Positions 1 through 64,000 of a stretch of DNA of 64,000 nt are shown here, one piece after another (the first letter of the stretch is position 1; the number at the start of each line of letters is the position of its first letter). A program made the translations under genes and the position numbers. The DNA comes from Lunularia cruciata (lineage: Eukaryota > Streptophyta > Marchantiopsida > Lunulariales > Lunulariaceae). Where the stretch lies: assembly GCA_948567375.1 (NCBI GenBank), contig OX419762.1, forward strand, positions 58,546,841-58,610,840. The letters are read 5' to 3'. The notes under the pieces were generated by a model. The model was not told the DNA's origin, did not search any database, and worked only from the letters and a program-made list of their open reading frames with translations.

Positions 1-424
1 AAATGTTTACCAAATTACATGCTTATTTATGGCTTGTGCTCAAAAAGCTCTTCTCCAATCTGGCATTGCTTAACATAATTTTTGCTTTCTCTAAAAGTGT
101 AAATTTTATACACTTTGCCAAACCATTTGTTGAGATGTACCTTGTATGGTAAAGTGATAAATTATCCCTTAATTTTACAATATCTATCAAACTCTCCAGT
201 TTTTTATTCTACACTATTATCAGATCTCAAACACTTCACTTTATTTCTATTTTTTTTTCTCTATCATCAACTTCAATTTTTTAAAGTTAAAGAAGACCTC
301 TGATTTTTGCTTCATGATGTAGGCGCATATTCTCCTAGAGTAGTCATCTACCAAACATAAAAACTATAATGCTCTAGATTTTGAAGCTATAAGTGCAAGA
401 CACCAAACATCAAAATGCAAGTAA

Positions 425-451
425 TCTAAAATCTAAAATCTAAAATCTAAA
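425..451. repeat. Short ATCTAAA tandem repeat
   Basis: About four head-to-tail copies of a 7-bp unit (ATCTAAA) inside the copia relic. It looks like ordinary replication slippage. It is not the plant telomere unit. Confidence 0.7.
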
Positions 452-561
452 GTTTTTGGAATGAACTCCTGTGGAAAAGCATACCTCCATTGCTTTCATT
501 TTACAAAAAGCTCACATAACTTTAATATACAACTTTTAAGGCCGTTTAGTTGCTTGATAAT

Positions 562-1139
562 TCACTTAGACCTCTTTGACTCAAATGTAGGTGCCATATT
601 TGTGTGGGATCTTTGGTATCTTCTTTTCCATAAAATTGTAGTTGCAACCTCTCTTGTAATGGTATCTCCAACTTGCTCATAAAGACTCCCTATCTTCTTG
701 CTCTTCCTTATAACCAATGCTCCTTTTAATACCTTTAGTGTTCCATTTTCTACTCCACACCTCCAAAAATTTGAGTCCAAAGTACCAAGTGATATCAAAT
801 TCTTCTTTAACTTAAGAATATTGTGCACATGAGCAAGAGCCATCACAACACCATCAAACATATTAATGCATATTGTACAATACCTTTACAAGCTACATTA
901 TTCATTATAGATACTCCATTGAGAGGGTTGTACTCATGAAGCCACTCCTTATTTGGACACATGGTAAGAGCAACCTGAGATTAAAATCCAAGACTCTTCA
1001 AATTGGTCTTTGTCTTGGGTGACACATAGAACATCATCCATAGATCCAAATGACTTTAGAATGCTTGCTTGATCTCAAAGTTCATCTTTTATCCTTATTG
1101 GACACAGGCTTCTTGCTATTACAATCCTTCTTGAAATGC
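562..1139 (-). pseudogene. copia protease end and GAG-pre-integrase domain
   Basis: Seen: the minus strand between about 1030 and 880 encodes a decayed aspartic-protease-like stretch including HEYNPLNGVSI. It is followed at 861-562 by an open stretch with LKKNLISLGTLDS and RKSKKIGSLY, which is the usual copia GAG-pre-integrase signature. Known: in copia polyproteins this domain links protease to integrase. Inferred: part of the relic whose gag lies at 2290-2640, separated by the solo LTR at 1140-1882. Stops upstream show it is dead. Confidence 0.75.
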
Positions 1140-1887
1140 TGTAATACTACAAGGAAAAGAGAAGAGAGAAAACACAGATTACACACTCAACATTTGATGC
1201 CCCAAAGGAGCACCTTCTCTTTATTATATAAACAAAGAGGATCTCCTCCAAGGAAGCTACACCATAGGATTAGGCACACCGATAGGTGATATGTCAGCAA
1301 GCTCCACCCTTGGATTACTTACTTGGATGGGTGACATGTCGGTCTAGGTCCTATCTGGTTGGTCAAACAAGCTTTGACCGGAAGGAATATTTTAGGGAAT
1401 CTTCTTGTAAGAGTCTCAGAATCACATAAGGTACCATTGGAAAGCTCTCAATGAGACAAACCAAGGGGGAGGGAAGGCCAACCTTTCCTTTATTGGTACC
1501 GGGGGAGGGGGAAATTTGTACATTTTCAAGTCCTAATTCATCCGTTTAGGCCTCCAAAATTGCCTTCAAAGCTTTCAGGCATATTTTGGTTCCTACTCTA
1601 TTAATAGAAGTCCTCTTTTGGTGATACCTCTTTCTGATCTATTTAGTTCATCACGTGTAACATTGTTCCAGATGTTACCAAACCAATTCTTACCTTTAAA
1701 ACATATGTCTAGCTTTTGGTTCTAAGGTTCTCAAGTCTATTTTGGTTTCTGCTCTATTAGTAAAAGTACTCTTTTGGTGATACTTCTATCTGATCTATTT
1801 TGACACTCATGTATAACATCATTCTAGATGTTATCAAACCAAATTTCACATCTAGATCATATGACTAGCTCTTAGTATTACAAATGC
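1135..1887 (-). mobile_element. Solo LTR, family 'LTR1' copy 1, with 5-bp duplication
   Basis: The unit 1140-1882 (743 bp) starts TGTAATACTA and ends TAGTATTACA, so it has TG..CA ends with a 10-bp terminal inverted repeat. It is flanked by perfect 5-bp target duplications AATGC (1135-1139 and 1883-1887). A related copy in the opposite orientation is at 20195-20954. The TATA-like motif reads on the minus strand near 1220, so this copy points the same way as the copia relic it interrupts. No internal coding region is present, hence a solo LTR left by LTR-LTR recombination. Confidence 0.9.
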
Positions 1888-2289
1888 CCAAACTTCCCAC
1901 GAGTCCAACACTTTCCTTTGGTGCCTCGAGTTCTAGACTTTGATCTTGATTTGTTCTTGATTTGATCTTTCTCTCTTGTCACTCCTTTGATAAAAAGAGC
2001 CTCTAGACTTATATTTTCTTGGATGGGTATTTTCCACATCTGATTGGACAATAATGCTGAAGTGACTTCCTCAAAGTTTATATCATCCTTCCCTTATACA
2101 AGAGTTGTGACCAGATGCTCATACAATGGAGACAATGAAGAGTGTTAATAATAGTCAATAATAGGAGTGTTGAATCCTCCTCTTTTGACTTAATCTCTAT
2201 GCTCATTAACTCACAAATGATTTTATTGAATAAATGAGGTGCTCCATGATACTATGACCCTCCTTCATTTGCGAAACATACATCTTTTG

Positions 2290-2661
2290 TTTTAGATACA
2301 GTATTTTTGTCAAGGACTTGGTCAAAGACTCTCCAATTTGGCCCACAATTTAGGTGCAAAGTTCTCATTTATTATGTTGTATAGCACTTCACCAGCAAGG
2401 TTCAACCAAATAATAGCTTTGACATCTGCATCCTCCCACTTATCATCACTTTTGTCCTCAAGTCTTGCCCCTAGAGCTTTGTGCAGCACTTGCCAAAAAA
2501 GTACTCTCACCTTCAATTGCCACAACCCAAAATTGAACTTTCTATATCAAACTTCTCCATTGCAAATTTGGCATTTGATATTGATATTATCCTTGACATT
2601 GCTTCTTAGGACCCACTTCACTCTGGACTGACCTTGCTCTAAACTATGCTCTAATACTAAT
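2290..2661 (-). pseudogene. copia gag N-terminal part and primer-binding site
   Basis: The minus strand 2525-2322 encodes a UBN2-type copia gag segment: W.LK.RVLFWQVLHKAL, DDKWEDADVKAIIWL and LWAKLESL. The stretch 2641-2660 on the minus strand resembles the plant initiator-methionine tRNA primer site (TATCAGAGC-like, here TATTAGAGCATAG). It lies directly inside the 5' LTR end. The reading frame is interrupted. Confidence 0.8.
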
Positions 2662-3042
2662 TGTGAGGAGATGCAATTATGAAAATACTCACACAACAAC
2701 ATACGACATACCACATTAAATGAAATTCAAGGACAATAGTAAATTATGTGGTTCACTTCCTAACTTGGAACCTACATCCACAGCCAAACATTTTCACACC
2801 CAACACTCTATTAATGCATCACTTACAATATATATGTTCAGATAGGATAGTCACCCATCATGCTCATCTTCCTATACTTCTTAAATATCTACCAAAGCGT
2901 CTCACCAATTATGTTCTCCAACATACTCTCAACTGAGTACCATATTAACAGCCTATGACTTAAGGCATTTTTTTCATCTGGCTGCCTCATCTATCATCAT
3001 CAATACTCAGTCAAAGCTTGAATAGCAAGACATGCATTAACA
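2662..3042 (-). repeat. 5' LTR of copia relic 1
   Basis: A 381-bp unit on the minus strand, TGTTAATGC...CTCCTCACA, lies directly upstream of the primer-binding-like site. The length and TG..CA ends fit a copia LTR. Just beyond 3042 the plus-strand copia relic 2 starts in mid-integrase, so relic 1 appears to have inserted into relic 2. The partner LTR would be outside the window. Confidence 0.7.
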
Positions 3043-5351
3043 AAAAAAAAAATCTGATACATTGGAAAGTAATTTGTTGTTTTGTACAAAGTTTTAAATT
3101 AGTCCATGAACTTACAACACCTTACTCTCTTGAGCAAAATGATGTCTTAAAAAGAGATCATAGAACAAGGTTTGAAGGAGAAGCATGTTACTTCCAACCA
3201 GCTGCATAGAGAGTTTTGGGTAGAAGAAATGGGGGCTATTACATATTTTTTGAATAGAGTTTTCAGTAGAGTTTTAGAGAAAACTCCTCACAAGCTTTGG
3301 CTTGGAAAAAAACCAACAATGACACTTTGAGAACTTTTGGTTGCTCAGTCTTTATGCACACACCAGTGGGTCAAAGATAGAAGTTTAATCCAAAGGGACA
3401 AGAGATGCACATTTCTGGATATAGTTCACAATCCAAAGCCTTAAAATTGTGGGATTAGAGGAAGAACAAGATGTGTGAAAGTAGAGAAGTCATATCTAGA
3501 GAAGAGCAACCTAATTGCAGATGGTTACACATGCTAAACTTAGACACAAATTGTCTTCAAGAGAGAGAGAGATGGAGAGCAAGCCAAGGCTAGAATGACC
3601 ATTGATGAGATAGAAGTTGATGGAAAGTTTCTACATAGTAGGCTTTAGCAAAATTAACAAGTGAGTGCAATCAAGAAACTGATATGCAAATAAGCTCAAC
3701 TTCAACCACTTAAGATGGAGAAAATTGCAAAAGGGAGAGAATGAGAGGACCACAAACAATTGGTGAGTGGGATGATGATAAGACATCTTATGATTGCATT
3801 GTTGCAGCTAAGATTGAAGGAGGAGATTAGATATAGATCCTATTCATTTGCAGGATGTAGTGCAATAACATGAGTAGGTGAAGGCCATGGATGAAGACTT
3901 CAAGCATTGAAGCAAAACAAGGTTTGAAAGCTAACAACATTGCAATAAGGAGATAAGTGGTAAAGTGTAAGTGGATTTATAGAACAAATCTTGATGCTAA
4001 GTGCAACATCTCAAGCCAGAAGGCTAGACTTGTAGTCAAGGGATATTCACTGCTTGCAAAATTCAACTATGAGGAGACATCTGCTTTGGTAGTCAAGTTT
4101 GATTCTATTGGATCTGTTCTTTTGTCAACTCCGTTGGAAGACATAGAGAGAGCTCAATTTGACATCAAGACAAATTTTCTTCATGGAGATTTTCATGAGG
4201 AAACTTACATGGAGCAGCCACAAGGATATGAAGAAGTTGGAAAGGAGAAGAGTGTTTGCAAGTTGCTGAAGAACCTTTATGGCTTGAAGCAAGCCTCAAG
4301 AAATTGGAACCAAAAGTTTGATGACTTCTTAGTGAAGTATGGATTGCAACCATTGATTTTTGTTCCTGACGTCTATTATGGATTTGGGATAATTCTCATT
4401 ATTTTTGTGGATGATGGTTTGGTTTGTGGGAAAAACAAATCTTACATTGCTATCATGTTAGATCATCTTGGTAGAGAATGGAGAAGCAAAGGACTATGTA
4501 GAACTTCAGATCATTTGTGATAAAGAAAATTGCATAATTAGATTGACTCAAGAAAGATGTGTTGAGTCAATTATTAAACAATTGAATCTTAGAGATATAT
4601 ATCTAGTTGCTATTCATGCAGATCCAAATGTTGGATTAAGATTGGAAGAAAGAGAAACAATTTGTGCATCCTACCAAGAAGCATTAGGATGCCTAATGTA
4701 TGCTATGATAGGTACAGGACCTAATACAACTAATATTATTAGCATGGTGGCAAAGTTTAGTTCTAATTCATCATCTCAACACTCAGGAACAATGAAGAAA
4801 ATTTTCAAGTACCTCAAAGGTAATTTGGATTATGGATTAAAATTTAGAGGAAGTTTTGATGTTGCTAATGCACTAGCTGGATATTGTGATGCTTACTTTG
4901 CAAGTGACTTAGACAATAGAAAGTCACGCTGTGGTTTCATATTCATGATGAATGGTGGACCACCAGCATGGAGCTGCAAACTTACAACAGTACACTATCT
5001 TTTCTACCAGAGGCAGAGTACATAGTAGCATATTTAGCTACCAAAGAAGTTATATAGCTCCATAGGTGACTCAAAGAACTGCAGTGTGGACAAGATGGTC
5101 CAAGTCTGATGTACAACAACAATCAAAGTTCTATCAAGCTGGTGTATAATCCAGAATTCCACAAGAAAACCAATCACATATAGATCCATTATAACTATGT
5201 GAGAGAGAAACAAGAGAAATAGGAGATCTGTTTCAGTGATATCAACACCAACAATCAGATTGCAAACATTTGTATGATTATTTTACAAGAAGATAAGTAT
5301 TGTAAGTTTAGAAATTTAATTGGAGTACTACCATTTCTTCAATGAGTCGGA
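3043..5351 (+). pseudogene. Ty1/copia relic 2: integrase end, RT, RNase H
   Basis: Seen on the plus strand: an integrase C-terminal portion (HELTTPYSLEQND; FGCSVFMHTP; about 3085-3480) with stops. RT follows at 3957-4520 (KCKWIYRTNLDAK, QFDIKTNFLHGDFHEETYM, NLYGLKQASRNW, FVDDGLV), then a frameshift near 4470-4520. RNase H is at 4690-5325 (MYAMIGT, AEYIVAYLATKEVI, NQSSIKL). The central 3480-3950 is eroded. Order and motifs are those of Ty1/copia pol. Copy 2 is 5'-truncated by relic 1 and has multiple stops. Confidence 0.85.
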
Positions 5352-5657
5352 GTGTTGAAATTACATTTCAGATGGTAGTACATGTTGCAAGTGGTAGTTG
5401 AGGTTGATATAACATGTACCATATACTATAGATGTTAGGGTTTTGTACATAGCACCCTACACCCAACTGCAGAGTTAGTTAGTATTAGAGTATGCAACAA
5501 GGTTGCAAGAGCAGCCTTTGGGAGAGGCAAGGCCTGAAAACACTACAATGTGTTTCATTAGCTTAGAACATGCATACAAGCCTGCATGTATTCCATTCCT
5601 CATTTCATAAAACTAGATTTGCAATAAGAAGTGTAGGACAAGTGTTTTGTATATCAT
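5352..5657 (+). repeat. Probable 3' LTR of copia relic 2
   Basis: After the last RNase H motif the sequence starts TGTTGAAATTACA and can be followed to TTGTATATCA at 5657. That gives TG..CA ends and a plausible LTR length of about 306 bp. No second copy is present here to confirm the borders, so the end is provisional. Confidence 0.45.
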
Positions 5658-8600
5658 TTAGTGTTATGTAATTGATGTGCAGATTTTAGTTAAACTATAG
5701 TGGCACCGATTTACCTCAGTTTCACCACAGTTTTCAACGAAGGCAATGCTGTTAGAAAAATGGCACATTGAATGTTATATTAAGGATAACTTCTCTATGT
5801 CACAACTAGACCAAGTTCTACGTCGATACTCGGTCGAGAGGCTCTGCGTGAAAGACTGTTATGCTTTTCTAGCTCAAACTTGATTGTTCATACATCTCCC
5901 CTTTCGAGTGAGTACTGAGCTAGAAGATGTTCATGCAGGCCACAAAGATCCAATGGCCAAGGCGGAGACATAGCTAGTTACTGTAAACTAAGTGCTTCGT
6001 TTATAAGTTTGTCCAACTTGGAGGTTGGAAAACGGATACAATCATCCCAAACCACAGAATGTTGAATCAATTAGATTGAATCCACGCGTGCAACTAACAG
6101 TATTGTTATCTTCTCATTTTGTCTCTTTATGTTTTTTGTGAGGCGACTGTTTCATCTCACTGGGGTAGTGAGGAAATGACTGCGTGGAAATGGACATGAC
6201 TTCACGATAATCATGAACAGTAATTCTTATAAGGTTCTATTTCATCCATAACATTACAATTTTTATTATTGCGGCAATGCAACACTGGCAACAACGATGT
6301 AGCGGATTGGTCTACTAGTAGATTAGATGCAACCCCTCTTGTGTATACAGACAGTCCAGCTGGTTAGGACCATCCTCAACCACCATATGCATGGTCACCT
6401 AAACAAGCGGGATTTGAGCTCGATTTGAGATGAGAACGAAAAAGCACGTGGTCATCCTGGAGAAAGACGTAGAAACACTTCAGCAGAGTGTATGAGCAAT
6501 AGGAAGCTAGGAAGTAGTCCTGATTCAACTACTCGAGGTACTCAATCCCGTCCATCTTGTGTACCGCCGCAGAGATCGGCAATATTGGCGTGCATGGTCG
6601 GTGCTTCCATCCGGACTGGCTTGAGCCCTGTTTGTTTATGTACTGTCTAACAGAACAAATTGTGGGTTGTCCATATGCTGGAGCCTAGCTTGGACTGCCA
6701 AGATGTCGAATTACTCAGGCAAGTCTTGGGAACTGTTGATTGAACCATTGAGTCATAATCTCAACCAGATGTCCAGACCAAGTTCCCGTATAGTGAACAC
6801 CAGAGGTGCGTGGAGTGGTATGCATTTTTCTTTCATAGTCAAAGATCTCATGGTCACCAATGTGAAATTCCATTGAACTGACATATTAGGGAAGAACCTT
6901 AAACTACGTGCTGGCATTGATGCGAGATGCTTTTCAGGTGATATTCGGCTGGGCATGACATGGCACGAATTAGTAGACGCTCAGCACTGCAGAGTTTGGC
7001 AGAAAGTCTTATCAACAGACTCTCGAGTTACACAAGTTTTCACTTGGAGGCTGCTGTGCTTTCCAGTGCTTGCATGATTCCATATTTTGACGTGAAGTGA
7101 ACATATGAAATGGCGACCTTATCTCCAAGGGTAAGTTATAATTTTAATTTTAAAGTTGTCCTGAGCTATACGTACATGTGATCTGAGCGTAATGTAACTG
7201 CTGAAGTGTTCACGTTCTTCCTCGTACATGCATAGGACTTTAAGTTTAGGAGGTTTAGCCTGAAGGGATTTACGACGCTTGAGGAGGCACGTGGAGTTGA
7301 GGGGTCTCTCTGTGAATGAATATTGACAAGGGGTGCACACTAAACCCAAAACGCACATTATAGTTGTGAAGCGCAAAGTAGTATCGATTACACCAAGCTG
7401 ACCAGTTGAATCCGGACTAAATATACCCTTGTAGAAGTTACTGGGATGATCAGCCTGTCTTTGACCCAGGTTGTGTCTATAAGTAGCTCAAGTATACTGA
7501 TCGATTGTGGCAATTTTACAGGCTTCCTCATTCATCATTTAAATGAGATTCACCATGGTTAGCCTCACACCTCTGACATCAGAAAGAACGGCTTCGAGCT
7601 TACATCTCGATTAAGATCTTGACCGGTCTGACCCTGCTGAACCATACTGAAATCGCATGCCCAATAAATCTCACTTCTCTTTCAGTTTATTATACCGGCG
7701 CCTTCCTAAAGAAGGCCCCCAACAAATCCAGTAGAGTCTTGCTTTCCAACTCCCACATCAACGCTATATTAAATAGTCCATTTCAGGCTTGGGTGTGCTA
7801 AGTGGATGCTAAGAATTAAGTAGCCGCTCGTACCCTGCCTTGCGCTTATTTTTCATTATAGACGTTATCTACTCGAGATGTAAGTATCATATGGTAATGT
7901 TTCATTTATCGTCCAGGGTTTTGTTACTCTACCAGCGCAGACAAAGGTCGTTCCATGAATGTTTCAAGCGAGAGAATACTCCAAATTACCAGGAGTTAAG
8001 AGAAAATTGGTGGGTTTGGTGCGTGTACTAAGAGAACGAGGCCTCTCGAAATTAAGAGCTTTCCAAACCTTGGCGGCCGAAATAATCCAAACATCAGTTA
8101 TGAGCACCAGATAACCATGCTAATTTCTGAGACATTAATTAGTTTTCAATGCACCGAAGAGTGATCAAATTCGGTCTACTTCCCGGTTGACCAGGTCATG
8201 ACCAAAGCAAAACCACACTCAGCCAGGTCTTCGATTCGTTTTCATTGTATTCTACTTGCCTTGTTCCAATTGTCCCTGTTTAACCTATCTACCAGTACAC
8301 TGAACGAGTTAGTGCAGCAAATCTATGAGCCCATAGACTGACTCACATATGTCCCTTCCAAACACTCTGAGATTGAATCTATCTCTCAAGGTAGGTCGTT
8401 CCTGCCATTACCAGCTACCTAACACAATCCCACATTCTAAATAAATGCCTAGATCCATAATTGAGTGTTAAATAAGACAATTCCTTTCCAGATCTAAATC
8501 TACAGAAATATTAACACCTTAGTGATATGTACCATAATCTCCTTGTGTTGTCATGGCTTTCCCCTGTTTCTCTTAATTTCTACTCTGTCCTCGGTATCAC

Positions 8601-9480
8601 GATCCTTGTTCACTTGGACTTTAACTGCTATTTATTTATGTTCCCCTTGTGGAGGACACTCAAATCTGACAAACAATTGGGCTCTGCACTCAAAGGCCGT
8701 AAAGTCCAATCGTTTGTGCACATAGTAGGAGGGAAGCTCGCTTCCTTGTTTGATTGGGCTTATGAACGGATGTCTATATGTCTCTTCATGCTTCTCTCAT
8801 AGCACATCCAGGATTGTGAACTCTGCTAGTACATGTCTATGTACGTCTACCCTCATCCGGTGTCGTCGTGTACTTGACCTGATTGGGTGGAGTCTTCTTT
8901 TAACCAGCTTTACCTCGCCAGAAAGTTTGAGTTTTGTACCCTATAAAAGGCCAAGGTGCTTCCAGTGCTAAACAAGCTTCCCCAATTTAAAGATGTAGAA
9001 CCTGCGCTACAGGAGGCGAGGATACTTAATTGCAGATGATACTCAATTGATTAATCTTAAAAGTTGCAAAAAGTTGGGACTTCTAGTCACCTGAGACGAG
9101 TAGTTTCATTGTCACCACATATGGCGTAATATTGGTGCTTTGTGGAGGCTTAAGTTCGAGTAATCCGTGTATATAAACCCTTCCGGAATAAAAACTTGCT
9201 TCAAGAGCCTTCGGAAGGAAGACACTTCCACTCCTGTAGGGAACTCAATAAAGCGTAGGAAGAGGCTGTTACTCCCGAGTAAGAGATACGCTCTTCGAAA
9301 GAAGCTGTTCTCTTCGTAAGGTAACCCATTTCTTCGGATGACGATTCAGACCTCCGCGGCGGAAGGAGTCTAGGTCCGTACGACAGTTTGAAATTATGCA
9401 TCACTTAAATTGCATGACTCGAGGACATGTGAGGATTTTGAGGGGGACCAAAGGTCATTGACAGGAGGGAAATCTTGGGG
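5658..9480. other. 3.8-kb stretch with no recognisable gene
   Basis: I see only short open frames with no family resemblance. Base composition is more balanced than in the surrounding retrotransposons. I recognise no second copy of this DNA in the window. It may be single-copy intergenic DNA or the eroded 5' part of the family-2 element that follows. Confidence 0.5.
9168..9177 (+). promoter_or_regulatory. TATA box upstream of family-2 gag remains
   Basis: GTATATAAAC sits about 320 bp upstream of the first gag-like frame of the relic at 9480-12289. It could be the promoter of that element's lost LTR. The following 200 bp are rich in short inverted repeats built on CTTCGGAAG and TTCGAA. Evidence is motif and position only. 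Confidence 0.35.
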
Positions 9481-12289
9481 AAATACAAGAGGGCAATTCA
9501 ACTGCGCGATACCACAATTTGTTCTTTAGTTATCCTATCTTAGTGGACACTTACAGCCAGGTTCTGGAGTGTGTAATTGGTAGTCTATCAATTCCACTAG
9601 TCAAAATGGTGGTAGGAGTGCTTCAGAATACCAGTTTGAACCTCAATACTCCCGCTGTCTACCCATGGGAAATGTTAGCTAGAAAGCCAGCATTGGAGAA
9701 GTTGAACCTCGCATTTCTCTTGACATGGAATTGGGAGTACAGCATGGCAACATTACATTGGGAGATGCTAGGACATAGGAAACCTGCACCAGGGAGTCTA
9801 CTGCCAATGTGAGCAGTTAGACCCCTCATCATTGGAGAGTGGTATTTGGTAAGAGTGTAGGTCAGGCGGGGGGTTTCATGTTTGATTCAAAGTTTACTCC
9901 ACTTAGTGAGAAGATGAAGAAGTGCCTAGTGCAGTCATTTGTGAAGAAGAAGAATGAATTTTGAGTAGCTGATTAAGAGAATCCACAAAGAGAGCCATCA
10001 TGGGGCCCTCATGAAAATCTTTCACCTAAATCAAACCACATACTTGACCAATTCACTGGTGGCCTTCTTTGAAGCCATGTTCTGCAATATCTTCATAGAT
10101 TCGGGATAAATTTTCCATACTCACATTCAAAAAGTTGTACAATATCTTTGAGGGCCAGGTCCCCATTACCTAATGCAGTTTGTAGTTCATTTTTACATTG
10201 GGCATGTGCTGCTCTCAAAGGCAAAGAAGTTCCAGTTCCCAAGACATGAGGTCTCGCAAGATTATTTTGATGACAATCCCACATGGGAGAAGCAATTGGA
10301 AGATGAAAGAGGCAGATGCAAAGTAGATGATAATGGGTGAACTGTGTCACCTACCAAGAAGGGGAAGCAAAAAGTATTTGGTAATAAAACTACAACAGGG
10401 ACAACAACTTGTAAATGGAAGAAAGCTCAAGTTATCAAGTCAGAAGATGAAGAAGGAGGATTTGATAATGAAGAAGGAGAAAGACCCTCTGAAGAGGAGG
10501 CAATAGGTTAGAAGAAGACCATAAGGAGCTTCAAGAACACAAAGAAGATAATGTGGAGAAAGAGTTGCACATTCCATCAGACTTCTTCAATGTAGATATG
10601 ATGACCATCCCGGACCATGGCCTTCTTGAAGCGTTCAATTGCCAATAAAGACACAAGGATACAATAGGACCCAAGAAGGAGAGGAGAAGGAGAGGGTTGA
10701 CCTTGGGCCAAAAACCACCAGTTCAGAGCTTACTTTGCCAGAATCCCCATAGCCTGGGCCCGTGCAAAAACCGACAAGGGAATTACCACCTCTACAAGAA
10801 TTTTCTCAAGAGGCAATACCAAGGGAATTTGAGGAACTTGTGCAGAAGTTGAACACAAAAGAAGAGAAGGAAGTATTAAGGGCAATGCTTGAGGTGAGGT
10901 ATGCTGTAGCAACTTGATGCCATTGATGTTGATCCTAGACACATACAATGCTATGTATGAGAGAAATAATCCAAATGTGTGTGGTATGCATTAATGGTAT
11001 CTACAATGCATGTCCAACTAGAGAATTAGAAGGCAAAGGAGAAATTCCTCAAGAGTGAAATTTTTTATCTGCACAAAGAGCAAAAAAAAAAGTGCACCCA
11101 ATCAATCACTGGAGGAAAAGTTGGAAACATAGAACAAAATCAATACAAACAGGGAATTACACATAAAAGCACTAGAGAAAAAATGCCAAATTTGTGGATT
11201 TCTTCACAGGTGAAGAAAGAAAAATGGAAAGTAGAGGCTATAGAAGTGAACAGAGATTGCAAGGAAAGGCAACCACGTAGGAAAAATGAAGGATAAGAAG
11301 ACCCTATGAGAAGACCCAAGCCGTACAAGGGAGACAAAAAAGGTAACATGAGGCTAAGCCCCAATAGAGTCTATATGAGAAATCTGCCCTACTGAGATTT
11401 GGACAATCTTTGAAAGAATTTCACATTCTTTGTCTTCACTAAATCAAGAGCTCACAACATGATCTAAGCAAATGGAGGTCAATTTTGTAACAAAGCAGGC
11501 AAACGTTGAGGAGATGGTGTAGAAATTGCAAGCCCACTTGACCCCATTAATGATAAACCAAGAATTAATGAGCATTTAAAAGAAGAGCTATGAGGAGGTA
11601 ACCATGGACTACAGAAGTGAGATTACCATTTAGTTACAAGAATATCAGAAGGAGGTGGAAAAGATACAATAGAAGTTAGTGGAGTTGTGACATGAGCTTC
11701 AAGCTGTAACAATATGTCTAAATCACAAGAAAAGCAAGAACCTTAAGCTACTACTCATGGAGAACCAGATTTCATCAAGTGAACAATGTTAGGAAGGGGA
11801 AGTGATGATGCACTTGGTTGTAAAGGGATCAGAGGAGGATAAATGACAAAAGAGTTTGAAGAGGGTATTTGACACATTATTCACGTTTATCAAGGAGTTC
11901 ATAGGATCAATCTCTACTACAAGTGAAATTCATAAACTAAGATACACTACAAGGTTAATGTAGCCAAAGGAAAATGAGACCATCTAGAGGATCCTTCTAG
12001 GGATTAGAGTAAGGATTATTCAGACATTTATAGAGCTTAGGAAAAGTTTATAATTACATTGATGGAAATAGAGGATGGTCATGGATAGCTATAGAAGATT
12101 AAGCACCAAAAGAGCCAACCCAATAGGAACTAGTAAAGTAGCTATTGCATGTGTCTCATCCACCTAGGCTAGTAGCACCATTGATGATAGAAAGAAAAAT
12201 TTAAGTCACCATTAGCACTCTTGATCTTGAGTCTTTAGTACTCATCTTGGGTCTTAAGCACTATGCAGTTTTATCAGGTTTTGTAACTC
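9480..12289 (+). pseudogene. Ty3/gypsy family-2 gag relic with acidic coiled-coil tail
   Basis: Not an intact gene. Plus-strand frames match the gag region of the two other family-2 copies in this window: HGALMKIF and LVAFFEA near 10000-10080 correspond to GGALMKIF and DVAFFTH at 62080-62140. FHTHIQKLYNIFEG near 10112 corresponds to FHTHVHKMYNVFDG at 62183. From about 10440 an acidic segment (EDEEGG, EEGERPSEEE) leads into a long K/E/Q-rich stretch to about 12080 that would form coiled coils if the stops were ignored. Pol is missing: copy A of family 1 begins at 12290. Confidence 0.6.
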
Positions 12290-12394
12290 TATCATGTGTA
12301 TATACATCACCACACAACATACATCAGTGTCAACATCACACACTATAGAAGCACAACTCACACATATGACATACATAGACTTTGAAGTGTCACA
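12290..12394 (-). repeat. Terminal repeat Y2 of copy A (split-repeat B2)
   Basis: These 105 bp are the outermost 3' segment. They are a close copy of Y1 at 12846-12952 (shared landmarks: GTATATACATC, CACACAACATACATCA, CTATAGAAGCACAACT). On the minus strand Y runs from TGTGACACTT to ..CATGATA. The TATA-like GTATATAC is near its outer end, so any transcription would leave the element. Confidence 0.85.
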
Positions 12395-12845
12395 ATAATC
12401 AGATTATTTAAAACTCTTGAATCAACTCAATTTAGATAAGTACTTGATATGTAACTCTATAAACTCCTAACAACTAGACACTGATTATAGTCAAGCCACA
12501 CCCACTCTAGCTAAGAGAATCCAGGTGATGTTTGCCAACCTTTGTACACCATAGCCAAGAACTCAAAGGCTCAACATCAGAGAAGTGAGCTCACTAGAGC
12601 TACATTTTGAAAGTATACCCATGGATTCAAGCTAGGTCTAAAACCCTAATGGTCCCACTGATGGCACATCCAGCGGTGCAAATGGTGCAAAGTGATGGTG
12701 GGCTCCATCATGAAATCAACACCCCAAACACAAAATCTGACCGTCAAAAAGTAGTCTATGGGAAATTGATGAAATACCTCTAACTACTATCACTGCAACT
12801 CTAGTGTCCGAGTAATTTAGATGCAACACTACAAATGGCGTGATA
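12395..12845 (-). repeat. Repeat X2 of copy A (split-repeat A2)
   Basis: About 450 bp, the counterpart of the 5'-terminal X at 36302-36660; both contain CACACCCACTCTAGCTAAG and the GCACATCCA region. It abuts Y2 directly at ATAATC|. The inner edge with Y1 is the perfect 12-bp palindrome TGATAGCTATCA (12841-12852). Confidence 0.85.
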
Positions 12846-12952
12846 GCTATCATGCGTATATACATCGCCACACAACATACATCATTGCCAACATCATACA
12901 CTATAGAAGCACAACTAACACATAAGTCATCCATAGACTCTAAAGTGCCACA
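12846..12952 (-). repeat. Repeat Y1 of copy A (split-repeat B1)
   Basis: These 107 bp lie between the polypurine tract and X2. In a conventional reading this would be the start of the 3' LTR (Y plus X), but the 5' end of the element has X only. Starts TGTGGCACTTTAGAG on the minus strand. Confidence 0.85.
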
Positions 12953-12963
12953 ATCGCCCCCTT
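12953..12963 (-). promoter_or_regulatory. Polypurine tract of copy A
   Basis: Minus strand AAGGGGGCGAT lies immediately before Y1. Copy B has AGGGGGGCAAT and copy C GGAGGGTGAT at the same place. Expected role: primer for plus-strand DNA synthesis. Confidence 0.75.
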
Positions 12964-13119
12964 AGCTGGTAGTTAGGTCCCTCTAACTCCAGATAGCCAT
13001 CTACTCCAAGTATATGGTATACCCTATGATGGACAAAGATCAAGAGGTCGGGTGCTATCGAGCCCCATCATTAGTTGTTTGTCTGCAATCTATACCATAT
13101 AAATGATGAACAAGCTATA

Positions 13120-14723
13120 GTTCAAGTACATCTAGGACATAACCATTATCCTTGAGGAACCATTGTGAGGGGAGGAGTCATGCATGCCATCCTCTCAAAT
13201 AACTATCACAAATTAACATAGTAACAGCTCCACCAAAAGAGCCACATAACATACACCTCAAGCTTGCACATACAAGTGCCAAGCTTGGGTCCATAATACC
13301 ATCAATGTTTGGTAGGTGGCATGGTGCACAACTGCGCACATGATCCTTCCAAACAACACTATCACATTCTTCTAATACAAGGACTCCACATGGCAAGACC
13401 TTGCACACTCTCAAGATAGTGCAACCTATCAAAACATCAAGTGTTGTTGGTGCTATCTATTGTAGATATACATAATCACTTGGATGAAATTCACATATCG
13501 AGGGTCTATAACCTCCTCAAATGGTAGCATAGCATAAGGTATCTCTATGTTGAGTAATCGCCAAGTTCTCAAAGGCCATCGGCATCACTTTGTGAAAGAT
13601 CTCTACCCATTGAGAACATGTGCTCATCTATACATCTGGATCATCTAAGTCCAAAACTACTGTAGCATCTTGACGAATGGTTGTAGGTAAATTTGGATCT
13701 TGTCCATAGAGTAGAAAGTAAGGAGAGAAGGATGCTAAAGAGGCTTGCCGGCTGAACCGATAGCCCATGGCCAACCAAGGTAACTAGAGATCTCAATCTC
13801 CTAAGTGACCTCTCTGCAAACCATACTTTTGTAATCCTCTCTTCACCATCTGAACCACCCTCTTTGCTAAGACATCTACCTCAAGGTGATCTCGGGAGAT
13901 AGTATAATGATCAGTCAAAGCCTTGTCACACAAGACCTAAAACTATCCCAAGAACTCTATACCCTGATCAGTCAAAATCTCAACTAGTGCACCAAAATGA
14001 CTGAGAACCTAATCCAAGAACAAGTAAGCCATCCTTCACTAGACTTGTCAAGAAGTGGTACCAACTCAATCCACTTGGACAAGTGCTCCACCATCACCAA
14101 AACATACCAATGATATCTTATGGTCAACGGTAAAGGTCCAGCAAAGTCCAAACTCCAATGGCAACCCAATCCCATGATAGGGAATGGGTGTAAATGTGGC
14201 ATAAGAGCATTGAATGGTGCTCTAACTCAGTCACAAACCACACATCTTGCAACAAGCTATTGTACATTGGTCTGCATACTGCACACCAATAATGACTCTG
14301 GAGTAAGCTATATGTACAATTTACTCCAAAATGTCATAGCTCCTCATGAGCATGACAAATAAACTATAATCTTTGAGATGGAAGTGGTACTACTCTCACT
14401 CTACCACCCTCCCCTACTTGCAAAAGGTGTCTTCCCTCCAATTTGAACCATCTGGCTTGTTGAAGCACACGATCTCTTCCTTAGCCCCAACTATGCCACC
14501 CATAACACTAATGCAAAGATAGTCCATCACTAAGACATCATCATGAAGGTCTTGCTGAACTGTACTAATATCTTCACTCTCTGGATCTGTGACCTCAATA
14601 ACTCCTCTTGTATACATTGAGAGAGATACCACCAAAGCCTTAGAAAATATAAAGACAAAGGTAGAGGCATGCCAACCTAGCACCATCTCCTCATTTGTCT
14701 CACCATGCCAATGTGCTCCGGTT
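13120..14723 (-). pseudogene. Copy A integrase (DDE) with C-terminal PHD finger
   Basis: Minus strand. Integrase core: LDFAGPLPLTIRYHWYV and VEHLSKWIELVPL (about 14170-14050), followed by degraded TDQG and catalytic-E regions. Then comes an SH3-like tail (GCTILRVCKVLPCGVLVLEE, ending CAPCHLPNIDG, about 13430-13290), and finally CMLC.SFGGA..MLICD..LRGWH (about 13265-13190) and WLCPRCT (about 13135). This last part is a PHD finger. Here one zinc cysteine is Tyr, and a short deletion after GWH removes another. LTR2 copy 1 (14724-15415) separates this from the RNase H end. Confidence 0.8.
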
Positions 14724-15415
14724 TGTAACATCCATTTGTGCATGTGTGTGGTATTGTGATATTTAGCTTGGTATTATAAGTACTTAAGAGATATTATTTA
14801 TATAGAGATAAAGGATGGTTCTATATTAGTCATGGTTAGCTAAAGTTAGTCATAGTTAAGATAGAGGGGACCTTACTTTAGAGGAAGTAGAAAAGATGAA
14901 CACCACTATTTTGGATTTTAGTGTGTTGACTTGGTATTACTCCTAGGTGTTTGGCTTTGAGGAAAGAGTTGAAAACTCTTGGGCCTGCAAGCCTTTTTGT
15001 TTTGGATTCTTCTTTAGTTCAAAGATAGCCCATGTGAAGGAATCCTTGACTTAGTGGTTGGGTCAAGATAAGACCATATGCTTAGGGGAATATGCCCATG
15101 TAAATGGATATTCCTTTTTACTTTTTGACTTTACTTGACTTTTAGTCTAGTAACTTGAGTTACTACGGTAATTAGCAACTTTGGTACGTAACTATTTCAC
15201 AAGTATATAAACAAGGGGTGAGGAGGTACTCATCATCCTTTCATTTGCAACTACCTCTCTCTCATTGAGTTCTCTAGTGAGCAATGTCTTGAGTCTTGGA
15301 GTGTTAGCCTTGGAGGAGTATGATGGAGTTCGGGTTCCTTGCCTTCTTAGTCCATGATGTGCTACCATAATAGCCATCAGAGGTTCATCCTGAGTGAGAG
15401 ACAGGCCGGCTCACA
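14724..15415 (+). mobile_element. Solo LTR, family 'LTR2' copy 1
   Basis: A 692-bp unit TGTAACATCC...GGCTCACA on the plus strand with a TATA box (GTATATAAAC, near 15204) in its 3' half. Related copies are at 21152-21834 (minus) and 48415-49083 (plus). Flanks GGTT/GGTC look like a decayed 4-bp target duplication. Aligning with copy B across the site (CTCTGGTCTAATCTGC) shows that this LTR interrupts the RNase H-integrase linker. Confidence 0.85.
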
Positions 15416-16800
15416 GGTCCGATGCTACTGGCTAGGATATGGGTTTTCTACTCAGCTCATCTGCATCACTGTTCACCACTTCAGGTCTGTAAATAATTGT
15501 GAAATCATACTCTTGTAAAATCAGAGCCCATCATGCAAGCTTTCATGAAAGCTTGTCAGACTCCATCAACCACTTCAATGGCTGATGATCATTGATGAGA
15601 GTGAAGGGGTTACCAAATAGGGGTTACCATTAGAAATGTGCTATTGCCCATACTGCTACCAAGCACTTTTCCTCATATGAACTATACTTCATCTCCACTA
15701 AATTTTTGGAGCGACTAGCATAGGCCACCACAACCTCCTTCCCCTCATCATCATGTTGAGTGAGCATTGCTCTAAGCCCCAACATACTCCAATCACTGTG
15801 AACCAGAAATGGTCATCCTCTAATCGGTCTCCTCAAAATAAGAGCAGATGTCAACCTCTCCTTGAGCTCTACAAAAGCTCTATCATGCTCATCTTTCCAA
15901 CACCACTCTTATGTAAGCTTGGTCAGCTTGGTCAAGGCCTTGGCAATGGCATTAAATCCTCTAACATAATGGCAATAGAAGTTTGCCAACCCAAGGAATG
16001 TTTGCACTCTACTCACATCCGTAGGTCGAGAAATATGTGCAATAGCCTCCACCTTGGTCAGCTGAACACCAAGTCCTCTAGGGTAGATAGTATAACCCAA
16101 ATATTCAACCTGCTCATGGGAGAACCTACACTTCCCAGGATGTAATTTGAGTCCATGAGATCTCAACTTCTCATACACCTCCAACAAATATCTCTCATGA
16201 TCCTCCACAATAGTGCTATAGACCAAAATATCATCAATATAGCATCGAGCAAAATCCAATCCAACTAGGATCCTATCCATGACCCTTTGGAACTCAGCAA
16301 GAGAGTTCTTCAACCCAAATGGTAAGAACCTCCACTAAGATAACACATCCTTGCCGTGAGGATCAATAGCCCAAAATGTTATCTTGGGTTTATTCTACTC
16401 CTTGCTCAAAGATGCAAAGTACTGAAGACTTTTGCATGCCCAATCGCATCAAAGATCTCCTCCAGGGTAAGCATGGTATACCAATCAGCCCTAGTTTGTT
16501 GGTTGATCAGACGGTAATCTCCACACATCCGGCTATTTGTATAGTTGCCATGCATATCCTTCTTGGCTGGCATCATTGTTGTTGATGCATACTCTCCATG
16601 TGAAATCTCCACCGAACCAGCCTCAAAGAGGTCACTACTCCAGCTCCAAATCAATGTCCTCTCCATATCACTATATCAATAAGGATGTCAAAAAACTGGT
16701 GTATTGCTAGTTAGTTCAATCCAAAATACTAAGTTCCTTCAAAGCACCCAAATCCTTCATATTGAAGGCAAAACAACTTGTGTAGCTCCTCAAGAACCTC
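15416..16800 (-). pseudogene. Copy A reverse transcriptase and RNase H
   Basis: Minus strand. RT: MERTLIWSWSSDL.EA, PAKKDMHGNYTN.RMCGDYR.IN (16666-16500), MKNSLAEFQRVMDRILVGLD, and the polymerase box CYIDDILVYS (intact YxDD, about 16250-16215), then FLGLANFYCHYVRGF (about 15985). RNase H follows to 15416 (VVAYASRSKNLVE, SSYEE..LVAVW, DHQPLKWLMES), with stops and one frameshift near 16350. Typical Ty3/gypsy spacing. Not functional. Confidence 0.85.
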
Positions 16801-17340
16801 CAAACCTTTCATCTTTCCTCTCCTATAAGCTTGGGTCCAAGATTTGGCTCCCAAGTATCCTTTGTAATTGTAGTAGGAGTGGAAGATGTGTTGATTGGCT
16901 GCTACACTGGCCCCTTGGGAGCAATAGTGTCATGCCCCTAACTACTAGAGGTCCCAACCTTTGTGTGAAAAACTCCCTCTGATCTGGCTGCAAGCTCCAT
17001 ACGTCCTCTAGCTGCATCTCAAGTAGACCAAGGGTATAATCCAAGTAGACCATTCTCCCTAGTAGCCATTGGCTACATCCCAAGAATACCATGTCCACTT
17101 GGTCCATCACCACCAACATATGCTTGAATCATCTTGATAGGCACAAGGCTCACAAGTGTTTGAGTGGTGATGCCTATCAAGCGCAACCTATGTTGCTTTG
17201 CCAAGCCAAGGCTCACAATCTAGGTCAAACAGTTCAGATCCATAGCCTAACCTAACACCTAATGCGTGGATGCCTCCAACACCGTTAGACCAACAATAAC
17301 ATCAGTGCAAAAACTCCTTTCCCGCTCTCTCTCATCAGCA
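16801..17340 (-). pseudogene. Copy A linker between methyltransferase and RT
   Basis: Minus strand. A Gly/His-rich segment (LGMQLEDVW, QVDMVFLGCSQWLLGRMV) is preceded by LGLAKQHRLRLIGIT. The same stretch follows the methyltransferase in copy B (30446-30893) and copy C (45322-45765). I recognise no domain in it. Confidence 0.6.
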
Positions 17341-18480
17341 TTGGGCTCCACCAACAACTATAACTATGAGTCCCAAACCAGTCCAAGACCTCCCTCGTGA
17401 AAAGCATGAGAGCTTGGGAAACTCTTAAGTGTGGGAAAAGCGGCTCTAAGCTATCCAACTAGGTTCATCACTGCCACAGGTGACTTATCAGCCACTACCG
17501 CTATTTGAGACTAACACCCAACATCCAAGATGTCATCAACAAGGATGTGGTCTAGTCACTGAATCCCATCATATGCATGCTTTAGAACCTCTATGGATAA
17601 GAGGTTTGTCCACCAAAGACAAAGACAATGAGCCCGTGATCCCCCTCTAGCTACATCTAACAAAATAGCAGGTCCCATCCAAGAATGGACCTGATGTGTA
17701 CTCACCACCACCCAGGTACAAGAATCACCCATCAAAGAGATGTTCTCCAAAATGTAAGTTGGAGAAACAGACTCATGAACCTGAAGATGTCATAGTATCC
17801 TTAACATCTCCCAAAACACACCAAAATGGGGTACCTAAAGACCCAAACTTCAACCAACACATTTATATCCCTAACATGGCCATCCTTAAATCACCAAATG
17901 AACATGCCCATGTCGCTCCAAATCATGCACCCCCAGTAAGGAAATGTCTACTAGTAGGGCCTTTGGTAACCCATGACTACTGGCATTGATAATAACTCAG
18001 GATACCAATAGGCCAAGTGTGCCACATGATGCAAAGAAACTCACCTAACAGTCTCATTTCTCTCCACATACAAGTACCTTTGTATTTGTATACTTGCTTG
18101 TAGTAACATAGCTAGCCCGGTGCTAATCCCACCAAACAACTCCAATAGACATACTCCCTCTATCAAATGCTGCCAAGCAATGAGTGTGGTATCCAGAGGT
18201 GTCAAGGTAATTGACTCTAGAGGCTCATCCTCACACTCATCGCCTAATTGTACAAAGGCTCCACTCCAAGCTTGCTACACCAACCGATCTCCATGTTGCT
18301 CTAATGCCTACTCTAAACTCCACAATGGAACATCCAAGGTGGATGGAACAAATCCCACTTGTACTCTAAATCTGAGTGATCTCCTCTGGTACTAGAATAT
18401 CTTTTGCATGGGCATTCCTCTCTAGTAAGTCACCAAGCCAAGTAACAACACTACTAAAAGCTAAAACTGATGTTGATATA
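17341..18480 (-). pseudogene. Copy A C5-cytosine DNA methyltransferase
   Basis: Minus strand. Motif I LLELFGGISTGLAM (about 18155-18115). Motif IV is decayed: the Pro-Cys codons of the catalytic loop are present at 17874-17879, but the next codon (Gln in copy B) is TAG. The motif VI region reads MENISLMGDS (17750-17720). The motif VIII-like region reads GSRAHCLCLWWTNL (about 17640-17600). Motifs come in the I-IV-VI-VIII order of MET/CMT/DNMT3 enzymes, not the permuted order of plant DRM. Known role of the family: methylation of cytosine C5 using S-adenosylmethionine. Embedded in pol between protease and RT. Dead copy. Confidence 0.8.
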
Positions 18481-18499
18481 GTCTCATACTATAGTGAGC

Positions 18500-18900
18500 C
18501 AAGACTACCACTATTGAATTGTAGTGGTAGGTGACATACTCGTCGTTCACCGGACTACCAACCTGGTCTATAAGAGGTTATCTCCTCCCAATAGTAAATA
18601 CTAAAACCCATGGGATATACCATTGCTCCACCGACTAGTACATCATATGACTCAATTATGGTCACAATAGCCTGAGCTCTCACCACCGAGCTATCAATCA
18701 GATGATCAGGCTGAACTTGGACAACAAGCTCCCCATATGTGATGTACTGTGTCAAACCACCACCTAGAGATGTTTGGATCTGAAATGGACACCTCTCCAC
18801 ATTGGTCTTCCGTAACTCCAAACCGACAATTACAAGCTTCCCCAACATAAAGAGATGCGCACCAGAGTCTAATAAGACTCTCTATGGTGTATAGACCTTC
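18500..18900 (-). pseudogene. Copy A aspartic protease
   Basis: Minus strand. The catalytic strand RVLLDSGA lies near 18880-18855. It is followed by VIGLELRKTNVERCPFQI, TSLGGGLTQYITYGELVV and SYDVLVGGAMVYPMGFSIYY. This is a retropepsin fold of normal size with a conventional DSG catalytic triad. It cleaves the gag-pol polyprotein in the family. One stop precedes the catalytic strand. Confidence 0.8.
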
Positions 18901-18959
18901 CCTGAAGGTCCCACCAAATGGAATTTCTACCTTTGGTTATCCAATAGGACAACACCAAG

Positions 18960-20194
18960 TGTGAACCGCACTCTCTCAAGGCCAGTCTAGTTCGTAACTC
19001 CTCCAATCTAGCCATTGCTACCTACTATATACCACTAGTTGTTGAACGGATCCCATGCTCCTCAACCAAGTCGACTCCATAATCAACCACCTCTACTCTA
19101 GTAGTAGGAACCGCACCATCCCTATTCTCACAAAGCATGGCAACCAACCAAAACATTGGGGTTAGGTCAACTCCCAATGTACACATGCCACTTGCTGGAA
19201 ATAATGAATAGTGCATAATCAGCAGAGCCACCCCCACCATTGTGCTAGATTTAGTCTTTGTACTAGCAAGTGGTTGACTAGTAGGTAGTCCATCATGCAA
19301 CCCATCACCACCTACCACACCTACACTGGGACATCTAAGAGCCATGGATGTTGTCTACAATGCCTTAGAGAGTATGAAACACTGGGGTAGTCTGACTTGT
19401 CTCCCAACCTCTCCTCTTTGTGGGTCCAACTCCATTGATGCTCCTTTAGGCTTTGGAGCAAAAACTACACTCCTAATCATTGTTGCAAATATATCCACCT
19501 ATGCTACTTTGCATATGAAGTCTAAAGCATCTCTATCACCAACATATGAGGTGGGAGCCTTAGTACCCAAATCTGATCTCCTCTGAAGAATGGCCATACT
19601 AGCCAATCTCTGCTCCAACTGCTCAATCCAAGTAGCCATAGTTGTATCAAAAGTAAGGGTGCGTACTGCACCTCTACTAGGTGTAGATCCTCTACCACCA
19701 CCTCTACCACCTCATCTTCCATCAATTGGAGCTCCTATACCACTTTCCATACTAACCTTACCACTCCATAACTTTAGGTGTAGGTCAAAGCATTGGTGAC
19801 TAGTGTGACCAATTTGTGGGAATACTCACAATGCCTCTATGTTAATTGTGATACACTAGAGGTATTAGGTCCGTTGCCCTAAGAGCACTCTCTCTTGTGA
19901 TGAGGTCCATCACAAGTCCAACAAGCAACACCACTACTCACTAGTTGCTACTGACCCGAACATAAAGGTAAAGGTCTCACTACAATAGGCCCTCCACTTG
20001 CTCCATAGGACCTAGGCTGTCCACCTGTACTCAAAAACCAACTAGACATGGTGCACTTTGTTACACTCTAGAAGATGTCACAGTTGTGGATGAGATCTCC
20101 CTACCAAATCCAAATCTCACCACTTTCTCCTCCACCATGTTGAGCTCACTACGCTAAGCCAAACTAAAGACCATTGCCAAAGTGGGCAAAGTAG
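18960..20194 (-). pseudogene. Copy A gag C-terminal half and zinc-knuckle region
   Basis: Minus strand. It corresponds to copy B 24150-25400: ALRCPSVGVVGGDGLHDGLP (about 19345-19280) and TNGLLIMHYSLFPASGMCTL follow a decayed Cys/His region near 19930-19830. The frame is broken repeatedly, and LTR1 copy 2 cuts it at 20195. Confidence 0.7.
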
Positions 20195-20959
20195 TGTAAT
20201 ACCAAGATCTAGCCATATGATCTAGATGTGAAATATATTTTGGTAACATCTGGAATAATATTATACATGATGGTCAAAATAGATCAGATAGAAGTATCAC
20301 CAAAAGAGTACTTCTACTAAAAGGGTAGAAATCAAAATAGACTTGAAAACCTTAGAACCAATATCTAAACATATGATTTAAAGGTGAGAATTAGTTTGGT
20401 AACATTTGGATGGATGTTATACATGATGGACTAGAATAGATCAGAAAGAGGTATCATCAAAAGGGGACTTCTACTAATAGAGTAGGAACCAAAATATGCT
20501 TGAAATCTTTGAAGGCAATTTTGGAGATCTAAACGAATGAATTAGGTTTCAAAAATATGCAAATTTTTCCCTTCCCCCCCAAATGTTAGAAAGGCTGGCC
20601 TTTGCCCCCCTTCCCCCCCCCCCCCTACTTTGTCTCATCAAGAGCTTTCCAATGGTACCTTGCCCATGTGATTATGAGATGCCTATAGGAAGATTCTCTA
20701 AAAGATTCCCTCTAGTCCAAGCTTTTTTGTCCAACCAAATAGGACTAGAACCGACATGTCACCCATCCAAGTAAGTAATCCAAGGATGGAGCTTGCTGAC
20801 ATGTCACCTATCTATGTGCCTAATCCTATGGTGGAGCTTCCTTGGAGGAGATCCTCTTTGTCTATATAATAAACTGAATGTGCTCCTTTAGGACATCGGA
20901 TGATTGAATATGAAATCTATGTTTTCTCTCTTCTCTTGTCCTTGGATTATTACAAGTAG
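20190..20959 (+). mobile_element. Solo LTR, family LTR1 copy 2, with 5-bp duplication
   Basis: The unit 20195-20954 (760 bp), TGTAATACCAAG...GGATTATTACA, is flanked by perfect duplications AGTAG (20190-20194, 20955-20959). TATA-like TATATAATAAA is near 20865, about 90 bp before the end. A C-rich run (C13 within 20611-20626) distinguishes it from copy 1 at 1140-1882. It lies in gag of copy A. Confidence 0.9.
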
Positions 20960-21151
20960 CCTATTATAACATAGCATCACAAACTCTAGGCTGTAACTCC
21001 TTGTTCAATATCCCAAACCAAAACTAGATTGCTTGGGCCTCAATAAATCCTTGAGTGAAATAGATCAGCCGCCTCATGCGATTGTATGCCTTATGTAGGC
21101 TCTCTCCAGCCTTCCATTGGAACTCCTCCAAGCTCCTCAACTTGTCAGTCC
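20955..21151 (-). pseudogene. Copy A gag core fragment
   Basis: Minus strand. Encodes DKLRSLEEFQWKAGESL.KAY.RMRRLI.FTQG, matching copy B gag at 23905-24010 (retrotransposon gag domain). It stops exactly where LTR2 copy 2 begins; the missing N-terminal half continues at 35049. Confidence 0.8.
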
Positions 21152-21834
21152 TGTGAGCCGATCTATCTCTCACTCAGGATGAACCTATGATGGCTTTTAT
21201 AGTAGCGCACCATGGACTAAGAAGGCAAAGAGCCCCAACTCCATCATACTCCTCCAAGGCTAACACTCCAAGACTCAAGACATTGCTCACTAGAGAACTC
21301 AATGAGAGAGATAGTTGTAAATGAAAGGATGATGAGTACTTCCTCACCCCTAGTTTATATACTTGTGAAATAGTTACACACTAAAGTTATTATTTATCAA
21401 AATAACTCAAGTTACTAGGCTAAAAGTCAAGTAAAATCAAAAAGTATAAAGGAATATCCATCCACATGGGCATATTCTACCAAGCATGTTATCTTATCTT
21501 GACTTAACAACTAAGTCAATGATTCCTTCACATGGGCTACCCTTGGACTATAGAAGAATCCAAAACAAAAAGGCTTGCAGGGCCAAGAGTTCTCAACTCT
21601 TTCCTCAAAGCCAAACACCTAAGAATAATACCAAGTCAACACACTAGAATCTCAAATAGTGGTGCTCATCTTTTCCACTTCCTCTAAAGTAAGTTCCCCT
21701 CTATCTTAGCTATGACTAAATTTAGCTAACCAGACTAATGTACAACCATCCTTTATCTATATAAATACTATCTCCCAAGTACCTTTTATACTAAGCTAAA
21801 TATCACAATACCACACACATGCACAAATGGGTGT
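21152..21834 (-). mobile_element. Solo LTR2 copy 2, interrupted by family-1 copy B
   Basis: Minus-oriented LTR2 whose last bases (ATGTTACA, 35041-35048) lie on the far side of copy B. The LTR itself is bracketed by GTCC (21148-21151) and ATCC (35049-35052), a 4-bp target duplication with one G/A change. It proves the order of events: copy A, then LTR2 into its gag, then copy B into LTR2. Confidence 0.85.
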
Positions 21835-22274
21835 TGTCATGTTATTTGTCGCATCTAGATACTTGAACATTGGAGTTCTAGTTATAGTAGTTAGAGGTAT
21901 TTTGGCATTTACTCATAGACTACTTTCCGGCGGTCAGATTTCAGGTTTAGGGTACTGACTTCATGGCGGGGCCCACCGTCACTTGTACCGTCCACACCGT
22001 CGGGTGTGCCATCAGTGGGACTGTTGGGAGGAGACCTAGGTCGAAATTAGGGGTATACCCTAGGAGTGCAGCTCTAGAGAGCTCACTTCTCTGATTTTGA
22101 GCCTTCGAGTTCCTGGCTAGAGTGGACAAAAAGCCAACGAGCGTCACTTGGAGTCTCTTAGCTAGAGTGGGTGTGGCTTGACTGTAATCAGTGCCTTGTT
22201 GTTGGCAAGTTGTTGAGGATCAGATCAAGTATAGATTTGAGTTTCATTGATTCAAGTGGTAAACGATCTGATTA
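21835..22274 (+). repeat. 5' terminal repeat X1 of copy B (split-repeat A1)
   Basis: These 440 bp start TGTCATG and end CTGATTA, and are homologous to X2 at 34506-34935. Unlike a conventional 5' LTR it is not preceded by Y and therefore lacks the TATA box that sits in Y. The following bases are the leader with a primer-site-like motif, not Y. Confidence 0.85.
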
Positions 22275-22290
22275 CATCAGAGAAGTGAGT
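22275..22290 (+). promoter_or_regulatory. Possible primer-binding site of copy B
   Basis: CATCAGAGAAGTGAG directly follows X1. It shares ATCAGAG with the usual plant initiator-methionine site, and copy C has ATCAAAGAAGTGAG at the same position (50936-50950, minus). The match is partial, so the primer tRNA is uncertain. Confidence 0.4.
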
Positions 22291-23110
22291 CAGGGGGGAA
22301 TTGGATGCAAGAACTACGAGTGTTGGTGGTATCTCCAAGCTCGATGGATCGTGGTGTCTCCATAGCATAGTTCATTCCTTGAGAGAGTGTGTGTGTGGAA
22401 GCGCTTGCAAAATTTGGAGCCAGAGAAGAAGTAATTTTCAATCGATAGCTGTAATTTTGAGCTTAGGACCAATTTGTTGCGAGTTAAGCTCAAAAAGTCA
22501 AATGGAAGATAGAGTTGGGAGCAGATTCTCACAAATTGAAGATTGGACGAAACTGATTTTTCCAATTTGGCTTGAGTGAAGAGTTAGCTAAGGATTTAGT
22601 GGTCAGCCATTTTTAGGGATTTATGTTAGATTTATGTCAGATTTATGTCAGATTTATGTCAAATTTTATGTCAGATTTTGGCAAAAAGAACTTGAAACCA
22701 ATCCTCGGTGATCCTCGTAGCTTAGGAATTAGATAGGTACTCAAATTATATCAAATGCCAAATGGTTGCAGAGTCGGTCTTGTGTTGATTTATGAGATGG
22801 AGGGTTGTTATTAGTATTCTTGTGATTGGACCCTCTCCATTCTCTGCTTCCTGTTTGTGCACCACGTTTGTGTGAGGTGCCTTGAATTTTGAGCATTGGT
22901 GCTCTAGTGTGCTCTAGTGTGCTCTTGATAGTGAGGCTGTAGTGATGACCAGTCAGACTATCTTTGTTTCTCTCTGGTGAGGTAGGAAGTGATGACCTAG
23001 AGACTGTGAGAATGCATGTTGTGATGGCAGGTTACAGGTCACCCTTGCCCCTAGTGTAGTTGTCTCGGTTAGAGTTACATTAGTGGACAGTGTTCCGTTA
23101 GTTTTGGCAC
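22275..23110 (+). other. Leader of copy B, with 11-bp tandem repeat
   Basis: Untranslated-looking leader between X1 and the first long frame. At 22620-22678 it holds five tandem copies of an 11-bp unit (TTTATGTCAGA, slightly varied). The leader of copy C carries a related stretch near 50560-50620. No coding signal seen. Confidence 0.6.
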
Positions 23111-24217
23111 TTGGTGGTGCTCGGTTGGTATTGGCACTTGGTTAGTGTTGGCACTTGGTGGTGTTGGCACTTGGTGGGGTACTTGCTGTTGCGACTTGTT
23201 GTTGTAGCTGGTGGTTTCGGTTGCGGTTGTAGTTACTTTATCACGAAGGAGTTCTTTGGGGATTCTAAAAGAGATAGCTCTACAATACGTAGTGGGTTTA
23301 CTTGGAGTGGTACTCGGTATCAGCCTGAATCTCAAGTCCCAATGAGGGAGGAGATTGACTCTAAATTGGAGTTTGACACAAGAGTTGATTCAATTGAGAG
23401 TGCACTTGGTGTGTCCGCACCATTGATGTGGGACATGGACAAGATTTATGGGGTCTCCAAAGGCCCTAGGCGTTACTATGGTACAGTGGGTACCATTGAG
23501 TTGGATGACTTCATCCAAAAGATTGATAGTTTATGTGATCAACAGTAGATGCGGAACCTGACTTTGTTTACACCCTTCATGGCATGGAAAGGGTTGTTTC
23601 AACATCTGGAGGGTCTGCCAATGGATGACTACCATGAGTTCAAGAGTGCTCATTTGGAGGATATTGACTTATGGAGACAATATTGGTCTCCAAACTATGT
23701 CTTTATCACTTCAGGTTTGGTGGCCAGGAGTAGATTGGCTGTACTTACGAGTTCTAGCTCAAGCAGTGTTGGTGGAGCTAGTGGAGGTGGACTAGCTGGA
23801 GATAGTGTTACCATGAGTGGAGGTACCGCTGCAGGAGGTGGTGTGGTACCGGGGTTTAACCCCATGGTGGAATTCTTCTTGTGTTTGAGGCAAAACTACC
23901 AGGGAGTGTGGACTAACAAGCTGAGGAGCTTGCAAGAGTTCAAGCGGAAGGCTGGAGAGAGCCTATGTGAGGCATACACTCGCATGAGGCGGCTGATTAG
24001 TTTCACTCAAGGAGTTACTGAGGCCCAAGCAGCCCAATTTTGGTATGGGATACTGGACAAGGAGTTACGATGTAGAGTTTGTGATGCTATGTTGTTGCAA
24101 GGTACTTCACCCACTTTGGTAGTAGTCTTTGGTTTGGCTGAGCGTATTGAGCTCAACATGGTGGAGGAGAGAGTGGTGACATCTAGATTTGGCAGGGAGA
24201 CTCATCCATGGCTGTGA
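23111..24217 (+). pseudogene. Copy B gag, with an in-frame UAG followed by AUG
   Basis: A 145-codon N-terminal frame (23111-23548: FTWSGTRYQPESQVP, KIYGVSKGPRRYYG, DDFIQKIDSLC) ends in TAG. It is followed at once, in the same frame, by ATG and 222 codons (23549-24217). These contain FMAWKGLFQHLEGLPMDDYH, a Ser/Gly-rich spacer, and the core gag domain NPMVEFFLCLRQNYQG, KLRSLQEFKRKAGESL, RMRRLISFTQG, FWYGILDKELR. Gag would form the particle. The TAG-ATG junction is also present in copy C (49759-49754), so it may be ancestral rather than decay. Confidence 0.8.
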
Positions 24218-25440
24218 CTTCTTCTAGAGTGTAACAGAGTGCACCATGCCCAATTGGTTTTCGAGGACAAGGTGGACAGCCTAGATCCCATGGAGCGAGT
24301 GAAGGGCCTAGTGGAGCTAGACCCTTACCTTCATTGTCAGGTCAGCAGCAGCCAATGAGTGGTGGTGTTGCTTGTTGGAGTTGTGGTGGACCTCACCATA
24401 GGACTTGGGTTCTTGGGTTCTTGGGTATCCAATAAATTAGACTAGAAAGTGTACTGAGGGCAGCGGACCTGATACCTCTGGTGCTTCACAGCCAACATAG
24501 AGGCAGTGTGAGCATTGCCATTGATTTCGTCACACTAAAGATCAATGTTTTGACCTACACACGGAGTTAAGGAGTGGTAGGGTTGATATGGCAGGTAATA
24601 GAGGAGCTCTAGTTCATGGAGGACGAGGTGGTAGAGGTGGTGGTAGAGGATCTACACCTAGTAGGGGTGCAGTACTTGCCCTTACTTCTGATACAACTAT
24701 AGCTACTCGGATTGAGCAGTTGGAGCAAAGATTGGCTAGTATGGCTATTGCTTAGAGGAGATTAGATTCGAGTGCTCAGGCTTCCACCTCATATACTGGT
24801 GATAGAGATGCTTTGGATTTCATATACGGAGCAGCATAGGTGGATGCATCTATAGCAATGACTAGGAGTGCAGCACGTGCTCCAGAGCCTAGAGGAGCAT
24901 TAGTGGAGTTGGACCCACAGAGAGGAGAGGTTGGGAGACAGGTCAGACTTCCCCAGTCTTTCACGCTATCTGAGGCATTGCAGACGACATCCATGGTTCC
25001 TAGATGTCCCGGTGCAAGTGTGGTAGGTGGTGATGGAGTACATGATGGACTACTTGCTAGTCAGCCACCTGCTACTACACAAATTGAGTCTAGCATGATG
25101 TTGGGGGCGGCTCAGCTGATTATGCGGCATCCTTTGTTTTTGGCCAGTGACATGTTTACATTGGGAGTTGACCCAACCCCAGTGTTCTGGTTGGCTGCCA
25201 CGCTTTGTGAGAGTAGGGATGATGTGGTTCCTACTACTAGAGCAGAGGTGGTTGGTAGTGGAGCTGACTTGGTTGAGGAGCATGGGATCCATACAGCAAC
25301 AAGTGGTTTGTGGTAGGTAGCAACGGCTAGATTGGAGGAGTTGCCAACTAGACCGGCCTTCGCGAGAGCGTGGTTTAAACTTGGTGTTGTCCTATTGGAT
25401 AACTAGAGGGGGATTTTCAGTTTGGTGAGACCTTTAGGGA
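24218..25440 (+). pseudogene. Copy B gag C-terminus: zinc knuckles and Pro/Ala-rich tail
   Basis: After a frameshift, two degraded Cys/His clusters can be read (CWSCGGPHHR near 24372; a C..C..H form with TKDQCFD near 24530-24555). An open stretch at 24840-25316 follows (ELDPQRGEVGRQVRLPQSF, GGDGVHDGL, DMFTLGVDPTPVFWL). This fits nucleocapsid plus linker. The same tail is in copies A (about 19025-19345) and C (about 47660-47870). Confidence 0.65.
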
Positions 25441-25880
25441 AGGTCTATATACCATAGAGAGTCTTGTTAGACTCTGGTGCGCAACCCCTTATGTTGGAGA
25501 AGGTGGCAGTGATCGGTCTGGAGTTACGGAAGACCAATGTGGAGAGGTGTCTATTTCAGATCCATACATCTCTAGGTGGTGGTTCAACACAATACTTCAC
25601 ACGTGGGGAGCTTGTGGTCCAAGTTCAGTCTGGTCCTCCGACTGATAGCTTGATGGTGAGAGCTCAGGCTATTGCGACAAAAGTTGAGTCATATGATGTG
25701 CTAGTTAGGGGAGCAGTATTATACCCCATGGGCTTCAGCATTGACTATTGGGAGGAGACAACCTCCTATAGACCTGGTTGGCAGTCTGGTGAGGGACGGG
25801 TATGTCGCCTACTAGTACGCTTTAGTAGTGGCAGTCTTGGCTTACTACAGTTTGAGACCATGGCAGCATCAATTTGAGCT
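25440..25880 (+). pseudogene. Copy B aspartic protease
   Basis: RVLLDSGAQPLMLEKVAV begins near 25458 with the catalytic DSG, then LRKTNVERCLFQIHTSLGGG, RGELVVQVQ, and ESYDVLVRGAVLYPMGFSID. The frame from 25464 runs open for 137 codons into the methyltransferase linker (MAAS..). Retropepsin-like; processes the polyprotein in this family. Confidence 0.8.
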
Positions 25881-27014
25881 TTCAGTGGTGCAGTTACTTG
25901 GCCTGGTGATTTGTTGGAGGGGAACACCCATGCAGAGGATACTCTAGTACCAGAGGAGATCACTCGGATTTGGAGTACGAGTGGGATTGTTCCATCCACC
26001 TTAGATGTTCCATTGTGGAGTTCCAAGGAGGCATTGTAGTAGCATGCAGATCAGTTGGTGAAACAGGCTTGGAGTGGAACCTTCGTACCATCAAGAGATG
26101 AGTGTGAGGATAAGCCTCCAAAGGCGATTGCTTTGACACCTCTAGATACCACACTCATTGCTTGGTAGTATCCAATAGAGGGGATAGGCCTATTGGAGTT
26201 GTTTGGTGGGATCGGCACCGGACTAGCTGCGGTATTATAGGTGAATATACAAGTATAGAGGTACTTGTATGTAGCGAGAGATGAGATTGCTAGGAGAGTC
26301 TCTCTACATCATGTGGCACACTTGGCCTAACAATATCCAAAGTTATTACCAATGTCAACAGTCAAAGGTTACCAAAAGGCCCTACCAGGAGACATTTCCT
26401 TATTGGGGGCGCATGACCTAGAGAGACATGGGCCTATTTGCTTGGTGATTTCCGGATAGCCATGTCAGGGACATGCACGTGCTGGTAGAGATTTGGGTCT
26501 TAGGATCCTCGTTTTGGTGTGTTTTGGGAGATGTTACGGATATTACGATATCTCCAGGTTCATCAGTCCATTTCTCCAGCTTACCTTTTGGAGAGCATTC
26601 CTTTGATAGGTGATTCTCGCACTAGAGTGGTGATGAGTAGACATCAAGTCCATTCTTGGATGGGACCTTCTGTATTGTTAGATGCAGCCAGAGTGGGATC
26701 ACGTGCTCATCGTCTTCATCTTTGGTTGACAAACCTCTTACCCAGAGAGGTTTTACAGTGTGCTTATGATGGGATTTAGCGACTTGAGCACATCCTTGTT
26801 GATGACATCTTGGCTGTTGGGTGTCAGTCTCAGACAATGGTAGTGGCTGATAGGTCCCCTATGGCGGTGGTGAACCTAGTTGATAGCCTAGAGCCGCATT
26901 TCCCAACTCATGAGTTTCCTAGGCTCCCATGCGTTTCGAGAAGGAGGACTTGGACTTGTTTAGGATTCATAGTAACAACAATTGGTGGAGCCCAACACTG
27001 ATGAGAGAGAGCGG
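25881..27014 (+). pseudogene. Copy B C5-cytosine DNA methyltransferase inside gypsy pol
   Basis: Motif I LELFGGIGTGLAAVL (26193-26237). A Rossmann strand with IQV.RYLYVARDEIARR follows, then GDISLLGAHD, and the catalytic loop LVISG*PCQGHARAGR (PCQ at 26460-26468; the stop is TGG to TAG). After one frameshift comes FGVFWEMLRILRYL, motif VI as YLLESIPLIGDS (26581-26616), VHSWMGPSVLLDAARVGS, and motif VIII-like AHRLHLWLTNLLPREVL (26701-26750). IQV.RY and LLDA..V resemble DNMT3 enzymes. The target-recognition part seems to follow motif VIII. It methylates DNA cytosines in the known family; here it lies between protease and RT. A 3.4-kb insertion truncates its tail at 27015. Confidence 0.85.
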
Positions 27015-27536
27015 TGTCATTGGGAAAATAGCCCACGTGTACCCTTGAGGCTTTTGGTGTGATAAATTTTCTTTTTCTCTTCTAGTTGTTGTAAGGAACA
27101 TGGATTTATGTCAATATGTTGCATGTGTAGTTTTATGCTACCTTGCTGCGGGAGATATTTCCTATATTATTGTGCAGCCGGGAAAAGTTATGGTGTTATT
27201 AGCTCAAGGAGTCTTTTAATGTGGCTTGAGCCAAGAAACAATGTTGGGTTACACTAGCTCAGGTTCTATTTTACGTTATTGGAATGAAGGAGTATTTGCC
27301 TTAGAAGAGAAGCAAAAAGGAGTCTTTCAGTTGGAAATCCTTGGGAGGCTTTAGAGGAGTGGTGACAATGAAAGGTTTGGGGGAAAAACAGCATGAAAAA
27401 GTTAGAGGAGTGAAGGAACTCAGCTCGGAGGGAGAGGATTTTTGAGGGAAAAGGTTCTAGACAGAGGGCTGCAGGGAAGATTTTTGAGAGATATACCTGG
27501 CTGTGCAGGGCTTTGAGGGAGGGACAGGAAGAAATT

Positions 27537-28460
27537 TGGAGAGAAAGGCCTGCTGGGAGAAAGGAGAATTATCGAAGGGTTAGGGCTTGGCCAGGAGAGA
27601 GAGGAGAAGTTTCGAAAGGGCTTGCTGTCCAGAAATTGGGAGAGAAAGGCTTGCTGGGAGAAAGGAGAATTATTGAAGGGTTAGGGCTTGGCCAAGAGAG
27701 AGAGGAGAAGTTTCGAAAGGGCTTGCTGTGCAGAAATTGGGAGAGAAAGGCTTGCTAGGAGAAAGGAGAATTATCAAAGGGTTAGGGCTTGGCCGGGAGA
27801 GAGAGGAGAAGTTTCGAAAGTGCTTGCTGTGCAAAAATTTGGAGAGAAAGGCCTGCTGGGAAAAAGGAGAATTATCAAAGGGTTACGGCTTGGCCAGGAG
27901 AGAGAGGAGAAGTTTCGAAAGTGCTTGCTGTGCAGAAATTTGGAGAGAAAGGCCTGCTGGGAAAAAGGAGAATTATCGAAGGGTTAGGGCTTGGCCAAGA
28001 GAGAGAGGAGAAGTTTCGAAAGTGCTTGCTGTGCAGAAATTTGGAGAGAAAGGCCTGCTGGGAGAAAGGAGAATTATCAAAGGGTTAGGGCTTGGCCAGG
28101 AGAGAGAGAAGTTTTGAAAGTGCTTGCTGTGCAGAAATTTGGAGAGAAAGGCCTGCTGGGAGAAAGGAGAATTATCGAAGGGTTAGGGCTTGGCCAGGAC
28201 AGAGAGAAATTTTTGAAAGTGCTTGCTGTGCAGAAATTTGGAGAGAAAGGCCTGCTGGGAGAAAGGAGAATTATCGAAGAGTTAGGGCTTGGCCAGGAGA
28301 GAGAGAGAAGTGTCAAAAGTGCTTGCTATGCAGAAATTTGGAGAGAAAGGCCTGCTGGGAGAGAGGAGAATTATCGAAGGGTCAGGGCTTGGCCAGGAGA
28401 GAGAGAGAAGTTTTGAAAGTGCTTGCTGTGCAGAAATTTGGAGAAAAAGGCCTTCTGTTG
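27537..28460. repeat. Tandem array of about nine ~100-bp units
   Basis: Units of 98-101 bp recur at about 27537, 27638, 27740, 27841, 27942, 28043, 28141, 28240 and 28339, each with GAGAGAAAGGCCTGCTGGGA and ATTATCGAAGGGTTAGGGCT. Units 3' of 28090 lack 2-3 bases in the AGAGAG stretch. High mutual similarity suggests recent amplification. Strongly purine-rich on the plus strand. Confidence 0.9.
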
Positions 28461-29395
28461 AGATAGGACCAGGGGAAAGATTTCCAGATGCCTTCTGTTG
28501 AGACAGGACCAAGGGAAGGATTTCGAGATGCCTGAGGTCTGAGATAGGACCTGTGGATGAATTTTTGAAATTTGGCAAGAGAGTGTTGAGGGCTGAAAGA
28601 TTTTGAGATGCCTTCTGTTGAGACAAGACCAGGGGGAAAGATTTTGAGATGCCTTCTGTTGAGACAGGACCAAGGGAAGGATTTTGAGATGCCTGAGGTA
28701 TGAGATAGGACCAGTGGATGAATTTTCAAAATTTGGCAGGAGAGTGTTAAGGGCTGAAAGATTTTGAGATGCCTTCTGTTGAGACAGGACCAGGGGAAGG
28801 ATTTCGAGATGCTTGAGGTCTGAGATAGGACCAGTGGGTGAATTTTCAAAATTTGCAGGAGAGTGTTGAGGGTTGAAAGATTTTGAGATGCCTTCTGTTG
28901 AGACAGGACCAGGGGAAGGATTTCAAGATGCCTGAGGTCTGAGATAGGACCAGTGGATGAATTTTTGAAATTTGGCAGGAGAGTGTTGAGGGCTGAAAGA
29001 TTTCGAGATGCCTTCTGTTGAGACAGGACCAGGGGAAGGATTTTGAGATGCCTGAGGTTTGAGATGCCTGAGGTCTAAGATAGGACCAGTGGATGAATTT
29101 TTGAAATTTGCAGGAGAGTGTTGAGGGCTGAAGGATTTTGAGATGCCTTCTGTTGAGACAGGACCAGGGGAAGGATTTCGAGATGCCTAAGGTTTGACAT
29201 AGGACCAGTGGGTGAATTTTCAAAGTTTGCAGGAGAGTGTTGAGGGCTGAAAGTTTTTCGAAATGCTGTAGGCTGTGCTTGGACCAGGGGAAGGATTTTT
29301 GAGATGCCTGAGGTTTGAGATTGGACCAGTGGGTGAATTTTTGAAGTTGCAGGAGAGTGTTGAGGGCTGAAAGATTTTCAAAATGCTGTAGGTAG
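28461..29395. repeat. Second tandem array of ~120-bp units
   Basis: Repeated blocks contain GATGCCTTCTGTTGAGACAG, GGATTTCGAGATGCCTGAGG and GCAGGAGAGTGTTGAGGGCT. Main repeats start near 28490, 28611, 28771, 28887, 29007 and 29147, with degenerate units to about 29395. A partial internal duplication is at 29050-29075. It follows array 1 directly but is unrelated to it. Confidence 0.85.
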
Positions 29396-30439
29396 TGCTT
29401 GAAAGTGCAGGGGAGAAAAAGGGTTTTCTCTCAAAAGAATGAACAATGTGTAGGAGAGGAAGTGCTTGGACAGAAGAGAAATTTTCGCAAGTCTGAAGGG
29501 ATTTGGGCAGAAGTTGAAGAGAACAAAATTTTGCAAGGAAGCAAGAGGACAGGAGATTCAGACAATAGAAAATTTTTGCACATCTGAAGGGGATTTGCTG
29601 CAGAAGTTGCCAAAGGATATCTCCCGAAGTCAAGAAGAAGAGGAGGAGAATTTTGAAGTGGATCAGCCCATCTAGAGCAAGGGCAAGAAAATATTTGAAG
29701 TTGGTTGGCCTGTCTGAATGGAGTGAATCTGATCTGCAAAACAAGGTAGAGGAGAATGAAGAGGTTCGGAGTGTGAGTTGCCTTGTCTGTTGTCGAACAG
29801 AGTATATCTGAAGTGCCGGCTGAGTTGATGAGCAGTTGCAACCTTAGGGCAGGCATTGCCTTGACTAGAACTATTTGACTTATCCAACCTTGTGAACTTT
29901 GTTATTGAAATTCTTGTGAATGATGAGTCTTGGAAGCGGATTTGTGTTATGAATTGTGACTAGAGTTGAGGAAAACTCCATTCTAGGAGCTCTTAGTCCA
30001 GTCCAAGTGAATAGCATAATTAAATGATCTGGGTGCCTTGGTTTATGTTTAGTTAGATCACTCAGTTGTTGTTTATTTTATTGATTTTATTTTATCAAAG
30101 GGCCACCTGACCTAGGTCTATGAACTGCCAGATTCCGAACCATAGCTTGGACCTGACGTGAAAATAGAATATGAGACCAGGCAGAGGTAGAAACCATAAC
30201 ACCAGACTTGCATGACAAGATTAGTTTTGCAAAAGTCAAGGATAAAACAAAACCTTCAGGGAGAGCCAACCTCATGGAAACTGAAACAACAAGTTCATAT
30301 AGAGACAAATTCCCGACAATCCAAGAGTAGGGAAGGAATGTCAGTCTACGGGAAAATCCAAAAGAAAGACAATAAGGAAAACTAAGCACAAGCAGCCATG
30401 TGCTTGGCGCACTCTCAAGACCGAACGTTCCCCACAACA
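29396..30439. other. Non-repetitive right part of the 3.4-kb insertion
   Basis: No domain recognised. A purine-rich stretch runs to about 29700. The last 340 bp (from about 30100) differ in composition and end in the terminal CCCCACAACA. Open frames on both strands look like chance. Confidence 0.5.
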
Positions 30440-30443
30440 GCGG

Positions 30444-31990
30444 GCGATGGGTTTTTGCGTCGGTATCACCACTGTTCCAACAATGTTAGAGGTATCCAAG
30501 CGTCAGGTGTTAGGTCAAGCTATGGACCTGAACTGTTTGACTTGGATTGTGAGCCTTGGCTTAGCAAAGCAGCATAGCATGCGCTTGATAGGCATCACGA
30601 CTCGGACACTTGTGAGCCCTGTGCCTATCGAGACAATTCAGGCACATGTTGGGGGTGATGGACCAAGTGGACATGGTATTCTTGGGACACATCCAGTAGC
30701 TACTAGGGAGAGTGGTCTACTTGGGGTCCATCCAGGTGAGCATGGGCTACTTGGATTACACCCGTGGTCCACTTGGGATGCAACTAGAGGACGTGTGGAG
30801 CTTGCAGCCAAAGTGGACGGAGTTATTCACATAAAGGTTGGGACCTCTAGTGGTCGAGGGCATGATACTATTGCTCCTAAGGGCCTAGTGTAGCAGCCAG
30901 TCAGTACGTCTTCCACTCCTATGACAATTACAAAGGATACTTGGGAGCCAGATCTTGGACCCAAGCTTATTGGAGAGGAAAGATGGAAGGTTTGGAGGTT
31001 CTTGAGGAGTCACACGGGTTGTTTTGCCTTTAGTAAGAAGGATTTGGGTGCTCTGAAGGGACTTGGTATACGGATTGAGCTGACTAGGGATACACCAGTT
31101 TTCCGACGTCCTTATCGCTATAGTGATATGGAGAGGACATTGATTTAGAGCCAAAGTACTGACCTTTTGGGGCTGGTTTGGTGGAGACTTCACATGGAGA
31201 GTATGCATCAACAACAATGATGCCAACCAAGAAGGATATGCATGGCAACTATACAGATAGGCGGATGTGTGGAGATTAATGTCCTATCAACCGACAGACC
31301 ATGGCCAGCGGTCAAATTTTTAATGAAATTATGAGTATATCCACTTTTCCTAATGTGATAAATAGTTGCGGACTTCGGCTTTAAAAATCTACTACTGGAA
31401 AACCAAAAATACACATATGTTTTTTGTTTTTTGTTTTTTATTTGTAGGAGACCCAAAGGGGCGCTATCCGATAGGGTACTTGGTTTTGTCCAACAAAAGA
31501 AAGGGGTTGATTGGTATGCCATGCCTACACCGGATGAGAATTTTAATGTGATTGGGCATGCAAAGGTCTTTAGTACTTTGGATCTTTGAGTGGGATATCA
31601 TCAGTTGCAGATCAGGAAGGAAGATAAGTCCAATACAACATTCTGGGCTATTGATCCTCACGGCAAGGATGTGTTATATAAGTGGATATTCTTACCGTTT
31701 GGGTTAAAGAATGCTCATGTTGAGTTCTAGAGGGTCATGGATATGATCCTAGCTGGATTGGATTTTTCTCGGTGCTATGTTGATGACATTTTGGTCTATA
31801 GCAATACTGTGGAGGAGCATGAGAGACAATTGTTGGAGGTGTTTGAGAGGTTGAGATCTCTAGACTCAAATTACATCCTGGGAAGTGTAGGTTCTTCCAT
31901 GAGCGTGTTGAGTATTTAGGTCATACTATCTACCCTGGAGGACTTGGTGTTTAGTAGACAAAGGTGGAGGCTATTGCATGTATTCCTCGG
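30444..31990 (+). pseudogene. Copy B pol: linker and reverse transcriptase
   Basis: Resumes after the insertion with LGQAMDLNCLTWIVSLGLA and a Gly/His-rich linker (30447-30893). Then come RT motifs: LGIRIELTRDTPVFRRPYRY (about 31061-31120), PTKKDMHGNYTDRRMCGD, FSTLDL*VGYHQLQI (about 31572), FLPFGLKNAHVEF (about 31690) and the active-site box CYVDDILVYS (31773-31802, intact). GWQTS/FLGLANFY-like sequence near 32020 closes the domain. A 200-bp foreign segment (about 31304-31505) interrupts it between the first and second halves. Several stops. Confidence 0.85.
31304..31505. other. ~200-bp insertion within copy B RT
   Basis: Copies A and C run straight from the CAACCAACAAAC region to the TTGATTGGTA region, whereas copy B has about 200 extra bases. 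They include a T-rich tract ending TTTTTTATTTGTAG|G (near 31445), which looks like a 3' splice site. No clear target duplication seen. Origin unknown. Confidence 0.55.
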
Positions 31991-32099
31991 CCTACGGATG
32001 TGAGTAGAGTGCAAGCATTCCTTGGGTTGGCAAACTTCTACTGCCGCTATGTTAGAGGATTTAGTGCCATCGCCAAGGCCTTGATGAAGCTGACCAAGC

Positions 32100-32630
32100 T
32101 TACATAGGAGTGGTGTTGGGGAGATGAGCAGGAGGGAGCTTTTGTAGAGCTCAAGGAGAGGTTGACATTTGCTCCTATTTTGAGGAGACTGATCAAAGGA
32201 TGACCATTTTAGGCTCATACTTATTGGAGTATGTTAGGGCTTGGAGTGGTGCTCACCCAACATGATGATGAGGGGAAGGAGTTTGTGGTGGCCTATGCTA
32301 GTCGCTCCAACAATTCAGCGGAGGCAAAGTATAGTTCATATGAGGGAGAGTGTTTGGTAATAGTTTGGGCAATAGCACATTTCCGATGTTACCTATTTGG
32401 TAACCCCTTCACTCTCATCATTGATCATCAGCCGCTGAAGTGGTTGATGGAGTCCGACAAGCTTTCAGGGAAGCTTGCACAATGGGTTTTGATTTTACAG
32501 GAGTATGATTTCACGATTGTTCACAAACCTGGAGTGGTGAACCGTGATGCAGATAGGTTGAGTAGAAACACATGTCCTAGCCAGCAGATTAGACCAGAGC
32601 ATGTTGGCATGGTGAGACAGATGAGGAGAT
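32100..32630 (+). pseudogene. Copy B RNase H
   Basis: Open from 32231: GVVLTQHDDEGKEFVVAYAS, AEAKYSSYEGECLVIVWAI, IIDHQPLKWLMESDK, QEYDFTIVHKPGVVNRDADR. The motifs D, E and D..H of gypsy RNase H can be read, but the N-terminal strand with the first catalytic Asp is frameshifted (32160-32230). In the family it degrades the RNA template during cDNA synthesis. Confidence 0.85.
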
Positions 32631-32929
32631 GGTGCCAGGTTGGCATGCATTTGCCTTTATGTGTATATTTTCTGAGGCTTTGGTGGTATCTCTCTCAGCG
32701 CATACAAGAGGAGTTATTGAGGTCATAGATCCAAAGAGTGAGGATATTGGTACAGTTCAGCGAGACATACATGATGATGTCTTAGTGATGGACTATCTTT
32801 GCACTAGTATTGTGGGTGGCACAGTTGGGGCCAAGGAGAGAGATTGTGTTCTTCAATGAGCCAAACGATTCAGATTGGAAGGCAGACATCTTTTGTCTAT
32901 TGCGTGTATGGGAAGATGGTAGAGTGTGA

Positions 32930-33990
32930 GTAGTACCACTTCCATCTCAAAGACCACAGTTGGTCCGCCATACTCATGAGGAGCTAGGACATTTTGGAGT
33001 AAAGCGTATGTATAGCTTACTCCAAAGTCATTATTGGTGGAGTGGTATGTAGATTGAGGTACAACAATTTGTAGCCAGATGTGTGGTTTGTGACCAAGTT
33101 AGAGCATCATTCAATGCTCCTACACCACAGTTACACCCATTACCTATCATGGGATTGGGTTATCGTTGGAGTTTGGACTTTGCTTGACCTTTACCGTTGA
33201 TTGTGAGACATAATTGGTATGTTTTGGTGATGGTGGAGCACTTCTCCAAGTGGATTGAGTTGGTGGCACTTCCTAACAAGTATAGTGAAGGGACGGCTTA
33301 CTCGTTCTAAGATCAAGTTCTTAGTCATTTTGGTGCACCAGCTGAGGTTTTGACTGATCAGGGTACAAAGTTCTGGGGGAGTTTCAGGTCTTGTATGACA
33401 AGGCTTTGATTGATCATCGTACTACATCTTGAGATCACCCTGAGGCAGATGGCTTAGTAGAGAGAGTGGTTCAAATGGTGAAGAGAGGATTGCAAAAGTA
33501 TGGTTTGCAGAGAGGCCACTTGGGAGATTGGGATCTCCAATTACCTTGGTTGGCCATGGGCTATCGGTTCAGCCGGAAAGCCTCCTTAGCATCCTTCTCT
33601 CCGTACTTTCTACTTTATGGATGAGATCCAGATTTACCTATAGCCATTCGTCTAGATGCTAATGTAGTTTTGGACTTGGATGACCCAAATGTATGGATGA
33701 GCACATGTTCTCAGCGGGCAGAGATCTATTGGAGAGTGATGACGATGGCCTTTGAGAACTTGGTGATTGCTTAGCATAGAGATACTTTACGCTATGCTAC
33801 CATTCGAGGAGGAGGTTATAGACTCTCGATCTGTTGATTTTGTTTAGGTGACTATGTATATCTATAGTAGACAGCACCGACGACACTTGATGTTTCTACA
33901 AGCCACACTATCTTGAGAGTGTATGAGGTTTTGCCATTTGGAGTCCTTGTGTTGGAAGGACGTGATGGTGTTATTTAGAAGGATCATGTG
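32930..33990 (+). pseudogene. Copy B integrase (DDE)
   Basis: Zinc-binding HHCC module: RHTHEELGHFGVKRMYSLLQ through CVVCDQ (about 32970-33095). Catalytic core: RWSLDFA with the first Asp (about 33176), VMVEHFSKWIELVAL, FGAPAEVLTDQGTKFW with the second Asp (about 33352), and PEADGLVERVVQMVKRG with the Glu (about 33460). Then LPWLAMGYRFSRKASLASFSPYFLLYG. It integrates cDNA into the host genome. This is the diagnostic enzyme that sets family 1 apart from tyrosine-recombinase elements despite its split repeats. Contains stops. Confidence 0.88.
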
Positions 33991-34212
33991 CGCAATTAAG
34001 CACCATGCCACCTCCCAAACATTGATGGTACTATGGACCCAAGCTTGACACTTGTACGTGCAGGCTTGAGGTGTATGTTATGTGTGTTTTCTGGTGGAGC
34101 TGCTACTATGTTAGTGTGTGATAGCTGTTCAAGAGGATGGCATATGGCATGTATGACTCCTCCCCTCACGGTGGTTCCTCAAGGATAGTGGTTATGTCCT
34201 AGATGTACTTGA
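33991..34212 (+). pseudogene. C-terminal PHD finger of copy B pol
   Basis: After the integrase tail (HATSQTLMVLW frame-shifted; NIDGTMDP-like) the last codons read RCMLC..SGGAATMLVCDSCSRGWHMACMTPP..VVPQG*WLCPRCT, then TGA at 34210-34212. Spacing C-x2-C ... C-x2-C-x4-H-x2-C ... C-x2-C (first Cys near 34072, last near 34204) is a complete C4HC3 PHD finger with the usual Trp before the last Cys pair. One TAG replaces a residue before WLCP. Known PHD fingers mostly read the histone H3 tail. Here it would sit at the very end of the integrase and could direct integration. Confidence 0.85.
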
Positions 34213-34370
34213 CCTATAGCTAGTTCATTCTTTATATGGGATAGATTGCAAACAGGCAACTAATGATGGGGCTCCATAGCACCCGTCCTCTTGATCTTTG
34301 CCTATCATAAGGTATACCACATACTTAGAGTAGATGGCTATCTGGAGTTAGAGGGACCTAACCGCCAGCT

Positions 34371-34381
34371 AGGGGGGCAAT
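34371..34381 (+). promoter_or_regulatory. Polypurine tract of copy B
   Basis: AGGGGGGCAAT lies immediately before Y1 (TGTAGCACTTTAG), about 160 bp after the pol stop. Equivalent to tracts in copies A and C. Confidence 0.8.
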
Positions 34382-34505
34382 TGTAGCACTTTAGAGTCTA
34401 TGTATGATTTATGTGTGAGTTGTGCTTCCATTGTGTATGATGTTGATAGTGATGTATGTTGTGTAGCGATGTATATTGTGTAGCAATATATATACGCATG
34501 ATAGC
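34382..34505 (+). repeat. Repeat Y1 of copy B (split-repeat B1)
   Basis: These 124 bp, TGTAGCACTTTAGAGTC...ACGCATGATAGC, carry a TATA-like TATATATAC (34486-34494) about 15 bp before the Y|X junction. About 20 bp longer than Y2 because of a local duplication of GTAGCGATGTAT-like sequence. Confidence 0.85.
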
Positions 34506-34513
34506 TGTCATGC
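34496..34513 (+). promoter_or_regulatory. Palindromic Y1|X2 junction of copy B
   Basis: GCATGATAGCTGTCATGC: 6-bp perfect arms (GCATGA/TCATGC). It equals the element's outer 3' end (..CACGACA) and outer 5' end (TGTCATG..) placed back to back with a 2-base spacer. Copy A has TGATAGCTATCA and copy C has GCATGA...TCATGA at the same place. Confidence 0.8.
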
Positions 34514-34935
34514 CATTTGTAGTGCCGCATCTAGATGCTCAGACATTGGAGTTCCAGTTATAGTAGTTAGAGGCATTTTGGCAGTTACTCATAGACTACT
34601 TTCCAATAGTCAGATTTCAGATTTAGGGTATTGACCTCATGGCAGGGCCCACTGTCACTTGCACCGTCTGCACCGTCGAGTGTGCCGTCAGCGGGACCGT
34701 TGGGAGGAGACCTAGGTCAAAATCAGGGGTTTACCCTAGGAGTGTAGTCCAGAGAGCTCACTTCTTTGATGTTGAGCCTTCGAGTTCCTGACTAGAGTGG
34801 ACAGAAAGCCGGTGAGCGTCACCTGGAGTCTCTTAGCTAGAGTGGGTGTGGCTTGACTATAATCAGTGCACTCTTGTGGGCAAGTTATTGAAGATCAGAT
34901 CAAGTATTGATTTGAGTGGTAAACAACCCGATTAT
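34506..34935 (+). repeat. Repeat X2 of copy B (split-repeat A2)
   Basis: These 430 bp are homologous to X1 (21835-22274), with small indels near the 3' end. It meets Y2 directly at GATTAT|TGTGGCAC. The same X|Y joint occurs in copy C at 41590/41591 and in copy A at 12394/12395. Confidence 0.85.
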
Positions 34936-35040
34936 TGTGGCACTTTAGAGTCTATGTATGACTTATGTGTGAGTTGTGCTTCTATTGTATATGATGTTAA
35001 CAGCAATGTATGTTGTGTAGTGATGTATATACGCACGACA
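34936..35040 (+). repeat. 3' terminal repeat Y2 of copy B (split-repeat B2)
   Basis: These 105 bp, TGTGGCACTTTAGAG...ATATACGCACGACA, form the outer 3' end of the element. They are followed by the last 8 bp of LTR2 copy 2 and then by gag of copy A. Confidence 0.85.
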
Positions 35041-35048
35041 ATGTTACA

Positions 35049-35775
35049 ATCCACACTCCTTGGTAGTCTTTCCTCAAACAATGGAAGAACTACACCATGG
35101 GATTAAACCTTAGTACCACACTACCTCCTATAGAGGTACCTCCACTTGTAGTAGCACTATCTCCAGCTAGTGCACCTCCACTAGCTCCACCAATGCTACT
35201 TGAGCTAGAACTTGTGGGTACTATTGATCTATTCTTGGCAACCGAGCTTGAAGTGATAGAGACAAAGTTTGGAGGCCAATATTGTCTCCATAACTCGATC
35301 TCCTCCAAGTGAGCTCTCGTGAACTCGTGGTAATCTTCTATCAATAATGGTGTGTCCACAATAATAGTGCAGGCATGCCAAGTGCACTCTCAACTGAATC
35401 AGCTCTTGTGTAAAACTCCAACTCAAAGTCAATTTCTTCCCTCCCTGGGACTTGAGATACAAGCTGATACCAAGCACCACTCCAAGTAAACCCACTGTGT
35501 ACTAATGGGCTATCTCCTCTAAAATCCCTAAAGAATTCTATTGTGACAAAGTAACTGCAACCACAATCACAAACTACAACCATAGACGGCAACCGCAAGT
35601 TCTCCACCAAGTGCAAACACCACCAACCAAGTGCCAATACCCACAGAACATTACCCACTAATGTAACTCTAATTGAGATAACAACTAGGAGAAAGGGTGA
35701 CCTGTAACCTACCATCCCAACACGCACTCTCATGGTCTTCATGTCTTCACTTCTTGCCTCACCGGAAAGAAACAA
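35049..35775 (-). pseudogene. Copy A gag N-terminal half
   Basis: Minus strand. Frame 35775-35341 reads CSYFVTIEFFRDFRGDSP, GFTWSGAWYQLVSQVPGREE and SVESALGMPALLLW, matching copy B 23220-23440. After an internal deletion, 35359-35090 reads DYHEFTRAHLEEIELWRQYW, a Ser-rich spacer, then VVLRFNPMV. The deletion removes the region where copies B and C have the TAG-ATG junction. Confidence 0.8.
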
Positions 35776-36301
35776 AGGTAGTTTGACTGGTCATCACTCT
35801 AGCTTCACTACTGAGAGCACACCAGAACACTAATGCTCTAAATTTAAGGTACCTTACACAAAAATGGTGCACAAATAGGAAGTAGAGCATAGAGGGGATC
35901 CAATCACAAGAAATCTAAACAAAAACTCTCCATCTCATAAAGCAACACAAGACTTACTTTGTCACCATTTGGCATTTGACATAAGAGAAGTTTGTATCTA
36001 GTTCTTAAGCTACCAAGATCACCAAGAATGGGATCAAACTACTTCTCCTAGCCAAAGCTACAAGCGTATAGATAACAATAGCATAGTCACTAGGAAAACA
36101 AGTGAGGGTAGACTAGTTGGCTACGGCACTAATCTTAGAACAAGAGATCTAGGGGTCAAATCGTGTTGTGCTCAGTCTAGCCGGATGGGTGGATTTTGCC
36201 AAACAATGACCAAGATCTACTCTAAACTAGCTAATCTCAAGCTAACAAGTTGGCTCGTTGGCCCTTCTAGGCCTTCATATCCCACAGCCTTATGCCTCAT
36301 A

Positions 36302-36660
36302 GCCTTTGCCAACAACTAGGTATTGATTACAGTCAAATCACACCCACTCTAGCTAAGAGAATCCAAGTGACGCTCGTTGGCCTCTATCCACCATAGCCAA
36401 GAACTCAAAAGCTCAACATTAGAGAAGTGAGCTCTCTTGAGCTGCAGTTCAAAATTATACCCTTGGACTTGAGCTAGGTCTAAAACCCTAATAGTCTCGC
36501 TGATGGCACATCCAATGGTGCAAATGGTGCAAAGTGACGGTAGGCCTCACTCTGAAGTCAGTACCTTGGGCACAAAATCTGATAGTTGGAAAGTAGTCAA
36601 TGAGAAACTGCTGAAATACCTCTAACTATTATCACTACAACCCTAGTGTCTGAGCAATCT
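36302..36660 (-). repeat. 5' terminal repeat X1 of copy A (split-repeat A1)
   Basis: About 360 bp homologous to X2 at 12395-12845. No Y lies beside it on either side: family-2 pol sequence starts at about 36661. The end facing the leader is partly deleted compared with copies B and C. Confidence 0.75.
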
Positions 36661-36664
36661 CTTG

Positions 36665-37720
36665 TGTAATTATCCCACACCTTCTCAACTATGAAAGGTC
36701 CAAAGTACTTAGACAAAAACTTCTTTTGCACTCTCTTGAATCAAATGGAATCAAATAACATTACCCAATCATGTTCTTTAAAAGGCTCTGCCTTCTTCTT
36801 GCCTTGCCTCTTTTCATAGCTCTACTTTTGTTTCCTTTGGGCTTGCTCCACTCAAACCATAGCAATTGCTCTTGCCTCTTCCAATCCCATGAGTTGATCC
36901 TTCCTTGACTTCTATGAATCACCTCCTTGTACTTTCTTCAATCTCATATGAATGCTTTGGAAGGTAGGAAGATCAAAGTGAATAGGTAAGGTAGACTCAA
37001 TACCATATACCCATTGAAATGGAGAATATCCGGTGGAAGTCTTCATCGATGTCCTATACTCCCACAAAACTACATGAATCCTCTTTTCCTAATGATGCTT
37101 AGCCTCCTCCATTTTTGCATCTTTGGCCAACATCATGCACAAGGTCTGCATTGGTTCTCTCTGCCAAGCCATTGGAATTTGGCTTATAGGATGTAGTTAC
37201 TCTATGTGTGATAGAGAAATATTGTAGTATGGTTGTAGTGATGCTTCTTGTAAACTCTCCTCCTCTATCAAAAACTAACTCCAAAGGGCATCCAAACCTA
37301 ATGATAATGCAATTATAAAGAAATCTCCCAACTTCATCTTCATTCTTATCCCTCAATGGTCTAGCCTCACCCCACTTGGTAAGATAATCAGTAACTACCA
37401 CAATGTACCTATTGTTCCTTGGTGTTCTATTGAGAGGACCTAAAAAATCAATTCCTCACTTCTCAAAAGGTCCTAGCAATGGAATTGATCTAAGTGGTGG
37501 AGTGGATATAGACTTTCTAGCAAAAGCTTGACAAACATGACAAGTTTTGCAATAATCAAGACAATCCTTGAAAATCCCTCTCCATTAGTAACTTGCATCT
37601 AGAATCTGAATGCAGTCACCTTTCTTGCAAAGTGTACTCCACATACTAAACCTTCATGAAACTCCTTTATGAGTAGGATAGACTCTTCCTTACCCATTGC
37701 TCTTCAAAGTAGACCATCTA
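36665..37720 (-). pseudogene. Family-2 integrase
   Basis: Minus strand. A degraded zinc module precedes the core MVVTDYLTKWGEARPLRDKN (second catalytic region starting at 37401), GCPLELVFDRGGEFT (Asp), and TTSYKPNSNGLAERTNADLV with the catalytic Glu (about 37180-37140). Beyond 36760 it reads KKFLSKYFGPFIVEKVWDN, a typical C-terminal tail. No chromodomain seen before truncation at about 36661. Confidence 0.85.
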
Positions 37721-38032
37721 CTCCTTGGTGAAAAAGAATATCTTCCACCATTGTGTAAAGTGTATATCTTGTTACAAGGGCCTTCCTCTTCCTAGCATGC
37801 ATCCCTTCTGGATAGTTACCTCTTGTCAAAAGATCCACAATCTCCTTTTACTCCATTGGAACCTCTTAAGTGATTGAGATTGTCATGAGCTCCTCATCCA
37901 AGAAGGAATTGTCCATTGGCTTATCTCCATCATGATTATAGGCCCTAAATTACAAATCAGCATTTGCATGTTTCTTTCCTTGCCTATCCTCAATGGTGTA
38001 ATCATACTTAGAAAATAGTATCATCCACCTTG

Positions 38033-38404
38033 CTAGTCTCCTTCCACATTAGGCTTGTTGAAAATGTACTTCAAAGCCTTATGACCCGTGACAATTGTGG
38101 CTTTTCCTCCAATCAAGTAGTGTCTAAACTTCTTGAGACCAAAGATCACTACCAACCCTTCTCTCCCTATGATAGAGTAGTTCTTTTCTGTTGAAACCAT
38201 CTGCCTACTAGCATAAGCTATAGGATGATCATACCTATCTTGGTCTAATTGACTAAGAATGCATCCTATAGTTACACTAGAAGCATCAATGTAGAGGATA
38301 AAAGGCTTACTCCAATTAAGTTTAGCAAGAATTGGAACTACAACAAGGGATTGCTTGAGCTCCTCAAAAGCTTTAAGAGCCTTCTTGTCTTCCAAAATCA
38401 CCAT
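38033..38404 (-). pseudogene. Family-2 RNase H
   Basis: Minus strand. EELKQSLVVVPILAKLNWSK, FILYIDASSVTIGCILSQ (catalytic Asp), HPIAYASRQMVSTEKNYS, REGLVVIFGLKKFRHYLIGG, TGHKALKYIFNKPN. The stretch is open for 123 codons; in the normal gypsy motif VxTDHKAL the Asp is replaced here by Gly. Confidence 0.85.
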
Positions 38405-38574
38405 CTAATCTACACCCTTCTTCATGTAGATGGTCAATGCATAAGCCTTGTTGGAAAATGAGAAGATGAACCTCTTATGGTCCCCAAGAATTAGCATAAC
38501 TTTGTCAAGCTTGAAGGGAATGGAAGGTCTAAGATTTTCCTCACCTACTTAGGATCAACTATTTCCTCACCTTC

Positions 38575-39318
38575 TTAGGATCCATCCTTGGAGATGATGT
38601 GCCCCAAAAGTAGACCTTCTTCATATCCAAAAATGCACTTCTTTGGGTTGAGTGATACATTTGCCTCATCCAAGCATTGCAAGACCTTGATTAGGTGCTC
38701 AAAGTGCTCCTCCTTGCTCCCATAGACACAAAATTCATCAATGAAGTCTCTCACAAATTTCACAATGAAAGGTTCAAATACCTTGTTCATGAACCATTGG
38801 AATGTGGCTAGAGCATTGCAAAGCCCAAAAGGCATGACCTTGAAAGCATAAGTTACCCAAGTTGTGGTGAATGTGGTGAGTTGTTGATGCGCTGGTGTAA
38901 TCTTGATTTGGTTATACCCACAATAACCATCTCCAAAGTTGTACCTCTCATGACTTGCAACCTCCTCCAAGATCTCATCAATGAATGGCAAAGATTAATA
39001 GTCATTCTTAGTAACAACATTAAATTTCTTGTAATCCACACATACCCAAAGCTTGCTATTCTTTTTCTTCACAATCACAATGGGAGACATCCATTCCAAA
39101 TTCTCCACCTCAAAGATAAATCTGGCCTCCTTGAGCTTATCAATCTCCTGCTTCACCACCAAAGATATTGGTGGGCTAATGCGACGTTGCTTTTGGCAGA
39201 CTGGTTTTGCATGTGACTCCACCTTAATCTTGTGATCCTCAAAGGTGACTTCCTTTAGATCTTTGTAACTGAAAGCAAACACATGGATGAACTTGCAGAA
39301 AATCTCCTCAAATCTCAC
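38575..39318 (-). pseudogene. Family-2 reverse transcriptase
   Basis: Minus strand. An N-terminal segment 39318-38995 (DHKIKVESHAKPVCQKQRR, IVIVKKKNSKLWVCVDYKKF) is separated by one stop from 38991-38575 (FGDGYCGYNQIKI, FKVMPFGLCNALATFQWFMN, FVRDFIDEFCVYGSKEEHF, LNPKKCIFG). The polymerase box is altered: FIDEF where FxDDF is expected. Order and length are normal for Ty3/gypsy. Confidence 0.88.
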
Positions 39319-39321
39319 CTT

Positions 39322-39560
39322 CTACTCCTTGGTAACATTTGGACCATACTTGAGAGTAGATAACCTCCCTTTTATCTTCTCAAGTGTCAATGGTGATTTA
39401 TATATGTCCTTCAAAACCTCTGGCTTAGGTGCAAAATCCATAGCACACAAGGGATACCAATCTGAATCAGATTCAGATTCATCCTCCCCCGTGGAAGTCT
39501 CCTCCTCCACGCTTGTGTCCACACCTGAAGCTCCTTCTTCTGAATTCAATTCTCAATAAT
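39322..39560 (-). pseudogene. Family-2 protease-RT linker, acidic
   Basis: Minus strand. A Glu/Ser/Asp-rich stretch (VEEETSTGEDESESDSDWY) open for 75 codons between protease and RT. No fold recognised; likely part of the polyprotein linker. Confidence 0.55.
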
Positions 39561-39798
39561 CAAAAGATAGTGTATCTAAATGTGAAGTGTTGGTGGTGTT
39601 AGTCACAAGAACTATGACTCTATGGTTTGATGGCCCAATCCTCAAGTACCGTTAGTGTCATCGATCAATTGTGCGTGTTGCTCTCAACCATGGCTTCCCA
39701 AGAAGTAAGTCATAGCCTGAATCCTTCAAGACTTGGAAAGTCATGAGATTTTGAATTCCCATAATTGAAACTACCACCTTATCCATCATCCTTATTGG

Positions 39799-40188
39799 TC
39801 AAACTTTTTGTTTGTTTGCCATGCTCACCACAAATCTTGAAGGTCTTGAGACTATCATACCCAAATTCTTGATCAACCTTTTAGACATGGCATTCACTAT
39901 TGATCTTCCATCAACCAATGCATCCTTGATGTTATGACCATTCACTCTCACATCAATCTTGGAGGTATATTCACAAGCCTCCCATGGTGCTGGTTTAGCA
40001 TCCACCACCCCCATTGATATTGGAGCTTTTGCCTTCTTCTTCCTCTTGCTCCTTGTATAACTCAAACCACCACTAAGCTCTTTTCTCAAAGTAGGATTCA
40101 AAGCAATCAATTGGCCCACTATGATGTTAGCCTTGTGACTACCAACATCCTCCAAGACATTGTAGTTCCATTGTTGCTTTGAGATCAA
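39799..40188 (-). pseudogene. Family-2 aspartic protease
   Basis: Minus strand. Open for 129 codons. KIDVRVNGHNIKDALVDGRS carries the catalytic strand; the usual DxGA/S triad reads VDGRS. MSKRLIKNLGMIVSRPSRFV follows. Retropepsin fold of a gypsy polyprotein. Confidence 0.75.
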
Positions 40189-40200
40189 GAAGTTCCATCC

Positions 40201-41486
40201 TCAACTTCTTCCTTGGAGTCTTTGTTGTTGATGGTGTTGAAGTGCTTGTGCAAGTGCTCCTAATAAACATAGGATTATCTTGGCTATGAGTAAATGAGAA
40301 GAGTGCACACCCTTTGCAAAATGAGCTCTCTTCTTCTCTTGTGCCAAAAGATCCAAATTAAGACCCTTGGACTTTGAGCACGCTCCCTTCTCATACTTGC
40401 TCTCAACCACATCTATAGATGTTATCCCCTTATCTTTGTTTGGATTAGGAGGCACTTGGATTTCAGTTCCTCCCTCTTTCCTTCTATTGGCTCCTTCATA
40501 AACCCTTCTTCCATGGTAAGTGGAATTTGGGCAATTCTTCTGGATGTGACCTCTTCCTCCACAACCAAAACAATTTCTCTCATTGAAAATGTTGGTTGGT
40601 TGGCCTCCTCTATATGGATAACTTCTATAACTCCTAGATCCCCTTTCAACATTCTGATCCACCTCCTCTTCTCCCATAGTTGCACCACATTGATCTTGAG
40701 ATCTGCAAATTCTTCTGTGATGGTTTGAAATAGATCCTTTGGTGGAGGTGCAAGAATTGGAGCAACTACTACTTGTGGTGCAACCCTTGTCACCAAAGTA
40801 TCAGAAGTTCCACCATACTTGTAGCATTGAGGAAGATGCACAACCTCCTTCACCACCAAATCAGTTCCTCTATTTGTGCAATTTATCTAGTATAGGTGTC
40901 ATTAATATGAAACTCCTCCTCTACTTTGTTCTGTCTCAATTGCTAGATATGTGGCTTCTTTGGTTCCTTTAGAGGAAAATGCTTGGTTATGAGCATGCTA
41001 AAAATATCCCATATGTTGGTATCTTCAAGAGTCCCACCTTCTTGACTCTTGATCTCTTCATCTTTTTGTTCCTCTCCTTGCACTTCTTCATCCCTATAGG
41101 ATGACCTACTCTTGGATGACCTCCACCTCCTTCTCTTTCTTTGAGTGGATTTCTTTGTAGGAGTGGTATTGAACTTACACTTCTTCTCCTTTGGTAAGTG
41201 TTATAACTTTCCTTGTATGCCAATACTCCTCATTGGCTTCTCTCATTAGCTCCATCTAGCACATACCTTCAAGATTTTCTTTGAAATAGGTGAAGGGTAC
41301 TCCATGGCTTGGAAATTTTCCCATCTCCTCTTAGGTGAGTAAATCATAGCCAAGGTAAAAATGTACAACAAAAAGCATGAGGTAGTGAGAGGGCTTGGCT
41401 CATCAAAGACATTGTACATTTTTTATACATAGGTTGATATGGCCCCAATGAATTGGACCTTAAAATAATAGATGCTCAAAGAAGGT
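40201..41486 (-). pseudogene. Family-2 gag C-terminal part with CCHC zinc knuckle
   Basis: Minus strand. A CX2CX4HX4C zinc knuckle (CFGCGGRGHIQKNC, about 40580-40535) follows an Arg/Tyr/Gly-rich stretch (RSYRSYPYRGGQP). Upstream is a Lys/Arg-rich segment (41223-40987), then the gag body read to 41486. Where the element stops at 41486 the frame reads ..FFEHLLF*GPIHWG; it joins to YLMKSQVA at 51389, matching DVAFFTHLVLEGSITWEQ of the family-2 copy at 62120. That fixes the copy C insertion point. Confidence 0.8.
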
Positions 41487-41590
41487 GTTGTGCATATGTA
41501 CATCACTACACAACATACATGTCTATCAACATCATATACTATAGAAGCACAACTCACACATAAGTCATACATGAACTCTAAAGTGCCACA
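41487..41590 (-). repeat. 3' terminal repeat Y2 of copy C (split-repeat B2)
   Basis: These 104 bp on the minus strand run TGTGGCACTTTAGAGTTCATG to ATGCACAACA, with TGATGTACATATGC near the outer end. Homologous to Y1 at 42038-42146. Confidence 0.85.
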
Positions 41591-42037
41591 ATAATCAATT
41601 TGTCATGAACTCAAATCACACTCAAACAAATCACTACTTGATCATTCACTCAATCACTTTGCCAACAATCATGCACTAATTATAGTCAAGCCACATCCAC
41701 TCTAGCTAAGAGACTCTAGGTGATGCTTGTTGGCCTCTGTCCACCATAGCAAAGAACTCAAAAGCTTAACATCAAAGAATGAGTTCTCTAAAACTTCACT
41801 TTGAAGGTACACCTCTGACTTTGACCTAGGCCTCCAGCCTTAACGGTCCTACTAACAACACACCCAATGGTGCAAACAGTGCAAGTGATGGTGGGTCCCA
41901 CCATATGATCCGTACCTTGAACATGAAATCAAACTACCATCAAGTAGTCTAAAAGTAACTACCAAAATACCTTTGACTACCAACACTACTACTCCATTGT
42001 TTGAGCAATCTAGCTTTGACACCACAAATATCATGAC
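41591..42037 (-). repeat. Repeat X2 of copy C (split-repeat A2)
   Basis: These 447 bp are homologous to X1 at 50951-51388. Both start ATAATCAATT on the plus strand, but here the neighbour is Y2, while at 50951 the neighbour is the leader/primer-site region. Confidence 0.85.
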
Positions 42038-42146
42038 ATTTGCTCATGCATATATACATTACTACACAACATACATCAATATCAACAACATACACTATAG
42101 AAATGTAACTCACACATAAGTCAAACATGAACTCTAAAGTGCTAGA
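42038..42146 (-). repeat. Repeat Y1 of copy C (split-repeat B1)
   Basis: About 109 bp between the polypurine tract (42148-42156, GAGGGTGAT on the minus strand) and X2. TATA-like TGTATATATGC lies about 25 bp before the Y|X junction. Confidence 0.8.
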
Positions 42147-42329
42147 ATCACCCTCCAAGTTGGTGGTTAGGTCCTTCTAACTCCATATAGCCATCTATTC
42201 CAAGTATATGGTATACCTTATGTTGGGCAAAGATCAAGAGACTAGGTGCTATCAAGTCCCATCATTAGTTGCATATGAGCAATCTATACCATATAAAGGA
42301 TAAACTAGCTATAGGTCAAGTACATCTAG

Positions 42330-43870
42330 GACATAACCACTATTCTTGAGGAACAACCATGAGGGAAGGAGTCAAAACACACCATATGCCATCCTCTCAA
42401 ACAACAGTCACATCGCAACATAATAGTAGTTCACTAGAAGGGCCATGATAACATACACCACAAGCCTACATGTACAAGTGCCAAGGTTGGGTCCATAGTA
42501 CCATCAATGCTTGGGAGGTGGCATGGCACACAATTGTGTACATGATTCTTCCAAACAGCATTGTCACATCCTTCCAACACAAGAACTCTAGAAGGTAAAA
42601 CCTCATGCACTCTCAAGATAGTACAGCCTGTAGTAACATCAAGTGTTGTTGGTGTTGTCTACTATAGATATACATAGTCACATGGGTGAAATTGATAGAT
42701 CAAGGGTCTATTAACCTCCTCCTCAAATGGTAGAATAGCATAAGGTATCCCAATGTTGAGCAATTGCCAAGTTCTCAAAGGCCATAGGCATCACTCTGTG
42801 AAAGATCACTGCCCATTGAGAACATGCACTCACTCATACATCTAGATCATTTAAGTCCAAAACTATTGTAGCATCTTGACAAATGGTTGCAAGGAGATCA
42901 AAATGTTATCGATAGAGTAGAAAGTAAGGAGAGAAGGATGTTGAGTCTTGTCAGCTGAATCACTAGCCCATGGCCAACAAAGGTAACTAGAGATCCCAAT
43001 CTTCCAAATGGTCTCTCTGCAAACCATACTTACGCAATACTCTCATTACCATCTGAACCACTTTCTATGCTAAGCCATTTGCCTCAAGGTAATCTTAGGA
43101 GGTAGTACAATGATCAATCAGAGCCTTGTTACTCAAGAGCCAAAACTCTCCCAAGAACTCTATACCATGATGAATCAAAACCTCAGTTGGTGCACCAAAA
43201 TGACTAAAAATCTAATTTAAGAAGAAGTAAGTGGTCCCTTTATTGGACTTGTCAAGAAGTGCCACCAACTCAATCCACTTGGAGAAGTGCTCCACAATAC
43301 CAAACTCCAATAATAGCCCTAACCCATGAGATAATGGGTGTAACTATGGCATATGAGCATTAAATGATACTCTAAATTGGTCAAAAACCACACATCTAGC
43401 AACAAACTATTGTACATTGGTCTGCAAACCATGCCACCAATAATGACTCTAGAGTAAGTTATATGTATGCTTTACTCCAAAATGTTCTAGCTCCTCATGA
43501 GCATGATGGACCAATTGTGATCTTTGGGATGGAAGTGGTACTATTTGCACTCTACCATCATCCATACACAAAGAAGGTATATGCCCTCTAATTTGAACCG
43601 CCTGGCTCATTGAAGAACATGGTCTCCCTTCTTGGTCCCAATTGTGCTACCCACAACACCAATGCAAAGATAATCCATCCCTTACCATCATCATGAATGT
43701 CTCACTGAACTGAATTACTATCTCCACCCTTGGATCTATGACCTTAATAATTCCTCCTATATGTGCTAAGAGATACCACCAACAAAATAAATATATAAAG
43801 GTAGATACATGCCAACCTAGCACTATTTTCCTCATCTGTCTCACCATGCCAACATGCCCCGATCGGATCA
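42330..43870 (-). pseudogene. Copy C integrase and PHD-finger remnant
   Basis: Minus strand. The SH3-like tail MRVHEVLPSRVLVLEGCDNAVWKDHVHNC reads at 42616-42530 after a decayed DDE core (WIELVALLDKSNKG.. near 43270; DQGIEFLGE near 43160). The PHD finger is frameshifted, but its last part VVPQE*WLCPRCT remains (about 42355-42315). Parts of the HHCC module (about 43500-43390) can be recognised by alignment to copy B. Confidence 0.7.
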
Positions 43871-45140
43871 TATTGGCTTGGACATGAATTTCTACTCAAC
43901 CCATCTGCATCTTGGTTCACCACTCTAGGTCTGTGAATAATTATGAAATCATGCTCCTATCAAATTAGAGCCTATTTTGCAAGCTTTCCTAAAAGCTTGT
44001 TGGACTCCATTAACCACTTCAATGGTTGATGATCAATGATGAGAGTGAAGGGGTTACCAAATAGATAACATTGGAAATGTGCTACTACCCATACTACAAC
44101 CAAGCACTCTCCCTCATATGAACTATACTTTGTTTGTGTTGAATTCTTGGAGCAACTAGCATAGGCCACCACAAACTATTTCCTCTCATCATCATGTTGT
44201 GTGAGCATTGCTCCAAGCCCCAGCATACTCCAATTAGTGTGAACCTGGAATGGTCATCCATTGATTGGTATTTTAAAAAATGGGGGTCCTTGAGCTCTAT
44301 ACAAGCTCTCTCTTGCTCATCTCCCCAACACCACTCATGTTTAAGCTTGGTCAGCTTTTTCAAGGCCTTTGGAATAGAAGTTTACCAACCCAAGGAATGC
44401 TTGCACTCTACTCACATCTGTTAGCTAAGAACTATGTGCAATAGCCTCCACCTTTTTTTGCTAAAGACTAAGTCCTCCAGGGTAGACAGTGTGACCCAAA
44501 TACTCAACCTGCTCATGGAAGAATCTACATTTCCAAGGATATAATTTGAGTCCATGAAATCTCAATTTCTCAAACATCTCCAACAAATGTCTCTCATACT
44601 CCTCCATAGTAGTGGTATAGACCAAAATGTCATGAATATAGCACCAAGTAAAATCTAATCCTACTAGGATCTTGCCATGACCATATGGAACTTGGAAAAA
44701 GTGTTCTTTAACCCAAATGGTAAGAAACTCCACTAATATAATACATCCTTACCATGAGGATCAATAGACCAAAATGGTATCTTTGACTTATCTCCCTCCT
44801 TGATCAGCAATTGATGATATCCTACTTAAAGATCCAAAGCATTGAAGACCTTTGCATGCCCAATCGCATCAAAGATCTCTTCCAATGTAGACATGGCACA
44901 CCAATCAGCCCTAGTATTTTGGTTGATAGGATGGTAATCTCTATACATTTGCCTAATTGTGAAGTTGCCATGCATATCCTTCTTGGTTAATATCATTATA
45001 ACTAAAGCATACTCTTTATGTGATATCTCCACCAAACTAGCTTCAAAAAAGTCTCTACTCTAGCTCTAAATCAATGCTCTCTCCATATCACCATATTTAT
45101 AGGGATGTCAAAAAACTAGTGTATTGCTAGTAAGCTCAAT
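43871..45140 (-). pseudogene. Copy C RNase H and reverse transcriptase
   Basis: Minus strand. RT: 45035-44826 (KKDMHGNFTIRQMYRDYHPI), then 44733-44461 (ARILVGLDFTWCYIHDILVY, LRFHGLKLYPWKCRFFHEQV, EYLGHTVYPGG). The YxDD box is mutated to YIHD. RNase H: 44363-44094 and 44172-43972 (VAYASCSKNSTQTKYSSYEG, IIDHQPLKWLMESNK). Several stops. Frame order follows copy B. Confidence 0.8.
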
Positions 45141-45321
45141 GCAAATACCAAGTCCCTTTAGAGCACCCAAATCTTTCATATTGAAGGCAAAAAAAACGTG
45201 TGTTGCTCATCAAGAACCTCCAAACTCTTAATCTTTCCCCTCTTGTAAGCTTGGGTCCAAGATTTGGCTCCTAAGTATCCTCTATAATTGATGCAAGAGT
45301 GGGAGATGGACTAATTGATTG

Positions 45322-45765
45322 CTACATTGGGCCCTTGGGGACGTCATGTCCCCAATCCTTAGAGTTCCCAACCTCAATGTGAAGAATTCCTTCCAATCTT
45401 GCTACAAGCTCCATGTGTCTCCTAGCTGCATCCCAAGAAGACCAAAGATGTAACCCAAGTAGACCATGCTCACCTAGATGGACCCCAAGTAGACCTCTCT
45501 CCCTAGTAGCCATTGGCTTTGTCCCAAAAATACCTTGCCTACCTGCTCCATCATCCCCAACATGTGCCTGAATTGTCTCAATAGGCACAAAGCTCACAAG
45601 TGTCTGAGTGGTGATGTCTATCAAGCACATCCTATGTTGCTCTGCCAAGCCAAGACTCACAATCCAGGTCAAATAGTTTAGGTCTATAGCGTGACCTAAC
45701 ACTTGATGCTTGAATGCCTCTAACACTACTATAACAACAGTAATACTAGTACAAAAATGCATCAC
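45322..45765 (-). pseudogene. Copy C linker between methyltransferase and RT
   Basis: Minus strand, open for 147 codons: HQVLGHAIDLNYLTWIVSLG, LIDITTQTLVSFVPIETIQA, GLLGVHLGEHGLLGLHLWSS. It equals copy B 30447-30893. Conserved as an open frame in two copies, which argues that it was a real part of the polyprotein. No known domain. Confidence 0.65.
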
Positions 45766-45799
45766 TCACTCCCTCTCATCAACATTAGGCTCCACCAAT

Positions 45800-46760
45800 T
45801 GCTATAATTGTGAGTCCCAAACATGTCCAACTCCTCTCTCTCCAAAAGCATGAGAGACTAAGAAACTCATAAGTATGAGTAAAGTGGCTCTCAACTATCC
45901 AGTAAGGTTTACCATTACCATATTAGCCTATTAGCCATTGTCACCATCTAAGACTTGTGTTCAACATTCAAAATGTCATCAATAGTGAGATGGTCTAGTT
46001 GTTGAATCCCATCATAAGTGCACTATAGAACCTCTCTAGGTAAGAGGTTCATCCACCAAAGATGAAGATGATGAGCTTGTGATCCTATTTTGGTTGCATC
46101 CAACAACAAAACAAGTCTCATCTAAGAATGGAACTCATGTGTACTCGCCACCACCCGGGTATGAGAAACACCCATCAAATGGATGTTCTCCAAAATGTAG
46201 GTTAGAGAAATAGATTGATGAACTTGGAGATGTTGTAATATACAAAATATCTCCCACAACACACCAGAATAAGGATCTTGGAAACCTTGACCTCCGCAGC
46301 ATGGGTATGTCCCTAACATGGCCATCTAAAAATCATCAAATGAATGGGACCATGTTTCTCTAGAGCCTATGCCCCTAGCAAGGAAATATCTACTAGTAGG
46401 GTCTTTTGGTAATCCTTGACTGTTAACATCGGTAATAACTTAGGATACTAATACCAAGTGTACACATAATGTAGAGAGACTTGCCTATCATCCTTATCTC
46501 TCTCCACATACAAGTACCTTTATGGCCAAATACCTACTTGTAATATTATAGCTAGTCCAATGCTAATACCACCAAACAACTCCAATAGACATACTCCCAC
46601 TAGTGGATATTGCCAAGCAATGAATGTAGTATCCAAAGGTGACAATGTGATAGACTCCGGAGGCTCATCCTCACACTAGTCTCTTGGTGGTACAAAAGCT
46701 CCAATCCAAGCCTATTGCAGCAAATAATCTGCATGTTGCTACAATGCCTCCTCAAAACTC
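45800..46760 (-). pseudogene. Copy C C5-cytosine DNA methyltransferase
   Basis: Minus strand. Motif I LLELFGGISIG (about 46598-46566). The catalytic loop is WPC* near 46318-46306 (Gln to TAG, as in copy A). Then SGVLWEIFCILQHLQVHQSI, the motif VI region TYILENIHLMG (about 46210-46180), and motif VIII-like GSQAHHLHLW (about 46085-46050). Same position between protease and RT as in copies A and B. Dead copy. Confidence 0.78.
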
Positions 46761-47310
46761 CATGGAATATCCAAGGTGGATAGAATTATCCCACTTGTAC
46801 TCCAAATCCAAGCAATCTCCTCTAATATTGGAGTATCCTTTGCATGGGCGTTCCCATCCAATAAGTCATCAAGCCAAGATGCAACAACATTAAAAGTTGA
46901 AACTGATGCCATGGTCTTTGATTGTAGTGATCCAAGACTGCCACTACTAAAGCATATTGGTAGGCAACATACCTGACCTTCATCTGACTGCCAACTTGGT
47001 CTATAAGAGGCTATTGCTTCCCAATAGTCAATATTGATACCCATGGGGTATAACATTGCTCCACCAACTAGCACATCATATAACTCAACTATTATCATGA
47101 TAGCTTGAGCTCTCACCACGAAGCTATTAGTGGGATGAGCAAGCTAAAGCTAGAAAACAAGCTCTCCACATGTGATGTACTATGTAGAACCACCTCCAAG
47201 AGATGTTTGGATCTGAAATGGACACTTCTCTACATTGGTCTTCTATAGCTCAAGATCAAAACTTTAGCCTTCCCTAACATAAAGGGCTGCACAATAGAGT
47301 ATAATAAGAC
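46761..47310 (-). pseudogene. Copy C aspartic protease and methyltransferase linker
   Basis: Minus strand. A decayed protease start lies near 47310-47280 (Leu-Cys-Ser replaced around the DSG). Then the open stretch 47119-46739 reads MVRAQAIMIIVELYDVLVGG, AMLYPMGINIDYWEAIASYR, and the linker NAHAKDTPILEEIAWIWSTS. It corresponds to copy B 25650-26030. Confidence 0.7.
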
Positions 47311-48414
47311 CTTATGTGGTGTATAGATCTTCCTTGAAGGTCCTTTCAAATGGAAAATCCTCCTCTAGTTATCCAATAGAACAACCCCACTCGTTCAAAG
47401 GTAAGTCTAGTTGGTAACTCTACCAATCTAGTTGTTATTGTCTGCCATAACGCATTGGTTGCTTAGCAGATCCCATGCTCCTCATCCAAGTCAACTCCAC
47501 TTTCAACTACCTCTACTCTAGAAGTAGGAACCATATCATCCTTCCTCTCACAAAGTGTGATAGCCAATTGGAACACTAGAGTTGGGTCAACTCCCAATGT
47601 AAACATGTCATTGGCTGAAAAATAAAGAGAAGTGCATAATCAACTTAACCACCCCCAACATCAAGCTAGACTCAAATAGTATAGTAGTAGGTGGTTGACT
47701 AGTAGGTAGCCTATCATCACCAACCACACATACATTAGGACATTTAGGATCCATGGATGTTGTTTGTAGTGCCTTAAGAGTGTAAAAGATTGGGGAAGTA
47801 TGACCTGTCTAGCAGCCTCTCCTCTTTGTGGGTCCAACTCCATTGATGCTCCTCTAGGGAGCACATGTTTCACTCCTTGTCACTATGATAGATGCATCTA
47901 CTTGTGCAGCTCTATATATGAAATCTAAGATGTCTCTGTCACTAGCCTAAGAGGTGGAATCCTCAGCACTTGAATATGATCTCCTTTGAGCTATGGCCAT
48001 GCTAGCCAATCACTGCTCTAATTGCTCAATCCAAGAAGCCATGGTTGTATCAAAAGTAAGAGTAGGTACTACACCCTTACCAAATGTGGATCCTCTACCA
48101 CCACATCTTCAATGACTTGAAGCTCCTCTATCACCTACCATGGTAGCCCTACCACTCTGTAACTCCAGGTGAAGGTCAAAGCATTAATCACTAGTATGAC
48201 AAAATCTATGGCAATGGTCACATTGTCGCTATGCAGATTGTGAAGCACTACAAATATCATGTCCGCTACCCTTAGTGCACTCTCTCTTGTGGTGAGATCC
48301 ACCACAAGTCCATCAAGCAACACCATCACTCATTCATTGCTGTTGACCTAAAAATGAAGGTAAAGGTCTAGCTACACTAGGCTCTCCACTCACTCCATAG
48401 TAGTTGGGTTGTCT
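47311..48414 (-). pseudogene. Copy C gag C-terminal region
   Basis: Minus strand. PRGASMELDPQRGEAARQVI (47860-47800) and a decayed Cys/His region near 48330-48200 (CGGSHHKRECTKGSG, CDHCHRFCHTSD-like) match copy B 24370-24990. Stops and frameshifts throughout. Confidence 0.65.
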
Positions 48415-49083
48415 TGTAATACCCATTTGTGCATGTATGTGTTATTATGATATTTAGTTTGATATTATAAGCCCTTGAGAGATATTATTTATATAGAGAT
48501 AAAAGACGGTTCTACATTAGTCATAATTAGCTAAATTTAGTCATAGATAAAATAGAGGAGACCTTACTTCAGAGGAGGTGGAAAAGATGAGCACCACTAT
48601 CTTGGATTCTAATGTATTGATTTGTATTATTCTTGTCTTTGGCTTTGAGGAAATAGTTGAGAAATTTTGGACCTGTAAGCCTTTTTGCTTCAGATTCTTC
48701 TATGGTCCAAGGATAGTCTGTGTGAAGGATCCTTGAATTAGTGGATGGGTCAAGATAAGGCCATATGCTTAGAAGAATATTCCTTTAGACTTTTGACTTT
48801 ATTTGACTTTTAGCCTAGTAACTTGAGTTACTCTAATAATTAGTAACTTTGGTGCATAACTATTTCACAAGTATATAAACTAGGGGAGAGGAAGTACTCA
48901 TCATCCTTTCATTTGAAATTATCTCTCTCTCATTGAGTTCTCTAGTGAGCATTGGTTTGAGTCTTGGAGTGTTAGCCTTGGAGGAGTATGATAGAGTTGG
49001 GGTTCTTTGCTTTCTTAGTCCATGGTGCGCTACCATAATAGCCATCAAAGGTTTATCTTGAGTGAGAGATAGGCCAGCTCACA
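48415..49083 (+). mobile_element. Solo LTR2 copy 3
   Basis: A 669-bp unit TGTAATACCC...CAGCTCACA. Plus-oriented TATA (GTATATAAAC, near 48873). Flanks GTCT/ATCT fit a 4-bp duplication with one G/A change. Comparison with copies A and B shows uninterrupted gag at this site. Confidence 0.85.
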
Positions 49084-49930
49084 ATCTACTCTGCACTTGA
49101 AAACCAACATGGCATGGTGCACTCTGTTGCACTCTAGAAGAAGTAACAATTGTAGATGAGGTCTTCCTACCAAATCCACCATGTTGAGCACCATGCACTT
49201 TGCCAAAAAAAAATACCAATGCCAAAGTAGGTGAAGTAGTCTATAATAATGTATCATCATGTACTCTACATCACAACTCCTTGTCCAAGATCCCATACCA
49301 AAATTGGACTAATTGGGTCTCAATAACTCCTTGAGTAACATTGATCACCTGTCCCATGTGAATGTTTGCCTTGCATAAGCTCTCTCCAACCTTCCACCAA
49401 AACTCTTGCAAGCTCCTCAACTTGTCAATCTGCACTCTCTAGTAGTTCTACCTCAAACACTAAAAGAACTCTACCATCAGGTTAAACCTTAGTACTACAC
49501 CATCTCCAACTAATGCACCTCCACTAGATCCACCAATTCTAATAAAGCTAAAACTCATAGGTACTACCAATTTAACCCTAGAAATTGAGCCTAAAGTGAA
49601 AGAAATGTAGTTTGGAGACCAATATTGTTTCCATAGCTTGATCTCTTCCAAGTAAGCTCTCTTGAACTCATGATAGTTGTCCATTGGTGGACCCTCCAAG
49701 TGTTGAAATAATCTCTTCCATGCCATGAAATGTGTGAACAAATTTGGGCTCCGCATCTATTGCAAATCACACCAACTATCAAACTCTTGGATGAAGTCAT
49801 CAAACTCAAAAGTACCCACTCTACCAACATTTCACTTGGGGCCTTTGGAGGCCCCATAAATCTTGTCCATGTACCACAATAATGGTGCAACAAATGCACT
49901 CTCAACTGAATCAACTCTTGTGTCAGACTC
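49084..49930 (-). pseudogene. Copy C gag N-terminal and core
   Basis: Minus strand. FDDFIQEFDSW leads to TAG (49759-49757) immediately followed by ATG (49756-49754), then MRSPNLFTHFMAWKRLFQHL, DNYHEFKRAYLEEIKLWKQY and VVLRFNLMVEFF (49756-49460). The remaining core (KLRSLQEFWWKVGESLCKA) runs to about 49320. The TAG-ATG junction is in the same place and frame as in copy B. Confidence 0.75.
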
Positions 49931-50950
49931 CAACTTAGAATTGATCTCCTCCCTCACTAGGACCTAATTTACAGACCAATATCAAGTGCCACTCTAGGTA
50001 AACCCATTTTGTATTGTAGTGTTATCTGCTTTAGAATCCCCAAAGAACTCCATGGTGACAAAGTAACTTAAATCATAACCACCATAAGTACCCCACCAAG
50101 AATCATCACCAACTGAATACCAACAAGTGCCGACACCAACTGAACACCACCCACTAATGTAGCTCTAATTATGACAATTACATTAGGAGAAAGTGCTACT
50201 TGTAACTTATCATCATAATACACATTCTCACAATTTGTATGTCATCACTTCTTGCCTCATCGTAGAGAAACACAAGTAGTTTGACTGTTCATCACCCTGG
50301 CCTCACTACTGAGAGTACACCAAAGCATCAATGATCTAAATTCAAGGCACCTCATACAAACATGGTGCACAAACATATAGAGATGGAGATGGCCCAATCA
50401 CAAGAATTCTAAATAAAACTCTCCATCTCATCAATCAACATCAATTGACTCTACCACCATTTGGCATTTGATATAATATGGGTGTCTATCTACTTCCTAA
50501 GGTACCAAGATCACCAAGAATAGGATCAAATTGTCTTTGGCCAAAATTTGACATGAATCTAAAATAAATCCTCCACCAAATCTATTGTAAATCTGACATA
50601 AATTTGACATAACTCCTCTATAGTTGACTGACCGCCAAATCCTCCACTAAATCTCTACTCAAGCCAAATTGGATGGATGTAGATCTGTAAATATCTAATT
50701 TGAGGGAATGAGTTTCCAACTCCGCTCTCAATTTTATATTTGAAGCTCAACTTGTACCAAATTGATTTCACCTCTTGGGCTCAAATCAAAAACTATTGCT
50801 TGAAATTAATTCCATTCTGATCAAAATTTGGCCAATGCTTCTAGACACAATCACTCTTAGGAAAATTTGAACCACAATCAAGGAATCACAATCAACCAAG
50901 CTTAGAGATACCACCAACAATTCTTGCACCTGGACTCTCACTTCTTTGAT
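49931..50950 (-). other. Leader of copy C
   Basis: Non-coding leader equal to that of copy B: primer-site-like ATCAAAGAAGTGAG at 50936-50950, the ATGTCAAATTT-type short repeats near 50555-50620, and the TCACCAAGAATAGGATC block near 50510. Confidence 0.6.
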
Positions 50951-51388
50951 ATAATCAATTCTTCATCAACAAGAATCACAATCAAATAGATAAGTACTTG
51001 ATCATTTACTCAATCACTTTGCCAACAATCAAGCATCAATTGTAGTCAAACCACACCCACTCTAGCTAAGAGACTCTAGGTGATGCTCATTGAAATCTAT
51101 CCATTATAGTTGGGAACTGAAAGGCTTAATATCAAAGAAATGAGCTCTTTGGAGTTACACTTTGAAGGTATACCTCTGATTTCAACCTAGGTCTCCACCT
51201 CTAATCGTCTCATTGATGGCACACCGGACAATGTGAATGGTACAAGTGACAATTAGTCACACCATTTAATCAGTACCCCAAACATGAAATCAAACTGCCA
51301 ACAAGTAATCTATGAGTAAACTACCAAGATACCTATGACTACCAACACTACTACTCCAGCGTCCAAGCAATCTAGCTTCAACACCACA
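50951..51388 (-). repeat. 5' terminal repeat X1 of copy C (split-repeat A1)
   Basis: These 438 bp have outer start TGTGGTG (about 12 bp shorter than X2 at its start) and inner end AATTGATTAT. Directly outside is AAGG and family-2 gag; no Y precedes it. Confidence 0.85.
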
Positions 51389-51840
51389 AAGGCAACTTGA
51401 GATTTCATAAGGTAAATGGTCCTCTAGGGCTTGAATATGTTCAACAAAGCCCTTGCTATCTCTCTTATAGGGTTCTTGTAATTGGCCATTAACCAACCAT
51501 TTGTGGTGTGCTTGTTATGTGTAAAAGACTTGTAGATCTGAGCTTGTATTTTACTGCTCAAATTGAAGGGCGACTTGAATTATAACCCCTAGCTATTCAT
51601 TGCTCTCTTCCTAAAATCTTCCTTCAATGGAAGGGTGTCCAATTCAATACATTTTCTTGCAGATTACCCAATCCTACCTTCTTCATCCCACAATTTTCTA
51701 GAGCTATGGCACCCAAATCATAACGCAATTCCACAAGAGGAAGCTCACCCACAACCCTCATAATATTGTTCTTGTAGCTGCCATCTCCCAAGGGTCAACT
51801 GTTGGGGTTTTCAATCTTCACTATGGTGACTTAGCTCTTC
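51389..51840 (-). pseudogene. Family-2 gag N-terminal part
   Basis: Minus strand. Reads GWLMANYKNPI.REIARALL and IYLMKSQVA, the counterpart of MVDYKNPIQREIGGALMKIF and YLMNSDVAFF at 62032-62140. It joins to 41486 across copy C. Stops present. Function: gag of the second gypsy family. Confidence 0.7.
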
Positions 51841-52700
51841 TCACAATTTGGCTCTCAATCCCTTCTCCCACTCACTTTGTCTTTGCTGATGCAAGAAGCA
51901 AAAATTCATGAAGAATGAGAGGCTGAAGATTTGCAAAAACACTCTTGTTGCAGAAATTATAAGTTATAGTTCTTTCCTCCTTGATCACAAAAATATTTAG
52001 TCATCCACCATTTTCCATGTATGAGCCAACTTTGAGGTGATCTTTCTATATTCCTAAAATCCTACTGTTGTTGGTCCTTCTTGACCAAAATTCTTCCTAC
52101 TCTTTCAAAGATGCTCTATATCTTTGTAAGACAAGCCAATAGATCTTCCTTAGATCCAAGTCTCCAAGGTTTCTCTTTAGAAGAAGGTTATTCATCTTAC
52201 TCTGTAGTAAACTGCACAGTTATTCACAAAGGATTGTCTTAGGGATCTTTCTCATGGGTTTCTAGAAAAATTCCATGTTTTCTATCAGGTGTAAAAGTAA
52301 ACAAAAGAACTATAAAATATCGTGGAAACACTGAAGAACTGTAAAGGTTTGAATTAACTCATTTTTCTACTTTGAGATTGAGAATGATTACAAAAAGTGA
52401 AATGGTTCCAAGTGCACTTGATTTTATAGCCAGAGATTTTCAGCCAGTAGGTAGAGAGTCACTCTCTGCAATGCAAACACTTTGGTGAATACAAACTGTC
52501 TTTGGTCGCTGTTCTTTATCCAGATGGAAACAGATTCAAATCTGCTGTATGATCTTTCAGTCCAAATGACCTTTGTACCTTTGGACTTGATTCCTTTGCT
52601 ATCCTTTATTTGAAGTGCCTTTGGCTTTGTACATGTTTCTTTTGGACCTTTGCATGTATAGACATGACTCCTAACTAAACTCATCTAAGAGGTTTCTTCC
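51841..52700 (-). repeat. Probable 5' LTR and leader of the family-2 element
   Basis: No coding similarity. Minus-strand TATA box CTATAAAATC at about 52426-52435 is where a 5' LTR promoter is expected, about 600 bp upstream of gag. The border near 52680-52700 is inferred from the change to AT-rich DNA. No second copy is present to confirm. Confidence 0.4.
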
Positions 52701-55137
52701 TTGAACAAGCAATTATTGTACCATATCCTTGAAGAAAGAGAAAAGAATTAGAAATATTTTTTTTGTTGTAAATTCGTAGTAAGAATGCTAAAAAAATTAA
52801 CTTGTGACAAATTTACAAATACTTTTGTATTTATTTCAGGTTAAATTTCCATTTAATTTTTCCAAATTATTTTATATTATGAAATTGCATAAGTTACCAA
52901 AATTAAAATATGTAATATTATATTTCTATTTACAATATATAAAATAGAACTTCTTCATCTTGTCAAATTTGAAGAAATTCAATTTTAAATATATAAAGCT
53001 CAGTAACTTGAGAGTTCATGCATCTGATGGCGGTGGCAGTTTCTTTGCATGAGAAAGTAAAGGAAGTAGAAAATGAGACAAGTAGGATAAAAGAAGAAGT
53101 ACAAATTCCAAATACTAAAAGCTAGGCTGTTTAGCAGTTGCGATTAGGGGAGTCACATGACACTGATATTACAAAAGAATTCTCGCTATGGTTCTGTAGC
53201 TTTGGCATCTTCAGAAGAATACAAGTAACCCCAAACCTCCATGGAAATTACATTGATATCTGAAGCAGATCACCTGCTCCCTATAGCTACAGAATGTTAC
53301 TACATTAACGCTTATTTACAACTTTTCATAGTTCATTATGTATCCTACATTCTGCAATTGTATGAAGACAATTTTCTCATTAAGTGTACTGAAATTGTTT
53401 TCTGACAAGCAATTGACATGAGAAGATTCAGATATCTCAAAAGTGGTTCACTGCTGGACAAGCTCTTCAAGAATGGTCCGTCAAAGAACCACTTTCAAGA
53501 GGTCAGCATCCCTTCAAACTTCCGAATAGATATAGTTGCAAAGTTTTCTGGGACATAGCTACAGTCCGTCCAAACCTAACAACAACAAACGAAGACATAA
53601 ATCAGGATGTTCAGTAAGGACACATTCAATTGCAAATCCATCTACGCAATGTTAATATCTGCATACCTCCATAAACGCTCTGACTACAGATTGCAGTTGT
53701 CCTGTATTTGACAGGCATCCTACTGAGTTCAACTGTATATATGCAATCAGCTTAAAGACTTAGCTTTATCCGGGAACTTACCTCAGAGTTCAATGGCAAT
53801 CGGTAGAGAGTACTCTACGGTCATCAACGGAGAAACCTTCGTTACGAACCTGAGATTTCTAGGAGAGGGGAAAATCGGCTATGTATACATATGCCTACAC
53901 AGGTTAGCTTCAAACGCTGTAACACTCCAGGTCTTAAAGTGAAAAAATTGAATCTACGATCACCTCATACTCGTACCTTCCATTCTACACCGAAATCCTG
54001 TAAAATCTGCGTAGTTGTTGCAGTATCTCCGATCCAGAGGGTTTGTTAAAATTCTGTTGTACTTTGAGATCTGTACGTACTTCTCAGTTGCAATATATTG
54101 GCCATGGAAAGATCGAGTTTGAGGACGTTGTGAATATATCTTGTGCACCACGTGAGCTCAGTGTATGCTTTATTCTTGTTCATAATCCATGATGACGTTC
54201 AGATTTCATTATGCATCACCGACAATAAGTAGATGTCAGTATACTGTCAGAGGACGAAATGAATTCGTTTTAGCCAACAGCAAAGCATAACTAATTCTTC
54301 ATAAAAATGTCTGTTGTTTGACGTGATCCTTCACTCTATGAACTTTGGTCAGAAGATGAAAATCAGCTTCTTAAAAAGTGCAGTAACTAAATATTGAAGC
54401 TTGATCTGCAACCAATGGTTATTAATGCGTGATAAGCAAGAGAAGTTCAAGTTTACGTGTAGCTATACCTAGCAGCTAAACTGGCGCTCCGTTTTCGTTG
54501 GAAATTCCAATTGAGGATGATGATGACTGGTACCCGCAACAGAGGAAGATCACCAAAACTGTTGCGATACGTTCTGCGGAAAGGTTGCGATCGAGATGTA
54601 CTGAATCTGCAAACGTCATGCTGATACAGAGTTACCTGCAATCACGCCACAACTATCTTCTCACGGGACCTACACTGGTTCCTACTCATAATCGAGTTCA
54701 ACTCGGTCCAGGGTGGCTTCACACCCCACGAATACTATATATGAAGTAGCGCCTGAAAACACTCCTGGATATGGCCAAGGCTGAACTTACAACAGTATCT
54801 TATTCTAGTTCACATAATTCTGTTGAGATTTTTGTGACTTCTAGATTGCAGACGCAGGTGGGGGTAACGGAATTGCATCGTTATTGGGTTTTGGCAATTA
54901 TCATACACGTATAATTAGACTCTAGTGATCCTCATTGGTGAATTCTCCGATCCCAGTTGATTCTTGACTTGCTAAAGAAATGGTCTCTCAAGAAAGTTTT
55001 TCTATCTCCGAATGGTACTAGAGTAGTAAACATGCTTCCAGACATGGCTACGAGGGTTATTATGCACAAAGTCTCCGTTGCAACGAAGCTTTTGTCATTT
55101 ACATGGTTATGAACGTTATAGTTATTAGGAATAATAT
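52701..55137. other. Intergenic DNA upstream of the carbonic anhydrase gene
   Basis: AT-rich at 52740-53000, then balanced. Only short chance frames (for example an 83-codon one at 54498). No transposon domain and no recognisable gene. Confidence 0.5.
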
Positions 55138-55141
55138 ACAT

Positions 55142-55148
55142 TATATAT
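55142..55148 (+). promoter_or_regulatory. Candidate TATA box of the carbonic anhydrase gene
   Basis: TATATAT, 143 bp upstream of the chosen ATG (55291). It implies a short 5' leader. Weak by itself, since such motifs are common in AT-rich plant DNA. Confidence 0.4.
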
Positions 55149-55290
55149 GGTTGCTGGGACAAAACCCTCTCTAAAAGTTTATCTGCTAATAGTATTTCTT
55201 GGTTTGTATGATTCTGAAGGTCAGCAATACAGTGGTCGGCAGTTCAGTGAACTCCCTTCAGATTGCAAGAAGACTTCGGTAAAGAACATT

Positions 55291-57466
55291 ATGCGGACAA
55301 GTATGCTCCGAGTAGGTTTCATATTGTGCACTATACTGATCATTAGATCTCATGTATGTGCTGAAGGTATGTTCATGAGCTCTCTCTGAACTTCGCGATG
55401 TAGACAATCAGCCAAATGCGTATAGGTAGGCGATAACGTGATCATGATCAATAGCTCCAGATGGCCGAACATGTGATAGTATCTACCAAAACAGGCTAGC
55501 AGTAATCAACCACTGCATGTCGTGTATCCTCGTGGTGTAGCTATTAAAATCCTGTGCGTACATAACGCTTAACCTTCGCTGCAGATGAGGACCTAGAGGT
55601 GGACTTCGACTACGACCCAAATAGTGACCATGGTCCAGAACATTGGGCTGATCTCAAGCCATTATGGAGTACTTGTAGAGATGGTCAGCTGCAGTCACCA
55701 ATTCCAATAAACGTTAGTGAAGAGTCGGTCGATCTCACTCTCTCAAAGCTGAACGTTATGTATTCGCCAAGCAGCGCTATACTCAGAAACAACGGGCACT
55801 CCATTGAGGTACAACTAGAGGCCTGGGCACAATTGCTTCATATAAGCAACTGACACGTCTCTTACATTCTATCTTTATAATCAAACCTTTCGCAGCACCA
55901 TGTGATTGTCTGTACGCTAACTATACTGCATTCACTTACAGATTGGATAGATTGGACGGGACTCAGCTTTCTGGGAGACCCTGATTTAACTCCAGCACAC
56001 ATGTTCCGCACCTTAGATGACACTGATAGACGTCTTCTAATTTGCCTTGTGGTTGAGACAAACGTGCATAACTGCAATGATTCGCTGCAATCGATCTCCA
56101 GGTAGATTTTCAGGACTTTGCTGGACGCTTGAAGCTCAATGGCGATGCCTACTTTCTGAAACAACTCCGTTTTCACTCTCCTAGTGAGCATGTAATTCAA
56201 CGCGTCAGGTGGAATCTGAAATACCACCAAGAAACTAGTAGTTCGGACATAAATTATGCAAAACATGATCATACAGAATGTTGGCGATGTTTGGTTAATT
56301 TGTAGTAAATGTTTTTGCGAAATTCCCCTCATGATCATATTAATGACACTGTCCGTTTTTCTTTCCAGATTTCCACTGGAAATGCATATGATACATCACA
56401 GTGAGGATGGGAAACTGGCTGTGGTCAGCGTGCCCTTCTTGAAAAGCTATCACAGTGATTTCTTGGATCAGGTATGCCATTTACAGAACATTGTCAAGCA
56501 TGTGGCAGTTTAACTTCATGTTTCACATCCAAGGTTCGTATGTATTTCAATCCATAGGTTGAGTAGTTGCTTCCCTCTAAAAGTCAAGATGTTGGAGCTT
56601 GAAGAAGCATGGATAGTCGTTTTTCCTAAGTATCAATGACCATCATCACATAACTTTTGAATAATAATACTGAAATATGTTATTAGAGACGCTAATAAAT
56701 TAATATACTCCGCATGCATCGCCAATGTATCTGAATGTCTCTAAATCAAAATTTTCTCCTCAATTGCTCTGCATGGCATAAGATGAGAAACACGTGATGT
56801 TCAAATCCTTCATATTGGCTTTTGACTGTGAGTTGGTGCACAGTTCTGGGACCTATTACCTCAGGTAGCCGAAAAGAATGCGGAAGTGAACTTAACCGCT
56901 GTGGCAATGAAGATTCCCATAGGTCCTTTTTATGCACGCTACAATGGCTCTATGACCGCACCTCCCTGCACGGAGGATGTGGTGTGGACAGTCTGTCTTT
57001 GGAAAGTAAGATTTAATTTCAGTCCAACTTAACATCCTCTACTTTCAGCACGGATAAATTTTATCACTCTTATATTGAGATGTTGCTCATTAAGTAAATT
57101 ATAAAAGCGATACTTTAAAGCTTAAATTAGGTATCAAATCATGGACTTTCTTAATTGGTTTTACACTTTTAACCGTGTGTTTTACATTTGTCAGTGGAAC
57201 ACAGTTTCAGAAGACCAAATGAAAGCTTTAAGAGCATTGAATGTGGTAAGTAAGACAAGCCGTGCACATCTTTGAGTGATATATCATTAGTTAAACTAGA
57301 ATGCTAGAGTTAGTGATACTAAATAGAATTACAGATGTTGTGGGTACCTCTGCTGGCAAGCTAATAATCTGTACTCTGTGAATTATTGATGCAGGGACCA
57401 AACAACAGGCCTTTGGTCAATGGAAGTGGAAGAGATGTTAATCTTTTTCTCTCACCCCGCGATTGA
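55291..57466 (+). CDS. Alpha-type carbonic anhydrase (seven exons), first zinc ligand His replaced by Arg
   Basis: Exons 55291-55366, 55585-55808, 56102-56208, 56369-56471, 56844-57005, 57195-57245 and 57395-57466; all introns are GT-AG and phases agree, giving about 264 residues, normal for plant alpha-CAs. Residues 1-24 are a signal peptide ending VCA|E, so the product is secreted or enters the secretory route. Family signatures: GPEHWADL, QSPIPIN, ILRNNGHSIEV (proton-shuttle His), HSPSEH, MHMIHHSEDGK, YNGSMTAPPCTED. Cys in WSTCRD and PPCTE would form the usual disulfide. Known role: CO2/bicarbonate interconversion with three zinc His. Odd: the motif expected as H-W-HSPSEH reads R-F-HSPSEH (CGT where CAT is expected), so one ligand is missing and activity is doubtful. 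The start was chosen because it gives the signal peptide; the frame is open further upstream. Confidence 0.9.
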
Positions 57467-60400
57467 GTACTAGGAGGATGATGTTTCTACATCACTAAGA
57501 CTTCAACAATTACTATTACCAGTAGCATTTAGAGGGAGGTTAATGTTTCATCCATATTCAGAATCCCAGAAGCATGATACATCGTTAAAAAGGAGACAAT
57601 TTAGTATTTTGGTATCTTCATTACTTGTGTCTTTAAATTATCACATCTATTAACACTGCAGAATCTTGTTATGAAAGTCGATACCTCATTGATATTTGTT
57701 TTGTATGGACTGATTAATTGTCAAAGTACAGTCATGAGTTTATATATTTGTCTAAATTATTTTTTTTACATGAACTTAAAGTTCAACTACCATATCAATA
57801 TTATATTTCATCCTAAATGGGACGCCTTAAGCTTGACAACTTTTAGATAAGAAGGTCCCACTTTACCTATAAGAACTTAACGTTTACATAAGTTTTATCA
57901 ATTAAATCAACTTCTCTTTTCTCTATATGAATTTATTTATTTATTTATTTATATTCACTAAAAAGTGAAGTTTTTCCACACTTGCAACTGTTACATGAAT
58001 GCTTATACAGCTCGAAACTCGATATAAATCGATCCAATCACGAATTTCATCAATCAATTGGTTGTATATGAGCGATGGTTATGAATCCTGCATCCTGAAT
58101 AATCTGCTCAGATTTTTGTGGTAAAATGTGCCCACAGAAGTGCTTGAAAGTGCAAAGTGCGTAAAGCTGTATAATACTTAGAGCTGATCATTATCAAGGA
58201 AATGAATAGATGACATTGTTTACTAATGTTTGCATTAATATTCAAAATTGACCTGTTTTTGACAATCTATTGACAATCGATAGATCCAATATCACTTCAC
58301 GGATGTTAGCATCTAAGAAAGGTACTAAGTTAAAGGTACTTAATCTAGTTAGTTAAAGTTTAGAGTCTGTTCATAAGAAATAAAAAAGAACAATGCATTC
58401 ACTCTAAATATAGACTATTCCGAACATATTGGACATTTTAAGATACAAAAAGACAATTTGATGGATGAATTTGGACTTTTAGTTGGAGTCAATTGGATTT
58501 GGAATAAAATTTTGGACTTTAAGATATATTAGATAATAAATCAATAAATGAGATGATTAATCTAATAAAAATTAGTAATACATAAACTGTTTATATCATT
58601 AAAGATGATATTGATTAGAAAAATAATACATGGATTTAATAACAATGGATATGACAAGACAAGAATAATTTAAAAACTATTAAAAAAAAAATATTTATAT
58701 TTATTCAAATGAAAAGTTTTAAATTTTTTAAGAATAGATTAAGAGTAAAGTTTCATTAATTTTCCACATAAATTAAGAATAAAACTAAAGAAATATCTCA
58801 AGTAAACCAGAGAGTATCGTCAACTCAAACATTTAACTAAAATTATATGTAGGATTACTAGTACGCATCTTCTACGAGGGTATGGGCATGGAAATCTAGA
58901 GCTATCTGCCTTTAGCACTTGGTGTACGCTTATATGCTTAGTTGTAACTTTCATGTAGATTTCAGGAAGAAAATGCAGCCATCTCCATTGACTCCACTCA
59001 GGACTTGAGGTTCCGTACAGAAAGGATCTCTCAAATCTTATTTTTAGGCACGCTGTGTTTCCTTGCACATAGGGAGTATTAGTTGAATGGATTTATGGAC
59101 GCCACCGTTTCATTGGGAATTTGTATTAGTTGATAGATCTTCTCTCCTAGCTGATTGCCCGAAGTGCTCTTTCAAGCCACATACAATTTTCCACAAGAAA
59201 ACCTTGTGCATGTCAAACCATGAGCATTATTCCATCAAATGAATCCTCCAATGACACGAAACGAGAGTGTGATTGTTCATTTGGTGAACGAACAAATCTC
59301 TTGATGTTCTTCCAGTTCTTTAGCAAGCTTCAAGATGTTCTCAAGTCAAGATGTTTTAGCACGTGTCTCACGACTTTAGACTTTGAAATGGAGGTTCTCT
59401 TGTGTTTGACCAGGTCTTCAATCTATCACCATGGTTTGGTCTAAAAAAGAGCCAACCTCTAGCTTTTGGCTTACTTTAACATCAAAAGCACCTACTTGAG
59501 CTTGGAAAAGTGTATGTCCTTTCTCCCAATATGAAATGACATATTTTAGGTCTTTTTTATTGCTTCCCATCTGAGTCACCTTTCACTCTCTTAGATGTTT
59601 GACATAGCTCTTGAGGTAAAGGATTATATTTATAGACATTGGATGTAAATCAACCATAGCTTTGTAAACATGTTAATTAAAAGTTAAGAATACAAAGATG
59701 TCTATCTTAGAATTATGATACTTTCTCTTCCACAGAGACCTATCCTTTGTAGGTAACCAAGGTATGTTAGAACTGTCTTTAATTGGAAGACTGGGATATC
59801 TACTGGAGTATCACTAGAAAGTGAAAGGCTATTGAGGAACATTGACCTATTATCAATGGTACACAAACTTCAACATCAGATCCATAACGAATCACTTCTT
59901 GCAAGAATGAAGGGATTGCATTTACTGTCTTTGCTTAAATATATTGGCAAGGATTAGTATAAGAATATCCCCTTTGATTAGAGCTCTAAGTATTTTGGAA
60001 ACCAAAGCATCAATCATCTCATCAGTATAGTCAACCACGAGGAAAGCCATCTCAATGGTAATAAAAAATGCCCATAGCAAAAATTTTACTCATGAAAACC
60101 ATAACAGCGTCTTATGTTTTATTCAGATTTCTCATCTAAATGAATAGATGTTACGGCATACGATTTTCACACCAAGTCACCATAAAAATAGTGGTTAGTG
60201 CTCACACCATGAACATTGAGATAGGTCTTCTCAAGAACCTCTTTGTCCATCAGTGCATCAAAATGAGTACGAGACTTAAACCTACCACAAAAACCAAGGT
60301 CACCATCAAGAAATTCAAGATTCTAGAAGCATTTGATCATTGAGCTCACTAGATAATTTGGGTTACTAGACATAACACTTAAAAGGCAACAAAAACAATA

Positions 60401-61600
60401 GATACTTTTCAAATCCTTTTAGATTTATGGAGAATGGTTGACATTTTTTTGAAGGACTTAATTATACTTGAAATGTATAGGACCCAAGTCTTGATTTGAT
60501 GAGTTTTGTCATGGATGATAGAAAGAAATATTAGTTAGCTTGTGCAAGTCTATTATTCACATAAAATATGTTGCACCAAGACATTTGAGCTTTCAGACGT
60601 GTCTCCCTTTCCCATTCCAATTGCACACAAATATCTTTGGTCCTTTTCTGCATCAGTTTCATCTTGAGTACAATACATTTTTCACACTTTGTTAATACAC
60701 TACACTTTTGAAGTTGATAATTTTCAAAATTATCCCTTTGATTGGATAGTAATTTGATCTTGATATCACTTCAATAGCCATCATCTCCATCTTAGTTATC
60801 AACTCCTCAAATAGTTGTTCCTTAGTAGGACAAGAAAGTTTGTTATAAACTAAATAGGCCTCTACCCTATGTGTTTCCATAACATAAAGCATAACCTTAC
60901 TCAATCTCAAAAGCTATTGAAACATGATTTGTTTGCAACAATGATAGAAGTTCATGGTTTTCTCAACCCACTATTACAATTGAAACAAACTTTAGTATCT
61001 CATATATAAAAAAATTTGTACAAAAAAGGTTAAGAGCAAGAGAAACCAAAATTTCATAGAGAATTTTCTTGCAAATAATGATTTTAGTAAACACCATTTG
61101 ACCACATTGATATTTTTAGTGCTTGGAAAATTCTAATTTCTCTACTTTTTATGTTTTTTCTTGTTTCCTTGTTTAGAATAGAGTAAAGAGCGGATTCCTT
61201 CCTTTAGGGGAGAATTCCACAAAATTGGATTTTGGGTGAAGACCTTGTCTTTGGAAGATATGCTCCTTCACCAGACTAGTGTCTTCACCAAATAATTGGT
61301 CAAATTTATAGTGAAGATGAGAAACCATCTTCCAAATATGAGACTCCATTCTTTGGAAAACCAGATAGGCTATCTTTGGGAGTGCAAGAGTACTCTTTGT
61401 TGAAGTGAGACCAATGGTACACACATTTCAAGAACATGCAAAGAACGCCTCCCACATTACTCACATGAGTGTAGAGTGATGTGGGACTGAAGACCATTGC
61501 AAGCAAGGATAGGAAAATCCACTATAAATTTGAGGTTTTCATGGTGAAGAGGTTTTCATATTTCTTAAGGCTTACATTCTTTACAAATTTTTTGGCTCAT
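57467..61600. other. Intergenic DNA downstream of the carbonic anhydrase gene
   Basis: AT-rich, especially 57700-58000 and 58350-58800. Short chance frames on both strands. The part from about 59100 to 61500 contains wording faintly like decayed transposon coding sequence on the minus strand, but I cannot assign a domain. No host gene recognised. Confidence 0.5.
57931..57953. repeat. (TTTA)n microsatellite
   Basis: About five to six tandem ATTT units in the AT-rich 3' flank of the carbonic anhydrase gene. Confidence 0.85.
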
Positions 61601-61649
61601 GCAATCCAAGTGAATAGAGGAGAAATCAAAAGTCAATTTGTGAGGAACA

Positions 61650-62400
61650 TCAATTGCTAGCACAATGGTCAAGAGAGCATCTCCTTGGGTTACTAAGAAC
61701 ATCCAAACTTGACCCCAATTGTCTATCTATGGGAAGGGTTGCCCAAAGAGTGATATTGCAGAGGTTGATATTGAGTTTTCTTTTGTGGTATTGGGAGTAT
61801 ACTTTGGATCTTATGGCTTTGGAGCTTCATGGGATGACGATAGTAGTACCAGGAGGGTTGAGAGTGAATGTGAGAGAATGGAAACCCTTCCACTGGAGAA
61901 AGACATTAGGGAGTGGTAGCATTGGTGGCAAGAGGCTATACTTTTATATCTTGCTTCAACCTCAATAGCAAGATCCATGCAAGGGTAGATAAGGCCTTTG
62001 CCCATAATATGCATCCCCCAATGGATGCTTAGTGGTTGATTACAAAAATCCTATCCAAAGGGAAATTGGTGGTGCATTGATGAAGATTTTCAAGCCCCAG
62101 TGCACTAACTATCTCATGAACTCAGACGTTGCTTTCTTCACGCACCTAGTTTTGGAGGGATCAATCACTTGGGAGCAGATCTTCCACACTCATGTCCATA
62201 AGATGTACAATGTGTTTGATGGGGCAGGACCTTGTTACTTGATGCCATTTGTAGTGCATTTCTACTTCAGCCATGGATTACTCATTGAGGAAAAGCAGTT
62301 GGATTTTTTGTGTCATAAAGTGTTGCCTTCTTATTTTGAAGATGACCCCAAGGGCTTGCACCAAATGGAGCTTGTGGTGGAAGTGGATGACAAGTATTAA
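61650..62400 (+). pseudogene. Family-2 gypsy gag (second plus-strand copy)
   Basis: Overlapping frames 61654-61968 and 61719-61919 give the N-terminal part (DIEFSFVVLGVYFGSYGFGA). The frame 62032-62400 is open for 122 codons: MVDYKNPIQREIGGALMKIF, YLMNSDVAFFTHLVLEGSIT, FHTHVHKMYNVFDGAGPCYL, VLPSYFEDDPKGLHQM. It matches the gag relics at 9480-12289 and 51389/41486. Not a host gene; frameshifts separate the pieces. Confidence 0.7.
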
Positions 62401-62403
62401 AAG

Positions 62404-62830
62404 ATGGTGAATTGTGAGTCTGGTGAAGAAGGAGAAGAAGTGAAAATTCCATGTTACCCCACCATCAAGAAGTCTGCTATTTGGAAGAGAGCAAAGACAC
62501 ACCAAGTTATGAAGATTCAAATAAAGATGAAGACATCTAACCCAAAGAAGAAGAAGAAGAAAGACCTTCAAAAGTGCATGGAACAGAATCTGATTGAGAA
62601 GGAGAAGCATTGGAGGAACCACAAGAAAAAGTTACCAAGAGCCAATAAAGAGTGGCTCTTGGAGAAGCTAGTGTATGCAGAATCAACAACATGCTCCCCC
62701 AAAGTGCCACTCACCAAAAGAAACAGAGAAGCTAAATTCACGGATTGGGTTAGGAAGGTGATTTCAATGAAGAGAAAGAAGAAACTGAAATCAAAATTGG
62801 TAGAAGTGGCGGTCATGAGAGTGCCTGATT
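62404..62830 (+). pseudogene. Family-2 Lys-rich region fused to RNase H
   Basis: A 142-codon Lys/Glu-rich segment (NPKKKKKKDLQK, EKEKHWRNHKKKLPRANKEW, VRKVISMKRKKKLKSKL) continues in the same frame into RNase H (VPDWDLPFQVYVDMSF). Protease and RT, present in the copy at 38575-40188, are absent here. The open frame across the join suggests an internal deletion. Confidence 0.6.
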
Positions 62831-63225
62831 GGGACCTACCATTTCAAGTTTATGTGGATATGTCTTTTGTTGCCATTGGAGTTTTCTTTAGTTAGAAGGA
62901 TGACAAGAAAAAAAACTATCACATCTATTATGCAAGTGGATAACTATTTGCACCAAAGAAAAATTATACCACCATAGAGAGGGAAGAGAGTGAATTTTTG
63001 GGTATGATTTATGACTCATAGAAATTTCAACGTTACCTCTTGGAGTATGAATTTATACTATGTTGACCACTTTGCTTTGCAGCATCTTGTGAAGAAGGTA
63101 GACCTTTTAGGAAGGATTATAAGATGGCTTTTTTTAATGCAAGAATTCACTACACAATTCAAGTGAGGAAGGATATGCATCATGAAAATGCAGACTCTTT
63201 GTCAAGGTTGGCAACAGAAGATTGA
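62829..63225 (+). pseudogene. Family-2 RNase H (second copy)
   Basis: PDWDLPFQVYVDMSFVAIGV (catalytic Asp), KNYHIYYASG, KKNYTTIEREESEFLGMIYD, FQRYLLEYEFIL, then VRKDMHHENADSLSRLATED. Stops inside. The middle part with the second Asp is shortened. Confidence 0.8.
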
Positions 63226-64000
63226 ATGAGGAACTAAAGGATGATTTTCCTTGAAAAGATCTCTTCTTCCTAACAATATCTCAAAGGACATGCTATTAGA
63301 AGGAATATAAATACTTGCAAACCTTACAATGCCCAGAAGGGTTGGACTCAGAATAGAGGGTGGTAGTTCTTCATCAGATGAGACCCTACCAATTGAAGAT
63401 TGGAGTTCTCTCCAAGATGGGAGAAGATGAAGTCTTATGACAATGTCTAGAGTCCTACCAAGTGGGTGGAGTGATACAAGTCCTTTATTCTAAAGTGTTG
63501 GGAAAACACTATCAAAAGATACTAAGAACCGGGTATTGGAGGCCCACAATATATAAAGATGTACGTGAATACATCAAGGAATGTGATTCATGTCAATGGA
63601 TTGGTAACCCCACTCCTAGCACACAATAACCCTTACTACCAATTTTACCGTTGGCACCATTTGAGAAATGGGGAATTGACTTTGTAGGTCTAATTTAGCC
63701 AACAACACAAACCACAAGGAAGAGGCACATCCTAGGATGCACATATTACACTATTAAGGTAGTAGAGGTAGAGACTACACAAAAGGATTATACAAAAAAG
63801 CTCATCTTCCAAAACATCACTTCCCATTGGCTATCCACTAGAATAATTGAGTGATTGAGGGACTCATTTCTTGAATAGCCTTAAATAAGCACTTATTGAG
63901 TATTTCCTTATCAAATACCAAAAAATGACTCCTTATAATTCAAAGGCCAATGGGTTAACATAGGAATCCAATGGATTGTTGTGACAACCCATTGAACTCT
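63226..64000 (+). pseudogene. Family-2 integrase (runs off the window)
   Basis: An HHCC module remnant (GYWRPTIYKDVREYIKECDS, C..C) is followed by LPLAPFEKWGIDFVG with the first catalytic Asp (about 63650-63700) and frameshifted remains of the core to the window end. Several stops. Confidence 0.8.

What the first reader, a model, noticed from the sequence alone, without database searches (positions are those of the whole stretch)
25881..27014. C5-cytosine DNA methyltransferase encoded inside gypsy pol
Between protease and RT all three family-1 copies carry a cytosine methyltransferase: motif I (LELFGGIG), the PC(Q) catalytic loop followed by AGR..GL, a motif VI-like E-S/N-I, and a motif VIII-like AHR...LW.TNL, in non-permuted order (copy A about 17341-18480, copy C about 45800-46760). 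Its presence at the same place in three separately inserted copies shows that it belongs to the family. DNMT-bearing retrotransposons have been reported, as far as I recall, in charophyte algae and dinoflagellates; one in a plant genome like this would be notable. Resemblance is closest to DNMT3-type enzymes by eye.
Basis: partly seen in the sequence, partly recalled or inferred. Interest (0 to 1): 0.93.

Follow-up and report, generated by a model that had tools for sequence, protein, structure and literature searches.

The report
Retrotransposon that carries its own methyltransferase
Three decayed copies of one plant jumping gene each carry the remains of a DNA-methylating enzyme, in a family also present in mosses and liverworts, and its layout suggests that the enzyme was made together with the particle shell rather than with the copying enzymes.

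Summary
Copies A, B and C of one Ty3/gypsy family carry a decayed, non-permuted C5-cytosine methyltransferase between protease and RT. Window pieces alone gave no Pfam hit, but one found relatives at 58-65% identity in Sphagnum, Marchantia, Riccia and metagenomes; 7 of 10 scanned match PF00145, and a profile of 30 relatives matches DNMT3 best among solved structures. In a tree the relatives form one clade, with the window inside its bryophyte branch. The copies are separate insertions; B sits inside A. All three have the split-repeat layout reported for Klebsormidium KnitGypsy-Dnmt3 (PMC5890265), so the kind is known.

Not seen in my paper searches: land-plant members; a PHD finger ending the integrase; and a TMV-type leaky-stop motif (UAG-CAR-YYA) between methyltransferase and RT, present in all three copies and in an open-frame relative, L003. 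If it leaks, the methyltransferase is made at Gag rather than Pol levels. C-to-T decay at CG and CHG sites indicates that the copies were methylated. Host unknown. Activity and leakiness are inferred.

The parts
21836..35037 (+). copy B of the DNMT-gypsy element, from A1 to B2, including a 3.4-kb foreign insertion
   Evidence: TGTT at both ends, inside repeat R2
21836..22242 (+). copy B, terminal repeat A1
   Evidence: 87.4% to 34506-34917
23435..24402 (+). copy B, gag remains
   Evidence: tblastn with Marchantia P0121 (residues 1-311)
25458..25874 (+). copy B, protease piece (DSGAQPLML)
   Evidence: aligned to P0121 and L003 ORF1. Pfam: no hit for this piece
26170..27014 (+). copy B, DNMT motifs I to IX (to DERER)
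27015..30439 (.). foreign insertion in the DNMT of copy B (TG...CA ends, (A)GCGG duplication, 101-bp and 120-bp tandem arrays)
30440..30584 (+). copy B, end of the DNMT (AMGF...motif X)
30891..30899 (+). copy B, TMV-type leaky-stop motif TAGCAGCCA between DNMT and RT, in frame with both
30903..32587 (+). copy B, RT and RNase H
   Evidence: tblastn; RNase H by Pfam above cut-off; RT piece below it
32897..34209 (+). copy B, integrase with C-terminal PHD finger (PHD about 34072-34170)
   Evidence: PF00628 E=2.8e-7 for 34000-34185
34380..34476 (+). copy B, repeat B1
   Evidence: 90.7% to 34934-35030
34506..34917 (+). copy B, repeat A2
34934..35037 (+). copy B, terminal repeat B2
12281..21151 (-). 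copy A, main part (contains repeat R1 at 14723-15416)
35050..36660 (-). copy A, 5' part beyond the nested B (gag start, leader, A1 36311-36658)
17106..18274 (-). copy A, DNMT
16896..16904 (-). copy A, leaky-stop motif TAGCAGCCA
41486..51394 (-). copy C (contains repeat R3 at 48414-49083)
45550..46675 (-). copy C, DNMT
45316..45324 (-). copy C, leaky-stop motif TAGCAATCA

Best explanation
It is a Ty3/gypsy retrotransposon family with a DNMT3-type cytosine-5 methyltransferase as a regular part of its polyprotein. The order is Gag, protease, DNMT, leaky UAG, RT, RNase H, integrase, PHD finger, between DIRS-like split repeats A1...B1-A2-B2. Shown by sequence: the domain order, separate insertions, the stop motif, the PHD finger and the split repeats. 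Inferred: (1) most ribosomes stop at the UAG, so the DNMT is made with Gag, and a minority read through to make RT and integrase; (2) the protease frees the DNMT inside the particle; (3) it methylates the new double-stranded cDNA before integration, marking the incoming copy as already silent or protecting it; (4) the PHD finger, whose solved relatives include readers of unmodified H3K4 (recalled), steers integration to unmarked chromatin. My estimates: identity 0.95; leaky stop used in the living ancestor 0.75; cDNA methylation as the role 0.4; PHD targeting 0.4. The confidence below is for the whole down to step 1.
Against: No window copy is intact. A codon-position test between copies shows no third-position excess in the DNMT (for example B-A 0.21, 0.15, 0.17 for positions 1-3), because decay after insertion dominates, so the window itself gives no sign of selection on the DNMT. 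The copies carry CG and CHG decay, so the enzyme did not spare them from methylation. The KnitGypsy-Dnmt3 domain was inactive in yeast, which its authors call inconclusive (PMC5890265, section 10). The readthrough motif occurs 7 times in the window against 5.4 expected by chance: only its placement, not its presence, is telling. Sphagnum gene model P0152 gave lower DNMT identity to L003 (34.6%). In several annotated bryophyte gene models DNMT and RT are in one protein (for example P0129, P0136); I take these as spliced predictions but could not read their DNA.
Confidence: 0.72

Rival explanations
1. A host gene fragment was carried into one element by chance and copied along passively; it never worked for the element.
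For: All window copies are broken and show no third-position excess.
Against: The same domain, with catalytic residues kept, sits in gypsy polyproteins from liverworts, Sphagnum and metagenomes, in one clade.
Confidence: 0.04
2. The domain works on RNA, or as a non-catalytic DNA or RNA tether in the particle, not as a DNA methyltransferase.
For: Some C5 enzymes (DNMT2) act on tRNA; the KnitGypsy domain was inactive in yeast.
Against: Closest to DNMT3, not DNMT2 (90 against 28 bits); catalytic Cys and motif VI kept.
Confidence: 0.2
3. The enzyme harms the silencing machinery: it competes with or mis-sets host methylation in trans, instead of marking its own cDNA.
For: High expected expression on the Gag side of the stop would suit a trans role.
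Against: Nothing here shows release from particles. The copies still show CG and CHG decay.
Confidence: 0.12
4. The enzyme was captured from a phage or bacterium rather than from a eukaryotic Dnmt3 gene.
For: A phage methyltransferase is itself closer to human DNMT3B (9e-31) than the gypsy enzymes are (best DNMT3 E 1.7e-7 and 2e-6 for single relatives), and in my tree DNMT3B groups with phage enzymes (97/91), apart from the gypsy clade. The loop is PCQ, as in bacterial enzymes (recalled), not PCN.
Against: One DNMT3 row only, long branches, no plant DNMT3; PMC5890265 calls the K. nitens gypsy enzymes Dnmt3-related, in a more divergent clade.
Confidence: 0.25

Closest known systems
KnitGypsy-Dnmt3 of Klebsormidium nitens (de Mendoza et al. 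2018, PMC5890265; abstract, sections 9-11 and passages read)
   Same: Ty3/gypsy domains, non-rearranged Dnmt3-type enzyme in the polyprotein, DIRS-like split repeats.
   Different: Here a lineage shared with bryophytes. A PHD finger and a readthrough stop are seen here; the words PHD and readthrough do not occur in that paper's main text.
SymbioDIRS-Dnmt3 and SymbioLINE-Dnmt of Symbiodinium (same paper)
   Same: Retroelements that encode a DNMT; domain order in Pol varies in SymbioDIRS, as among relatives here.
   Different: Tyrosine-recombinase DIRS or LINE elements; no DDE integrase.
Bryophyte proteins not described as such in any paper I saw: Marchantia, Riccia, Calypogeia, Sphagnum (P0121, P0122, P0129, P0136, P0124, P0011, P0017, P0152 and others)
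   Same: Same family: protease-DNMT, and in some models RT, integrase or PHD; the window rows sit in their clade.
   Different: Open reading frames or gene models; the window lineage has its own stem (0.3).
Chromoviruses (recalled)
   Same: Ty3/gypsy with a chromatin-reader module at the end of the integrase.
   Different: PHD finger, no chromodomain match; DNMT and split repeats are additional.
Tobacco mosaic virus leaky UAG (readthrough about 6-10% in plants; PMC2754532, passages)
   Same: UAG followed by CAR YYA (motif name recalled).
   Different: Found here between a DNMT and RT in a retrotransposon; leakiness untested.

Membership tests
C5-cytosine methyltransferases (PF00145) | motif I F.G.G, PC loop, ENV, R.R in canonical order | tested here: met
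   B reads LELFGGIG, PCQ, E-S-I, AHRLHLW; A and C keep the PC codons and E-N-I, while motif VIII is decayed in them
C5-cytosine methyltransferases (PF00145) | profile match above cut-off | tested here: inconclusive
   0 of 9 short DNMT pieces of the window; 7 of 10 close relatives
DNMT3 type | closest to DNMT3 by sequence profile and fold | tested here: met
DNMT3 type | PCN catalytic loop (recalled signature) | tested here: not met
   C and Q each in 28 of 29 rows with a letter; DNMT3B prints PCN
DNMT3 type | clade with eukaryotic host DNMT3 genes | tested here: inconclusive
   only DNMT3B as reference; it groups with phage enzymes, not with the gypsy clade
DRM | rearranged motif order | tested here: not met
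   motif I precedes the PC loop in the same domain
Ty3/gypsy | PR-RT-RH-INT order with DDE integrase | tested here: met
   window by tblastn, RNase H by Pfam, RT and rve pieces below cut-off; L003 ORF2 by Pfam: RVT_1, RNase H, H2C2, rve
KnitGypsy-Dnmt3-like elements | split repeats A-coding-B-A-B | tested here: met
   3 of 3 copies
KnitGypsy-Dnmt3-like elements | sequence clade with the K. nitens element | not testable with these tools
   no row listed or 40 bore that name
Chromoviruses | chromodomain after the integrase | tested here: not met
   PHD instead; no chromodomain up to E=1 in L003 ORF2 or the window pieces scanned
TMV-type readthrough | UAG CAR YYA at the end of the upstream frame, same frame open after it | tested here: met
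   L003, A, B, C; same frame checked in L003 and B only
TMV-type readthrough | measurable readthrough | not testable with these tools
   needs a reporter assay

The most novel reading that the evidence does not exclude
A land-plant and algal lineage of gypsy elements produces its cytosine methyltransferase as a structural-level product, with Gag, upstream of a TMV-type leaky stop. The enzyme coats and methylates the cDNA inside the particle, and a PHD-tipped integrase places the pre-silenced copy in H3K4-unmethylated chromatin: a transposon that arrives already marked as heterochromatin.
Probability: 0.3. Interest if true: 0.85.

Novelty: new member of a known kind. Interest (0 to 1): 0.62.

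Why it matters
Transposons are the usual target of cytosine methylation; elements that encode it are rare in print. Here the kind is seen in four bryophyte genera, with long open frames annotated in Marchantia, a plant that can be transformed (recalled). That makes the open question of what a transposon gains from its own methyltransferase testable. The conserved leaky stop, if real, fixes the dose of the enzyme relative to RT, a clue to its role that I did not see in print.

Tried and rejected
Chance or a single host fragment: rejected (three insertions, many relatives). DRM-type: rejected by motif order. Canonical LTRs: rejected, because the 5' end has A only while the 3' end has B-A-B in 3 of 3 copies. 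Selection test between window copies: no third-position excess in the DNMT, so no claim from it; in the short upstream linker the second position changed least (0.05-0.13), which I do not lean on. Repeat R as part of B's 5' end: rejected, because TGTT on both sides and the interrupted TGTT^ACAA end of R show that B inserted into R. Bacterial contig as evidence of bacterial hosts: rejected; L003 and P0053 are taken as eukaryotic sequence in mis-binned contigs (inference). Phage origin: not settled. Target duplications for A and C could not be defined. DNMT1 chains do not appear in the 60 of 65 rows shown, nor DRM or DNMT1 in the 50 entries shown; absence there excludes nothing. Rows dropped: the tree leaves out 4 of the 57 rows (P0180, P0191, P0193, L009) as long-branched or fragmentary; with all 57 also holds the gypsy-type clade (47 rows, SH-aLRT 95), but places DNMT3B and two viral rows differently. 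Host species: not found; the genome search did not complete. Rfam and tRNA scans of the window: nothing.

Full report
What is there. The window holds three copies of one Ty3/gypsy family. A blastn self-comparison and tblastn with relatives resolve them. Copy A (minus strand) runs from 12281 to 21151 and resumes at 35050-36660. It is split by copy B (plus, 21836-35037), which lies inside a 690-nt repeat, R2 (21152-21835), that had itself entered A's gag. B is flanked by TGTT on both sides and R2 by TCC. Copy C (minus) is 41486-51394. Identity between paired terminal repeats is 87.4% for B, 81.6% for A and 78.8% for C, so B is the youngest, in keeping with the nesting. Three separate insertions are thus shown.

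The methyltransferase. In all three copies the stretch between protease and RT encodes a decayed C5-cytosine methyltransferase in canonical order. In B it begins near 26170, is cut after DERER at 27014 by a foreign insertion with TG...CA ends and an (A)GCGG duplication, and resumes at 30440 with AMGF. Window pieces alone gave nothing: 0 of 9 DNMT pieces in Pfam, and a three-row profile found no methyltransferase in the PDB. A piece of B searched against 5.8 billion proteins returned 11 hits among 360 candidates, all at E of 1.5e-22 or better and 58-65% identical. Those with plant names were Sphagnum, Marchantia and Riccia. Seven of ten of these relatives pass the PF00145 cut-off (P0010 was not scanned); the three that do not (P0008, P0009, P0011) lack the catalytic loop in their gene models.

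Spread. A profile search gave 363 hits at E up to 0.001 among 8000 scored candidates (120 listed). A search for long proteins gave 75 among 8000. In the listed rows, where a plant is named it is a bryophyte: Marchantia polymorpha, M. paleacea, Riccia sorocarpa, Calypogeia fissa or Sphagnum species. Most other rows are unnamed metagenome or genome proteins, among them sets at about 45-55% and about 32-44% identity to P0005. The three window rows form a clade (100/99), with a stem of 0.3, inside a 23-row clade (100/99) of liverwort (11), moss (4), unnamed (5) and window rows. The host of the window is not known: the genome search did not complete. Decay between copies is concentrated at CG (17 of 63 site readings, 27%) and CHG (32 of 138, 23%) against CHH (90 of 1141, 8%) and A/T transitions (95 of 1699, 6%) (DNMT region only, polarised by the majority of three). 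This fits plant-type CG and CHG methylation of silenced copies.

Element anatomy. Locus L003, a 9285-nt contig in a metagenome bin labelled cyanobacterium with identical 127-nt ends, holds a relative with open frames. ORF1 (1158 residues from its first ATG in the contig; it seems to start further up, across the repeated ends) has gag and zinc knuckle by similarity and by eye, a protease below the Pfam cut-off (20.5 of 24.3 bits) and the DNMT; ORF2 is RT, RNase H, integrase and PHD finger (1043 residues), all above cut-off. I take it as a mis-binned algal element (inference). The PHD finger is also in window B (PF00628, E=2.8e-7) and in Marchantia P0161. Its nearest solved relatives are mixed and include CHD4, PHF12, KMT2D, UHRF1, KDM5 and PHF21A (60 of 84 shown); that several of these read unmodified H3K4 is recalled knowledge. 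Each window copy has repeat A at the 5' end and B-A-B at the 3' end, the DIRS layout that PMC5890265 gives for KnitGypsy-Dnmt3 in its figure legends. Among 77 relatives of 550 residues or more with domain hits, 46 have the DNMT directly after the protease as in the window, 14 have it after RNase H, and 17 show too few domains or another order. So the enzyme has changed place within the polyprotein, unless related enzymes were gained twice.

The leaky stop. L003's ORF1 ends in TAG CAA TCA and ORF2 continues in the same frame. At the homologous place, between DNMT and RT, B has TAGCAGCCA (30891), A TAGCAGCCA (16896, minus) and C TAGCAATCA (45316, minus). All four fit the UAG-CAR-YYA context of tobacco mosaic virus (name of the motif recalled; TMV readthrough of about 6-10% in plants, PMC2754532, passages). 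The motif as such is not rare (7 in the window, 5.4 expected); what is striking is the same site in three decayed insertions and in a relative whose DNMT is only about 40% identical to copy A's. Marchantia ORF1 protein P0121 ends at about the same place. Of 25 ORF1-type proteins checked, 18 hold the motif-X string sought and end 71 to 141 residues after it; some of these are fragments. Hence the DNMT lies on the Gag side of the stop and should outnumber RT. Against this, some annotated gene models join DNMT and RT; I could not read their DNA.

How it most likely works. Gag-protease-DNMT is the main product; readthrough adds RT, RNase H, integrase and PHD. The enzyme is packaged and most plausibly methylates cDNA before integration, as PMC5890265 proposed for its DIRS elements (section 11); the PHD finger would guide integration. 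Purifying selection is suggested by kept catalytic residues and by DNMT conservation in the range of the protease, far above gag, though below RT and RNase H. It is not shown in the window, where the codon-position test was negative. Activity is unproven; the KnitGypsy domain gave no methylation in yeast, which its authors call inconclusive.

Known or new. DNMT3-bearing gypsy elements are known from one charophyte (PMC5890265). A 2025 paper mentions DNMT3s in streptophyte and dinoflagellate retrotransposons in a sentence (PMC12344493, passages). In the main text of the plant LTR-element survey PMC6317226 the words methyltransferase, PHD and Marchantia do not occur. In the listings of my ten searches and the passages I read I saw no report of land-plant members, of the PHD finger or of the leaky stop in such elements; the library holds open-licence papers only, and I did not read most of the listed papers. 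I therefore file it as a new member of a known kind, with features that may make the whole kind testable.

Noticed in passing
14723-15416 (-), 21152-21835 (+), 48414-49083 (-): A repeat of about 690 nt, ends TGTGAGC...TTACA(A), inserted three times: in A's RNase H-integrase region, in A's gag and in C's gag; probably solo LTRs of another family.
   Followed up: partly
27015-30439: Foreign insertion in B's DNMT, TG...CA ends with (A)GCGG duplication, carrying 9.3 copies of a 101-bp unit at 93% match and a second array of about 120-bp units; its two longest minus-strand ORFs have no Pfam match above cut-off.
   Followed up: partly
36927-39354 (-): A second, distant gypsy family (about 25-39% to the DNMT elements in most RT and integrase stretches), with no DNMT found at E up to 0.01: a control showing that the enzyme belongs to family 1.
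   Followed up: partly
3957-4520 (+): Copia-type RT remains (RVT_2, E=6.6e-34).
   Followed up: no
62404-63207 (+): Further gypsy RT/RNase H fragment, Pfam match below cut-off.
   Followed up: no
40201-40677 (-): ORF with a zinc-knuckle-like stretch just below the Pfam cut-off (18 of 20.8 bits), perhaps gag of the second family.
   Followed up: no
1140-1882 and 20195-20954: Inverted pair at 84%, each with a two-copy tandem repeat of 156-157 bp.
   Followed up: no
L003:1-9285: Contig with identical 127-nt ends in a bin labelled Synechococcales cyanobacterium is a gypsy-DNMT element with open frames; P0053 (named as an Obscuribacterales MAG protein) has a DNMT of the same clade: probably eukaryotic contamination of bacterial bins.
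   Followed up: partly
relatives P0162, P0164, P0170, P0176 and others: Elements with the DNMT between RNase H and integrase instead of after the protease, so on the Pol side of the ORF boundary.
   Followed up: partly
L008 (Pseudomonas phage Epa40): A phage methyltransferase that matches human DNMT3B better (9e-31) than it matches HhaI (about 1e-13): DNMT3-like enzymes occur in phages.
   Followed up: partly
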